A stretch of DNA of 41,417 nt from a virus: positions 1-41,417 of the IMG/VR virus record IMGVR_UViG_3300028678_000007; one strand, written 5' to 3'. The position numbers were made by a program, and so were the translations under genes. The notes below the pieces were generated by a model that was given only the letters and a program-made list of their open reading frames with translations, made no database searches and was not told the origin of the DNA. This document shows, in pieces, positions 1-41,417 of the stretch (positions are counted from its first letter, which is position 1; the number at the start of each line of letters is the position of its first letter).

Positions 1-1659
1 TACCTGTTCCGCTGCATTGATATGGGAATCAAACTCTTCGTAGTCGAAATCATCCGGTGCGTGTTCATCGACCGCAGCTTTTGCCGCGTCAATGCCTTCT
101 TGCGTGGTCAGGTCGGCGTCCATTAATGATTTGAACAATTTGGATTTGGGCGCAACGCCGAAATCCTCGACGCGAGCGGCTTTTTTCTTGGCGTTGTTCT
201 CTTCGTCGACGGCTTTGGCTTGCTTAGTCTGCGCGGCTAAGTCGGGTGGTGTGGTCTCGGTATCACCCGACTGTGGCGTAGCGGGTGTAGCGGGCGTACT
301 GACACCGCCGGCAGCGCCGGGTATCAAAGCCCCGAAGAACCCTGAGGCGCCGGCCTCTTTAGCTTCTTGTCCTGCTTCCGGTCCGGTGATGGGCAGCCCT
401 GCTTGCGCCCGCTCTAATTCCGATTGTGTCGCGCCGACGCCGGCTTCCAAGGTACCTGACTTAACGGCATGTGTGCCTATACGGGTGAGGAGGTTCTTTT
501 TAACCTCTTGCTCAACACTATCCCTAAACACGGCTTTGGCTTTCTTGCCTAAGCCTAGTGTAAAGCGGTCGGTGACGGCATCCAAAAAACCTGCGGGAAT
601 CGAGGCGGCCAAAGCATCTCCAGAAGATAAATCCTCCGCTTTGGATTTCTCCAATGCTTGCCGATGCATCATATCGCCGAACTGCTGCACAATATAAGCC
701 CCTACTGTAACGGGGAGCGCCAATAATGGATTAACGGCGCCTGCGGCCAAGCCCATACCTAATGCCGGTGCCATGCCCGGTACAGACTCAGCGGTCTTCT
801 CCATAGCAAAGCCCGGTAACTCTTTAGCGGCTGCCAAAGCACCGTCTTTGGAATAGATATCCTGAATATTTTGAAACGTCTGCGACGCTCTACCCGATTG
901 TGGCTCTTGTGATTTGGACTTGATGCCCTCCATCTGTGCTTGTGCTTCGGGGCCATTGCCCAAGGCCGAGCTTATGCCTAACCCGATGCCCTGCGTTGAC
1001 TCTTTAAGCCCTTCCCAGCCCCGACTGAGCGCCGAACTAAAGCGTCCGGGTTGCTCGCCTTGCGGATTGTCTTGAATTTGCTGCAGCTCGTTAATGCGCT
1101 CAAACTTGGCTTTAAGCTCAGGCGTCAACGGTGCTTCCTCGACATCTGCCAAGTCCTCTAGCGTAGGTATGGCTTTTCGCGGTGGCGGTGCTTCGCCCGA
1201 CTGAATGCGCTTGAACTTGGCAATCAGCTCCGGCGTTAACGGCGCTTCTTCAACGTCGGCTAAATCGTCCAACGTAGGTAGTCCGGTTGGCTGGGCTTGG
1301 GGTTGCGCACCGGCTAGCTGCAAGAACTGCAGGCCTTTGCCGACATAGTTCCGGGTCTCTCTATAAGGCGGCACGCCGCCATGCTTTTGGACAGCACCGG
1401 GGCCGGCATTATAGGCCGCCAGTGTCAGTGCCGGGTCACCGCCATGGGTATCATAGAGTGCATCAAGGTATTCATGCCCTACCCGCTCGCGCTCAGCAAC
1501 CGAGTTATTACGAATGGGCGTGATACCGTAACCAGGCGACCGCGCCGTCGCGTCCATGACCTGCATCGGCCCACGTGCACCTTTACCTGACACGGCATTA
1601 GCCTTGCCTCGGGACTCCATCCACTCGACGGTTTTGTGAAGCTCTTTAGGCGCAGCCAT
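1..1659 (-). CDS. Internal virion (ejection) protein with lytic transglycosylase domain, partial
   Basis: The frame is open from an ATG at 1659 to the window edge, so 553 residues are visible and the C-terminus is missing. Residues about 8-95 form an SLT transglycosylase domain: E-S-R-G with the likely catalytic Glu15, G-P-M-Q-V-M at 30-35 and A-Y-N-A-G-P-G at 82-88. In phages such domains cut peptidoglycan while DNA is injected (compare T7 gp16). Two near copies of a segment containing L-A-D-V-E-E-A-P-L-T-P-E-L follow at about 126-190, and an Ala/Gly-rich hydrophobic stretch lies further on. It starts one base after the stop of the 926-residue gene. The enzyme domain is clear; the role in ejection is inferred from position and family. 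Confidence 0.85.
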   Translation of the reverse strand, partial: MAAPKELHKTVEWMESRGKANAVSGKGARGPMQVMDATARSPGYGITPIRNNSVAERERVGHEYLDALYDTHGGDPALTLAAYNAGPGAVQKHGGVPPYRETRNYVGKGLQFLQLAGAQPQAQPTGLPTLDDLADVEEAPLTPELIAKFKRIQSGEAPPPRKAIPTLEDLADVEEAPLTPELKAKFERINELQQIQDNPQGEQPGRFSSALSRGWEGLKESTQGIGLGISSALGNGPEAQAQMEGIKSKSQEPQSGRASQTFQNIQDIYSKDGALAAAKELPGFAMEKTAESVPGMAPALGMGLAAGAVNPLLALPVTVGAYIVQQFGDMMHRQALEKSKAEDLSSGDALAASIPAGFLDAVTDRFTLGLGKKAKAVFRDSVEQEVKKNLLTRIGTHAVKSGTLEAGVGATQSELERAQAGLPITGPEAGQEAKEAGASGFFGALIPGAAGGVSTPATPATPQSGDTETTPPDLAAQTKQAKAVDEENNAKKKAARVEDFGVAPKSKLFKSLMDADLTTQEGIDAAKAAVDEHAPDDFDYEEFDSHINAAEQV

Positions 1660-1660
1660 C

Positions 1661-4441
1661 TTAGGTTCCTTGGTTGAATTTCAAAAACGCCTTGACTTCG
1701 GGAGGGCTTAGTTTGGTGCCATGGAAATCATAACCTCCACCCCCGCTGGTGCTCCCCCCGCCTTGCTTCATCTGCTCCATCACGCCATTGAGCGCCTCTT
1801 CTGATTTACTCTTATACTCGGCGACGTCCTGCTTTTTAAGCACCATCTTTCTGTTGATTTGTTCTGTGCTTAATTTAGAAGTATCCTCACCCGCCAGTAC
1901 AATGGTAGGGTCATCACTTTGGAGTATGGCGTCGGCGTTCTTTATTTGTGCGTTATACTGCCCCATTAGATTATCGAGATTGGTGTTCTTGGCGCTGTTC
2001 GGACTATTCGTCATCTGCGCCGTTGTAAACTTGGTCATATTATCGGCGTAGTTACGGTTATTCTGATTGAACTGCTCCATCTCTGACTCAGCAAATTTAG
2101 CATCAGCAGCGGCTTTGAGCCTTTTATCAGACCTAAGTGTTTCTGCCGCTTTCTCACGTTCAGCAGCGGCTTTCTCGGTATCACCTTTATGCTCTAAATG
2201 GTCAGCCCAATCAATCTGGAACTGCGCCTCGGATAGGGTGCGGGACAATTTCTCCTGGTCATCTTTATCTTTCAAGAAGCCCGGCATGGTTTCGGTTAAT
2301 GCTTTAAGCCCTGCAGAGATGACCGGTCCTGGTGTCGAGCCCCAATGCGCGAAGAAGTCCGCCATGCGCAAGTTGAACTGGCGCTTGGACTCGTCGGCGG
2401 TATTGGCGCGTTGCCCCATGATTTCTTGACGACGTTGCAGTAACGCTTCCGGTGTCTCATACGGTGTGTCTTGCAGATTATTAAGTTTCGCTTGGTCTTC
2501 GGCAATCATCGGGTCAAACGGACTGCCGGCGGCTTGTGGAGCGGCCTGCGGGATACCTTGATTAAGTGGTGGTGCCTCTTGCCAATTACCTTCTCCTCCG
2601 CCTGCACCCGTGGGTGTCATGGAGCCTTGTAGCTGCGGGATACCTGCGGGTGCAGGCTCGGCTTGTAATGGCTGTGGTACATTTAACGTCGGCTGCTCTG
2701 TGGGTGCAGCTTGTACCGAGTCTATACCGCCCGAGAACGCACCTTTGATAGCTTCCCATGCACCGGCGACATCCATCTTGCCGACGACATCACGGACCGG
2801 CTTTTTCAAATTCTCCATAATAGAATCAGAGCCGCCGCTGTCCAGCACTTGCTTGGCCTGCACATCGCCGTTCTCGGCGCGGACGGCCAGATACTTGTCC
2901 ATATCAGATTTTTCAGAAGCGCCCTCAGCAATACCAACCAAAGCACCGGCTGCACCCAAGCCCTTGCCTAACGTAGAGGCGACTTTGCCCAAGCCTTTCT
3001 TAACGGCTTGACCGGAGATACTTTGGCCTTCTTCTGTCCAGGAGCTAGGGGGCTTAACGGCCTCTATCCCTGGCGTTGGCTTAGGTGCGGCTGCCGTCTC
3101 TTGTGCCAGTAGCTGCTCTCTTGCTTGGCCTGCGTTCATCGGTTGACGGGGCTGACCGGCACGGGCATTTTTAGCGGCATCTATGCGTGCCTGCTCACGT
3201 GCGGCACGGGCCGCCTCTATTTCAGGTTTGAGTTTAGTTAGCTGCTCTTTCATCGTGCCGCCCTGTGCAAACGCAACAATGCCGCCACCGGCCATGGTCT
3301 TTTCAGCCAATAGCTTTTTAGCCATCTGCCGCTCAATATCACTGGTGGTGGTCTGGATAATCTCTTGCAGTTGCTCGGGGTTCATCTGGTCTAAATCAGA
3401 CTCTATAGCGCCCCCGACGTTATAACCGACAATGCCGCCCTCTTTCTTATAGGCGTTGTACATGCTGCCCATGGCACCGATACCACCGAATAGTTGCGAC
3501 ATCATGTTAGGTTGGGCTTGATAATTCTGTTGTGTCGAGCCAGTCTGAGCAACGGGAAAGCCGTGTATCAGACCGGACAGCCAGTTCATCTGGTCCATCG
3601 GGTAGGCTTGCGCCTTGTTGTAATTATTGGTAGCCGCGTCGATGACCTTCTGTTGCTGGTCTTGCTGCATGCTGCCGAACTGCGCTTGGGTGTTCAGGAT
3701 ATCGCGCTGGGCGCCGAGCTGGCCCGCACCAAGTGTGCCCAAGCCCATCCCTGCCTGGATGCCGGCGTTCATGCCCTGGATGCCGAACTGATAGCCTTGC
3801 ATGCCTAAGTTGGCGCCGAACTGCTGCGCTTGCTGGGCATTCTGGAAGGCTTTCTCCGCGCCGGTGGACTGGATGCCGGTGATGGCCTGATTGCGATTGC
3901 GCTCGTTCTCCGCGCCCATGATGGCCTCACGACTACCCCCAAAGGCGCCATTGCGCGTTGCTGCGGCTTGCTGCTCTTGCCCGGTGATATCATATTGCCG
4001 GTTGGCTTGCCCGGTCTCGTAGTTCACGACATTGTTCATGTACGGTGACATGAAGCCTTTCAAGGCATTAGGGTCGGTCGCCATCTGGTTATATTGATTA
4101 CCGGCATTGGCCGCCTGCATGCCGATACCCAGAGCGCCTGCGCCCGAGCCACCGACCATCTGGCTGCCTTGCTGGAACTGGCCGGGGACTTGTAGATTGC
4201 CTGCGCCCTGGATGGCTTGGTTCTGCAGGCCTGACAGCGGTGCGACATAGTCGTTGGGATTCGTGCTGTACGGCTGGTAGGACTGTAGACCGGAAACATT
4301 ACCCTGCGCGTCACGCTGGTAGACTTGGCCTTGTGCACTCGACATCATCGTATTGAAATACGGCTGCATGAAGTCGGGGATTGAGTTTGTATTGATGGTT
4401 TGGGTGGTATTGGTGGGGGTCTTCGGCGCACTGGAGCCCAT
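1661..4441 (-). CDS. Large internal virion / ejection-like protein
   Basis: This 926-residue protein is rich in Gln, Ala, Gly and Asn. Its N-terminal 300 residues contain many N-Q, G-A-N and M-Q-G type low-complexity runs. Two G-G-I-V motifs followed by Gly-rich turns lie around residues 335-395, and an Ala/Lys/Glu-rich coiled-coil stretch lies around 715-830. No enzymatic motif is visible. It sits directly before the transglycosylase protein and after the Rha, endolysin and 439-residue genes, the place of the central ejection protein (T7 gp15-like) in short-tailed phages. That assignment rests on position and size. The ATG at 4441 follows a gap with three inverted repeats. Confidence 0.6.
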   Translation of the reverse strand: MGSSAPKTPTNTTQTINTNSIPDFMQPYFNTMMSSAQGQVYQRDAQGNVSGLQSYQPYSTNPNDYVAPLSGLQNQAIQGAGNLQVPGQFQQGSQMVGGSGAGALGIGMQAANAGNQYNQMATDPNALKGFMSPYMNNVVNYETGQANRQYDITGQEQQAAATRNGAFGGSREAIMGAENERNRNQAITGIQSTGAEKAFQNAQQAQQFGANLGMQGYQFGIQGMNAGIQAGMGLGTLGAGQLGAQRDILNTQAQFGSMQQDQQQKVIDAATNNYNKAQAYPMDQMNWLSGLIHGFPVAQTGSTQQNYQAQPNMMSQLFGGIGAMGSMYNAYKKEGGIVGYNVGGAIESDLDQMNPEQLQEIIQTTTSDIERQMAKKLLAEKTMAGGGIVAFAQGGTMKEQLTKLKPEIEAARAAREQARIDAAKNARAGQPRQPMNAGQAREQLLAQETAAAPKPTPGIEAVKPPSSWTEEGQSISGQAVKKGLGKVASTLGKGLGAAGALVGIAEGASEKSDMDKYLAVRAENGDVQAKQVLDSGGSDSIMENLKKPVRDVVGKMDVAGAWEAIKGAFSGGIDSVQAAPTEQPTLNVPQPLQAEPAPAGIPQLQGSMTPTGAGGGEGNWQEAPPLNQGIPQAAPQAAGSPFDPMIAEDQAKLNNLQDTPYETPEALLQRRQEIMGQRANTADESKRQFNLRMADFFAHWGSTPGPVISAGLKALTETMPGFLKDKDDQEKLSRTLSEAQFQIDWADHLEHKGDTEKAAAEREKAAETLRSDKRLKAAADAKFAESEMEQFNQNNRNYADNMTKFTTAQMTNSPNSAKNTNLDNLMGQYNAQIKNADAILQSDDPTIVLAGEDTSKLSTEQINRKMVLKKQDVAEYKSKSEEALNGVMEQMKQGGGSTSGGGGYDFHGTKLSPPEVKAFLKFNQGT

Positions 4442-4503
4442 GAGATTTGTCCTGATACAAAGTTATGTGCACGCCAAGGCGGCGTGAGTGGGTCTACATT
4501 TGT

Positions 4504-4571
4504 ATCAGCAGTGCTGATTTTGATAGCAAGGGCGGAACCCCGCCCTTGCTTAATGCTACCTAGGTAGCATT
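4504..4571. repeat. Three consecutive inverted repeats in the gap between genes
   Basis: The 142-bp gap 4442-4583 contains a 7+1+7 palindrome (ATCAGCA-G-TGCTGAT, 4504-4518), a 10-bp perfect stem (AGCAAGGGCG / CGCCCTTGCT, 4525-4550, 6-base loop) and a perfect 20-bp palindrome AATGCTACCTAGGTAGCATT (4552-4571). No strong U-run follows any of them on either strand, so they are weak candidates for classical terminators. They could be RNA processing or stabilising hairpins between the Rha gene and the ejection genes. Confidence 0.6.
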
Positions 4572-4583
4572 TAAAACATTTTA

Positions 4584-5216
4584 CTACTTAACTAACTTAA
4601 GCGCGCTCTTGGCAGAATTGTCCTCTATTCGCTTTGGTTGGTATTTATCATAGAGTATTGTTTTTACTTTGGCATTATCTTCAAGCACTTCATATAGCTT
4701 GAGGTAATCATCCAGTACCCTTCCGCGTACCTCTATCATATCGTCAGACATCTCGTCTTTCTTAAGCATCTTAGGGAAACCGAACAGATTACTCACAGCC
4801 TTGTTTACTACCGTATTAGCTTTGATGTAACTTAGCTCCTCTTTACTCAAATCATCTGGCAAAAGACGACTCAATGCTTCCATAGCTTCGAGTTGATGCT
4901 TCTTCGTCCCCGTGCGTAACTGGACTATCCTTAGTTGGTCTTCGAGATACTGCCACCTATCTACCAGCCGCGCCGTAAATGCGGGGGACATTTGTGCAAC
5001 GAGTATATACGTATCACGCTTTGGGATTCGGTACGCTTTGACCATAACCCCTTGATTGTTCTTAGTTTCCTCCAATGGAGGAAGCCCAATTATACTGCTT
5101 TGGACAAGCCTATATACGGACCGTTTTACATTATCATGTCGACAGCCCAATAACTCTGCAATTTCCAGAGATGTCATCGAATCTATTTTTAATAGTGACA
5201 GCATTACATTACTCAT
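4584..5216 (-). CDS. Rha-family phage regulatory protein (copy 1)
   Basis: This 210-residue protein opens with a short winged-helix-like region in which S-L-E-I-A-E-L-L-G-C-R-H-D-N-V (residues 16-30) matches the Rha (pRha) regulatory family. The C-terminal half is almost identical to that of the second copy at 9098-9736. The DNA is identical for 164 bp (4792-4955 against 9309-9472), while the N-terminal halves have diverged. A start ATG at 5216 follows TAGGAAAC, and the leader is conserved with copy 2. Rha proteins are known as phage or prophage regulators; the target here is unknown. It stands between virion genes, an odd site for a regulator, and looks like an inserted cassette. Confidence 0.7.
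   Translation of the reverse strand: MSNVMLSLLKIDSMTSLEIAELLGCRHDNVKRSVYRLVQSSIIGLPPLEETKNNQGVMVKAYRIPKRDTYILVAQMSPAFTARLVDRWQYLEDQLRIVQLRTGTKKHQLEAMEALSRLLPDDLSKEELSYIKANTVVNKAVSNLFGFPKMLKKDEMSDDMIEVRGRVLDDYLKLYEVLEDNAKVKTILYDKYQPKRIEDNSAKSALKLVK
4792..4955. repeat. 164-bp perfect direct repeat, copy 1 (partner 9309-9472)
   Basis: Every base matches the partner segment read by eye, starting at CTCACAGCC and ending at TGCCA. Identity drops to scattered mismatches towards the gene's 3' end and collapses abruptly on the 5' side. This pattern fits recent gene conversion or recombination between the two Rha genes. Confidence 0.9.
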
Positions 5217-5306
5217 CTTAGTTTCCTATTTTTCATTTAAGGGGTGCCCTTCTCCGCACACCGGGCCAGTGTTGAAAAACCTGAATTATAAGGCTGCGAA
5301 AACTTA
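5217..5306 (-). promoter_or_regulatory. Structured leader of Rha copy 1
   Basis: Read on the minus strand, this 90-base leader shares ordered blocks with the leader of the second Rha gene: TTCAGGT, CA-CACT, a GCCC/GGGC hairpin enclosing GGTGTGC, then CACC, CCTTAA and ATAGGAAACTAA just before the ATG. In copy 2 the stem is GCCGTC/GACGGC with the same GGTGTRC loop start, so the stem sequence changes while pairing is kept. It may be a regulatory RNA element or part of the mobile cassette. Confidence 0.45.
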
Positions 5307-5729
5307 TTATATCTCAATCTCGAAAACGTCTGCCACCTTCTTATACCCGAAATCATTCGTCAATAACTTCTTACTCCAGCCAAACCGGGCTTGGGCTTCG
5401 ATGCCGTCGTACTGCATCCCCTTAGCATAGAACCGTAATAGATTGAGTAACGGTACACCCCACGGCTCCATGGGCTCAACGCCACCAACAAAGGCAACAT
5501 TGAGTAGTATCTTGCGCGGGTAAATCACCGGATTAACCACCGCCGCGCCGAGTATGGCGCCTTCTTCATAAACCACAAACAAGTGGTACTCGTACTGCGT
5601 CAGTAAATCATGGATGTCTTCTACTGCGTACCGACCCAAAGATTTGTCTGCCGCTTTACTAAGGTGTGGCTCAACTTGCTCCCAGAATAGCGGCAGCATA
5701 GCCAACGGGACTAGGGAGGCTTCAGGCAT
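5307..5729 (-). CDS. GNAT-fold acetyltransferase-like protein
   Basis: This 140-residue protein has the size and order of a small GNAT fold. A helical N-terminus leads into beta strands (H-L-F-V-V-Y-E-E-G-A-I-L-G-A-A-V-V-N, about 49-66), a helix after a Pro-rich turn (P-W-G-V-P-L-L-N-L-L-R-F) and a final strand pair ending G-Y-K-K-V-A-D-V-F-E-I-E-I. The usual acetyl-CoA-binding loop (R/Q-x-x-G-x-G/A) is not obvious, so activity is uncertain. Several short-tailed phages carry a similar small GNAT-like protein (the T7 gp13 type) beside ejection proteins. It overlaps the endolysin gene by 8 bp and is probably translationally coupled to it. Confidence 0.5.
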   Translation of the reverse strand: MPEASLVPLAMLPLFWEQVEPHLSKAADKSLGRYAVEDIHDLLTQYEYHLFVVYEEGAILGAAVVNPVIYPRKILLNVAFVGGVEPMEPWGVPLLNLLRFYAKGMQYDGIEAQARFGWSKKLLTNDFGYKKVADVFEIEI

Positions 5730-6138
5730 TATAGTGCTTGCCGGCTCTAAAGTCCGCTAGCGTCATACCTTGGGTTCGCTGAAAATGACAATATTCGCGG
5801 AACTTTGGCCAATCGCCTGCCCATTCCAAGCCTAATGATTTGCCAATATCACCGCAGCGTCGGAATAGAGCAATACTGTTCCACTGCGCTTTGCCATTGA
5901 CGATAGGGACGATATCGAATGCAACCCCAAAGTTGTGGAACGAATAGCCACCGCGTGCGTTGGTTACAATGGCGCCGGGCTTAGTACGCCCTTGTGCATA
6001 CAGTGCGTCTTGCTCCTGTATCGAGCGATATGTGCTGGTGATGAGAATCTCAATGCCTTGTTCTTTACACTTTGCTACAAACTTACGACACAAGCTAGCC
6101 ACTTCGGGGTGTAAATCATTGATGTCCCGGCTGCTCAT
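5722..6138 (-). CDS. Endolysin, M15-family L,D-/D,D-peptidase (VanY/L-Ala-D-Glu type)
   Basis: This 138-residue protein carries the zinc-peptidase signature S66-x-H68-x-x-G-x-A-x-D75 and the second metal histidine H118 in E-Y-C-H-F, with T-Y-R38-S upstream. These are the hallmark residues of Peptidase_M15_4 endolysins that cut the peptide stem of peptidoglycan. There is no signal peptide or membrane segment, so release would need a holin. None is adjacent; small membrane proteins elsewhere in the window are candidates. It starts at an ATG at 6138 and overlaps the GNAT-like gene by 8 bp. Function is well supported by motifs. Confidence 0.88.
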   Translation of the reverse strand: MSSRDINDLHPEVASLCRKFVAKCKEQGIEILITSTYRSIQEQDALYAQGRTKPGAIVTNARGGYSFHNFGVAFDIVPIVNGKAQWNSIALFRRCGDIGKSLGLEWAGDWPKFREYCHFQRTQGMTLADFRAGKHYNA

Positions 6139-6181
6139 GCTGGCAATGCCCGGTATGCTTTACATTTATGTTGCTTATACT

Positions 6182-6967
6182 TTACCATTTATTAGCCTTT
6201 CTAAAATTTAATAGGGCGGGGATAACCTGTAAATTCATAGGCACGTGGAGCCCCGATACTTTCCTACCTTGTAGTGGGATGATGTGGTCTACATTCCATT
6301 GTATCCCAGTTAGGCGGGTTCGTAATTCTGAAAGTATGTATATCTCTTCCATTAACCATATATCAGTGGGGGATAGCCAAGAAGGGGTACGATGCATCTT
6401 CGCAATTTTCCGTTTCATACCTATCGCTTGAACTTTACCGGGGTTATTCTTCGTCCACCTTGTCTTACAAAACCTAGTGTTAGGATGGTCGGGATTTTCT
6501 TGCCTCCACTTAACCGAACGAGCTATAGCTTTTTCTAACCGAACTTTGCGCTGCTCTGAGGTTTCTACTGTTCGCGCCAACCTAGCTCTTTCTGCTATTA
6601 GGGGTAGTTTATGTGCATTCTCTCGTACCTTGCGTGCGTTATAGGCTTCCCTATTAGCCGCAACCCGCGCATTTTCCTTTAATCGAGCACACTCCACACA
6701 GCCCCCACTAGCAGAATACCGCAAACTATGTCCTCTATTACAAGGTACATCAGGGATATAATAAAGCCCCTCTCCTTGATACGCTTCTTTGACCCTCGCC
6801 GCACGGTCTTTATCATGTTTTGATTTACATCCAACACAATATCCTGTTGCTGCATACCTAAGGTTATGCCCCCTTAAGCACGGTCTGCCCGGAATATAGT
6901 GGCTTTCCCCCTTCTCTTTAGCCGCTTGCCTGTTAAGTGTAGAGATTTTCTTTGCGCTTAATTTCAT
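6182..6967 (-). CDS. HNH endonuclease with two N-terminal zinc-ribbon repeats
   Basis: This 261-residue protein begins with two copies of a C-x-R-G-H-x-L-R-Y-x4-G-x-C-V-x-C module (about residues 28-50 and 74-96), likely zinc-binding and DNA-contacting. A basic helical linker follows. The C-terminal HNH nuclease has V-D227-H228-I-I-P-L and M-N245-L-Q-V-I-P. The last 55 residues closely match the HNH protein at 35429-36109. Free-standing HNH genes of this type are usual homing elements in phages. It splits the ejection protein gene from the endolysin gene and has a structured leader. No intron is evident around it. Confidence 0.85.
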   Translation of the reverse strand: MKLSAKKISTLNRQAAKEKGESHYIPGRPCLRGHNLRYAATGYCVGCKSKHDKDRAARVKEAYQGEGLYYIPDVPCNRGHSLRYSASGGCVECARLKENARVAANREAYNARKVRENAHKLPLIAERARLARTVETSEQRKVRLEKAIARSVKWRQENPDHPNTRFCKTRWTKNNPGKVQAIGMKRKIAKMHRTPSWLSPTDIWLMEEIYILSELRTRLTGIQWNVDHIIPLQGRKVSGLHVPMNLQVIPALLNFRKANKW

Positions 6968-7059
6968 TTTAATGCCTCATTAAAATATGCCTGGATTAAA
7001 TGTGGCGAGCGTCAGGCTAACGCTGTTCGACCGCTAAGTCTAGCCACACACGAATTATA
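6968..7059 (-). promoter_or_regulatory. Structured leader of the HNH gene
   Basis: On the minus strand the 92-base leader offers three stems: outer TGTGGC/GCCACA, GGCTA/TAGCC and AGCGT/ACGCT. The TAGCC arm lies inside the AGCGT/ACGCT loop, so the last two together could form a pseudoknot, while GGC of GGCTA competes with the outer stem. The start codon follows a GAGGCATTAAA spacer. Whether this is a riboregulator or an insertion-site remnant cannot be told from the sequence. Confidence 0.35.
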
Positions 7060-8379
7060 CTACACAGGGAGCGCCTTGTATGCCTTAATGTCTCTGGCGA
7101 TATTGCCGCGACCTATTGATTTTTTACGGCTGCGTTGGATATCATTCACCATCTTGTCAAGGCGTTTAGCCCCGGCATCACTGGACCCATTCCCAAGAGC
7201 TGAGACCGCATTTGCCGGTATGATAAACTCACCACTTGCAATAGCCGCCGGACGACGCCCATCAATAATGGCTTCTATACCGTCTGAGACCCCGTCCCCC
7301 TCACCGGACACCATGCGTCCGCGCGCGTAGCCATCGCCATGCCCCTCAACCATGCGTCCGCGTGCATAACCGGCTATGCCTTGTTGCTGTGGGGGTGCCT
7401 GTGGCAACGGCTGCGCTTGCAACGGCGCCATAGCTTGTGCCTGAGGCGGGGGTGCTTGCTGAGTCTGTGCCTGCTGCGCTTGTTGTAAACCCGCCGCATA
7501 GAATTTATTGACCGGCCCGCCTTCGGCATAGCCTAGCTTGGGCTTATAGGCCGTGGGTCGTGACGGCTGGTAGTTGGGGGATATGCCCCACGCTGACGTT
7601 GGTTGCTGCGGTTGGGGGGTAGTATCATACCCTCCCCCATTATTTTGGGTAAGGGCATTAATACCTTGTCCGACGAAGCCAATCGCCTGCAACGGGTTCT
7701 CGCCAGCCCAGTTCATAACTTTATCAGGCATGCCTTTTAGACCGGTAGTAAAGTGGGATAAGCCTTTTTCAAATGAGGACATGCCGGCTTCTTTAGCGGC
7801 TTGCTCTGAGGCTACCCGCGCCATTTGCTCTTGGGCTATACCCGTGGCTGAGGTTGCATCGGGCACCAACCCGGATCCGCCTGCGACACCTTCAAGCCCT
7901 ATCTTACCTATGCCCTCAGTAGCGCCACGCGATAAGGCTTGCTGGCCCATCTGCGTCGTACCTTGTGTGAATCCTGGGAGTGTTGCAGAACCCGGCGCCT
8001 GCACCGCGCCAGCAATACCCATTTGATTTCCGCCTTGTGCGACGGCTTGTTGTGCTGCTGTAGAAAGTTCCGGTGTAATAGCACTACTGGCTGTTGTGCC
8101 TGCAGCGCCACCTGCCCCGCCTGTCCCTGCGCCTGCTGCAGCCCCTCCGGCAGCACCAATGCCACTGGCTACGCCGCCGGTTAAAGCACCGCCACCAGCG
8201 CCTATTAGCGCACCTTTTAAAACATTACCCCCGGATAACGCCGAGCTGGCACCCCCAATAACGGCACCTGTTCCTGCGCCAATTAATGCCCCGGTCGCAA
8301 TGGTCATCGCCGTCGCGCCGGTGACAAACACATAGCAGCCACGGGCTTCTAAATCAGGGGAGTTGCTTCGGAATTTCAT
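7060..8379 (-). CDS. Glycine-zipper internal virion protein (ejection candidate)
   Basis: The chosen ATG at 8379 (439 residues) has GGAG 8 bases upstream; ATGs further out lack a ribosome site. Near the N-terminus a long Ala/Gly membrane-like zipper (A-L-I-G-A-G-T-G-A-V-I-G-G and repeats, about residues 30-95) suggests insertion into the host membrane. A Gln/Pro-rich linker follows at about 290-330, then two G-Y-A-R-G-R-M-V copies and a C-terminal region I-D-G-R-R-P-A-A-I-A-S-G-E-F-I-I-P-A. Such proteins sit before the large ejection proteins in short-tailed phages. It overlaps the cupin-like gene by 26 bp. Confidence 0.6.
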   Translation of the reverse strand: MKFRSNSPDLEARGCYVFVTGATAMTIATGALIGAGTGAVIGGASSALSGGNVLKGALIGAGGGALTGGVASGIGAAGGAAAGAGTGGAGGAAGTTASSAITPELSTAAQQAVAQGGNQMGIAGAVQAPGSATLPGFTQGTTQMGQQALSRGATEGIGKIGLEGVAGGSGLVPDATSATGIAQEQMARVASEQAAKEAGMSSFEKGLSHFTTGLKGMPDKVMNWAGENPLQAIGFVGQGINALTQNNGGGYDTTPQPQQPTSAWGISPNYQPSRPTAYKPKLGYAEGGPVNKFYAAGLQQAQQAQTQQAPPPQAQAMAPLQAQPLPQAPPQQQGIAGYARGRMVEGHGDGYARGRMVSGEGDGVSDGIEAIIDGRRPAAIASGEFIIPANAVSALGNGSSDAGAKRLDKMVNDIQRSRKKSIGRGNIARDIKAYKALPV

Positions 8380-8794
8380 GGTCTTGCTCCAACAAAAAGA
8401 TTTCATACTCATCAAACGTGTCGCATGTAAGAACAGCTTCCATCTCGGCAGGGTCGGTGATATCGGTACTTAGTATATTCGCAAACACGCAGTCTGTCTC
8501 GGCATAGCCCAGCCTTTTTGCGCCTGCTTTGCCCATCCCCACCCAGGGTGCGGTAATGATAAAAGCATGCTCGTCATCCGCCAGTCGTAGTGTACCTTCC
8601 AACAAGACGGCAATATGCGCATGCTTGTGTATTTTCCCTGTAAGCGACGTGCCCGCTTTTAAGCGCATCACCCGAAAACACACGCCAGGAAGGTAGTAAT
8701 GCTCCAGTGGACAGTCCACTTGCGGCAGCGTTCTGATAAGCGCGCAAAGCCGCAGTATCTCCGGCATGTTGCCGATTTCAGCTAAGTGGCTCAT
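8354..8794 (-). CDS. Cupin-fold phage protein
   Basis: This 146-residue protein contains a cupin-like core: G-x(n)-K-H-A-H-I-A-V-L-L-E-G-T-L-R-L at about 53-72, then a second strand set with A-P-W-V-G-M-G-K-A-G-A-K-R-L-G-Y. The histidines resemble cupin motif 1, but its usual Glu is missing from the expected place, so a structural rather than catalytic role is possible. ATGA overlap with the 75-residue gene and 26-bp overlap with the ejection gene place it in the virion operon. Function unknown. Confidence 0.5.
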   Translation of the reverse strand: MSHLAEIGNMPEILRLCALIRTLPQVDCPLEHYYLPGVCFRVMRLKAGTSLTGKIHKHAHIAVLLEGTLRLADDEHAFIITAPWVGMGKAGAKRLGYAETDCVFANILSTDITDPAEMEAVLTCDTFDEYEIFLLEQDHEIPKQLP

Positions 8795-9018
8795 ACTTTT
8801 ATCTTTATCACGTTGCCCGCCGTGGTGTCGTAATACAAATCACCCACCCGTAATTTAGCGAGGTCCGCTTGCGTAGGCAGGCTAACTTCCTGGACATTGG
8901 CATCATTTAGAATACTAAAATTCATCGCGCTGAGTATCTTGCCCTGATTATAATTGGTCGACGCCTGACAGATGCCGGGATTATCTAATTCTGCGAAATA
9001 CAAGCGCAGGATTTTCAA
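8791..9018 (-). CDS. Small conserved virion-operon protein, 5' end possibly displaced
   Basis: The only standard in-frame start is a TTG at 9018, giving 75 residues. The frame stays open upstream to about 9108 and encodes L-P-L-A-P-P-Q-Y-D-R-Q-F-F-D-D-L, which reads like the natural N-terminus of this kind of phage protein (Pro-rich start, then F-x-x-L-L-x-x-L-R-L-Y-F). No ATG precedes it because the Rha gene ends right there. The native start was therefore probably lost or replaced when the Rha cassette entered. It overlaps the cupin gene by 4 bp. Function unknown. Confidence 0.6.
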   Translation of the reverse strand: MKILRLYFAELDNPGICQASTNYNQGKILSAMNFSILNDANVQEVSLPTQADLAKLRVGDLYYDTTAGNVIKIKV

Positions 9019-9097
9019 TAAGTCGTCAAAGAACTGCCGGTCATACTGCGGCGGTGCTAAGGGGAGATTTGGGGATTTGGTCGTTCCGGTACTAATA

Positions 9098-9736
9098 TCA
9101 CACCCCCACTAACTTAAGATTGCCCTTAACGGAGGTATCTTCTATCCGCTTGGGCTGATACTTGTCATAAAGCAACTCCTTTACTTTACCATTATCTTCA
9201 AGCACCTCATAAAGTTTGATGTAATCATCCAGTACCTTCCCGCGTACCTCTATCATATCGTCAGACATCTCATCTTTCTTAAGCATCTTAGGGAAGCCAA
9301 ACAGATTGCTCACAGCCTTGTTTACTACCGTATTAGCTTTGATGTAACTTAGCTCCTCTTTACTCAAATCATCTGGCAAAAGACGACTCAATGCTTCCAT
9401 AGCTTCGAGTTGATGCTTCTTCGTCCCCGTGCGTAACTGGACTATCCTTAGTTGGTCTTCGAGATACTGCCAGCGGTCGATAATAGCAAGGCGATACTTA
9501 GCGTTGTACCCTGATACCAATAAATCGCACTCCCTTCGTGGCAAGTGGTAACAGCGTTGTTGACGATTATTCTCTCCAAAATAGTAGCCCTCAAATTTGA
9601 GGACATCTATTTCTACTTCTGCTAAGACTTTTTCAATATCTCGAAGTACATTGTCGTGCCGTTTTCCTGTCAACTCCGCAATAGTCAGAGAGGACATCGT
9701 TTCAATTTTTAGTAGTGCTAACATTGCGCTGTTCAT
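9098..9736 (-). CDS. Rha-family phage regulatory protein (copy 2)
   Basis: This 212-residue paralogue of the gene at 4584-5216 has the family motif S-L-T-I-A-E-L-T-G-K-R-H-D-N-V-L-R-D-I in its N-terminal domain, closer to the Rha consensus than copy 1. The C-terminal half, from R-W-Q-Y-L-E-D-Q onward, is nearly identical to copy 1. The start ATG at 9736 follows TAGGAAAC as in copy 1. It lies between the tail hub gene and a small gene whose start seems missing, so it looks like an insertion into the tail operon. A regulatory role is known for the family; the targets are not visible. Confidence 0.72.
   Translation of the reverse strand: MNSAMLALLKIETMSSLTIAELTGKRHDNVLRDIEKVLAEVEIDVLKFEGYYFGENNRQQRCYHLPRRECDLLVSGYNAKYRLAIIDRWQYLEDQLRIVQLRTGTKKHQLEAMEALSRLLPDDLSKEELSYIKANTVVNKAVSNLFGFPKMLKKDEMSDDMIEVRGKVLDDYIKLYEVLEDNGKVKELLYDKYQPKRIEDTSVKGNLKLVGV
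9309..9472. repeat. 164-bp perfect direct repeat, copy 2 (partner 4792-4955)
   Basis: Identical to the segment inside the first Rha gene. Downstream flanks differ by scattered substitutions, and the upstream flank diverges at once. Confidence 0.9.
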
Positions 9737-9885
9737 TTTAGTTTCCTATATTCAGTTAAGGGATTGGTGCCGTCTATATTGTACACCGACGGCGAGTGCT
9801 GAATACCTGATAAAAGGTCACAATTCTATTAAGATGCATCCAAATTTGGAGGCTACTATTAAGTTCTTGATTTTAAACATAAAAC
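9737..9885 (-). promoter_or_regulatory. Structured leader of Rha copy 2
   Basis: On the minus strand the part nearest the gene (about 9737-9822) mirrors the leader of copy 1: TCAGGT, AGCACT, a 6-bp GCCGTC/GACGGC stem enclosing GGTGTAC, then CACC, CCCTTAA and ATAGGAAACTAA. Further upstream, after the stop of the tail hub gene, a 20-codon frame starts at an ATG at 9880 without a good ribosome site and is probably not a gene. Confidence 0.45.
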
Positions 9886-11796
9886 TCAGCGCCTGCCATC
9901 AAGGCGCGTATCTATCGACACACGACCTATCGTCCAACTCACGCCTAAAGTATCACTTGAAACTTTAAACGCCATCTGCCGCCCTCGCAGCCGTGTGAAC
10001 ACTTCCTCGGTAAACTCTTGCACCAAGTAGACCGGAGGATTGGGTGGTGTATAGTTCTGTGTACTAATGACCTCGGGGTTGTCGGCGGTGCCGTACGGGC
10101 TGCCGGGAAACTGTCGGGGCTTGACCTCCATGTTGACGCTCGGCGCATTGACCGTCGACCCATTAAAACTGACGTCCGGGATTATCCGCCAGCAAAAGCC
10201 AAAGGTGTGGCCGTCCTCAATATCAAAATCCGCCGATTGTACGAACGCTTCAATGGGCACCGGCTCAAGACCACTGCCGTCATCATAGCCGACTTCATGG
10301 TAGAGCATCAGGCCATTGTAGTCCGCTGCCATCGGGTATTGCCGGATACCGGAGTCCAACCACGCCGTGCGCGCCATACGGCCACACACCCAGCAATTCT
10401 CCAGATAGTTGTAAATCACATACTTATCAATCGTGGTCGAGTGCTTGGAGCAGTAGAACCACCAGATTTCATTAAAGCCCGGGTTGAGACCTGCGAATAT
10501 CTGGAACGACTGCTCAAGATTAATATCATCGTAAACATACTGTTTCAACGTGCTTGGCAGCGTCTCGACACGGCCCGTGTAAACAAAGAATTTCTCCCGC
10601 CCCATCCAGTAGGTGGCGTTATTAACGGTAATCATCGCGTTGGGCGAGATAAGGCTGATATTGTCCATCAAGACATTAAAGCCCCATACATAGGAGGTGC
10701 CCAGATACTGCATGGAGTACAACGCCGTGTCTGTCCATACCAGGATTTCCTGACGGGTGATTTGCGCGGCGATAATGGTTGAGCCATGGGAAAGCCGGAA
10801 CTCGCCGGCCTGATTGGTAATGGACGGCACCCACTGGTACGGGTTGGACTGGTCAGACCAGCGCACCATCATCGGATCAAACGCACTTGTTGGCGTGCCC
10901 GGTACATAGCCATTGGCGCCAAAGGCAATGACAAAACGCTGGATAGCGGAGGCCATCACTTGTAGGGTCTGATTCGGGACATACGGACCTAGGGCACCGT
11001 CATACGCAGTCGCCAAGGCTTGTAAAGATTGCGCTCGCGCGGTGACGCCCAAGCTGTCTTGCCAGTAGTAAATTGCGCCGTTACGTTGGGCAATCACCAA
11101 GTCCTGACCAAAGTTATCGTTAGTCCATAGACCTAATTGTGTGCCGACGGTAAATGACGTACCGGAGCCCCAGGCACCGCGTCCCCAACTGCCCGCACCC
11201 CAGCCATTGCCGTAGGTGTAGGTGGCGGAGAACGGGTTAATCTGAAATACAGCAGTGATAGCATTACCGCCGCCGCTGACTACTGAGGAGGTCGCCAACA
11301 CGCCGGTGTCAAACGTAAATGTATTGATGTCAAGAACCGTGACTTGATACTCGGCATTGAGCGTCGCTGCCGGGATACCGCCTATAGCTGCCGCGCCGGA
11401 AAAGGTCACGAAGGCCTCTGTCGTTGCGCCATGGGTCGGGATAGTCGCTGTGACAAGCGAACTGTTGACCGTTGTCGAAAAGCAGGAATTGGTCACAGGC
11501 GTTGTAAACGTCGCCCGAATCGGCGTGATGTCGTAATAGACACCGCCCATCTCAATATAGTATTTTAGATTGGTGCCGAGCCCCAAATAATTGGAACCGT
11601 CGAAATCAATCCAGTTCCAGAGCGTACGGCAGACGCCTAGATAAGTCTCCGAGGACAGACGTATCCAACCGCCTATTTTCTCAGGGTTGCCGGAGCGAAA
11701 GCGCACCTTGTCGCCGTCCCACCACTGCCCTTCTGCCGCCAGTGTCGTACTTTCTCTAAAAAAACCAGAGCCTAATTTGATGGCCTTGAGGGTCAT
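9886..11796 (-). CDS. Tail hub / DNA-stabilisation-like protein
   Basis: This 636-residue beta-rich protein opens with L-G-S-G-F-F-R-E-S-T-T-L-A-A-E-G-Q-W-W-D and the tract D-K-V-R-F-R-S-G-N-P-E-K-I-G-G-W. That pattern is typical of large tail-hub or P22 gp10-like stabilisation proteins of short-tailed phages. Repeated W-x-D and Y-W-Q-D type blades in the middle suggest a propeller-like or barrel structure, as does the A-L-Y-S-M-Q-Y-L-G-T-S-Y-V-W-G-F segment. An inserted Ser/Thr-rich domain sits at about 95-190. Its ATG adjoins the stop of the fibre gene. Assignment rests on N-terminal pattern, size and neighbours. Confidence 0.6.
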   Translation of the reverse strand: MTLKAIKLGSGFFRESTTLAAEGQWWDGDKVRFRSGNPEKIGGWIRLSSETYLGVCRTLWNWIDFDGSNYLGLGTNLKYYIEMGGVYYDITPIRATFTTPVTNSCFSTTVNSSLVTATIPTHGATTEAFVTFSGAAAIGGIPAATLNAEYQVTVLDINTFTFDTGVLATSSVVSGGGNAITAVFQINPFSATYTYGNGWGAGSWGRGAWGSGTSFTVGTQLGLWTNDNFGQDLVIAQRNGAIYYWQDSLGVTARAQSLQALATAYDGALGPYVPNQTLQVMASAIQRFVIAFGANGYVPGTPTSAFDPMMVRWSDQSNPYQWVPSITNQAGEFRLSHGSTIIAAQITRQEILVWTDTALYSMQYLGTSYVWGFNVLMDNISLISPNAMITVNNATYWMGREKFFVYTGRVETLPSTLKQYVYDDINLEQSFQIFAGLNPGFNEIWWFYCSKHSTTIDKYVIYNYLENCWVCGRMARTAWLDSGIRQYPMAADYNGLMLYHEVGYDDGSGLEPVPIEAFVQSADFDIEDGHTFGFCWRIIPDVSFNGSTVNAPSVNMEVKPRQFPGSPYGTADNPEVISTQNYTPPNPPVYLVQEFTEEVFTRLRGRQMAFKVSSDTLGVSWTIGRVSIDTRLDGRR

Positions 11797-12759
11797 TTAA
11801 GTCGCCGCAAAATAGGTGATACTAATATTAAACCCGGACGTTGTACTTGGCGCAGGGCCACCCGTAAAAAAGTTTAAGTTACTGCCCGCAACATAGACTC
11901 CATATATTCCAGGGCTACCCAGCACAGTACCGCTCGAAGAGCCAATTGCGGCAAAGGGTAAGGGTATAACTGAAAAGCTTGATATTTGTACGGATGTTGC
12001 CCCACGCAATAACATATTTAAGGTAACTTGCCTGCCAATTTTTGTATAGAGAAAAGAGGACGTGTTCGCTCCAACAAAGGTAATAGAGGCGCCTATAGTT
12101 GGCGTCCAGCTCCCCTCTTGGTAATCATCCAGCGTATTAACATCCGTGCTGGCAACCTGTGTAGCAGGGAAGCCTACTTGCCCGCCCCGTAGGGCTAAGG
12201 TGCCGACGCCGGCGGTAACATTGGAAGAGGCCCCGGTGAACTTAACCAACCCTGTCGCAGCGATGGTATTAAAGGTAGGGGTGGTTGACGTCGAGACAGC
12301 AGTAGCATCGCCTACTGTCGCTATCGTAATATTGGTGCCTGCCGTCACACTGGTGTTATTGAGCGCCTGAACGAAATTCACGGTATCACAATAGACCAGC
12401 ACCGTTGCGCCGGCTTTAACAGAGACAGCACTGCCCGTTGCTCCACGAATACGGATATCAAAACCCCCCGTCGTCGCATTGCGGACAATATAGGTCTTCT
12501 CGACGAGCGGCGCAATGATGTCAAAAATAGCGGCGGGTGTGCCCGTCGCCACCAATACCGCATTACGCGCCTGATTACTGATGCCGTCCGAATTAGTCAG
12601 CGTGACATTGGCTGTTGATATCACAATCGCCTGCACGCCGGTGATAGCCTGCTCTATCAAGGTGCCGAGATTGGTGTTGGTCAACGTGCCCCAGGTGCCG
12701 GTGTTCTCCCCCGTACCTAATAACGCTATTTTTAAACTTGGGGAGTAGGAGGTTGCCAT
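11797..12759 (-). CDS. Tail fibre protein
   Basis: This 320-residue protein begins with the conserved fibre-head motif S-L-K-I-A-L-L-G-T-G-E-N-T-G-T-W-G-T (residues 8-25), followed by N-L-G-T-L-I-E-Q-A-I-T-G. This N-terminal domain is found on many phage fibres that anchor to the tail. The remainder is a Thr/Ala/Val-rich beta region, and the C-terminal part (about 215-320) is a small globular domain likely to contact the host. AGGA lies 8 bases before the ATG. It is the first gene after the candidate small RNA region and abuts the tail hub gene. Confidence 0.75.
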   Translation of the reverse strand: MATSYSPSLKIALLGTGENTGTWGTLTNTNLGTLIEQAITGVQAIVISTANVTLTNSDGISNQARNAVLVATGTPAAIFDIIAPLVEKTYIVRNATTGGFDIRIRGATGSAVSVKAGATVLVYCDTVNFVQALNNTSVTAGTNITIATVGDATAVSTSTTPTFNTIAATGLVKFTGASSNVTAGVGTLALRGGQVGFPATQVASTDVNTLDDYQEGSWTPTIGASITFVGANTSSFLYTKIGRQVTLNMLLRGATSVQISSFSVIPLPFAAIGSSSGTVLGSPGIYGVYVAGSNLNFFTGGPAPSTTSGFNISITYFAAT

Positions 12760-12781
12760 GCTAATTATCCTGTGGTATTAT
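12753..12781 (+). promoter_or_regulatory. Sigma70-like promoter for a plus-strand small RNA
   Basis: TTGCCA (12753-12758), a 17-base spacer and TATTAT (12776-12781) make a near-consensus promoter facing right, against the direction of all surrounding genes. Its -35 overlaps the start of the fibre gene. Transcription would start near 12788. Confidence 0.5.
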
Positions 12782-12787
12782 ATTGTT

Positions 12788-12886
12788 TCGATGCGGTGCG
12801 ATGCTATGCGTTGCGTTGCGCAGCATTGCGAAGCAAAGGTTACTTTAAAGTATCTAATCAAGCCTCGGTAAAACGAGGCTTTTTTA
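12788..12886 (+). ncRNA. Candidate small RNA of about 100 nt
   Basis: The interval lies between a plus-strand promoter and a plus-strand intrinsic terminator and has no coding frame. It can fold into a stem ATGC-(TA)-TGCG / CGCA-GCAT around 12800-12830, a small TTGC/GCAA hairpin, and the terminator stem. The first part is rich in TGCG/ATGC words, so some pairing could reflect low complexity. The transcript would be antisense to the leader of the fibre gene. Confidence 0.4.
12860..12886 (+). terminator. Intrinsic terminator (plus strand)
   Basis: AAGCCTCG (12860-12867), loop GTAAAA, CGAGGCTT (12874-12881) with T-run 12880-12885. On the minus strand no U-run follows the stem, so it is directional against the flanking genes. 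Confidence 0.8.
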
Positions 12887-12892
12887 TGCCCC

Positions 12893-13021
12893 CTATTGCG
12901 AGTCGTCTATAATAGCCCAATCGACCGTTTGGCTGTTGTCTATCAACTCCCAGACTTGGGTCAGTCGTTCGTTAGGGTCTTGTGAAAAAGCCAGTTCTGA
13001 ATAAGCACTATTCCCGTACAC
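12893..13021 (-). CDS. Small 42-residue protein
   Basis: A GTG start at 13021 has GGAGG 6 bases upstream, lying inside the end of the glycosyltransferase gene, and overlaps that gene by 14 bp. The peptide is acidic, with two Trp (V-W-E-L-I-D and V-D-W-A-I-I-D-D). There is no membrane segment and no recognised family. The strong ribosome site and the overlap make it a likely real gene, co-translated with the glycosyltransferase. Confidence 0.55.
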   Translation of the reverse strand: MYGNSAYSELAFSQDPNERLTQVWELIDNSQTVDWAIIDDSQ

Positions 13022-13664
13022 GGTTTGCCTCCAGGTACTCCATAAAATTGGCGGTAAAGGTCTTGGTGCCGGTATGCGTGCACTGCAGGTACGGGTCCAA
13101 CCAGACCTTACCGCCCAAATCCCGCCACTTATGACAAAAGATATTATCCTCCGAAACCAGCTGCCCGTCGATAATCTTTATATCAAAGACCATACGGCCT
13201 ACCGGCCCTTCATTTTGGTACTCTTCGCTGATGGTCCACAGGTTCTGCAGGGCTTGTTGGGTGATACGCAGAATGCCCGTACCGACACACTCTACCTCCA
13301 TCACCCCGTCAATAATCTCTAAAGATGCGCCCGGCAGTACCTTGACATTGAACGCCGGATTGTCGCATTTCTTAGGTACCACGCCGCCGACGACCTGCAC
13401 GGGGTGGCGGAGTAATCTAAAGAAGGCCTCAGGCTCCCAGCCAATATCCGCGTCGATAAACACCAAATCATCTACATTAGCGCTAATGGCCTGTTTAACA
13501 ATGTCATTGCGTGCCCGCTGTACCAGCGCGTCATAGCAAATGAATAACGGGAAAATCTCGATGTCCTGCTTCGGTGCTTCTTTAAGCGTGCGCAAGAGTG
13601 CGTCAACATAGTGCGCAGTCAGCGTGCCGTCATAGGTCGGCGTGCCAATCAGGACACGCCTCAT
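13008..13664 (-). CDS. Glycosyltransferase (GT-A fold)
   Basis: This 218-residue protein starts with R-V-L-I-G-T-P-T-Y-D-G, the first strand of a GT-A Rossmann-like fold. It continues with L-V-Q-R-A-R-N-D-I-V (48-57) and has the metal/nucleotide-sugar motif F-I-D71-A-D73-I-G. A W-x-D region near the C-terminus (C-H-K-W-R-D-L-G-G) fits the acceptor side. It would move a sugar from a nucleotide donor, perhaps to a virion protein or host envelope glycan. The neighbouring fibre genes and a 4-bp overlap with the repeat fibre suggest a link to receptor-binding parts. The substrate cannot be read from the sequence. Confidence 0.75.
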   Translation of the reverse strand: MRRVLIGTPTYDGTLTAHYVDALLRTLKEAPKQDIEIFPLFICYDALVQRARNDIVKQAISANVDDLVFIDADIGWEPEAFFRLLRHPVQVVGGVVPKKCDNPAFNVKVLPGASLEIIDGVMEVECVGTGILRITQQALQNLWTISEEYQNEGPVGRMVFDIKIIDGQLVSEDNIFCHKWRDLGGKVWLDPYLQCTHTGTKTFTANFMEYLEANRVRE

Positions 13665-15859
13665 AACAACGCTTCCAGTTGCGACATGCGCGCGGAGAGT
13701 TGCTGCAGGGCTTTAACTATCACGGGGAGTAGCGTGCCCGATGCCGCTTCCAGTCTATCGGGGTTTTCTTCCAATACTAATCCCGGTATGACATAGCCCG
13801 TCTTTCTCTGTGCTGCTTGTAAATCTTGAGCAATGAAACCTAGTTCAGGGGTGCCCACTTTACCCCCGTCCCGCATCGCCCAAACAAACCTTACTGGCTG
13901 CAAGGCGTCGATGAAATCAAGGCCAGGTTGAAGGGGGGTGATTTCGCTTTTATCTCGCTTATCGGATAAAGCCGTAATGGTCGTTACCTGACAACGTAAC
14001 GTTGTAATACTCGCGTTCCCCAAGGTGATAGTATTACTGGTCGTCGCGGTTGCCGGCTGGGCGGCATTTCCCAGACAGGTGTTATTACTGCCGGTGGTAA
14101 TAGAGCTGCCTGCGGTGGCACCTATTGCTGTATTGGTCGTACCCGTTGTATTTGCTAAGAGCGTATTGACGCCGACTGCCGTATTACTGCTGGTTGTACA
14201 GGCATTTAGGGCATTAGCGCCTATCGCCGTATTACTAGCCCCCGATACATTGGCAGCCAGCGTCGAGGCACCCACCGCCGTGTTGCTGCTGCCGGAGGTG
14301 TTGGCTCCCAACGCATTTAAGCCTACTGCGGTGTTGCTGCCCCCGGTCGTGTTGGCGACCAACGCCGAAGAGCCCACCGCCGTATTGTAATTGCCCGTAG
14401 AAAGCGTAAGTGCCTGATGGCCTACTGCGGTATTATTAATGCCCGATACATTAGTGGTTAGTGCCGAACGCCCTACAGCAACATTAGCCGTGCCTGTCGT
14501 ATTGTTATTCAGTGCCCCATAACCCACTGCGACATTAGCGGCACCTATCGTGTTGGCAGACAGTGCGGATGCGCCTAGCGCAGTATTGCCAGAACCTGTG
14601 GTATTAGAGGCTAATGTTGATGACCCTAAAGCGGTATTGGAATCACCGCCACTATTGGCCGCCAGCGCAGACGTCCCGACAGCGGTGTTGCTATTTCCAT
14701 TGGTACTGGCCGCCAGCGCCAAATAACCCACCGCCACATTCTCGCTACCCGTGATGTTGGCGGTTAATGCCGAAGGGCCAATGGCAATATTGTAATTTCC
14801 CAAGGTATTGGCACGCAGGGCTAACGTCCCCACAGACACGTTATTACTGCCTACCGTATTAGACTGCAGCGCTTCGTCACCGAGCGCCGTATTATTGATA
14901 CCTTCGGTATTTAATTGCAACGCAAAGTGGCCTACTGCGGTATTATCGGAGCCCGTTGTATTTGTCGTAAGCGCACCAAAACCAATAGCGACATTGTCTA
15001 CACCGGTGGTGTTCGCCTGCATGGCTGCATGCCCGATAGCAACATTACCATCACCCACCGTATTTGCGTCCAGCGCATTAGTCCCTATGGCAATGTTATA
15101 GCCGCCAATACTATTGGACGTCATTGCCGATGTGCCCAACGCAATGTTGTACACGCCTACGGTGTTATTGGCCAACGCCTGATACCCCAGCGCAATATTG
15201 GACAGCCCTGTCGTATTAGAGGCTAAAGCTGACGCGCCAATAGCGACGTTATAATTACCTGTCGTACTGTTTGCCAATGCCAGCTCGCCTATCGCTACAT
15301 TACGAACGCCCACCGTATTCGCCGATAGCGCATAGGCACCCAGCGCAACATTAGAGCTGCCTGTAGTATTAAGCAATAGCGCACTAAAGCCTACGGCCGT
15401 ATTAAAATCGCCGTAAGTGTTAGCGTTTAACGCCGCATACCCCAAAGCCGTGTTCGTAGAGCCTGTGGTATTCGCGACCAACGCACCGACGCCCAACGCC
15501 GTATTGGTACTGACCGTGCCACCGCCCATACCTACAGGAATGGCCACAATCGGGGCAATATCCGCAGGCAAAGTACAAAAGATATCTTTAGGCCCGGGTA
15601 AAAAACTAACTAGGGTATTAGCGTTGGAGGACGCCAGTATAGTGGTCCGCTCCAAGGTCGGTGGCAGCGTGGCGTTATACGTACCCACGCCCACTTCCCA
15701 GCTGTCGTTCGGTACATCGGCAATCACGTACCACGTAGTATTGCCGTCACCGACCACACTAAAGTCCTGAAAGCCCGACGGCGCGCCCAGCAGCGTGATG
15801 ACGTTAAGTCCTTCAACGGTGGAATTTTCTCTTATCCTGTTGCCTATGACTAAGCTCAT
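13661..15859 (-). CDS. Repeat tail fibre with C-terminal S74 intramolecular chaperone
   Basis: This 732-residue protein has three parts. Residues 1-118 are an attachment domain with F-S-V-V-G-D-G-N-T-T-W and P-P-T-L-E-R-T-T-I-L. Residues 119-608 are 29 tandem repeats of about 17 residues (consensus N-T-A-V-G-x-x-A-L-x-A-N-T-T-G-S-x; three are 16 long), like the beta-roll of trimeric adhesin heads. Residues about 609-732 are a Peptidase_S74 domain starting S-D-K-R-D-K, with G-F-I-A-Q-D-L and a terminal coiled coil. S74 domains guide trimer folding and are then cut off. This is a long, thin trimeric host-binding fibre. Confidence 0.88.
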   Translation of the reverse strand: MSLVIGNRIRENSTVEGLNVITLLGAPSGFQDFSVVGDGNTTWYVIADVPNDSWEVGVGTYNATLPPTLERTTILASSNANTLVSFLPGPKDIFCTLPADIAPIVAIPVGMGGGTVSTNTALGVGALVANTTGSTNTALGYAALNANTYGDFNTAVGFSALLLNTTGSSNVALGAYALSANTVGVRNVAIGELALANSTTGNYNVAIGASALASNTTGLSNIALGYQALANNTVGVYNIALGTSAMTSNSIGGYNIAIGTNALDANTVGDGNVAIGHAAMQANTTGVDNVAIGFGALTTNTTGSDNTAVGHFALQLNTEGINNTALGDEALQSNTVGSNNVSVGTLALRANTLGNYNIAIGPSALTANITGSENVAVGYLALAASTNGNSNTAVGTSALAANSGGDSNTALGSSTLASNTTGSGNTALGASALSANTIGAANVAVGYGALNNNTTGTANVAVGRSALTTNVSGINNTAVGHQALTLSTGNYNTAVGSSALVANTTGGSNTAVGLNALGANTSGSSNTAVGASTLAANVSGASNTAIGANALNACTTSSNTAVGVNTLLANTTGTTNTAIGATAGSSITTGSNNTCLGNAAQPATATTSNTITLGNASITTLRCQVTTITALSDKRDKSEITPLQPGLDFIDALQPVRFVWAMRDGGKVGTPELGFIAQDLQAAQRKTGYVIPGLVLEENPDRLEAASGTLLPVIVKALQQLSARMSQLEALL
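14036..15505. repeat. 29 tandem 51-bp coding repeats
   Basis: The DNA behind the 17-residue fibre repeats. Units have diverged at third positions, so the array is old or under protein-level selection rather than recently amplified. Individual NTAVG/NVAIG units remain recognisable in every copy. Confidence 0.9.
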
Positions 15860-16281
15860 GACACGGTGTCCCTAATAACGGCGGTAGTATAAGTGGCCGG
15901 CGGGAACCACACGGGGAAATCCCCTGAGGCAAGCTTGTCTGCACCGAAGTCCAGCACAGCCACGGCGGCGTCTGTTGTAAAATTATAAATAAGGGCGCCG
16001 CGAGTAATGAAGTCGGCGCCCGTCCAAAGCACATTTTGGAAGGAGAGAAAGGCAACGCCGTTATCTACTACCGGCGGAATCGGGGTGAGGCGCAGACCGC
16101 CTGCCGTATAGCCGGGGCCGGTCACTTCGTTAGTCGACGTGTAAATCAAAGTATCCGGACCCAAGTCAGCATTGGCGTTGTAAAGCGCCATGTAATACTG
16201 GTACGGGCTTAACAGTGAAAAGTCTTCAGCACCTAAGAGCTTGTTGAGCAGGAAAATGTTACATTGGCCCTGGATAAGCAT
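15856..16281 (-). CDS. Conserved tail-associated protein
   Basis: This 141-residue protein has the pattern L-L-S-P-Y-Q-Y-Y-M-A-L-Y-N-A-N-A-D-L-G-P. A hydrophobic beta-rich core follows, with G-P-G-Y-T-A-G-G-L-R-L and a Trp-rich turn (V-L-W-T-G-A-D-F-I-T-R-G-A). It has no enzymatic motif. Its ATGA junction with the repeat fibre gene and its position next to the adaptor gene suggest a tail or fibre-attachment component. The family name is not certain. Confidence 0.5.
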   Translation of the reverse strand: MLIQGQCNIFLLNKLLGAEDFSLLSPYQYYMALYNANADLGPDTLIYTSTNEVTGPGYTAGGLRLTPIPPVVDNGVAFLSFQNVLWTGADFITRGALIYNFTTDAAVAVLDFGADKLASGDFPVWFPPATYTTAVIRDTVS

Positions 16282-16284
16282 CGG

Positions 16285-16953
16285 TTATACCTGATTAAAC
16301 GGAATTTTCTTTTGGCCTTCCCGATAGGCATCGCCGCGTTCCAGGCCTGCGCACAGACGAATGAACTGCGTCATCGCTTCGGAATACTTCTGTTCATAGT
16401 AGCCGACCATATCGGCCTCGGCTTTCATGAATAGATTAGCCACTCGAATAGCGCCATAAAGTAACACGTTAGGAAAAGAGTCTGATAACCAAGTACGGCC
16501 CGTAGCCGCCACGGTAATGCTCTCAGGATTATAATTGTAATGGAGTTCAACTTCATAGCTAGCGTCCGGGGTGGGGGCGGTAATCAAAGTCAACTCGTTC
16601 AAGTCCAAGATGGACGGTCCAAATAGCGCATAAAATTTAGGTTGCCCATACACCGACGGGTTCGGATAGGCCTCACGCATAAAACTCACGTCTTTGTTCA
16701 ATAAATAACTGTACACGCCCGCCGCATCAACCACCGCCAGTGAATAGACACTCAAGAAGTCCAACGGGCAGCTCAAGTATTTGTTGTGCGCCGTCAAGTG
16801 CCCCGTGACATTACGCCGCAGTGTCGGGATATTGACGGAGTTATATATTTCAAGTTCTGCGGTCGTGATAAACATCGGGATATTCGAGACAAACAGCGCC
16901 TCGGTGTTCTCTAAGAGGTCTTGAATAGCCTGAGAAATCTCGGTGTAATTCAT
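16285..16953 (-). CDS. Head-to-tail adaptor-like protein
   Basis: This 222-residue protein begins N-Y-T-E-I-S-Q-A-I-Q-D-L-L-E-N-T, with F-I-T-T-A-E-L-E-I-Y-N soon after. This helical start is usual for phage adaptor (gp4/gp11-like) proteins. It continues with L-S-C-P-L-D-F-L-S-V-Y-S-L and a Y-E-V-E-L-H-Y-N-Y-N-P-E strand region, then a C-terminal helix pair. It lies between adaptor-region small genes and tail genes. The fit is by pattern, length and place. Confidence 0.6.
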   Translation of the reverse strand: MNYTEISQAIQDLLENTEALFVSNIPMFITTAELEIYNSVNIPTLRRNVTGHLTAHNKYLSCPLDFLSVYSLAVVDAAGVYSYLLNKDVSFMREAYPNPSVYGQPKFYALFGPSILDLNELTLITAPTPDASYEVELHYNYNPESITVAATGRTWLSDSFPNVLLYGAIRVANLFMKAEADMVGYYEQKYSEAMTQFIRLCAGLERGDAYREGQKKIPFNQV

Positions 16954-16956
16954 GGC

Positions 16957-17109
16957 TTAACCTAGCGGTCCTCGCACCATTTTGCCCTTCGTAGCTGCGC
17001 CATAACCGCGCATCATGATACCACTGGTCTTCGGGTTGTCCTTCACCGCATTAGGCGGGTTCGGGACTGTTTTAGCCGTACCCGCTTGTTTGCCTTTTTT
17101 CTCTGCCAT
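16957..17109 (-). CDS. Small basic protein with R-G-Y-G-A-A-T-K-G-K-M-V motif
   Basis: This 50-residue peptide starts at the ATG at 17109, 7 bases from AGGAG; a second ATG directly upstream is possible. It is Lys/Gly/Pro-rich. Its C-terminus I-M-I-R-G-Y-G-A-A-T-K-G-K-M-V-R-G resembles motifs in the 60- and 75-residue proteins and in the 439-residue virion protein. It lies three bases upstream of the adaptor gene start. The repeated motif suggests a shared binding partner. Confidence 0.6.
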   Translation of the reverse strand: MAEKKGKQAGTAKTVPNPPNAVKDNPKTSGIMMRGYGAATKGKMVRGPLG

Positions 17110-17118
17110 CATCTTCTC

Positions 17119-17238
17119 CTAACTAAAATAACTGGCGGCCAATAACACCAGCATCGCCAGTCCTACTGCCGTATAAAGCACCCGTAGCCGCCGGGTGTCG
17201 TCCTTGCGAATCTCTATTTCGTCGTCACCTAAAAACAT
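17119..17238 (-). CDS. Small single-pass membrane protein
   Basis: This 39-residue peptide has an acidic/basic N-terminus (G-D-D-E-I-E-I-R-K-D-D-T-R-R) and a C-terminal membrane helix (V-L-Y-T-A-V-G-L-A-M-L-V-L-L-A-A). Its ATG overlaps the TAA of the preceding 55-residue gene by one base. Small membrane proteins like this in phage operons can be holin-related, but there is no decisive motif. Confidence 0.6.
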   Translation of the reverse strand: MFLGDDEIEIRKDDTRRLRVLYTAVGLAMLVLLAASYFS

Positions 17239-17405
17239 TACAGCTTGTCCGGTAAAGTGACCCCTAAAGCGCCTGCGACTGCGCCGCCAATAGCCCACAC
17301 GGTCTCGGGATTAGTCCCCATCGCCGGTGCGAAAATACTCAAGATGCTGGTGAGTATCCAGACGATGCCCCGCTTGGTGCTGGGCTCGGTCCAATTAACG
17401 TTCAT
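17238..17405 (-). CDS. Small two-helix membrane protein, holin candidate
   Basis: This 55-residue protein has two hydrophobic segments, G-I-V-W-I-L-T-S-I-L-S-I-F-A-P and V-W-A-I-G-G-A-V-A-G-A-L-G-V-T-L, joined by a short polar turn. The length and topology fit a small class II-like holin or a virion membrane peptide. It is coupled on both sides by TAATG overlaps. No other gene near the endolysin is a better holin, but the endolysin lies 11 kb away. Confidence 0.55.
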   Translation of the reverse strand: MNVNWTEPSTKRGIVWILTSILSIFAPAMGTNPETVWAIGGAVAGALGVTLPDKL

Positions 17406-17587
17406 TAGCCTGCCCTCTGATTATTTCTACGCGCCACCCCTCTGCCGACCTTTTTCATATCAAGGGATGATACACCAGACGTCGTTAAACCGCCAGACTC
17501 TGCGGCGACTACGCGGCTGCCGCTGCCTATCATCTTGCCTTTTGTGTGGCCCTTCTTGGCTACACCATCAATTCCACTTTTACTCAT
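17405..17587 (-). CDS. Small basic protein with G-I-D-G-V-A-K-K-G-H-T-K-G-K-M-I motif
   Basis: This 60-residue protein starts at the ATG at 17587, 7 bases after AGGAG; an in-frame GTG precedes it. The N-terminal motif is shared with the 75-residue protein (G-I-D-G-V-A-T-K-G-K-T-R-G-K-I-I) and with the 50-residue protein. The C-terminus ends V-G-R-G-V-A-R-R-N-N-Q-R-A-G. It is very basic, which fits contact with DNA or with an acidic virion surface. Function not known. Confidence 0.6.
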   Translation of the reverse strand: MSKSGIDGVAKKGHTKGKMIGSGSRVVAAESGGLTTSGVSSLDMKKVGRGVARRNNQRAG

Positions 17588-17597
17588 CACACTTCTC

Positions 17598-17990
17598 CTA
17601 ACCTGCTAATACTGATGCTACGGACCCGACGCTAATTAAGGCATTGGGTGTTAATACGGTGTCGAACTGGGACGCGCCGCCGACTGGACTGAAGCCCCAC
17701 TGGAATATGCGATATCCTGAACTTGGGTAGCCATACACATTAACCCCGGCTTCATAGCGTCCAAGGTCGGGGCGGGGATTGCGTAAGCCCTGTGGGTCAT
17801 AGACAGGCCGCTCCCCAAGCCGAAGCTGCGGGTGACTGGGCTCCCAATCACTTTTGCAGACAAGGATTTGCGTCAGCGTATTTTTAATCATAATACGCTT
17901 TAAATCTTTTAACTTAAAGCGTTGTCCACACCTATCGCAGAGTCCCCAAGCCTGCTTACCTTCGGCGTATTTAACAGCCACTGCGCCCAC
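17598..17990 (-). CDS. Zinc-ribbon-containing phage protein
   Basis: This 130-residue protein has an N-terminal C-D-R-C-G-Q-R-F knuckle (residues 18-25) and a later Cys in L-V-C-K-S-D-W-E-P, a partial zinc ribbon. An H-P-Q-L-R-L-G-E-R-P-V-Y-D-P-Q segment follows. Similar small proteins accompany adaptor genes in environmental podophages. It overlaps the 244-residue gene by 20 bp, so the two are probably co-translated. Confidence 0.55.
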   Translation of the reverse strand: MGAVAVKYAEGKQAWGLCDRCGQRFKLKDLKRIMIKNTLTQILVCKSDWEPSHPQLRLGERPVYDPQGLRNPRPDLGRYEAGVNVYGYPSSGYRIFQWGFSPVGGASQFDTVLTPNALISVGSVASVLAG

Positions 17991-18705
17991 CGAATATTTG
18001 CGGTGTTAGGTGCAAAGAAGCCTTTTCGCGGTCTTCATTCATCGCATTTTTCAGCTGCTCGTCGTAATCCGCCTTAAGGAACATCATCCGCTGTGGGTCC
18101 ATCCCTTGTATCTTGGGGGCGATGTAATAGGCCAAGCCTGATATCAGCGCAGGCAAGAACCGGAAAGGGATGTCCTGGACATTGGATGCGTCCCCAGGAT
18201 TTTGTAAGCGTCTCAGCCGCCAGTAAATCAAAGTGTATTGTCCATCAGGCGGACTGGCCGTCGGCCAAATATTAATCGTTGGGTACGCCACGCCCGTGGT
18301 CGGGTAGTTGGCGCCACTCTGACGATTTATCCAAATTTGAATCGGTTTGCCCTGCGCGTTTTTGTTGGGCAACGCGGCATAGGTAGAAGATGATATGCGC
18401 GTGATGGTGATGTCTTGCTGGTTCTGACCTGTTCCCGTTCTGATAACATGGTCAAGCAAATCGACAGTATCTACAGGCAGCGAGTAAGTTATCTGCCCGG
18501 TGACTAACGGGATGGTACCGGACTCCAAGGTCCACAAATTAATCCCGAGGTTGCTCCAAGCAGCGAGGAGGAGCTGCAAACTTCTACGTGCTGATTTGAA
18601 ATCCCAGCCGCTGCGTAGCTCTGAGGAACATCTGGCCATTGCCTCTTCAACTATGTCAGCAAGGTCAAAATTGCCATCACTTAGTCCGCTTGTTTGCTCA
18701 GTCAT
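17971..18705 (-). CDS. Tail/neck adaptor-like protein
   Basis: This 244-residue protein begins with an acidic helix (D-L-A-D-I-V-E-E-A-M-A-R-C) and S-A-R-R-S-L-Q-L-L-L-A-A-W-S-N-L-G-I-N-L-W. It then has P-L-V-T-G-Q-I-T-Y-S-L-P and a D-Q-N/I-T-I-T-R-I-S-S-S-T-Y beta region. This pattern is common in podophage neck or tail-tubular-A-like proteins that sit beneath the portal. It is coupled by ATGA to a small basic gene upstream and overlaps the zinc-ribbon gene. Confidence 0.6.
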   Translation of the reverse strand: MTEQTSGLSDGNFDLADIVEEAMARCSSELRSGWDFKSARRSLQLLLAAWSNLGINLWTLESGTIPLVTGQITYSLPVDTVDLLDHVIRTGTGQNQQDITITRISSSTYAALPNKNAQGKPIQIWINRQSGANYPTTGVAYPTINIWPTASPPDGQYTLIYWRLRRLQNPGDASNVQDIPFRFLPALISGLAYYIAPKIQGMDPQRMMFLKADYDEQLKNAMNEDREKASLHLTPQIFGGRSGC

Positions 18706-18842
18706 CGCTTTAGCTCGCGCTCAGTGCCGTTAAACACCGGCGGCAACTTGGTCACCGGTACGGGGTTAGACTTGTGCTTGTGGTGCTTGTTAGGCTTCTT
18801 AGATGATTTTCCCACGGGTTTTTCCTTTCGTGGCAACGCCAT
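18702..18842 (-). CDS. Small Lys/His-rich protein
   Basis: The likely start is the ATG at 18842 (46 residues). It overlaps the end of the 75-residue gene in another frame, and its stop overlaps the 244-residue gene as ATGA. The central K-S-S-K-K-P-N-K-H-H-K-H-K-S run is strongly basic. The frame is open further upstream, but that part is the shadow of the overlapping gene. Moderate support: the coupling is good, the composition unusual. Confidence 0.45.
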   Translation of the reverse strand: MALPRKEKPVGKSSKKPNKHHKHKSNPVPVTKLPPVFNGTERELKR

Positions 18843-19026
18843 CAATACCGCCGCCCTTCGCTTTCTTGACCTTACCCCCACAGGCGAACCTGCTTTTTGA
18901 AGCTGCTTCGCCCGGCTCGGACTTCTCCTTTTTAGCATAGGCCGCTTTGGACTTTACCGATTTCTTTTCGGCTTTTTCTTCCGCTTTGGATTCGGCGCCG
19001 CCGAATAATTTAAATTTTTTGCTCAT
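18799..19026 (-). CDS. Small Lys/Glu/Ala-rich protein with G-I-D-G-V-A-T-K-G-K-T-R-G motif
   Basis: This 75-residue protein starts at the ATG at 19026, with GGGGGA upstream. Most of it is a charged helix (A-E-E-K-A-E-K-K-S-V-K-S-K-A-A-Y-A-K-K-E-K). It ends with the motif shared by three other proteins of this window. The start lies just after the stop of the membrane coiled-coil gene. Function unknown; the shared motif points to virion assembly. Confidence 0.6.
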   Translation of the reverse strand: MSKKFKLFGGAESKAEEKAEKKSVKSKAAYAKKEKSEPGEAASKSRFACGGKVKKAKGGGIDGVATKGKTRGKII

Positions 19027-19027
19027 T

Positions 19028-19423
19028 TTAGTGTCCCCCACCCATTAACATTTTTATTTGTTCTTCGACCGTTTCGTTGATGTCTTCTTGTCTTTTGATA
19101 AACTGCGCCGCATCGTTATGGTGAATCAATACCGAATCGCGGAGTGTTGTGTATTCTGTGTAGCCCCAGACAAACAGCCCGGCAATACAGCCGCTTAATA
19201 CACTGACAATCATGGCGAACCATTGCCATGAGTTCAGGGCTTTAATGACCATCGTTTCGTGGCTGTCCAGCTTGGCGCGTATATCTTTTTGTGTCGCTTC
19301 CTGCTTTTCTGCGTAATCGTCAAAACGCTGAATAATGGCACTTACCCGTTCAGTCAGCGTATAAACCAAACCCATTGCAGCCCGGTCGTCTGCCCTGCGT
19401 TGTGGGTAATCGTCGTTATTCAT
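19028..19423 (-). CDS. Membrane-anchored coiled-coil protein
   Basis: This 131-residue protein has an N-terminal charged coiled coil (about 20-60), one membrane helix (W-F-A-M-I-V-S-V-L-S-G-C-I-A-G-L-F-V-W, about 69-87) and a second short charged helix ending M-L-M-G-G-G-H. The layout resembles small phage inner-membrane proteins such as holin-like or spanin-like partners, but no family motif is decisive. Its ATGA overlap with the pectate lyase gene ties it to the exported cluster. Confidence 0.6.
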   Translation of the reverse strand: MNNDDYPQRRADDRAAMGLVYTLTERVSAIIQRFDDYAEKQEATQKDIRAKLDSHETMVIKALNSWQWFAMIVSVLSGCIAGLFVWGYTEYTTLRDSVLIHHNDAAQFIKRQEDINETVEEQIKMLMGGGH

Positions 19424-20811
19424 AAGCCACCCGCGTAAGACTCTCGATTGGCGCCAGATTTCTGGATAATACGTGTTTTTAAAGCATCATTAGCAGGCTC
19501 AATATCTGCTGTGTAGGTAATTCTATTCATCGGAAATAATCCATATTGAGTGACTTTTGCCCCGTTCAATAAATAATGGCCTTCTGACTTTATCCCCAGT
19601 GCTGTATCTGTTGGAAAATAATAATCTCTATTATTTGTTATCTGTTTAGTACCTGAGCCAATGGGCTCATAAATATTCCCTTGCCCGTAATAAGCAGCGC
19701 CTTGGTTAATCGTAACAGGGGCTTCGCTCCAAGCGGCTGTCGCATAACTGTTCCATTCGTGGATAGTTGAACCTTTGGAATGCGCCCTTGGGTTGCGTGT
19801 TGTGCAATTATCCCAAAAATTGTGGTGCATACTGATTCTGGTAAATACTGTTAATTTGTTACCTGTGTTGTGCGTTTCGCTGCCGGTACTAAAACCTCGG
19901 CTATTGGGCGCTTTAAAACGGTTCCAGCTGATTGTTATGCCAGTCAGCCCTTGGGTTGTCGCATCAAGTCCCGTACTTGAGTTGTTATATACGGCAATCG
20001 GTTGGCCTGATGTGCTGCCAGAAGACTGCCCACTGAACGTACAATGATCCACCCAAACATTATAAGAGCCGTAGGATATGAATATTGCGCTGCCATTCGG
20101 GATATTATCTTTAAACGTGATGTTCTTGATAATAATATTATTTTTGCCAGCCGTACCGATTGACGCTCTTGTTATAGTTATATTTGCGCCTGCTCCATCA
20201 AGCGTAACATCACCATTTTTCAAGTACATATAGGGGGATGACGAAGAAGCAGGAGGCATTGATAGTGTTGCCGTTAATCCTGGCTTGAAAGTAATTACAC
20301 GTTTCCCTGGCCTGTTAAGATAATCATAAAGTGAGCCTGCGCCGCTATTAGCGCCTGTTGTTACAACATAATGAGTTCCACCTGCGCCTCCGGTAACGCC
20401 TGCTACGGCTGCAAAGCCTTGTAGTTCTGAAGTAGCTGGTGGTACGATTGGCGATTCTACCGTTATAATCTTGGTTAATCGGTTATTGGCTTCATCAGAC
20501 TCGGCAATCCGATTCATATTATCGGCAAAAGCGGTAACAACATAATTCCCGCTGGTTAATGGCTTGGCTGTTGTCGAGCTCAATGTCATTGTTGCGCCAG
20601 GCGCAATAGAGCCCATAACTTTTCCGTAACTATGTTCTACCCCAACGATAAGGAATGAAACACTGATATAGGTCTTGGGTGTTGCCGTGGTGCCTTGATT
20701 TTTGAGTATGCTGGTAAACTTGCCATTGGCATAATCCAATGACGTAACGACAATATCAGGGTCGGCAAATGCCTGGAATGAGAGTAACAGTAAGGCTATT
20801 ATTTTCCACAT
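19420..20811 (-). CDS. Secreted pectate lyase (PL1-like) with CARDB domain
   Basis: This 463-residue protein has a Sec signal peptide (M-W-K-I-I-A-L-L-L-L-S-F-Q-A-F-A, cleavage near residue 16). Residues about 18-118 are a CARDB-type beta sandwich with L-K-N-Q-G and A-E-S-D-E-A-N-N. Residues about 130-440 are a right-handed beta-helix of the pectate lyase PL1 type: V-W-V-D-H-C (252-257), I-S-W-N-R-F (294-299), H-H-N-F-W-D-N (329-335), R-N-P-R (339-342) and H-E-W-N (351-354). PL1 enzymes cut polygalacturonate-like chains by beta-elimination. The signal peptide argues for export from the host rather than virion assembly, unusual for a phage depolymerase. Confidence 0.85.
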   Translation of the reverse strand: MWKIIALLLLSFQAFADPDIVVTSLDYANGKFTSILKNQGTTATPKTYISVSFLIVGVEHSYGKVMGSIAPGATMTLSSTTAKPLTSGNYVVTAFADNMNRIAESDEANNRLTKIITVESPIVPPATSELQGFAAVAGVTGGAGGTHYVVTTGANSGAGSLYDYLNRPGKRVITFKPGLTATLSMPPASSSSPYMYLKNGDVTLDGAGANITITRASIGTAGKNNIIIKNITFKDNIPNGSAIFISYGSYNVWVDHCTFSGQSSGSTSGQPIAVYNNSSTGLDATTQGLTGITISWNRFKAPNSRGFSTGSETHNTGNKLTVFTRISMHHNFWDNCTTRNPRAHSKGSTIHEWNSYATAAWSEAPVTINQGAAYYGQGNIYEPIGSGTKQITNNRDYYFPTDTALGIKSEGHYLLNGAKVTQYGLFPMNRITYTADIEPANDALKTRIIQKSGANRESYAGGL

Positions 20812-21152
20812 AGCAGCATGGCCTTATCATAAGCCTGTCTGGGACTTAAGCCCCGGTAATGGGTATCACTGTACGGCCCAGACGTTAAGCCCGAATTGAC
20901 TGAATAGAGTAATGGGGCATTAGCACAGCCATTAGTTATCGTGCAGTTTACGTATTTATCCCATTCCAGTGTTTCATGCAGTTGGTATTGCACATTAGAC
21001 ATAGCTTGGCCGGCATCTTCCCAAGCGAGTTGTTCACAGTCTTTAGGTGCCGCCCCACAATCGGTAATCAGTACCAGAAGGATGAAAGGCAGGACAAAGA
21101 CAACCAGAAAGGTGGCCTTTATAGAGTCCAGTATTAGTTCAAATGTTTTCAT
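20799..21152 (-). CDS. Membrane-anchored cysteine-rich protein
   Basis: This 117-residue protein starts at the ATG at 21152 behind GAGGTGG. It has an N-terminal hydrophobic helix (A-T-F-L-V-V-F-V-L-P-F-I-L-L-V-L-I) followed by a polar domain with five Cys (D-C, D-C, N-C, G-C, L-C), likely disulphide-bonded in the periplasm. The residue before the first Cys is Asp, a poor lipobox, so an uncleaved anchor is more likely. The gene overlaps the pectate lyase start and the 46-residue gene end. No family recognised. Confidence 0.6.
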   Translation of the reverse strand: MKTFELILDSIKATFLVVFVLPFILLVLITDCGAAPKDCEQLAWEDAGQAMSNVQYQLHETLEWDKYVNCTITNGCANAPLLYSVNSGLTSGPYSDTHYRGLSPRQAYDKAMLLCGK

Positions 21153-21279
21153 CATCAACCACCTCTATAATTATCATGTAGCAGCCAGAATCAACAGATA
21201 CAAACCACCCAACTACTAGAGGTACAAGTACCACTAAAAGAACTATGCCAAACAAAATCCAAGCTATTATTTCAAACAT
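21139..21279 (-). CDS. Small membrane peptide
   Basis: This 46-residue peptide is dominated by one hydrophobic helix (F-E-I-I-A-W-I-L-F-G-I-V-L-L-V-V-L-V-P-L) followed by G-W-F-V-S-V-D-S and an acidic tail E-V-V-D-D-E-N-I. Its ATG lies one base after the JAMM lipoprotein's stop, and its stop overlaps the next gene by 14 bp. Tight packing on both sides supports it being translated. Confidence 0.55.
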   Translation of the reverse strand: MFEIIAWILFGIVLLVVLVPLVVGWFVSVDSGCYMIIIEVVDDENI

Positions 21280-21280
21280 A

Positions 21281-21712
21281 TCAATATATCCAGTTAACGT
21301 CTGACGTTCCTACGACTACATAAGCCGCCGTGACGTGTGTTTGTGCCATCATCGCATCGAATTTATCCGCATTATCCAAGTCTATGCCACTGGGTTTGGC
21401 AAAATATTCACGGGGATGGTTATGTGCCAGAATCACCTGATTGCATTTCAATACAGCGCAGTCGATTACGATTTTTAATCCGTTTGTAGCCACGTCAGTA
21501 CGGCTGCCTTCAGCGACAACCTCATCGCCTAGGTATCTGTCATCTCGGTAGTAAATGGCGCGTGACTGTTCGTTTAAGACATTTTTATACTGGGTTAGTA
21601 AATAATAGTTAACCGTCTCTTTGTTAAAGCGAGCGGGTAGCGTAGTCACCGGCTTATAGGTGTCGTACTGTGCCGTGCAGCTAGCTAAAAGAAAGAGAAC
21701 TAAAAGCCTCAT
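21281..21712 (-). CDS. Lipoprotein with JAMM (JAB/MPN, RadC-like) metallopeptidase motif
   Basis: This 143-residue protein starts with a lipoprotein signal, L-F-L-L-A-S-C12, so the mature protein should be lipid-anchored at Cys12. The C-terminal half has A-H97-N-H99-P-(x7)-S108-x-x-D111, the zinc ligands of the JAMM motif, with Glu68 a candidate for the upstream acid. JAMM domains are isopeptidases or RadC-like proteins and also occur in phage tail assembly peptidases (lambda K), but a lipid-anchored form is unusual. ATGA coupling to the fibre gene. Activity is inferred from motif only. Confidence 0.72.
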   Translation of the reverse strand: MRLLVLFLLASCTAQYDTYKPVTTLPARFNKETVNYYLLTQYKNVLNEQSRAIYYRDDRYLGDEVVAEGSRTDVATNGLKIVIDCAVLKCNQVILAHNHPREYFAKPSGIDLDNADKFDAMMAQTHVTAAYVVVGTSDVNWIY

Positions 21713-23193
21713 GTCAACATCCCGACAATAGTTGCTGTGGGCAACGCTGAAGCATAGTAAGTAAAATTGCTGATATTAACCAGCCCGCCATTAAGCAGTA
21801 GGATAGTCGTTGGAACGGCGATGCCGGTATACTCCGTTGGCGTTGCGCCACCTGCTGCCGTGTACAAATACGTGCTGCCATCCGTTACTGCATTGTTATA
21901 TTGCAGCGCATACGTCCCTGCAGTCGGTAAAGTAAGGTTAAATGTACCAAAGGGGCTAGGCGTTCTGAACGCCTGCCCAGAAGCGGTAATGACAAACGTG
22001 CCTTGCTGGGTGTTGTACCAGCTTAAGCCTGCGCCCGTGAAACTGGCTACATCGGCTGCACGCGCCGTATTATTCGGTATGAAGCTAGACATAGAAGCAC
22101 CCGCTTCAAACTGCCCGTTGGTATTAGTCCCTGCAAAGGTGAGCGTCAACGTGCCAGCGGTTGCGGTAACAGTTAGAGATACTCGTGTCGTTGCGCCTGT
22201 GCCGGTTAATGTGCCGGTTGCTGTTCCCGATAGCGTACAAGTGCCAGTTCCCCACATTGAAACCGTGTAAGTCTGTGCGGTTGTGGTGATGTTCTGTGTT
22301 GCGGGTGTAGCAGGTATTAGCAGTAAATTCGTCCGCGCTTCTTCGGCCAGCAGGGTGATGGTATTGATTAGCGGTGTGCCTGCGGCTTCGGTGACGACGT
22401 TAGATGCAACCGTATTGCCATTAGTCGTTGTGAAATACTTAACGCCATCAACGCCTGCGCCGTGATATGGGTAGCTCAGAACGCCGATTGAGACGTCTGC
22501 ACTTGGGTTCTGATTGGATTGGCCTGTTACGTTTTCGACTAATGGGCTCCATATTTCTATTTTGTCACCAGAAACAGCGACATCAATACCTACATAACAC
22601 GACGTACTTGCGGCTGTTGATTTTATAGAAAATCGTTTCCACGTTGAACTGAGTGCTGACGTTATATCTGCACTTGAGTTGCCCTGATAGTTGAATAAAT
22701 TAACTGCACCTGTCCCTGTATTTCTGCGTAACCAAAATGCACTAACAATAGTTGCACCGCTTGGCACGGTTAGTAACTTAAAAAATTGTCCATGTGCTCC
22801 AGTTGCGGTAAATACCCAGGCTGTCGTTGTTCCATCTGGTGCGATTGCGGTCTGTGCCGAAGTAATGGAAGACAGTGCCCATCCAGCGGCGGCTGTCAAT
22901 GTAGCAGAATTAGGTACTAAATTCTCAACCCGCCGAGCCCCCGGAAAGCGCACCTCGTTAACTTTAGCTGTCTTAACAAGCCCTTCAAAGTCAACCACTG
23001 TGCCTGTCGTGCTGCGCGTAAACGTCAGCCGTGAGTCTATCTGGGGTGTGGTCGCGTAGTTATACGCGAGTGCAGTCGAATTGTACTGTACCACTTCACC
23101 TGACCCGCCCAGGCCGCCGGGCGCGTAGACATTAAGCGCCGTGCCTTGGGTGGTGTTGGCGTAGTTGGCGACGCCGGAGTTGCCGATGGGCAT
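21709..23193 (-). CDS. Tail fibre/adhesin with carbohydrate-binding-like domains
   Basis: This 494-residue protein has a first region with R-L-T-F-T-R-S-T-T-G-T-V-V-D (about 54-67) and A-R-R-V-E-N-L-V-P-N-S. A jelly-roll-like domain follows at about 93-230 with W-K-R-F-S-I-K-S. After E-E-A-R-T-N-L-L-L (about 284-292) comes a Thr-rich repeat-like zone, with a second beta domain at 370-494. The E-A-R-T-N-L and F-T-R motifs are frequent in phage host-binding proteins that carry carbohydrate-binding modules. It precedes the lipoprotein gene with ATGA overlap. Confidence 0.6.
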   Translation of the reverse strand: MPIGNSGVANYANTTQGTALNVYAPGGLGGSGEVVQYNSTALAYNYATTPQIDSRLTFTRSTTGTVVDFEGLVKTAKVNEVRFPGARRVENLVPNSATLTAAAGWALSSITSAQTAIAPDGTTTAWVFTATGAHGQFFKLLTVPSGATIVSAFWLRRNTGTGAVNLFNYQGNSSADITSALSSTWKRFSIKSTAASTSCYVGIDVAVSGDKIEIWSPLVENVTGQSNQNPSADVSIGVLSYPYHGAGVDGVKYFTTTNGNTVASNVVTEAAGTPLINTITLLAEEARTNLLLIPATPATQNITTTAQTYTVSMWGTGTCTLSGTATGTLTGTGATTRVSLTVTATAGTLTLTFAGTNTNGQFEAGASMSSFIPNNTARAADVASFTGAGLSWYNTQQGTFVITASGQAFRTPSPFGTFNLTLPTAGTYALQYNNAVTDGSTYLYTAAGGATPTEYTGIAVPTTILLLNGGLVNISNFTYYASALPTATIVGMLT

Positions 23194-23194
23194 G

Positions 23195-23521
23195 TTAGCC
23201 GCCTACCACGCCGGACTGAATAACGACAGCATCGACTGAACCTGTTCCTGCGGTAATATTAAAACGTATGGCGGCAACGGGGAATGCATAGTTGCCGTCT
23301 TGCGTAGTCGATACCCCGACGACGGTCGGATGGTTGAACCAATTACCGCTGGCTGCGACATACGTCGAAGCAAACACATCATCAAAGGTGTGCTGAACGG
23401 AGTAGGTAGCCGTACCGGTGACAACCGCACCAAACCCGACATTGAACGGGCTGATATAGGTGTCCATGACAATCGGAGGTGATACGGCAACCCCGACGAC
23501 TTTAGCTGTCTGGCGTCTCAT
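23195..23521 (-). CDS. Small structural protein
   Basis: This 108-residue beta-rich protein (M-D-T-Y-I-S-P-F-N-V-G-F-G-A-V-V-T-G, then T-Y-S-V-Q-H-T-F-D-D-V-F) ends with F-N-I-T-A-G-T-G-S-V-D-A-V-V-I-Q-S-G. Similar short proteins with a Y-x-V-Q-x-T-x-D-D element are found beside fibres and decoration proteins. It starts nine bases after the stop of the GNVTG-repeat protein gene. Probable virion component; exact role unknown. Confidence 0.5.
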   Translation of the reverse strand: MRRQTAKVVGVAVSPPIVMDTYISPFNVGFGAVVTGTATYSVQHTFDDVFASTYVAASGNWFNHPTVVGVSTTQDGNYAFPVAAIRFNITAGTGSVDAVVIQSGVVGG

Positions 23522-23530
23522 GACAGCTCC

Positions 23531-24046
23531 TTAAGCAATACGGGTGAAGGTATAAGCCGTTGCACTGGAAAACATGAGTCTGAAGCACGCTTGTCCGGTA
23601 ACGCCGACGGGTACCGTCAATAATCCGGCACTGGCAGAAACAGCCGCAGCTAATGCGGATAAAATACCATTAACAGCGACGACCATCGTTACTATACCCG
23701 TCGAGGTGCTGGCGGTGTTATCAATGTATAAATCAAACACGGTGCCCTGCACAGCGCCTAATTGGGTGCCTAATAGCGTGCCGGTCGGTAGTGTTAAACT
23801 GACCGCAGTGGCGGAGGTGACCGCGATATAGCCAGAAGCTACTTGTGCAGCCGTCAATGTCGCTGTCGCAGCTACTGCGACCGGGGTATGTACTATTGTG
23901 GGGTTGGTGACTTGAGGTGCACCGAGCAAATTGCCGGTGACGTTGCCGGTGACGTTGCCGGTGGTGTTACCGGTAATATTGCCAGTGACGGCACCTACGA
24001 AACCTGCGGCACTGTAAATCGGGCCAGAAAAATGAGTGGCTGCCAT
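23531..24046 (-). CDS. Virion surface protein with GNVTG repeats
   Basis: This 171-residue protein opens with A-A-T-H-F-S-G-P-I-Y-S-A-A-G-F followed by tetrapeptide repeats G-N-I-T-G-N-T-T-G-N-V-T-G-N-V-T (about 21-39). The rest is a Val/Ala/Thr-rich beta domain. The N-terminus is typical of head-fibre-like or decoration proteins of environmental phages, where the G-N-x-T repeats form an extended stalk. It is the first leftward gene after the divergent region at 24047-24215. Confidence 0.55.
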   Translation of the reverse strand: MAATHFSGPIYSAAGFVGAVTGNITGNTTGNVTGNVTGNLLGAPQVTNPTIVHTPVAVAATATLTAAQVASGYIAVTSATAVSLTLPTGTLLGTQLGAVQGTVFDLYIDNTASTSTGIVTMVVAVNGILSALAAAVSASAGLLTVPVGVTGQACFRLMFSSATAYTFTRIA

Positions 24047-24215
24047 GGTATGTTACTCCGTATAAAGAGATTTCGCCCAGAGTCTTTATACCGTCGGCCT
24101 AGCTGCCGTCGCTGGGTGATGATGTTGCTAGATGTTTAGATTAATTGTGCGCCAAAGCACAGAAAAAGCAAGGTGTTTTTGTGTTATAATACGCCTCAGT
24201 GGGAGGTGCCTGTAA
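24047..24215. promoter_or_regulatory. Divergent intergenic region with inverted repeat
   Basis: The gap separates leftward and rightward genes. A perfect 9-bp inverted repeat GTATAAAGA (24060-24068) / TCTTTATAC (24083-24091) lies in the leader of the leftward gene, followed by a CGGC/GCCG pair. A TGTGC/GCACA inverted repeat lies around 24145-24161. The rightward promoter is well defined; no convincing -35/-10 pair was found for the leftward gene. Confidence 0.5.
24182..24190 (+). promoter_or_regulatory. Extended -10 promoter for the plus-strand island
   Basis: TG-T-TATAAT (TATAAT at 24185-24190) is a perfect extended -10 element. The -35 region 17 bases upstream is poor. Transcription would begin near 24197, right before GGGAGGT. 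Confidence 0.6.
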
Positions 24216-24269
24216 GTGCCTTTAAATATGGATGCCTTAATGCCTGCCCACTACCACCAGGAGCCTATT

Positions 24270-24581
24270 ATGCAAGATAAAATAACGCATCATGGACACC
24301 ATGAGCACCCCACTTACACACACGCGGAGCATAAAATCATTATGTTATTATCTGAACTGTTAAAAATTAACCAATCTGTCGCCGGCCAACTCAATAAAGT
24401 TGAAACCGAAGTCAATACCCGTTTTGCTGCACTGCAGGCCGCTATCGACAAATTGACTGCCGATTTAGCTGATGCGCCATTGTCTGAAGAGCAAGCCAAC
24501 TCCGTTAATGACGTCGTTGCCGCCGCGCAAAGACTTGACGATATTTCAGTGGATTTACCAACTGAACCCCCTGTAGTATAA
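24270..24581 (+). CDS. His-rich coiled-coil protein of the plus-strand island
   Basis: The ATG at 24270 has AGGAG 6 bases upstream and gives 103 residues. A GTG at 24216 with GGGAGGT upstream, adding 18 residues, is the alternative. The N-terminus is His-rich (H-H-G-H-H-E-H-P-T-Y-T-H-A-E-H-K). A heptad-like helix follows, I-I-M-L-L-S-E-L-L-K-I-N-Q-S-V-A and on to about residue 75. The end is acidic and Pro-rich. It resembles a small trimeric or dimeric coiled-coil assembly protein, but no family is recognised. It is the first gene behind the extended -10 promoter. Confidence 0.6.
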   Translation: MQDKITHHGHHEHPTYTHAEHKIIMLLSELLKINQSVAGQLNKVETEVNTRFAALQAAIDKLTADLADAPLSEEQANSVNDVVAAAQRLDDISVDLPTEPPVV

Positions 24582-24585
24582 TTTT

Positions 24586-24729
24586 ACCCGTCGAATGGGT
24601 CTGCTTGAATCTTCCCGAGCTGACCTGCGCGAGCAGGTTGGCGAGGGATGCTCTACATAGCAGGGCACCCGACACTTTAACTGTAAAGCCCCTTGTATAA
24701 GGCACGGTCTATGTCCTTCATCATAGGCC
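24586..24729 (+). ncRNA. Hairpin-array noncoding region
   Basis: Within 144 bases six hairpins follow each other: ACCC/GGGT (24586-24600), ACCTGC-GCGA-GCAGGT with a GNRA loop (24623-24638), TGCT/AGCA (24649-24662), CTTTA-ACTG-TAAAG (24675-24688), CCTT-GTAT-AAGG (24691-24702) and GGTCTATG/CATAGGCC (24706-24729, one G-U pair). No coding frame is evident, no U-run follows, and it is not a tRNA. It is transcribed in the plus island between the first and second genes. Confidence 0.4.
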
Positions 24730-24755
24730 TTGTCTTGCAATCCTCAGGAGTCGCT

Positions 24756-24869
24756 ATGAGCTTCACCAAAAAAGGCCCCGGCAGACATCATGACTACCGT
24801 CCCGGTAAACCCTTCGCCAAGCTGCGTAAGCGCAGTAAAGACGGTACCGTCACGGTTAGAAATCCGTAA
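24756..24869 (+). CDS. Very small basic protein
   Basis: This 37-residue peptide has CAGGAG 6 bases upstream of its ATG. The sequence is Lys/Arg/Gly-rich (K-K-G-P-G-R-H-H-D-Y-R-P-G-K-P and L-R-K-R-S-K-D-G), which suggests nucleic acid or surface binding. Its stop overlaps the start of the Ig-like gene as TAATG, a translational coupling that supports it. No family recognised. Confidence 0.55.
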   Translation: MSFTKKGPGRHHDYRPGKPFAKLRKRSKDGTVTVRNP

Positions 24870-25147
24870 TGTCTTACTCACTGCCCACCGACCAACACAT
24901 CAAGCTTAAGTTAAGCGCCCTGGATGACGCCGGATTGCCCAGTCCCACGCACAACGAGACCTTTGCCTCCAGTGATTCCACCATTGCGAAAGTTAACGCC
25001 AGCGGCAGAGTATCCCCCGTAGCGCCGGGTGAGGTCATTATTGCCTGCACGGCAGAGTCCAAAGGGGAGACGCTAGCCTCAGAGTTCGCGATTACCGTCG
25101 TCAGTAGTAAACCGACTACGTTATTAGTCGAAGCAGTGATGGTATAA
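24869..25147 (+). CDS. Bacterial Ig-like (BIG2) single-domain protein
   Basis: This 92-residue protein is one BIG2 domain: F-A-S-S-D-S-T-I-A-K-V-N-A-S-G-R-V-S-P-V followed by A-P-G-E-V-I-I-A-C-T-A-E, exactly the 'S-S-d-x-x-v-A-x-V-x-x-x-G-x-V-t-x-v-x-x-G-x-a-x-I' pattern. There is no signal peptide or anchor. Stand-alone BIG2 proteins in phages commonly decorate capsids or tails and bind weakly to surface sugars. It is coupled by TAATG overlaps to both neighbours. Confidence 0.78.
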   Translation: MSYSLPTDQHIKLKLSALDDAGLPSPTHNETFASSDSTIAKVNASGRVSPVAPGEVIIACTAESKGETLASEFAITVVSSKPTTLLVEAVMV

Positions 25148-25281
25148 TGTTTAACTATCCCCTAGGGGCGCTAGTTGACTGGTGGTTCCACGAAGCCCGC
25201 TTTATCAGAACTATTAATAACCCGCTAATTTTAGCCATGCTCATAGAGTCAGAAGACGGCATTTACTTATTTATGGCCTGA
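25147..25281 (+). CDS. Small hydrophobic protein ending the plus island
   Basis: This 44-residue peptide has Trp-rich (D-W-W-F-H-E-A-R-F-I) and hydrophobic (P-L-I-L-A-M-L-I) segments, perhaps one amphipathic helix or membrane contact. It starts at an ATG overlapping the stop of the Ig-like gene. Its 3' end overlaps the convergent minus-strand gene by 19 bp, and a copy of the CCCCTAGGGG palindrome lies inside it (25157-25170). No recognised family. Confidence 0.5.
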   Translation: MFNYPLGALVDWWFHEARFIRTINNPLILAMLIESEDGIYLFMA

Positions 25282-25478
25282 TGCGTCGCCCTTAGGCGAT
25301 GCATGTAATACCGCTCGAAATCGGCTTGGGCTATCCAGTGCTGATGCCCGTCCGGAAACCATACCGTGTAGCCGGGTATCTCGATATGCTTACCCCCTAT
25401 AAACGTCCCCGCACTGTGGGGAGACGCTTTGATGGTTATCGTCGTCGTAAAAATACGTCGGACATAAGGGAGGGTCAC
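25263..25478 (-). CDS. Small protein, paralogue of its neighbour
   Basis: This 71-residue protein shares its layout with the adjacent 68-residue protein: an N-terminal beta strand (T-I-T-I-K-A), then G-Y-T-V-W-F-P-D-G-H-Q-H-W-I against G-Y-R-L-H-F-P-D-K-H-T-T-W-V, then D-F-E-R-Y-Y-M against D-Y-E-E-L-Y-L. A tandem gene duplication is therefore likely. The two overlap as ATGA. The family and function are not recognised. Confidence 0.6.
   Translation of the reverse strand: MTLPYVRRIFTTTITIKASPHSAGTFIGGKHIEIPGYTVWFPDGHQHWIAQADFERYYMHRLRATHQAINK
25281..25304. repeat. Dispersed palindrome (ATGCGTCGCC / GGCGATGCAT)
   Basis: A 24-base inverted repeat with one G-T mismatch and a CTTA loop, at the convergent ends of the plus island and the minus-strand gene. 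It is a relative of the palindromes at 29330-29353 and 40923-40942. Confidence 0.6.
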
Positions 25479-25681
25479 TTATCTAACAAACCCGTCGGGC
25501 TGTTACGTAAGTACAGCTCCTCGTAGTCCCGCTCGTCCACCCACGTCGTATGCTTATCGGGAAAGTGTAGCCGGTAGCCCGCCGTGCGCTCCCAGGAATC
25601 ATTCTGCAAATACCAGGACTGCTGAGGAATAGCGGTAATCTCGAGGGTAACGGTGAGTTTGCGGGGGAGGGGGGCGGTCAT
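25475..25681 (-). CDS. Small protein, paralogue of its neighbour
   Basis: This 68-residue protein has the same strand, G-Y-x-x-x-F-P-D-x-H-x-x-W and D-Y-E-x-x-Y pattern as the following 71-residue gene, with low identity elsewhere. The F-P-D-x-H-x-x-W core could form a small beta sheet. It is coupled to the coiled-coil membrane gene upstream by overlap at 25678-25681 and to its paralogue downstream. Unknown function. Confidence 0.6.
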   Translation of the reverse strand: MTAPLPRKLTVTLEITAIPQQSWYLQNDSWERTAGYRLHFPDKHTTWVDERDYEELYLRNSPTGLLDK

Positions 25682-25902
25682 AATAATTTTACCAGTACGG
25701 CAACGACGCCGATAGCGAAAGCAATCAATGCACCCAGCTTGATAATCAGGCGCTGTTCGAGTTGGATAAGGTCTTGCTTGGTTGCCAGCTCTACTTGTGC
25801 CTCAACGAGACCCCGCACAATAGCCCGCGCCTGCTCGTGCGGGATACCGGAGGTTTTGAGCTCTTCGACCAAGCGGTCAGTATCAAATGTGAGTGTGGTC
25901 AT
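25678..25902 (-). CDS. DUF1640-like coiled-coil membrane protein
   Basis: The ATG at 25902 follows GGAG and overlaps the endonuclease stop as ATGA, giving 74 residues. F-D-T-D-R-L-V-E-E-L-K-T-S-G-I-P-H-E-Q-A-R-A-I-V-R-G-L is the usual N-terminus of DUF1640/CCDC90-type coiled-coil proteins. A Gln/Leu-rich helix and a C-terminal membrane helix (L-G-A-L-I-A-F-A-I-G-V-V-A-V-L-V-K-L-L) follow. Such proteins are common in bacteria and phages; the function is unknown. Confidence 0.7.
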   Translation of the reverse strand: MTTLTFDTDRLVEELKTSGIPHEQARAIVRGLVEAQVELATKQDLIQLEQRLIIKLGALIAFAIGVVAVLVKLL

Positions 25903-27428
25903 ACCACACTCCAAAGCCACTTCTTTTTGCCGCAGTCATAAATACGCCTTGCACCCATTAGGTATGTCATTTCTTTCTCCGTGCGAGTATCCGTTTCCGG
26001 ATTGTAAGTGTCTGTACAGCCATGCTCCAGTAACCGTTTAGGTATGTCTCGGCGTTGGTAGTGCGCTTTGGGGCGAATGCCTATCTTCTGACTCCATACT
26101 TGGTAGTCTACAGTAATTTCATTCTCCAAAACAAACCCCAGTTGCTTATACATCCCACCCCCAAAGTATCGGTTATCTGAAAAGGACTTCACTTCTTTTG
26201 GGTTGTACTCTTGGAGAAATGCCTTAAATAATCGAGATGCTCCTCCTGATACTGTAACCCGCGTTGCATATCGCCCCAGCGTCCAACACCGCCCTTGTGC
26301 CGCTGTACCTCTATCATTTGCCCCAAAAACAAAGCGCATACACGCCACCAGCTTGTCTTTCCAGTACAACCCATAGTGCGCACCTACCCCTGCACCGCCT
26401 TGGATGTGATACTTGTCATAGAACCCCCGCGCTTCCTGAATATCTACTTTGCGTATTTCACATTTCCGCGCCATCAGCTTACCCTTGGACTTCCCAATCG
26501 CATTACGCAACAACCGTTTTACTGCGTAGGGGTGCTCCTTATATTCATTCTCAAAAATAGTTATTAGTCTGATGCCTAAATCCGCACATGCTTGATGTTT
26601 AATGGCGTGCTGGTTTTTATCCCTTTTCTCGGATTCTGCATTACTATGGCTATGATAATAAATGCCACAATATTCAACAGCTAACTTATGCTCGGGAAGG
26701 TATATATCCAGCTCTTTAGGTTTTATAAGCTGTCTGTCACGCCGCTCTACAGAAGTAAATATGGATAGCATATCCCCCAATGCCTCTTCATCCTTGGATT
26801 TCATGTGGTTGCACTGAGGGCACGGGTTTCCCCCATCCAAATGATTGTAGGCTATTTGGGTGAGCTGTCTGTTATGCGGGATGCACCTGAATGTTATGGG
26901 GTTAAGATTGTGTGTGTATACTGTTCCAGTGTAATCAAACACTCCTTTATGCAATAGGGTTGCCCGTGCAACAAACTGTTCTGCTACCGTTTTATTCCTT
27001 CGGGTATTTCGTGCTTGTTGGGGGCCTACAGCACATTTAGGGCAGCCCCGCCCTTTCCTGTGTGAGTGTGTAGTTTGGGGGAACACTCCATGTTCTCTAC
27101 AAATAATATCAACATTGTCATGGGCGTTAGTGTATTTCACCAAAGAGTAATCATACCTATCTCCATGTACTTTCCTAAACTGCATTAGTCTATCTTCTAA
27201 AGAAGGCTTACGCTTTTTAGAAGCTGCATTGGTTGCTTCTCTCCCACACTGGAAACAGCCTTGGCGCTGGGATACATGTGCATTGGGTGACTGAAAAAAC
27301 TCCCCATGAATAGGGCAGATAATTCTTATATATGTCCCGGAATTAATGTAAGGGTCTGGGTAACTATAAGTATCCCCATGTACTGCCCTAGCTTTGGTTA
27401 TAAAATCTTCTGTTGTTAACTTCTTCAT
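25899..27428 (-). CDS. EDxHD-type homing endonuclease with three zinc-ribbon repeats
   Basis: This 509-residue protein starts with three DUF723-like repeats, each of the form F-x-x-K-A-x-x-x-H-G-x-x-Y-x-Y followed by I-x-C-x-x-H-G and a closing C-x-x-C (about 8-63, 80-136, 150-210). The nuclease core E-L-D-I-Y-L-P-E-H-K-L-A-V-E-Y-C-G-I-Y-Y-H-S (243-264) matches the Vsr-like EDxHD family (compare I-Bth0305I). The C-terminal domain has Y-H-I-Q-G-x(4)-G-A-H-Y-G-L-Y-W-K-D-K-L-V. Such free-standing enzymes cut alleles lacking them and spread by repair. It sits just past the capsid gene terminator and has its own promoter. Confidence 0.82.
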   Translation of the reverse strand: MKKLTTEDFITKARAVHGDTYSYPDPYINSGTYIRIICPIHGEFFQSPNAHVSQRQGCFQCGREATNAASKKRKPSLEDRLMQFRKVHGDRYDYSLVKYTNAHDNVDIICREHGVFPQTTHSHRKGRGCPKCAVGPQQARNTRRNKTVAEQFVARATLLHKGVFDYTGTVYTHNLNPITFRCIPHNRQLTQIAYNHLDGGNPCPQCNHMKSKDEEALGDMLSIFTSVERRDRQLIKPKELDIYLPEHKLAVEYCGIYYHSHSNAESEKRDKNQHAIKHQACADLGIRLITIFENEYKEHPYAVKRLLRNAIGKSKGKLMARKCEIRKVDIQEARGFYDKYHIQGGAGVGAHYGLYWKDKLVACMRFVFGANDRGTAAQGRCWTLGRYATRVTVSGGASRLFKAFLQEYNPKEVKSFSDNRYFGGGMYKQLGFVLENEITVDYQVWSQKIGIRPKAHYQRRDIPKRLLEHGCTDTYNPETDTRTEKEMTYLMGARRIYDCGKKKWLWSVV

Positions 27429-27455
27429 TTAGCCCCCTGTGTTGTCCAAGCAGCT

Positions 27456-27483
27456 ATTTTAATACCTATATGGAAAAGGTCAA
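27456..27483 (-). promoter_or_regulatory. Sigma70-like promoter for the endonuclease operon
   Basis: On the minus strand TTGACC (27483-27478), a 16-base spacer and TAAAAT (27461-27456). It lies between the capsid gene terminator and the endonuclease start. Confidence 0.65.
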
Positions 27484-27510
27484 CATCTAAATTGCTAAAT
27501 GGACAGGCGC

Positions 27511-27534
27511 AAAAAAGCCCACCGAAGTGGGCTT
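27511..27534 (-). terminator. Intrinsic terminator after the capsid gene
   Basis: On the minus strand AAGCCCAC-TTCG-GTGGGCTT followed by TTTT. An 8-bp perfect stem with a UUCG tetraloop ends the head operon 30 bases after the capsid gene stop. Confidence 0.9.
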
Positions 27535-27563
27535 AATTTACTTCTTTTAAAACAGAGACTTAA

Positions 27564-28472
27564 CTATGCCCCAGGGCTTGAGAACACCCCTAGCGGATCC
27601 GACCAGCCCACGCTGTATCGTTCACGAGATTTGTAGCGAACGTTGCCCGTGTCGAAGTCACCATCCATTGCAGTGGTCAGTGGCGCTCTAACAAACATTT
27701 TGAGTCCATTAGGCACGTCCGTTGTTAACATCCAAGCATTGGAGTCGGTAAAAAAGTGGTTTATCTTATACCCACCTGGAATTGACCCATTACTCTTCAA
27801 TGCGTTGATATCATTGTCCGCAGTACCCACACGAAGCTCTGTCTCAAGGAGCCTGGTTGCCACAAATTGCAGTGCTGGTGGGATGACTAACTTGACAGGT
27901 TTAGCTGCAATCAGCAACCCGCGTTCATCCGTCCAAGCTGCAATCTGGATGACTGCTGCCTCAAGTGAGGTTTCATTCAAATCCGCTGCTGTCGCCGGTG
28001 TATTGCTGTTATACCCGCCCCCTACCAGAGGATGCAAAGTAGAGAACAGTGGCACACCATCGCCGCCCACAGCCTGTGCTGAGAAGCCATTGTTGATAAT
28101 AGACGCTGCTTTAACCTGCTTGGTGTACGCCATCGCTCTTGCCAGCGCTTTGGTATAACGAGCCGATAGTGCGTCATACAGATTGTCCTCGACAGCTTCT
28201 TCTGTAATTGAGAACCCTAGTGCAATGGTCTCATGATTGTATCTGGCCGTCCAAGCCTCTTGGGCGTTTTCATATTGAATAGCAGCCCCTTCGTTTTTAA
28301 CCGGAGCGGCCTGGAAGCCACTCAATTTTGTTTCTTCTTCAAAAGAACGTTCTGAGCTTTCAATCTCGAAAATCTCTTTATGCTCTTCGCCGTAGCGGGC
28401 ATATTCAAGACCGAACAACGCGTTCAGTCCGGGAAGCAATTCTTTTAATAGTTGTGCGCGTGAAATAGCCAT
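27564..28472 (-). CDS. Major capsid protein
   Basis: This 302-residue protein contains Y-E-N-A-Q-E-A-W-T-A-R-Y-N-H-E-T-I-A-L-G-F-S-I-T-E-E-A-V-E-D in shortened form: the sequence around residues 66-95 with the strongly conserved G-F-x-I-T-E-E-A-x-E-D-N-L-Y (about 86-99). S-A-R-Y-T-K-A-L-A-R-A-M follows. This is the Mu gpT/HK97-fold capsid pattern, with P-L-x-x-x-x-H-P in the middle and R-S-R-E-R-Y-S-V-G-W-S-D-P near the end. It is the last gene before a strong terminator and follows the scaffold and decoration genes. AAAGGAG precedes the ATG. Confidence 0.85.
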   Translation of the reverse strand: MAISRAQLLKELLPGLNALFGLEYARYGEEHKEIFEIESSERSFEEETKLSGFQAAPVKNEGAAIQYENAQEAWTARYNHETIALGFSITEEAVEDNLYDALSARYTKALARAMAYTKQVKAASIINNGFSAQAVGGDGVPLFSTLHPLVGGGYNSNTPATAADLNETSLEAAVIQIAAWTDERGLLIAAKPVKLVIPPALQFVATRLLETELRVGTADNDINALKSNGSIPGGYKINHFFTDSNAWMLTTDVPNGLKMFVRAPLTTAMDGDFDTGNVRYKSRERYSVGWSDPLGVFSSPGA

Positions 28473-28483
28473 GACTAACTCCT

Positions 28484-29308
28484 TTAAGTAATTGCTAAAG
28501 CAGTATAGTAAGCATGGACGCCAAAGTTGAGCTTGACGAGCACTTCCGGATACTGGGTGAAAATGACCGTCGCACCCGAGGCAATAGCTGCCAACGGCGC
28601 TGCATTGACGGTGACCGAGGTTGCACCCGCTGCCGCTGCTACAGAGACGTAAGACCCTGAAGCAATGTACTGGCCATTGGACGCAATCGAGCCTACATCA
28701 GTACCGACAACCAGTGCATTAGGTAATGCAGTCGTCAAGGTAATGGTTGTAGAGCTGGATGAGCCGACCGACGGGGTGACAACCGCAGTCTCAGGCACCA
28801 AACCCACCATACGCGCCGCAGCAGTATTGGTGGTTGTCGTCGCAGACCAGAGTAAAGCCACTTGGGAATTGCCGGTCGCGCCATTGACGGCGTTTTGAAT
28901 CAGACCGTAGTTCTGACCGAGGACAGCTTGGCTGGCAGAGGCCAGTACCGTTGTTGCCGAACAGACGACGGCTTTAAACACCGTGTCGGGGTCATCGCAC
29001 ACATACGCCATGCCGTCACCTGCCAAGGTACTGGCGACCCAATTTTGGGCAAACAGTTTTTGCTTGGTTGCCGGGCTGGTGTAGGTGCAGCCTAAAAATA
29101 CACCGACCAAGCCGACTGCGGTAGAATCCGTAGTGCCGGTGTGTTTGGTAATGTTGCCTCGGGTGATATTGACTAAATCACCGTAGCCTATTGCTGTTGC
29201 GTAGCCATAGCCAATCGGGAGCATACGTGTCGCACCTGCGAACACCTGCCCACCGACCAGATTGACTGGTTTAAGCCCATACGGGCCGTTTACAGTTGGG
29301 TAAGCCAT
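28484..29308 (-). CDS. Capsid decoration/head protein
   Basis: This 274-residue protein begins A-Y-P-T-V-N-G-P-Y-G-L-K-P-V-N-L, then G-G-Q-V-F-A-G-A-T-R, a start seen in many environmental phage head proteins next to the capsid gene. D-L-V-N-I-T-R-G-N-I follows. The C-terminal third (about 175-260) is a Thr/Ser/Ala-rich Ig-like beta region. AGGAGG precedes the ATG. It most likely decorates or stabilises the capsid; the family name is not certain. Confidence 0.6.
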   Translation of the reverse strand: MAYPTVNGPYGLKPVNLVGGQVFAGATRMLPIGYGYATAIGYGDLVNITRGNITKHTGTTDSTAVGLVGVFLGCTYTSPATKQKLFAQNWVASTLAGDGMAYVCDDPDTVFKAVVCSATTVLASASQAVLGQNYGLIQNAVNGATGNSQVALLWSATTTTNTAAARMVGLVPETAVVTPSVGSSSSTTITLTTALPNALVVGTDVGSIASNGQYIASGSYVSVAAAAGATSVTVNAAPLAAIASGATVIFTQYPEVLVKLNFGVHAYYTALAIT

Positions 29309-29329
29309 AATGGCCTCCTATTAATATTT

Positions 29330-29353
29330 ATGCATCCCCTAAGGGCGATGCAT
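29330..29353. repeat. Dispersed palindrome (ATGCATCCCC TA AGGGCGATGCAT)
   Basis: A 24-base inverted repeat with a single internal mismatch, filling the gap between the decoration gene and the preceding head gene. Shares ATCCCCTA-GGGCGAT with the copies at 40923-40942 and, in part, 25157-25170. Confidence 0.65.
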
Positions 29354-29790
29354 TAACCCTTGCCGAAGGACGTGGAACTTTTCTTTTCTCTAAAGATAGG
29401 CATCCGGGCGTCGCTTTGGCGCATCAGGTTATTGTCCACGGCCTCCGTTTGAGCGTGCGTTTGCGCGGTAATATACTCATTACGTTGCTGTACGAACTCA
29501 ATCGGGGTCTTGCAGAGCAGTAACCCACCAATTTCGATGTTGTCCTTGAATCGGCTGTTCGGGTCGACCAATAGTTGCATTTGTGGCTGTTCAATCACCG
29601 GGACGGGTTCCCAGCCTTCTCGTAGTTTTGCGGACAGATTGCGCGGGTCAGTCTGACCTAACGAGGCAATACGAATCCAGCGGTACGCCCAACCGGGGAT
29701 TTCCTCCGGTTTAGGCAATAATTCGGGGGGCATCCACTTCTCGGGGCGTTTGTGGGCGTCGCGTTTTTCCAGTACTCTAGTTTCAGCCAT
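29353..29790 (-). CDS. Conserved head-operon protein
   Basis: This 145-residue protein contains W-M-P-P-E-L-L-P-K-P and the well-spaced G-W-A-Y-R-W-I-R-I-A-S-L-G-Q-T-D-P-R-N (about 33-51). This is followed by R-E-G-W-E-P-V and later I-E-I-G-G-L-L-L-C-K-T-P. This pattern is typical of a small protein located between scaffold and capsid genes in many phages, role unknown. ATG preceded by TAGGAAAC. It overlaps the 102-residue gene by 8 bp. Confidence 0.6.
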   Translation of the reverse strand: MAETRVLEKRDAHKRPEKWMPPELLPKPEEIPGWAYRWIRIASLGQTDPRNLSAKLREGWEPVPVIEQPQMQLLVDPNSRFKDNIEIGGLLLCKTPIEFVQQRNEYITAQTHAQTEAVDNNLMRQSDARMPIFREKKSSTSFGKG

Positions 29791-30091
29791 GGTCGTTTCC
29801 TATTAAATATCTTCCGGAGACGGCGTCGCCGGCAATGCTTACACCCGGTACAAACGTGACTGCTTCAGCTAGTGAGTACGTTAAATCAATATTCTTTTGT
29901 TGTGTAGTTACTTGAATAACACAACCGACACCAGGAATTTCCATAGCTTTTGTACTTTTCATCCAGCCTTCCGTCTGACTCGATGCTTTACAAAGCAACT
30001 GGAACATATCACCATTCCCAAACACTTTGATGTCCGGGACATTGACTTTAGCACCAGCTACGTCGCTGTTATACAGTGTTTTTTCAGACAT
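29783..30091 (-). CDS. Small conserved head-operon protein
   Basis: This 102-residue protein has V-P-D-I-K-V-F-G-N-G-D-M-F-Q-L-L-C-K-A-S and later M-K-S-T-K-A-M-E-I-P-G-V-G-C-V-I-Q-V, the latter a common phage motif in which S-T-K-A-x-E/Q precedes a Q-V-T-T strand. It overlaps the scaffold gene and the 145-residue gene, so it is part of the head morphogenesis set. Function unknown. Confidence 0.6.
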   Translation of the reverse strand: MSEKTLYNSDVAGAKVNVPDIKVFGNGDMFQLLCKASSQTEGWMKSTKAMEIPGVGCVIQVTTQQKNIDLTYSLAEAVTFVPGVSIAGDAVSGRYLIGNDHG

Positions 30092-31046
30092 TAACCTTCT
30101 CCAATTTAATTACTTCCATTGCATACTGCTCCGGGGTTAACCCCAACTTTTTGGCGATTGCCAGCTGTGAGGTCTTCAGGACGACTTTCTTGGAAGACGT
30201 ACTGCGTCTGACGGGAGCGACGACATCCGGTTTGGGTGTGCCCTCGTCAGAGGGTGCACGTACACCGTGCTCAGCCTCCGTAGCGGGCGGTTCAAAAGCC
30301 TCAGGAAACCTCTGTTTGACTTCTTTGGTGATTTCGTCAAAATAGGCTTTGGAGCCGACAAAGTTCTGGCCGCGCGTTTCTGCCAAGTCTTCATGAACGG
30401 CGAGGGCGTACTTGGCCATTTTCTTTTTGGAAGGGTCTACATACCACGGGTTCTCTTTGACCCATTGGGCGACATTTGGGTCGACGGCAGGGGCGGGCTT
30501 GGGAAGCGTATATTCCGATGCTTCTAGCGAAGCGTCGGACATAGTAGGCTTGAAATCCGTGGCTTTGTCAAGCTTGGCATTGGCTTTTATCAGCTCTTGC
30601 TGGGCTTCGACAATCTCATCCGTGGTACCGGCATCATAGGCCTCTTTATAGCGCCGTTTGGCCTTGTCAACCTCAAGCTCTGCCGCCGACTTGTAGGTGG
30701 TTAAGAGCTCTTCTTCACCGGTCTTGAGCAGGGACTTTAAGCGCTTGTTCTCGTCGAGGATTTTTTGAGCGAGGGTCAGGGCTTCGTTCTGCTCACGCTG
30801 CGCCTGCTCTTTTAGGCGCCTTTCATCGTGGTAAACCTTTTTGTACTGTAAAAACTTATTCTTGACCGTTTTACTATATTCTTCCGAGTCCGGCAGCGTC
30901 TCAAGCTCATCGGCGAGGTCTTTCGGTAACGGTTCAATATTGCGGTCAGCGGCGGGGACATCGGACTCTTCTTCTATCTCAATGCCGGCGTCATCGAACT
31001 CACTGTTTAAATCATCATCGTCATCATTTGGGAAACGATATGCCAT
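30084..31046 (-). CDS. Scaffolding protein
   Basis: This 320-residue protein is highly charged. Its N-terminus is acidic (D-D-D-D-D-L-N-S-E-F-D-D, E-I-E-E-E-S-D) and its centre (about 60-165) is a long Glu/Lys/Gln coiled coil. The C-terminal basic helix-turn K-T-S-Q-L-A-I-A-K-K-L-G-L-T-P-E-Q-Y-A-M-E would bind the capsid protein. This layout and the position three genes before the capsid gene fit a P22-like scaffold. It overlaps the Acb2-like gene by one base (TAATG). Confidence 0.75.
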   Translation of the reverse strand: MAYRFPNDDDDDLNSEFDDAGIEIEEESDVPAADRNIEPLPKDLADELETLPDSEEYSKTVKNKFLQYKKVYHDERRLKEQAQREQNEALTLAQKILDENKRLKSLLKTGEEELLTTYKSAAELEVDKAKRRYKEAYDAGTTDEIVEAQQELIKANAKLDKATDFKPTMSDASLEASEYTLPKPAPAVDPNVAQWVKENPWYVDPSKKKMAKYALAVHEDLAETRGQNFVGSKAYFDEITKEVKQRFPEAFEPPATEAEHGVRAPSDEGTPKPDVVAPVRRSTSSKKVVLKTSQLAIAKKLGLTPEQYAMEVIKLEKVNV

Positions 31047-31288
31047 TACAAGTTACTCCTTTCTTCCTGGAGTTGTGCTGACTCTTTGTCTCGCATAATT
31101 TGCTCATCACGAATTGCTTTACCTACCCACATATAACATTCTTCCAAATGAGTAAGCGCCAGCTGCGTTGCGCGCGTATCACCAAAATCTTCAATGGCTT
31201 GCGCTAAACTTTTTACAGACTGTTTTATGTAATCCTGCTTTTCGCAGGCTATGTTGTCATACTTTATGTAATCAAATCTATTAGCCAT
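31046..31288 (-). CDS. Acb2/Tad1-like hairpin-domain protein (candidate anti-CBASS/anti-Thoeris)
   Basis: This 80-residue protein starts at the ATG at 31288, 6 bases after AAGGAG. It is almost all helical and has the signature L-A-L-T-H-L-E-E-C-Y-M-W-V-G-K-A-I-R (43-60) preceded by F-D-Y (5-7), Y10, Y20 and K26. This matches the helical hairpin of Acb2 and its relatives, small phage proteins that bind and sequester cyclic nucleotide signals of CBASS and other defences. A four-gene run of other small proteins lies upstream and the scaffold directly downstream. Family membership is by pattern; ligand and function are inferred. Confidence 0.65.
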   Translation of the reverse strand: MANRFDYIKYDNIACEKQDYIKQSVKSLAQAIEDFGDTRATQLALTHLEECYMWVGKAIRDEQIMRDKESAQLQEERSNL

Positions 31289-31469
31289 TGTCTGCTCCTT
31301 GTTGGGCGGCGAATAGCCTGGAGACGTAATCTTCCTGCTCCGCATAAGGAATTAAACACGTCATTAACTTAATAATATAATCTTCGCTTCCGGTTACGTA
31401 AATTCCACTATTAATCAAACTATCTTTTGCTAAATCAAGTAGTAGCTCTTTTTGCTTCTCAGTTATCAT
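31281..31469 (-). CDS. Small protein upstream of the Acb2-like gene
   Basis: This 62-residue protein is helical, with D-L-A-K-D-S-L-I-N-S-G-I-Y-V-T-G and Y-A-E-Q-E-D-Y-V-S-R-L-F-A-A-Q-Q-G. AAGGA lies 6 bases before the ATG. It overlaps the next gene by 8 bp and the previous by ATGA. No family recognised. Confidence 0.55.
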   Translation of the reverse strand: MITEKQKELLLDLAKDSLINSGIYVTGSEDYIIKLMTCLIPYAEQEDYVSRLFAAQQGADNG

Positions 31470-31609
31470 TTTTTGTCCTTGGTGAGGTGGTGGTCGTGCG
31501 CTATGCGCGCGTTGAGTAGCTTAGTCCGCTGCGTTTGCGTCGCTGCGGCTTGGTAATCTTTTAATAATTTGCGGGACTTGTCGTCCCGCTCGAGTACGGA
31601 CGTAACCAT
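31466..31609 (-). CDS. Very small basic protein
   Basis: This 47-residue peptide has GAGG 8 bases before its ATG (31609) and ends in an ATGA overlap with the 62-residue gene. It is charged and helical: L-E-R-D-D-K-S-R-K-L-L-K-D-Y-Q, then T-Q-R-T-K-L-L-N-A-R-I-A-H-D-H-H. No recognised family. The chain of overlaps supports it. Confidence 0.5.
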   Translation of the reverse strand: MVTSVLERDDKSRKLLKDYQAAATQTQRTKLLNARIAHDHHLTKDKK

Positions 31610-31612
31610 GAT

Positions 31613-31831
31613 TTAATCCTCGAAATCGCCATTTAGTAATTTGAACTTAAATCTTTCTATCATATACAGTAGCTCTTGTTTGCTCGCAGTAGATGCTGCA
31701 AAATAAGCCCCATCATCGTGGCATCGCCCTATAACCAAAACCCTGTGCAACTTATTTTTAGCCCCCTCCAAAACGTTATCGGGACTAATATCCAATCGTG
31801 TATAGCCTCCTATAGGCGTTACCTTGCTCAT
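31613..31831 (-). CDS. Small conserved-type phage protein
   Basis: This 72-residue protein has an alternating strand-helix layout: V-L-V-I-G-R-C-H-D-D-G-A-Y-F-A-A-S-T-A-S, then K-Q-E-L-L-Y-M-I-E-R-F-K. The D-D-G-x-x-x-F-x-A-S-T pattern is seen in many small phage proteins of unknown function. It overlaps the upstream gene as ATGA. Confidence 0.55.
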   Translation of the reverse strand: MSKVTPIGGYTRLDISPDNVLEGAKNKLHRVLVIGRCHDDGAYFAASTASKQELLYMIERFKFKLLNGDFED

Positions 31832-32010
31832 GAAATCTTTTTAGTGCTAAACAAATGCTCCAACCAAGACTCTTTATGCTTGGCTCTAATAGCATCGGCC
31901 AAGTCCGCTTCGTCAGCTTGTTTTTGTAGTTCAATCAATTGCTCTTGCTCGGCGACCGAGTCTAACGAGAATTGGTACAATGCGTCTACTAAATATTTTG
32001 GAATCTCCAT
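31828..32010 (-). CDS. Small helical protein
   Basis: This 60-residue protein is one long acidic helix region (S-L-D-S-V-A-E-Q-E-Q-L-I-E-L-Q-K-Q-A-D-E) and a W-L-E-H-L-F-S tail. GGAG precedes the ATG by 6 bases. A 53-bp gap with nothing recognisable separates it from the GroES-like gene. Unknown function. Confidence 0.5.
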   Translation of the reverse strand: MEIPKYLVDALYQFSLDSVAEQEQLIELQKQADEADLADAIRAKHKESWLEHLFSTKKIS

Positions 32011-32063
32011 TTTATGCTCCTAGGGGTTCGTTACTTAAGACGCTAATCTTAAGGAATGGACAG

Positions 32064-32450
32064 TTAACGGCGTCTAATGCCGCGGGGGTCTTCGGCTGTC
32101 CCGATTACGGAATCATCCGTAATAAGGGCAAACTCTTTGCCGTGTATATTAAGCCGCATCCCGGTGTAGCTGCGGCACAAGATGAAATCACCTTTCTGGC
32201 ACCACGGTCCTGATGGGAACTTAATAGGGTCATTATAGCAGTCAGGACCTAAGTCGACGACGAACAGCACCATGGTGAGTATACTTTCGTTGGCAACGGT
32301 AATGTCCGGCTTAATAAGCTCCGAGTTGTCGAACTTCTCGACGATTTCAGGCACGGCGCACAGGATGTGATAGCCGGTGGGTTTGGGCAGTTGTGATGCT
32401 AGTTTGGCGTGCTCGCTAGTGCTCGTACGCGTTTCTGATAAATCGGTCAC
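32064..32450 (-). CDS. GroES-like co-chaperonin homologue
   Basis: This 128-residue protein has the GroES beta-barrel pattern: K-P-T-G-Y-H-I-L (23-30), then a mobile-loop-like segment, V-V-D-L-G-P-D-C-Y (64-72), F-P-S-G-P-W-C-Q-K-G-D-F-I-L-C (78-92) and E-F-A-L-I-T-D-D-S-V-I-G-T-A (106-119). Phage GroES-like proteins (such as T4 gp31) can pair with host GroEL to fold the capsid protein. It starts at a GTG at 32450 with GAGG upstream and overlaps the 66-residue gene. Identity to true GroES is modest, so the function is probable rather than certain. Confidence 0.7.
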   Translation of the reverse strand: MTDLSETRTSTSEHAKLASQLPKPTGYHILCAVPEIVEKFDNSELIKPDITVANESILTMVLFVVDLGPDCYNDPIKFPSGPWCQKGDFILCRSYTGMRLNIHGKEFALITDDSVIGTAEDPRGIRRR

Positions 32451-32647
32451 TCGTCGTCATCCTCCCCTCGTGCGAGGGTGTTTAGCAGTTGTAAAAGTTG
32501 TTTAAAAGCGTCGATTTTGCCGACAATATGCCGGTACTCTGCCCAATCTGTCGGGGTGCCTTTACTCAAGGTGTCAGTATAGACGGTTATACGTTCTTTG
32601 ACTTGAATCTCGAGTTTGGTCAGGATGCGCAGGGTCTCGTTGTCCAT
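32447..32647 (-). CDS. Small protein downstream of portal
   Basis: This 66-residue helical protein (L-R-I-L-T-K-L-E-I-Q-V-K-E-R-I, then I-D-A-F-K-Q-L-L-Q-L-L-N-T-L-A-R-G-E-D-D-D-E) has GGAG before its ATG and follows the portal. Its stop overlaps the GTG start of the GroES-like gene. Short helical proteins in this place are frequent in portal-downstream operons; no function assigned. Confidence 0.55.
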   Translation of the reverse strand: MDNETLRILTKLEIQVKERITVYTDTLSKGTPTDWAEYRHIVGKIDAFKQLLQLLNTLARGEDDDE

Positions 32648-32662
32648 TAGTTCTCTCCAATA

Positions 32663-35221
32663 TTAGTTACTCTTCTTAGCCGGTGCGGGCCTCTTAGCCG
32701 CCAGCTTGGCTTGTTCAAGCTGCTGCTCCAGGGTCATCTCGTGCTTGGCCATGTCATGGGCTTGGCTGGAATGATGGGTGTGTAAATCAACGGCATGCTT
32801 AGTGTGGCCGTCATGTTTTTTAGCATTTAATTCAAGCTGCTTGATATGGATATTAGCGCCGAGTTGGGCGCCGGCGGTCTCACTTTGGTCTTGCAGCTTG
32901 GCGCCTTGCAGTTGTAAACCCGCTTGTTTAATGGCGATATCGGCGTCGTCCTTTTTAGCCTTGCGTTGTAAATCTTGCGCTTTAAGCTGCAGCTCTTGTT
33001 GCTGGAGCTGAATCACCGGGTCTTGGGATTTGGCGGCGTTCTCTTGCGCCTGCTGCGCTTGTACATTCTGTTGCAATAGCTGTTGACTTGCTTTGGCAGC
33101 CAGCTGAGATACTTGTAGCTCCATTTCCATAGGGATGCCAATCTGCTCATCCTCATCCTCCGGACTGCCGTAAGTGGGAAGGGGCTGGCCCATCGCCTGC
33201 TCAATTTGTTTACGATACTCATAGCCCAGATGCTCGGCAATATGAGCGCTAAGAGCAGCCTCGAGGGCCTGTAGGGCTTGGGGATTGTTGCCATACGCAC
33301 CTTGTAGGACGGACATCACTTTAGGGTCGTGCATGGCCGCCATGTGCACGGTGATATGGGCTTGGTGGTCTTGGTATAAAAACGCTTTGACCGGCTTGCC
33401 TTTGAGGATATCCTGGTTCTCGGTCACCGGGTCACGGGGTTTGGCGTCGCCGGGCATCGGGATAAGCTTCTGGTAGTCTTTAATACCTAGCACCTCTAAC
33501 ATCTGCCGATGTAGTAAAGGCATGTCATACAACTGCGGTGCGCCTTGGGCCAGTTGTAAAACCGCTTGGTACTGTACCACGCGTTGGGCGAGTGTCGCGG
33601 CGTTGGGGTCACTAACCGGGATGACGGCGACTTGCTTATAATCAGAGCGTTTAGCAGAGCGTCCGCCTTCTTCCGGTTCATAAGAGTAAGTCTGCGGCGT
33701 GTAGTCCCTGATGATGTCCCGTAAGAGCTGGAGCTCGCGTTTCATTGAGTAATGGATGCGGGCTTGGATCGCCGACATCATTTTTAAGGTACGTTCAAGT
33801 ACAGCCAGGGTTGTGCCGACGGGCGAGTTGGAGCTCATATCGGACACGGCCAAGTCAGCGCTGCCGGCGAATTTGCGGCCTTCTTCTACTATTGCTTGGA
33901 GCAACTGGAAGAGGGTTTGAGACGGCTCTTTGTAGGGCAGCGGCATGAAATTGTCACGCAAGGTGCCGGATGGCACGTCGACGTCGCGCCACTCACCGGG
34001 GCCTATCGGCGTGTCGTCGCCTTTGACGCGCAGACCATTGGCCTTGAAGCCGCCGGGGAGATTAGACAAGGTACCCGCGTCAACCAACTGGCGGATTAAG
34101 CTGGTGCCGGACTTGGCGAAGGAGCCAATCAAGTTGACTAAGCCTAGGTTGTAAAAGCCAAAGGCCGGGATGTAGCCATAATGGACAAAATGGTTACGGC
34201 GGATTTGCTTTACATCGTCGGGGTCCCAGTTACGTCTAATGGCTAAGATGCTGGTGGTGCCTTTTTCTAGGGTGACGATGTAGGGTAATTCGATGCCGGT
34301 GGCATGGCCTTTGTCGTCTTTATGGGGGAAATCATCTAAATCAAGATTGACCTGCATCTCCAGGAGCTTGAAGCGGTCGTCTTGCGTCGCAGAGAAGCCT
34401 AAGCGCTCGGCAATTTGCTTCTCGATGTCGTCTAAGGTGTTGGACGGCTCGCCGAGCTCGACGTCCCGGTAAAAGCCGGCGTAAATCAATTTATTGACAT
34501 CGTTCTTGGTCTTGCGCATGACATGGGTGATGCGCTCGGAGGACTCCAGGGATGCTGCGCCATAAGGGACGACGACATCATCGGCAGAGACGAACATGGA
34601 GACTTGGCGGCCTAGGCTGGGGTCGAAGTATACCTTCTTGAACGCATTCCCTGCGACCGCTAAACTAAACAACATACGCTCGTGGTCTGGACGCATTTCC
34701 ACCATCTGTTCTGTTAAAGCCCAGTTCATGTCGGACTGTACACGCTCAGCAGCCTCTTTGAGGTCTTGCGTCTCCTTACCGATTATCTTGGTTTTACATG
34801 GGCCCATGGCGGGCCAAGTGGCTGTAATGACCTCACTGGCAAACTTTACACAGGCCTCAGTCAATAGAGGATGTACAATAGCACACGCCCCAGGCCATGG
34901 CTCTGTGCGCTCATCGAGACTTTTAATTCCAAGCAACTCTATCCCGTCCACATAGGTCTGTAGCCAGTCACGACGCGACATTTGGTCTTCATCGTAGTCC
35001 GCAAGCAGCTCACCGGATATCTTAGTTAGCTCCGCTTCGCTTAGTCTATCGGCAAGGTTCTCACCAAACTCGTCATCTTCAGGCTCTGGCATAATGTCTA
35101 TGCCGTTGATGGAGACCGACTCAGGGTCATCAATTTCTATCTGGAGCTCGTCGAAATCTAACGGGGGCTGGAGGGCGCCTAAGCCTGTCGGCGCGGGGTT
35201 CAATGCGGGGGATATGGGCAT
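32663..35221 (-). CDS. Portal protein (P22-like)
   Basis: This 852-residue protein has the core portal pattern W-P-G-A-C-A-I-V-H-P-L-L-T-E-A-C-V-K-F-A (about 107-126), D-V-V-V-P-Y, D-P-D-D-V-K and P-L-P-Y-K-E-P-S-Q-T-L-F-Q-L-L. These belong to portals of podoviruses. The C-terminal 190 residues form a Gln/Ala-rich coiled coil (barrel-like, as in P22). AGGAGATAGCT lies before the ATG. The portal is the DNA gate of the capsid and the terminase docking site. Neighbours (terminase upstream, scaffold and capsid downstream) agree. Confidence 0.87.
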   Translation of the reverse strand: MPISPALNPAPTGLGALQPPLDFDELQIEIDDPESVSINGIDIMPEPEDDEFGENLADRLSEAELTKISGELLADYDEDQMSRRDWLQTYVDGIELLGIKSLDERTEPWPGACAIVHPLLTEACVKFASEVITATWPAMGPCKTKIIGKETQDLKEAAERVQSDMNWALTEQMVEMRPDHERMLFSLAVAGNAFKKVYFDPSLGRQVSMFVSADDVVVPYGAASLESSERITHVMRKTKNDVNKLIYAGFYRDVELGEPSNTLDDIEKQIAERLGFSATQDDRFKLLEMQVNLDLDDFPHKDDKGHATGIELPYIVTLEKGTTSILAIRRNWDPDDVKQIRRNHFVHYGYIPAFGFYNLGLVNLIGSFAKSGTSLIRQLVDAGTLSNLPGGFKANGLRVKGDDTPIGPGEWRDVDVPSGTLRDNFMPLPYKEPSQTLFQLLQAIVEEGRKFAGSADLAVSDMSSNSPVGTTLAVLERTLKMMSAIQARIHYSMKRELQLLRDIIRDYTPQTYSYEPEEGGRSAKRSDYKQVAVIPVSDPNAATLAQRVVQYQAVLQLAQGAPQLYDMPLLHRQMLEVLGIKDYQKLIPMPGDAKPRDPVTENQDILKGKPVKAFLYQDHQAHITVHMAAMHDPKVMSVLQGAYGNNPQALQALEAALSAHIAEHLGYEYRKQIEQAMGQPLPTYGSPEDEDEQIGIPMEMELQVSQLAAKASQQLLQQNVQAQQAQENAAKSQDPVIQLQQQELQLKAQDLQRKAKKDDADIAIKQAGLQLQGAKLQDQSETAGAQLGANIHIKQLELNAKKHDGHTKHAVDLHTHHSSQAHDMAKHEMTLEQQLEQAKLAAKRPAPAKKSN

Positions 35222-35223
35222 AG

Positions 35224-35436
35224 CTATCTCCTAAATGGCAATAGCCCGGGGCCGCCGGGAAAGATGCCGATACAATTGAGTACGGCAATCAGGACTAATA
35301 AGCCAAACAAGAGGCGGATGAGCATGATAACGGGTGGTGGTAGGGGCAAGAACTGTGCCAGCAAGGTCTCGATAATGTACAGTACAATAAGTGCTACGAT
35401 AATCCAGATGATGAGGTAGACCAAACAGCTAAGCAT
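35224..35436 (-). CDS. Two-helix membrane protein between terminase and portal
   Basis: This 70-residue protein has two clear membrane helices: L-S-C-L-V-Y-L-I-I-W-I-I-V-A-L-I-V-L-Y-I and M-L-I-R-L-L-F-G-L-L-V-L-I-A-V-L. They are joined by a P-L-P-P-P turn, and the tail is F-P-G-G-P-G-L-L-P-F-R-R. Similar membrane proteins between terminase and portal occur in many phages and are holin candidates, but no assay or motif proves it. Overlap of 8 bp with the HNH gene. Confidence 0.65.
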   Translation of the reverse strand: MLSCLVYLIIWIIVALIVLYIIETLLAQFLPLPPPVIMLIRLLFGLLVLIAVLNCIGIFPGGPGLLPFRR

Positions 35437-36109
35437 GACGATTTCCTTTAACGAAATTTAACTTGGCAGGGATAATCTGGAGATTGCTTGGAACGTGCAG
35501 TCCGGACACTTTCTTGCCTCGTAGTGGAATGATGTGGTCAACATTGCATTGTACGCCAGTTAGGCGCGTGCGCAACTCTGAAAGTATGTAAATCTCTTCC
35601 ATCATCCATAAGTCTAGTGGGGAAAGCCAAGTGGGGGTACGCTGTGCTTTAGCTATTTCTCGCAAGTTCTTTTTAGCTCTGACCTTACCAGGATTATTTT
35701 GGCGATATGCCCTAGCCGTAGCGGACATACGCGCTCGGTTATTGTCCCTCCATATAGCCGCGAGTTTTGAAATACGCTCAGTATTTGAGTAATACCAATT
35801 CCTACACATCGCTATATACTTTTCCTTATTTGCCTCTCTCCAAGCCTGGCACCGAGCTAACTCCTTTTCGGGGTTTTCTTGTCGCCAGCGTTTATTATTG
35901 GCTAAGTCTATATCCTTCCTTTTTGCGTATTGGGTTTTGCTATATTCTGCTACCTTATCCGGGTTAGCCCTACGCCACGCCAAGCTTCTGGCATATATCT
36001 CTGCTTTATGCTGTTCTCTATATCCTTTAGCCTGAGCAGCCAGCTTCTCTTTATTTGCGTAATAATACGCTCTTTGTTGTGCTTTTCTTTCTTCGTGTGT
36101 CAGTGCCAT
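35429..36109 (-). CDS. HNH endonuclease (paralogue of that at 6182-6967)
   Basis: This 226-residue protein has a repeated helical N-terminus: R-R-A-N-P-D-K, R-Q-E-N-P-E-K, W-R-E-A-N-K-E-K and R-Q-N-N-P-G-K modules recurring at about 17-18 residues. The C-terminal HNH nuclease has V-D191-H192-I-I-P-L and S-N209-L-Q-I-I-P. The last 60 residues match the other HNH protein, which has zinc ribbons instead of the repeats. It sits between the large terminase and the 70-residue membrane gene and looks like a homing insert. AGGAG precedes the ATG. Confidence 0.82.
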   Translation of the reverse strand: MALTHEERKAQQRAYYYANKEKLAAQAKGYREQHKAEIYARSLAWRRANPDKVAEYSKTQYAKRKDIDLANNKRWRQENPEKELARCQAWREANKEKYIAMCRNWYYSNTERISKLAAIWRDNNRARMSATARAYRQNNPGKVRAKKNLREIAKAQRTPTWLSPLDLWMMEEIYILSELRTRLTGVQCNVDHIIPLRGKKVSGLHVPSNLQIIPAKLNFVKGNRHA

Positions 36110-36135
36110 TTTGGGGCTCCTATGTTTGATAGGGG

Positions 36136-37629
36136 TTAATAATACGCAACGCGTTTAGAGCTCTTAAAATACCTTATTTCGTCTTCTAAGTCCATCGTTG
36201 ATTTGATGAATCCACCTGTACGAAAGTAGGCTAACGCCATGGATACGCAGTCAACGAGGTCATCATGGTCTCCCTGAGGGAAACTGGCGACTTCTTCAAT
36301 AACTTCGTCCGCCCAGCGTCGGTTTGGCGCCCATACACGGCCCGAATTGAACAAATCAGTCGTCATAGAGAGCCTTGCGACCTTGTCGCCCGTGACCCGC
36401 GTTGGTGTGAATTCAGAACACGGGATGCCAGCGCTACGGAGCTCATAGATTAATGGCGCTCCCGAAGCTTTCTTCTCTATAATCACCTTATCTGATTGAT
36501 ATTCTTCAACTTTTTCCCTTGCCATCTGTTTTAGGCGGGTAAAAATACACTTTTCACGCACCATGTCCAACATGATAATGTTGGCTTGTGGCAACCCCGC
36601 GTCGTCGTCTTTGTAAAACACACCCCAGGTGATAATCGCTGAATAATCGGCGCGTTGATGCTTCTCGAAAGCGGTATCCATGGTTTGAAGTACAAATTCG
36701 ATGGGCGGAGGGTTATCTGGCTCCCAACGCATCCAATCCGTGCGCTTTACTATCGCAGATTCATCTCCGGTTGGATTCTGCTGATATTGTGCATTCCATT
36801 TTGGCACTGAAATGGCGTTTTTGGTCGCTAAAATCTCAGCCATTGGCCAAAACTGAGGCCAAAGTGGGTTACCCGACGGCAGAATTGCAGGAAAACTGAC
36901 ATGCTTCCAGGTCTCCGTGTCGTTTAAAGCGGCATGGTTGAGGATTTGCGCGGTTAAATCTCGTTTACTCCAGCGGGTCATAACGACAACTATTTTGCCA
37001 CCGGGTTGAAGCCGCTGGCGCGGGCCACTAGTATACCAGTCATAGACCTTGTCGTAGACCTCAGGCGTAGTAATGGCTTGAAGGGATTGCTGCTCATCGT
37101 GGGGATCATCTAACACAATGAGTCCGCCGCCAATCCCGGTACAACTTCCACTCACGCCTATCGCATAGTAACTCCCTCCGAAGTTGGTGTTCCACCGTCC
37201 AGCCGCTTTTGAGTCCGCTTGTAATGCTACGGTCGGGAAAATCTCCCGATACGCATCGGTATCGATCATATTACGAACCCGGCGACCGAAGCCGACCGCC
37301 AACTCAGCGGTGACGGAGCATTGCAGCACCTTATCATCCGGATATTTACCTAAATACCATGCCGGGAGCAGTACACTAGCGAACTCTGACTTGGTTGAGC
37401 GTGGGGGCATATTGATAATCAGCCGATTACTCTCACCTCTGTCGAGCGCTTCAAACTCTGCCGCCATTCTGAAGTGGTGGCGGCCTTCAATAAAGGTGGG
37501 CCACATGTGCTTCACAAACGCCAGGAAAGACTTGCGGCACAGCTCCTGGTGCTTGCGGCGTTTGAGCTCTTGTATTAAAGCCTCGAGGCGCTCACGGTCG
37601 GAGGGGGAGAGGTCAGTCAGAGCAGCCAA
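36136..37629 (-). CDS. terL: Large terminase subunit
   Basis: This 497-residue protein has a Walker A-like N-M-P-P-R-S-T-K-S (73-81) and a Walker B-like G-L-I-V-L-D-D-P-H-D (169-178). The nuclease domain carries D318-T-A-F-E-K-H-Q-R-A-D-Y and a C-terminal D-H-D-D-L-V-D. It is the ATPase and nuclease that fills the head with DNA. It starts at a TTG at 37629, inside the end of the 24-residue membrane ORF and with GGGG upstream; no ATG or GTG fits. The unusual start suggests translational coupling and low or regulated yield. Confidence 0.92.
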   Translation of the reverse strand: MAALTDLSPSDRERLEALIQELKRRKHQELCRKSFLAFVKHMWPTFIEGRHHFRMAAEFEALDRGESNRLIINMPPRSTKSEFASVLLPAWYLGKYPDDKVLQCSVTAELAVGFGRRVRNMIDTDAYREIFPTVALQADSKAAGRWNTNFGGSYYAIGVSGSCTGIGGGLIVLDDPHDEQQSLQAITTPEVYDKVYDWYTSGPRQRLQPGGKIVVVMTRWSKRDLTAQILNHAALNDTETWKHVSFPAILPSGNPLWPQFWPMAEILATKNAISVPKWNAQYQQNPTGDESAIVKRTDWMRWEPDNPPPIEFVLQTMDTAFEKHQRADYSAIITWGVFYKDDDAGLPQANIIMLDMVREKCIFTRLKQMAREKVEEYQSDKVIIEKKASGAPLIYELRSAGIPCSEFTPTRVTGDKVARLSMTTDLFNSGRVWAPNRRWADEVIEEVASFPQGDHDDLVDCVSMALAYFRTGGFIKSTMDLEDEIRYFKSSKRVAYY

Positions 37630-37691
37630 TAGAGTAACCCCATCGCCAGTAGCCAGAGTAAAGCAAACGTTAAGACAATATTAATTAACAT
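37617..37691 (-). CDS. Tiny membrane peptide overlapping terL
   Basis: This 24-residue peptide is almost one membrane helix (L-I-N-I-V-L-T-F-A-L-L-W-L-L-A-M-G-L-L-Y-W-L-L). Its stop lies 12 bases inside the terminase gene, so ribosomes may reinitiate at the TTG there. A weak GGGA lies upstream. Not certain to be a gene; the hydrophobicity and coupling argue for it. Confidence 0.4.
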   Translation of the reverse strand: MLINIVLTFALLWLLAMGLLYWLL

Positions 37692-37693
37692 GC

Positions 37694-37715
37694 ATCCCTC
37701 GCTTCGCTCGGGGAT
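37694..37715. repeat. Imperfect palindrome ATCCCTCG..CTCGGGGAT
   Basis: Inverted repeat of 5-6 pairs with a TCGCTTCGCTCG-like core, between two tiny membrane genes. It is a looser relative of the dispersed palindromes in this window. Confidence 0.4.
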
Positions 37716-37739
37716 GATTCGTGCGGCTGCTGCGCAGTC

Positions 37740-37853
37740 TTATTCATCATCGCTCCACATGTTGATAATGGCAATAAGCCCGGCTATTATAAAGAACACC
37801 AACGCTATCATGTGACCACCAAAGAGCTCGACGACTATCCCCGGGGCGCTCAT
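37740..37853 (-). CDS. Small membrane protein next to small terminase
   Basis: This 37-residue protein has one hydrophobic segment (M-I-A-L-V-F-F-I-I-A-G-L-I-A-I-I-N-M-W) and an acidic tail W-S-D-D-E. Its ATG overlaps the small terminase stop as ATGA. The palindrome at 37694-37715 and a further 20-codon frame lie between it and the 24-residue peptide. Small phage membrane proteins at this site are candidate holins or superinfection proteins; no motif decides. Confidence 0.55.
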   Translation of the reverse strand: MSAPGIVVELFGGHMIALVFFIIAGLIAIINMWSDDE

Positions 37854-38485
37854 CCCTCACCGCGCAGCTCCTCGTCAGTGAGCTCGCCCCTTGCTTCGCG
37901 CTCTAAGGACAACTGGCTCTGGACATCAGACAGCTCGCCCTCTAGTACACCTAAATCATACCCTCTTAGAAGGCGATGCAGCTCTTCTTCGAGGTCGGCG
38001 GTGGGGCGTTGCTCTATTGAGATTTCTATCTTGTTAGCAAACAGCCCGACTTCGGCGACTTTGCCGAGGAGCTCGATGGACTTGAGCTTGACGGAGTCGG
38101 AACTTGCCTTTTCTGCGAGGTCAAAGAGGTTGTACAAGACATAGTTGCGCATCTTGTTGGTGGCGCCGAGCATGGTGTAATCATATTTGGTTAACAGTGC
38201 TTCGAGGTGTAGCGCTGCGCCGGGAGTGCGGGGGGCTTCGGGCGCGTCGGGGTTGCCCATGAAGATAGCCCGGGCTTGGTCCCGGTCGTCCTCGGTTATA
38301 TTAATCGGTAGGCCAAAGGCTTTTAGAAATTCTGCGGTGTTAAAGGCGGCTTTGGCGCGCTGGCGGACGTCTTCCAATTCTTCGGGGCGTCGTGGTTTGG
38401 GCAAGGGATGGTGCCAATCAATCTGGGGGTTTAGTGCGGTGGTCATAGTGGGCGGCGTCTGAGGGTGGCAGTATCCAGATATCAT
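37850..38485 (-). CDS. terS: Small terminase subunit
   Basis: This 211-residue protein has a central L-E-A-L-L-T-K-Y-D-Y-T-M-L-G-A-T-N-K-M-R and a helical V-K-L-K-S-I-E-L-L-G-K-V-A-E-V-G-L-F region (about 135-152), as in small terminases of podovirus relatives. The C-terminus is a charged helix. It recognises the DNA to be packaged and hands it to the large subunit. The ATG at 38485 follows the KilA-N stop by 4 bases; an inner ATG at 38446 is possible. Its position before terL is classic. Confidence 0.75.
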   Translation of the reverse strand: MISGYCHPQTPPTMTTALNPQIDWHHPLPKPRRPEELEDVRQRAKAAFNTAEFLKAFGLPINITEDDRDQARAIFMGNPDAPEAPRTPGAALHLEALLTKYDYTMLGATNKMRNYVLYNLFDLAEKASSDSVKLKSIELLGKVAEVGLFANKIEISIEQRPTADLEEELHRLLRGYDLGVLEGELSDVQSQLSLEREARGELTDEELRGEG

Positions 38486-38489
38486 AGTC

Positions 38490-39137
38490 TTAAGACTTTA
38501 TCTTAGCAATAATCTCTTTGAGGTGCTCCCAGTCTCGAACTAGCCCAAGATTAATAAGCTGGCAGAGCTTCGCCTCCAATTCATAACGCGTGCGTTGGGC
38601 ATGTGCATCAGCCACGGCCTGATTCCAAGTGGCACTTCCACTGTCACTTAGTATTTTACACTTGTCTCTAATCATTATTGCCAACTGGATGTATCTACCT
38701 TTATTGTCTCCACTCGGAGAGGGTATGTGCTCAGCTATTGCCGCGTTAAGCATTTTAAACTCGTCACCCCCCAGTACACGGAACTCCAGCAGTTTCCCTT
38801 CGATAAAAGTCTTATGTACCTTAACATGAAATTCGGGGCTTATTTGTTCAGCTAACAATACAGCTACGGATATGTGTCCATAGTGTCGCACACCTTTACC
38901 TTTACCTATTGTACATAAAAATGCCTCCTTTGGGAGCTCCCAAATACGTGCAGCCGCCTCGACATACTCCTCCAGGTATTTAGAGCTTAAGAACTTGTTT
39001 AGCTGTCGGACGGGCATCCCCTTCTTTAACCGATGAATATTGCCCGCCTCCATCAACGAAACTAAATCGACACCCCACTCAGTGGAAGCGAAAACTATCT
39101 CGCTGTCTACGTCTACTTTTAATATTTGTGGTTTCAT
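38490..39137 (-). CDS. KilA-N domain protein
   Basis: The ATG at 39137 has GGAG upstream and gives 215 residues. Y-L-E-E-Y-V-E-A-A-A-R-I-W is followed by V-R-H-Y-G-H-I-S-V-A-V-L-L-A-E-Q-I-S-P-E-F-H-V-K-V-H (about 83-109, split here), the KilA-N signature of Y-x-x-H/W-x-x-x-A-x-x-L-A-x-x-I-S-P-x-F. KilA-N domains bind DNA and are frequent in phage regulators and toxins. The gene stands right behind the main leftward promoter, where a late regulator would be expected. Confidence 0.75.
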   Translation of the reverse strand: MKPQILKVDVDSEIVFASTEWGVDLVSLMEAGNIHRLKKGMPVRQLNKFLSSKYLEEYVEAAARIWELPKEAFLCTIGKGKGVRHYGHISVAVLLAEQISPEFHVKVHKTFIEGKLLEFRVLGGDEFKMLNAAIAEHIPSPSGDNKGRYIQLAIMIRDKCKILSDSGSATWNQAVADAHAQRTRYELEAKLCQLINLGLVRDWEHLKEIIAKIKS

Positions 39138-39162
39138 AAATTTCTCCGAGTAAAAGGAAAAT

Positions 39163-39191
39163 ATTATAAAGGCGTTCCGGAATAAACGCAA
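39163..39191 (-). promoter_or_regulatory. Main leftward promoter
   Basis: On the minus strand TTGCGT (39191-39186), a 17-base spacer and TATAAT (39168-39163), with an A/T-rich UP-like tract at 39190-39225. A GCGTT/AACGC inverted repeat covers the -35 and spacer and could be an operator. It drives the terminase, portal and capsid operon. Confidence 0.8.
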
Positions 39192-39477
39192 ATTTTTTAT
39201 AAAAAATTATTTTTTAGAAATCTAAATACCTTACAAGGTGTAGGGTCTTTGGGTAGGGAGTGGTCGTCGGGAATCTGAAATGGTATGGAGATATAACGGG
39301 ACTCCTTCGATGGTATTTTGCTTGGGGCGGGGTCGCCAAGTCCATCCCGCTAGTAAAGTCCCACTTTACATCCAGTATGCGAACGTTTTGCGCTTGGTAT
39401 AATCCTTGCTACGTGTGTGCGCTACAATATATCCAGCAATCCAAAGTTATAGCCATTATAACCTTGTAAATAAATAC
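39192..39477. other. Intergenic region between divergent operons
   Basis: About 290 bp with an A/T-rich end near the leftward promoter and a G-rich middle (39240-39350). A 69-codon frame at 39260-39469 has no ribosome site and no family match, so it is not called a gene. An extended -10 (TG-G-TATAAT, TATAAT at 39398-39403) without a clear -35 could start a rightward transcript. Confidence 0.4.
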
Positions 39478-39507
39478 TTGACTAACTACTCCAGAGTATG
39501 AGATAAT
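39478..39507 (+). promoter_or_regulatory. Rightward promoter for the right-end operon
   Basis: TTGACT (39478-39483) and GATAAT (39502-39507) with an 18-base spacer, starting transcription near 39514. Directly downstream lie an 8-bp hairpin CAAGTCAG/CTGACTTG (39515-39539) and a 6-bp hairpin CAAAGT/ACTTTG (39541-39556), which would cap the mRNA 5' end. Confidence 0.6.
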
Positions 39508-39586
39508 ATAGGCTCAAGTCAGAGTTATGAACTGACTTGGCAAAGTTAGAACTTTGAATCAATCACCCTTTTATGGAATCAAGACA

Positions 39587-40582
39587 ATGAACATCCAAAC
39601 TGAAAAACAAACGATCGACTTAACTGTTTCTTTGCACAAGCTTTTTGACTTACGGGAAGGACACGCCAATTTAATTGGGCAATTGGAGTCTAATCAGGAA
39701 GCGGGTGACAAGCTTTTACTGGCTATTAGAAGAGCGGGTTATGCGCAAGTGCAATCGGGTAGTGAGTGCCGTACCAAAGTCAACCCACCAAAGACTGGCT
39801 ATTTCCCTTACCCAATTGTAAAGGAGGAGTTGACTACTCGGTTTATTGCCAAGTGTGAAAAGGATAAGAAAACTTACACACCCAAGCAATTGGCTGACTA
39901 TTTGAAACAACAGATATTCATATTGAATAACTGGCTTAAGACTGGTAAGTTTAGCAGTAATGTAAGCATGACGAACCGTCGCGACGAGTACAAAACGGCT
40001 ATGGATAACCTGGCCAGTGCTACACACCAAAAAGAGCTGGATAAGCAAATTTTGACTATTACTCAAATCAAAGCCAGTGAAGCGCGTAAGGTAGTAAATG
40101 ACACACAAGCGCAAGTTAAAAAGCTTGGCTTAACGCTCAAAGCTTCCAGCGATAAAGACATCATAGACACGCTTAATGGGCAAATAGCAGAGCTTATGAT
40201 GGATAAAATAGCTTTTGAGAAAACTGCTAAAGGTTTAGAAGACTTGGTTATTAAGCAACAAAAAGCGCTTGATGGTGCGGTTGAAAAAGTTATCAAGGCA
40301 ACGGGCGAGGTTATCGAAAAAGAGGGTAAGTTACCGGGTAAGGGCAAGGGCAAGGGCAAGCCAAAAGCGCCAAGTGCGGGCACAGACGCCGATGGCAAAA
40401 CGAATCACGACCCAAGTACAAACAAAATTAGCTTTAAGTCAGGTATCGCCACCGACGCGGAAGAAGAAGTAGTAGAATTTTGTGAGCATATGTTTAGCCA
40501 TTTGACTACCCGTCAATTAATGTCCGCATTTGTAAAGCTTAAAACTGAACTGGGTAGCGTTGCAGACTTTGCAACGTTATAA
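39587..40582 (+). CDS. Unrecognised early-type protein with coiled coil and Lys/Gly linker
   Basis: The ATG at 39587 gives 331 residues; a TTG at 39554 would add 11. The N-terminal domain (about 15-110) has R-R-A-G-Y-A-Q-V-Q-S-G and L-A-D-Y-L-K-Q-Q-I-F. The middle (about 135-245) is a coiled coil with D-T-Q-A-Q-V-K-K-L-G-L. A G-K-G-K-G-K-G-K-P-K linker leads to an acidic C-terminus with E-F-C-E-H-M-F-S-H-L-T-T-R-Q-L. No family recognised. It is the first gene of the right-end operon, behind a promoter with a hairpin leader. Codon use looks like a real gene. Confidence 0.65.
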   Translation: MNIQTEKQTIDLTVSLHKLFDLREGHANLIGQLESNQEAGDKLLLAIRRAGYAQVQSGSECRTKVNPPKTGYFPYPIVKEELTTRFIAKCEKDKKTYTPKQLADYLKQQIFILNNWLKTGKFSSNVSMTNRRDEYKTAMDNLASATHQKELDKQILTITQIKASEARKVVNDTQAQVKKLGLTLKASSDKDIIDTLNGQIAELMMDKIAFEKTAKGLEDLVIKQQKALDGAVEKVIKATGEVIEKEGKLPGKGKGKGKPKAPSAGTDADGKTNHDPSTNKISFKSGIATDAEEEVVEFCEHMFSHLTTRQLMSAFVKLKTELGSVADFATL

Positions 40583-40610
40583 CGCGTTATAACCTATTGG
40601 AGTTTTACAA

Positions 40611-40820
40611 ATGATTGAATTAATACCAGCGTACGGACGTACATATAGTGATACTAACGCCATGCTTAACGCTTGGTTAAATGGCTCTGACTTTAAAGTT
40701 AAGAATGGCGGACCCTATTGTTCGATACGGGACGTGGACCAACTCAAATCAGACGGTTATCAATTGGTCCGCTTGTACCCTAATAGGCTACAAGCGCATT
40801 TTTTAACTAAAGTATTGTAA
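40611..40820 (+). CDS. Small unrecognised protein
   Basis: This 69-residue protein has GGAG 9 bases before its ATG. It has T-Y-S-D-T-N-A-M-L-N-A-W-L-N-G-S-D-F and D-V-D-Q-L-K-S-D-G-Y-Q-L-V-R-L-Y, which reads like a small alpha/beta domain. It follows the 331-residue gene by 28 bp and precedes a terminator. Unknown function. Confidence 0.65.
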   Translation: MIELIPAYGRTYSDTNAMLNAWLNGSDFKVKNGGPYCSIRDVDQLKSDGYQLVRLYPNRLQAHFLTKVL

Positions 40821-40833
40821 ATCAAACTTAACT

Positions 40834-40857
40834 AAGCCCGCGAAAGCGGGCTTTTTT
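40834..40857 (+). terminator. Intrinsic terminator of the right-end operon
   Basis: AAGCCCGC-GAAA-GCGGGCTT with T-run 40852-40857: an 8-bp stem with a GAAA tetraloop. Confidence 0.92.
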
Positions 40858-40889
40858 GTGCCCGAAAGTTTTGCAAAGTGCAGTTTACT

Positions 40890-40922
40890 AACACCTGTTT
40901 CCTAAGGTGACGACAAGGCTAA
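40890..40922. repeat. 33-bp direct repeat, copy 1 (partner 41028-41060)
   Basis: 31 of 33 bases match the partner. The unit runs AACACCTGTTYCCTAAGG, then TGACGACRAGGCTAA. CACCT and AGGTG inside it form a 5-bp inverted repeat. The palindrome at 40923-40942 begins right after this copy. Confidence 0.85.
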
Positions 40923-40942
40923 CCATCCCCTAGGGGCGATGG
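40923..40942. repeat. Dispersed palindrome CCATCCCC TA GGGGCGATGG
   Basis: Inverted repeat with one mismatch. ATCCCCTAGGGGCG is identical to 25157-25170. Confidence 0.6.
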
Positions 40943-41027
40943 ATAATTGTTGCTTATTTGGATACAATGGCCACTTAGCTTTGGTGTAGTTCTAGCGTGG
41001 TGAATACCCCTGATTTGGGGATATTTT

Positions 41028-41060
41028 AACACCTGTTCCCTAAGGTGACGACGAGGCTAA
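41028..41060. repeat. 33-bp direct repeat, copy 2 (partner 40890-40922)
   Basis: Two substitutions relative to copy 1. Preceded by ACCCC/GGGGA, a small inverted repeat. Confidence 0.85.
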
Positions 41061-41417
41061 GCGCGTGATTGTGTACATTACTACACGCGGTAAATTACAA
41101 CTGCATCAAGTGTTAAATTGGGCTTGATAAATCAAATCAATCAGTTAAGATAAAACGATGAGTTTTAGATTACTTATATTATATACTACTACTACTACTA
41201 CCTAATAATAAAAATATATAACCCCCCTGAGAGTAATTTTTCTTGTACACACTCACTATACTACGCGTAATGGTACGTACGCTTTACATTTGAGACGGGT
41301 GGTCGTCTTAGTGAGCCCTCGTTTTTAGGTGTTTATACTCTTATTATTGGGTATTCACTACTTTACATACATACTATGCCACCTCCAGCCATCAAAGTTA
41401 GAACGTTATAACTTCCC
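41061..41417. other. A/T-rich noncoding end of the window
   Basis: No convincing coding frame on either strand. Contains a short ACT microsatellite (about 41185-41200), a GTGTA/TACAC hairpin, and a word CAAAGTTAGAAC near the edge that also occurs in the leader at 39541. ACTCACTATA at 41251-41260 is like the core of T7-class phage promoters, but no run of G follows it. Confidence 0.5.

Follow-up and report, generated by a model that had tools for sequence, protein, structure and literature searches.

An Acb2/Tad1-family hairpin gene at the scaffold start of a viral head operon, a candidate cyclic-oligonucleotide sponge

What is a gene that resembles a phage inhibitor of CBASS doing among the genes for head assembly, directly ahead of the one in the scaffold position? 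The locus belongs to an uncultivated virus from IMG/VR, and the window, i.e. the whole stretch of DNA analyzed, comprises 41,417 nucleotides. The acb2-like gene occupies positions 31046–31288 on the minus strand, running from an ATG at 31288 to a TAA at 31046 and encoding 80 amino acids; the plus strand of this interval contains stops. The start overlaps the 3′ end of a small upstream ORF (c62) by 8 bp and is preceded by an AAGGAG ribosome-binding site at 31295–31300 (minus strand). A 99-residue reading from an ATG at 31345 was dropped, as the ribosome-binding site, the start typical of related proteins (M..RFDYV) and three close relatives described below all favor the ATG at 31288. The identical protein (100%) is found in three further IMG/VR contigs, giving four copies in all, and since these contigs are near-identical to the window (99.99–100% across 5.4–12.2 kb, the same virus) the gene is not an assembly artefact. 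A promoter and terminator scan revealed nothing near the gene exceeding shuffled sequence, and the sole minus-strand promoter-like site in its vicinity (31402–31374) lies within c62 and is also present in relatives that lack the acb2-like gene.

A sequence-only reading had assigned the product to the Acb2/Tad1 family on the strength of a helical-hairpin motif, LALTHLEECYMWVGKAIR, which is indeed present at residues 43–60. Profile searches bear out the assignment. The protein matches the Pfam Acb2/Tad1 hairpin family PF24729 with an E-value of 1.2e-9 and 38.6 bits against a curated cut-off of 27, and matches phrog_1454 at 1.3e-8. A profile built from 32 related viral proteins, with the window protein left out, scores it at 106 bits, compared with 14.0 bits for the best of 5,000 shuffles, and all 37 sequences of a broader alignment have Pfam matches to PF24729 alone. 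When this class profile was compared with the PDB, the best entry was 9ptq, “Acb2 homolog 43” (six chains, 1.4e-6), followed by several Tad1 entries at about 2e-4; profile-profile comparison with the Acb2 proteins of PaMx33 and T4 gave a probability of 80% and an E-value of 1.3e-5 for an ungapped alignment covering only residues 35–60. By these matches the 80-residue product is a real, ordinary member of an already known hairpin family. A weak match to the coronavirus NSP4 family PF16348 (E 0.086) was taken as chance. Protein BLAST returned two weak matches in phages and none in plasmids, a genome scan turned up a single weak relative, in an actinobacterial MAG (L138), and positions 26000–41417 of the window have no near DNA match among phage records. 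A PADLOC run gave no match and an NCBIfam search nothing relevant.

The predicted structure agrees with this placement. AlphaFold2, run on the class alignment as a single chain, yields two long antiparallel helices (residues 12–33 and 39–75), as in the PF24729 family, with a mean pLDDT of 85 and blocks of 96–99 across residues 11–60, so that the proposed helical hairpin is recovered with confidence for the monomer. Residues 1–11 are modeled as coil, with a mean pLDDT of 61 over the first ten. In a Foldseek search of the PDB, two T4 Vs.4 (Acb2) chains in complex with cGAMP rank first and second of 135 (probabilities 0.89 and 0.80), the E-values of 0.66 and 0.70 being weak because short hairpins are common. 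The Acb2 proteins of the Pseudomonas phages PaMx33, PaMx41 and PaP2 (orf24, p26) and T4 Vs.4 are likewise small PF24729 helical-hairpin proteins, yet Acb2 carries a short N-terminal helix ahead of its hairpin (PMC12043709) that is not predicted here. “Acb2 homolog 43”, at 76 amino acids, aligns without gaps across 56 residues and has the same architecture there (FD...R.KS...TKLEEA) but is without the YMWxGKAIRD core of the window protein.

The relatives of the window protein form a recognizable class. Using a DNA pattern for YMW[IV]GKAI[RS] we gathered 41 stretches, of which 35 to 37 members could be scored for conservation, the columns within YMW..GKAI[RS] being fixed by the search pattern itself. 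The class consensus reads (M)SRFDYVKYDE.A...Q..FK......E..I...L..GRAKSLALTKLEECYMWIGKAIRDDQIARNGSA.LQEER.N, and the window protein is a typical member of this phrog_1454, RFDYVKYD...YMWIGKAIRDDQ...LQEER type, departing from it in N12 (for E/D), T41 (for K) and H47 (for K). Conservation is high at R4 (34/35), F5 (33/35), D11 (34/35), Q18 (32/35), K22 (33/35), R39 (36/37) and T46 (33/37), and E49 and E50, likewise outside the pattern-fixed columns, are kept in 30 to 37 of 35 to 37 members. The residues Y10, Y20 and K26, cited previously as part of the family signature, are all present as letters; Y10 holds up as a conserved position (30/35), whereas Y20 and K26 each occur in a single member of 35. 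The literature searched contained no experimental data on this class.

To what extent does the class retain the known ligand site? In ungapped alignments R39 matches PaMx33 R67, which we take to be a cyclic-trinucleotide contact in Acb2. T46 aligns with T68 of T4 Acb2 and T74 of PaMx33 Acb2, and a T68M substitution in the T4 protein lowers its binding affinity (PMC12657230). The residue that differs is R60, which aligns with T4 F82, the phenylalanine that base-stacks with bound cyclic dinucleotides (PMC12657218). The stacking Phe is thus replaced by Arg, and Arg occupies this position throughout the class, although two of the three bases in that codon, the first and second, were set by the search pattern; the Phe is not strictly defining of Acb2, as the PaMx33 protein has Ala there. 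At the N terminus, T4 Y8 is required for dinucleotide binding and Y8A abolishes function (PMC12657218). Candidates for an equivalent tyrosine are Y7, kept in 33 of 35 members, and Y10; the Y7/K22 spacing of 15 equals that of PaMx33 Y11/K26, but alignment of the N termini is unreliable and the loop is modeled with low confidence. As aligned, the protein retains the fold together with part of the known site, and the stacking side is different. Since T4 F82 is matched by Arg, binding of cGAMP should not be taken for granted and the ligand may differ.

These differences leave some room for a family member that lost cyclic-nucleotide binding or never had it and serves another role, e.g. with another nucleotide or a protein. 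The class-wide Arg would fit such a protein, as would the N-terminal RFDYVKYD and C-terminal LQEER motifs, which are the class's own and are absent from PaMx33 and T4 Acb2. The conserved R39, T46 and YMW-GK core argue against it, as does the PDB structure of “Acb2 homolog 43”, which belongs to a neighboring branch, and we regard a non-binding protein as quite improbable. Cyclic-nucleotide sequestration appears the likely activity.

The signal sequestered might still come from a system other than CBASS, as for Tad1 (Thoeris anti-defence 1), with the gcADPR of Thoeris or the cyclic oligoadenylates of type III CRISPR as candidate ligands. The C-terminal hairpin of Tad1 contains the same kind of motif, SRENACALTHVEEALMW, and Tad1 hairpins are among the PDB entries recovered with the class profile. 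The Tad1 arginines R109 and R113, which we take to be its gcADPR residues, align with A58 and E62 of the window protein, and this would count against a non-CBASS ligand. Tad1 also adds an N-terminal antiparallel β-sheet to its C-terminal hairpin (PMC12043709), whereas the window protein is the hairpin alone, with no strands predicted in its 80 residues. Ligand ranges of Acb2 and Tad1 homologs are nevertheless broad and varying (reviews; PMC12043709), and a non-CBASS sponge, while unlikely, carries somewhat more weight with us than a protein with no such ligand. In a separate observation, Curtobacterium phage AddiRose (L005:5935-6999) carries an annotated cyclic-nucleotide sequestering gene (172 amino acids, PF24729) followed by a gene annotated as nicotinate ribosyltransferase, a pair that could possibly combine a signal sponge with NAD metabolism.

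The position of the gene can be judged against its lineage. The window encodes, all on the minus strand, a terminase large subunit (36136–37629; phrog_38, 1.7e-100), a portal protein (32663–35221; phrog_1216, 3.5e-21), a GroES-like co-chaperonin (32064–32450; phrog_3188, 5.2e-6), a 320-residue protein in the scaffold position (30084–31046; phrog_28737, 1.2e-15) and a major capsid protein (27564–28472; phrog_371, 4.6e-21; 69% to Planktothrix phage Pag-Yong1). Portal and capsid group the virus with Pag-Yong1, phage DSL-LC04, Pelagibacter phages HTVC023P and HTVC027P, Roseobacter phage CRP-901 and Caulobacter phage RW. Genes in this lineage usually run from terminase through portal, small genes, GroES, scaffold and two further genes to capsid, and we infer the 320-residue protein to be the scaffold because its counterpart in relatives sits between GroES and the major capsid gene. 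All 73 wider relatives in which both genes were located have the scaffold start −3 to 64 bp from the GroES stop. The corresponding gap in the window spans 1,017 bp and holds four ORFs in addition to the acb2-like gene. These are, on the minus strand, c60 (31828–32010, 60 amino acids, 84% identical over its N-terminal part in the close relatives L100–L102), c72 (31613–31831, 72 amino acids, phrog_11040 at 1.4e-15, 93–94% in all three), c47 (31466–31609, 47 amino acids, 80% in all three) and c62 (31281–31469, 62 amino acids, 92% amino acid identity in L101 and L102 and 5′-truncated in L100). A PF24729 search of the relatives matched 0 of 50 records, many of them fragments, where the same search matches the window.

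The three close relatives (about 75–94% DNA identity over aligned pieces) contain c60-c72-c47-c62, and only the acb2-like gene is precisely missing. Their scaffold ATG is preceded by the same AAGGAGCAGACA as the acb2-like ATG in the window, including the AAGGAG, so that in the window this ribosome-binding site precedes the acb2-like ATG in place of the scaffold ATG, and the last codons of the gene give a new site. Here a second AAGGAG, at 31061–31056 on the minus strand, is followed by a TAATG in which the acb2-like stop and the scaffold start overlap by one base on the same strand; this confirms the overlap with the scaffold start noted before, and the internal AAGGAG is positioned to act for the scaffold gene. 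The acb2-like and scaffold starts have ATGGCnnATAGATT in common, a possible point of recombination. GC content is 38–41% in c60, c72, c62 and the acb2-like gene (39.9%), compared with 51–54% in portal, GroES and scaffold. On this comparison the acb2-like gene is optional cargo, probably a single-gene insertion at the scaffold start codon. As the three relatives are mutually near-identical over the junction (98–99.8%) they count as one event, and on their own they are compatible with a loss on their branch; because the entire cassette is absent from the 73 outgroups, a gain is the more likely event. The 5′ part of c62 is lost in one relative (L100:3690-3840) and kept in L101 and L102, and the cassette between GroES and scaffold is therefore in flux.

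A location between GroES and scaffold, with a one-base overlap with the scaffold gene, would also suit a head-assembly factor, i.e. a scaffold helper or decoration protein that shares the hairpin fold by chance. The gene is, however, missing from the three close relatives and from the 73 with the same head operon, and is therefore optional and not required for head assembly in the lineage. Other members of the class, moreover, have different neighbors. Across a survey of 37 class loci, some adjoin exonuclease (L144), RecT (L148, L158), helicase (L175), DNA methylase (L150, L156) or tail fibre (L152) genes, and on this evidence a head-assembly factor has very little to recommend it. The same survey shows that to call the head-operon placement unusual, as had been done, is too strong, since at least five other unrelated class members adjoin terminase, portal or capsid genes: one overlaps the end of a portal gene (L160), another lies two genes after a portal gene (L168), others two genes after (L155) and two genes before (L166) a capsid gene, and one directly ahead of terminase, portal and scaffold genes (L176). 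Placement in the class is mixed, with the head operon recurrent. It differs from that of acb2 in PaMx41 and PaMx33, which is encoded on the other strand from the structural genes and sits where the gene set containing the replication genes ends. One further class member lies directly upstream of a phage GroEL gene (L177:877-2649; phrog_5725, 5.8e-79), a second association with a chaperonin gene.

The coding stretch for LQEER (31046–31061 in the window; L139–L177) often holds a Shine-Dalgarno-like AGGA or AGGAG, and at many class loci the stop is overlapped by a following start codon, ATG or GTG (as ATGA or TAATG). The LQEER tail may also act as ribosome-binding site for whatever gene follows.

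Other parts of the window contain repeats and endonuclease genes. An 80% identical 189-bp repeat (35454–35641 and 6204–6391) sits in ORFs 35429–36109 (endonuclease VII-like) and 6182–6967, probably paralogs that encode homing-type endonucleases within the late region. A 90% identical 365-bp direct repeat (9108–9472 and 4591–4955) lies between ORFs 9098–9736 and 4584–5216, and a 509-residue HNH/homing endonuclease-type gene (25899–27428; phrog_559, 1.7e-109) is directly downstream of the capsid gene.

Taken as a whole, we consider it probable that the locus is an optional-cargo Acb2/Tad1-family hairpin gene, inserted at the scaffold start, whose product acts as a cyclic-oligonucleotide sponge. 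Known Acb2 is a hexamer, and the window protein would likewise oligomerize, bind cyclic oligonucleotides from host CBASS-like systems and as a sponge keep them from their effectors. The gene takes over the scaffold ribosome-binding site and is tightly coupled to the scaffold gene, and its position suggests that translation of the product alongside the head proteins would give high levels late in infection. A more specific version, rather doubtful but in our view less so than any of the alternatives above, is that the near-invariant R39 and the Arg at the F82 position mark a distinct class of Acb2-family sponges favoring cyclic trinucleotides or another signal. Such sponges would travel as self-contained late-operon cargo, taking over the ribosome-binding site of the displaced gene and supplying a new one in the LQEER tail, and would provide a counter-defence made with the capsid. 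A link between capsid and CBASS has been described in that a missense mutation in the major capsid gene aids CBASS escape of a phage lacking acb2 (PMC10419184). That the gene protects capsid assembly from CBASS, as proposed earlier, is speculative. A sponge is also costly where Panoptes is present (PMC12657218, PMC12657230), a cost that could explain the sister viruses without the gene.

The locus offers a natural pair of related viruses, one carrying and one lacking the candidate sponge gene, in which the flanking genes are conserved, and a class with an altered binding site. If the class binds a different signal, it would indicate which alarm molecules of the host are important to these environmental phages, and if the protein is made late, with the capsid, this bears on when CBASS-type signaling must be blocked.
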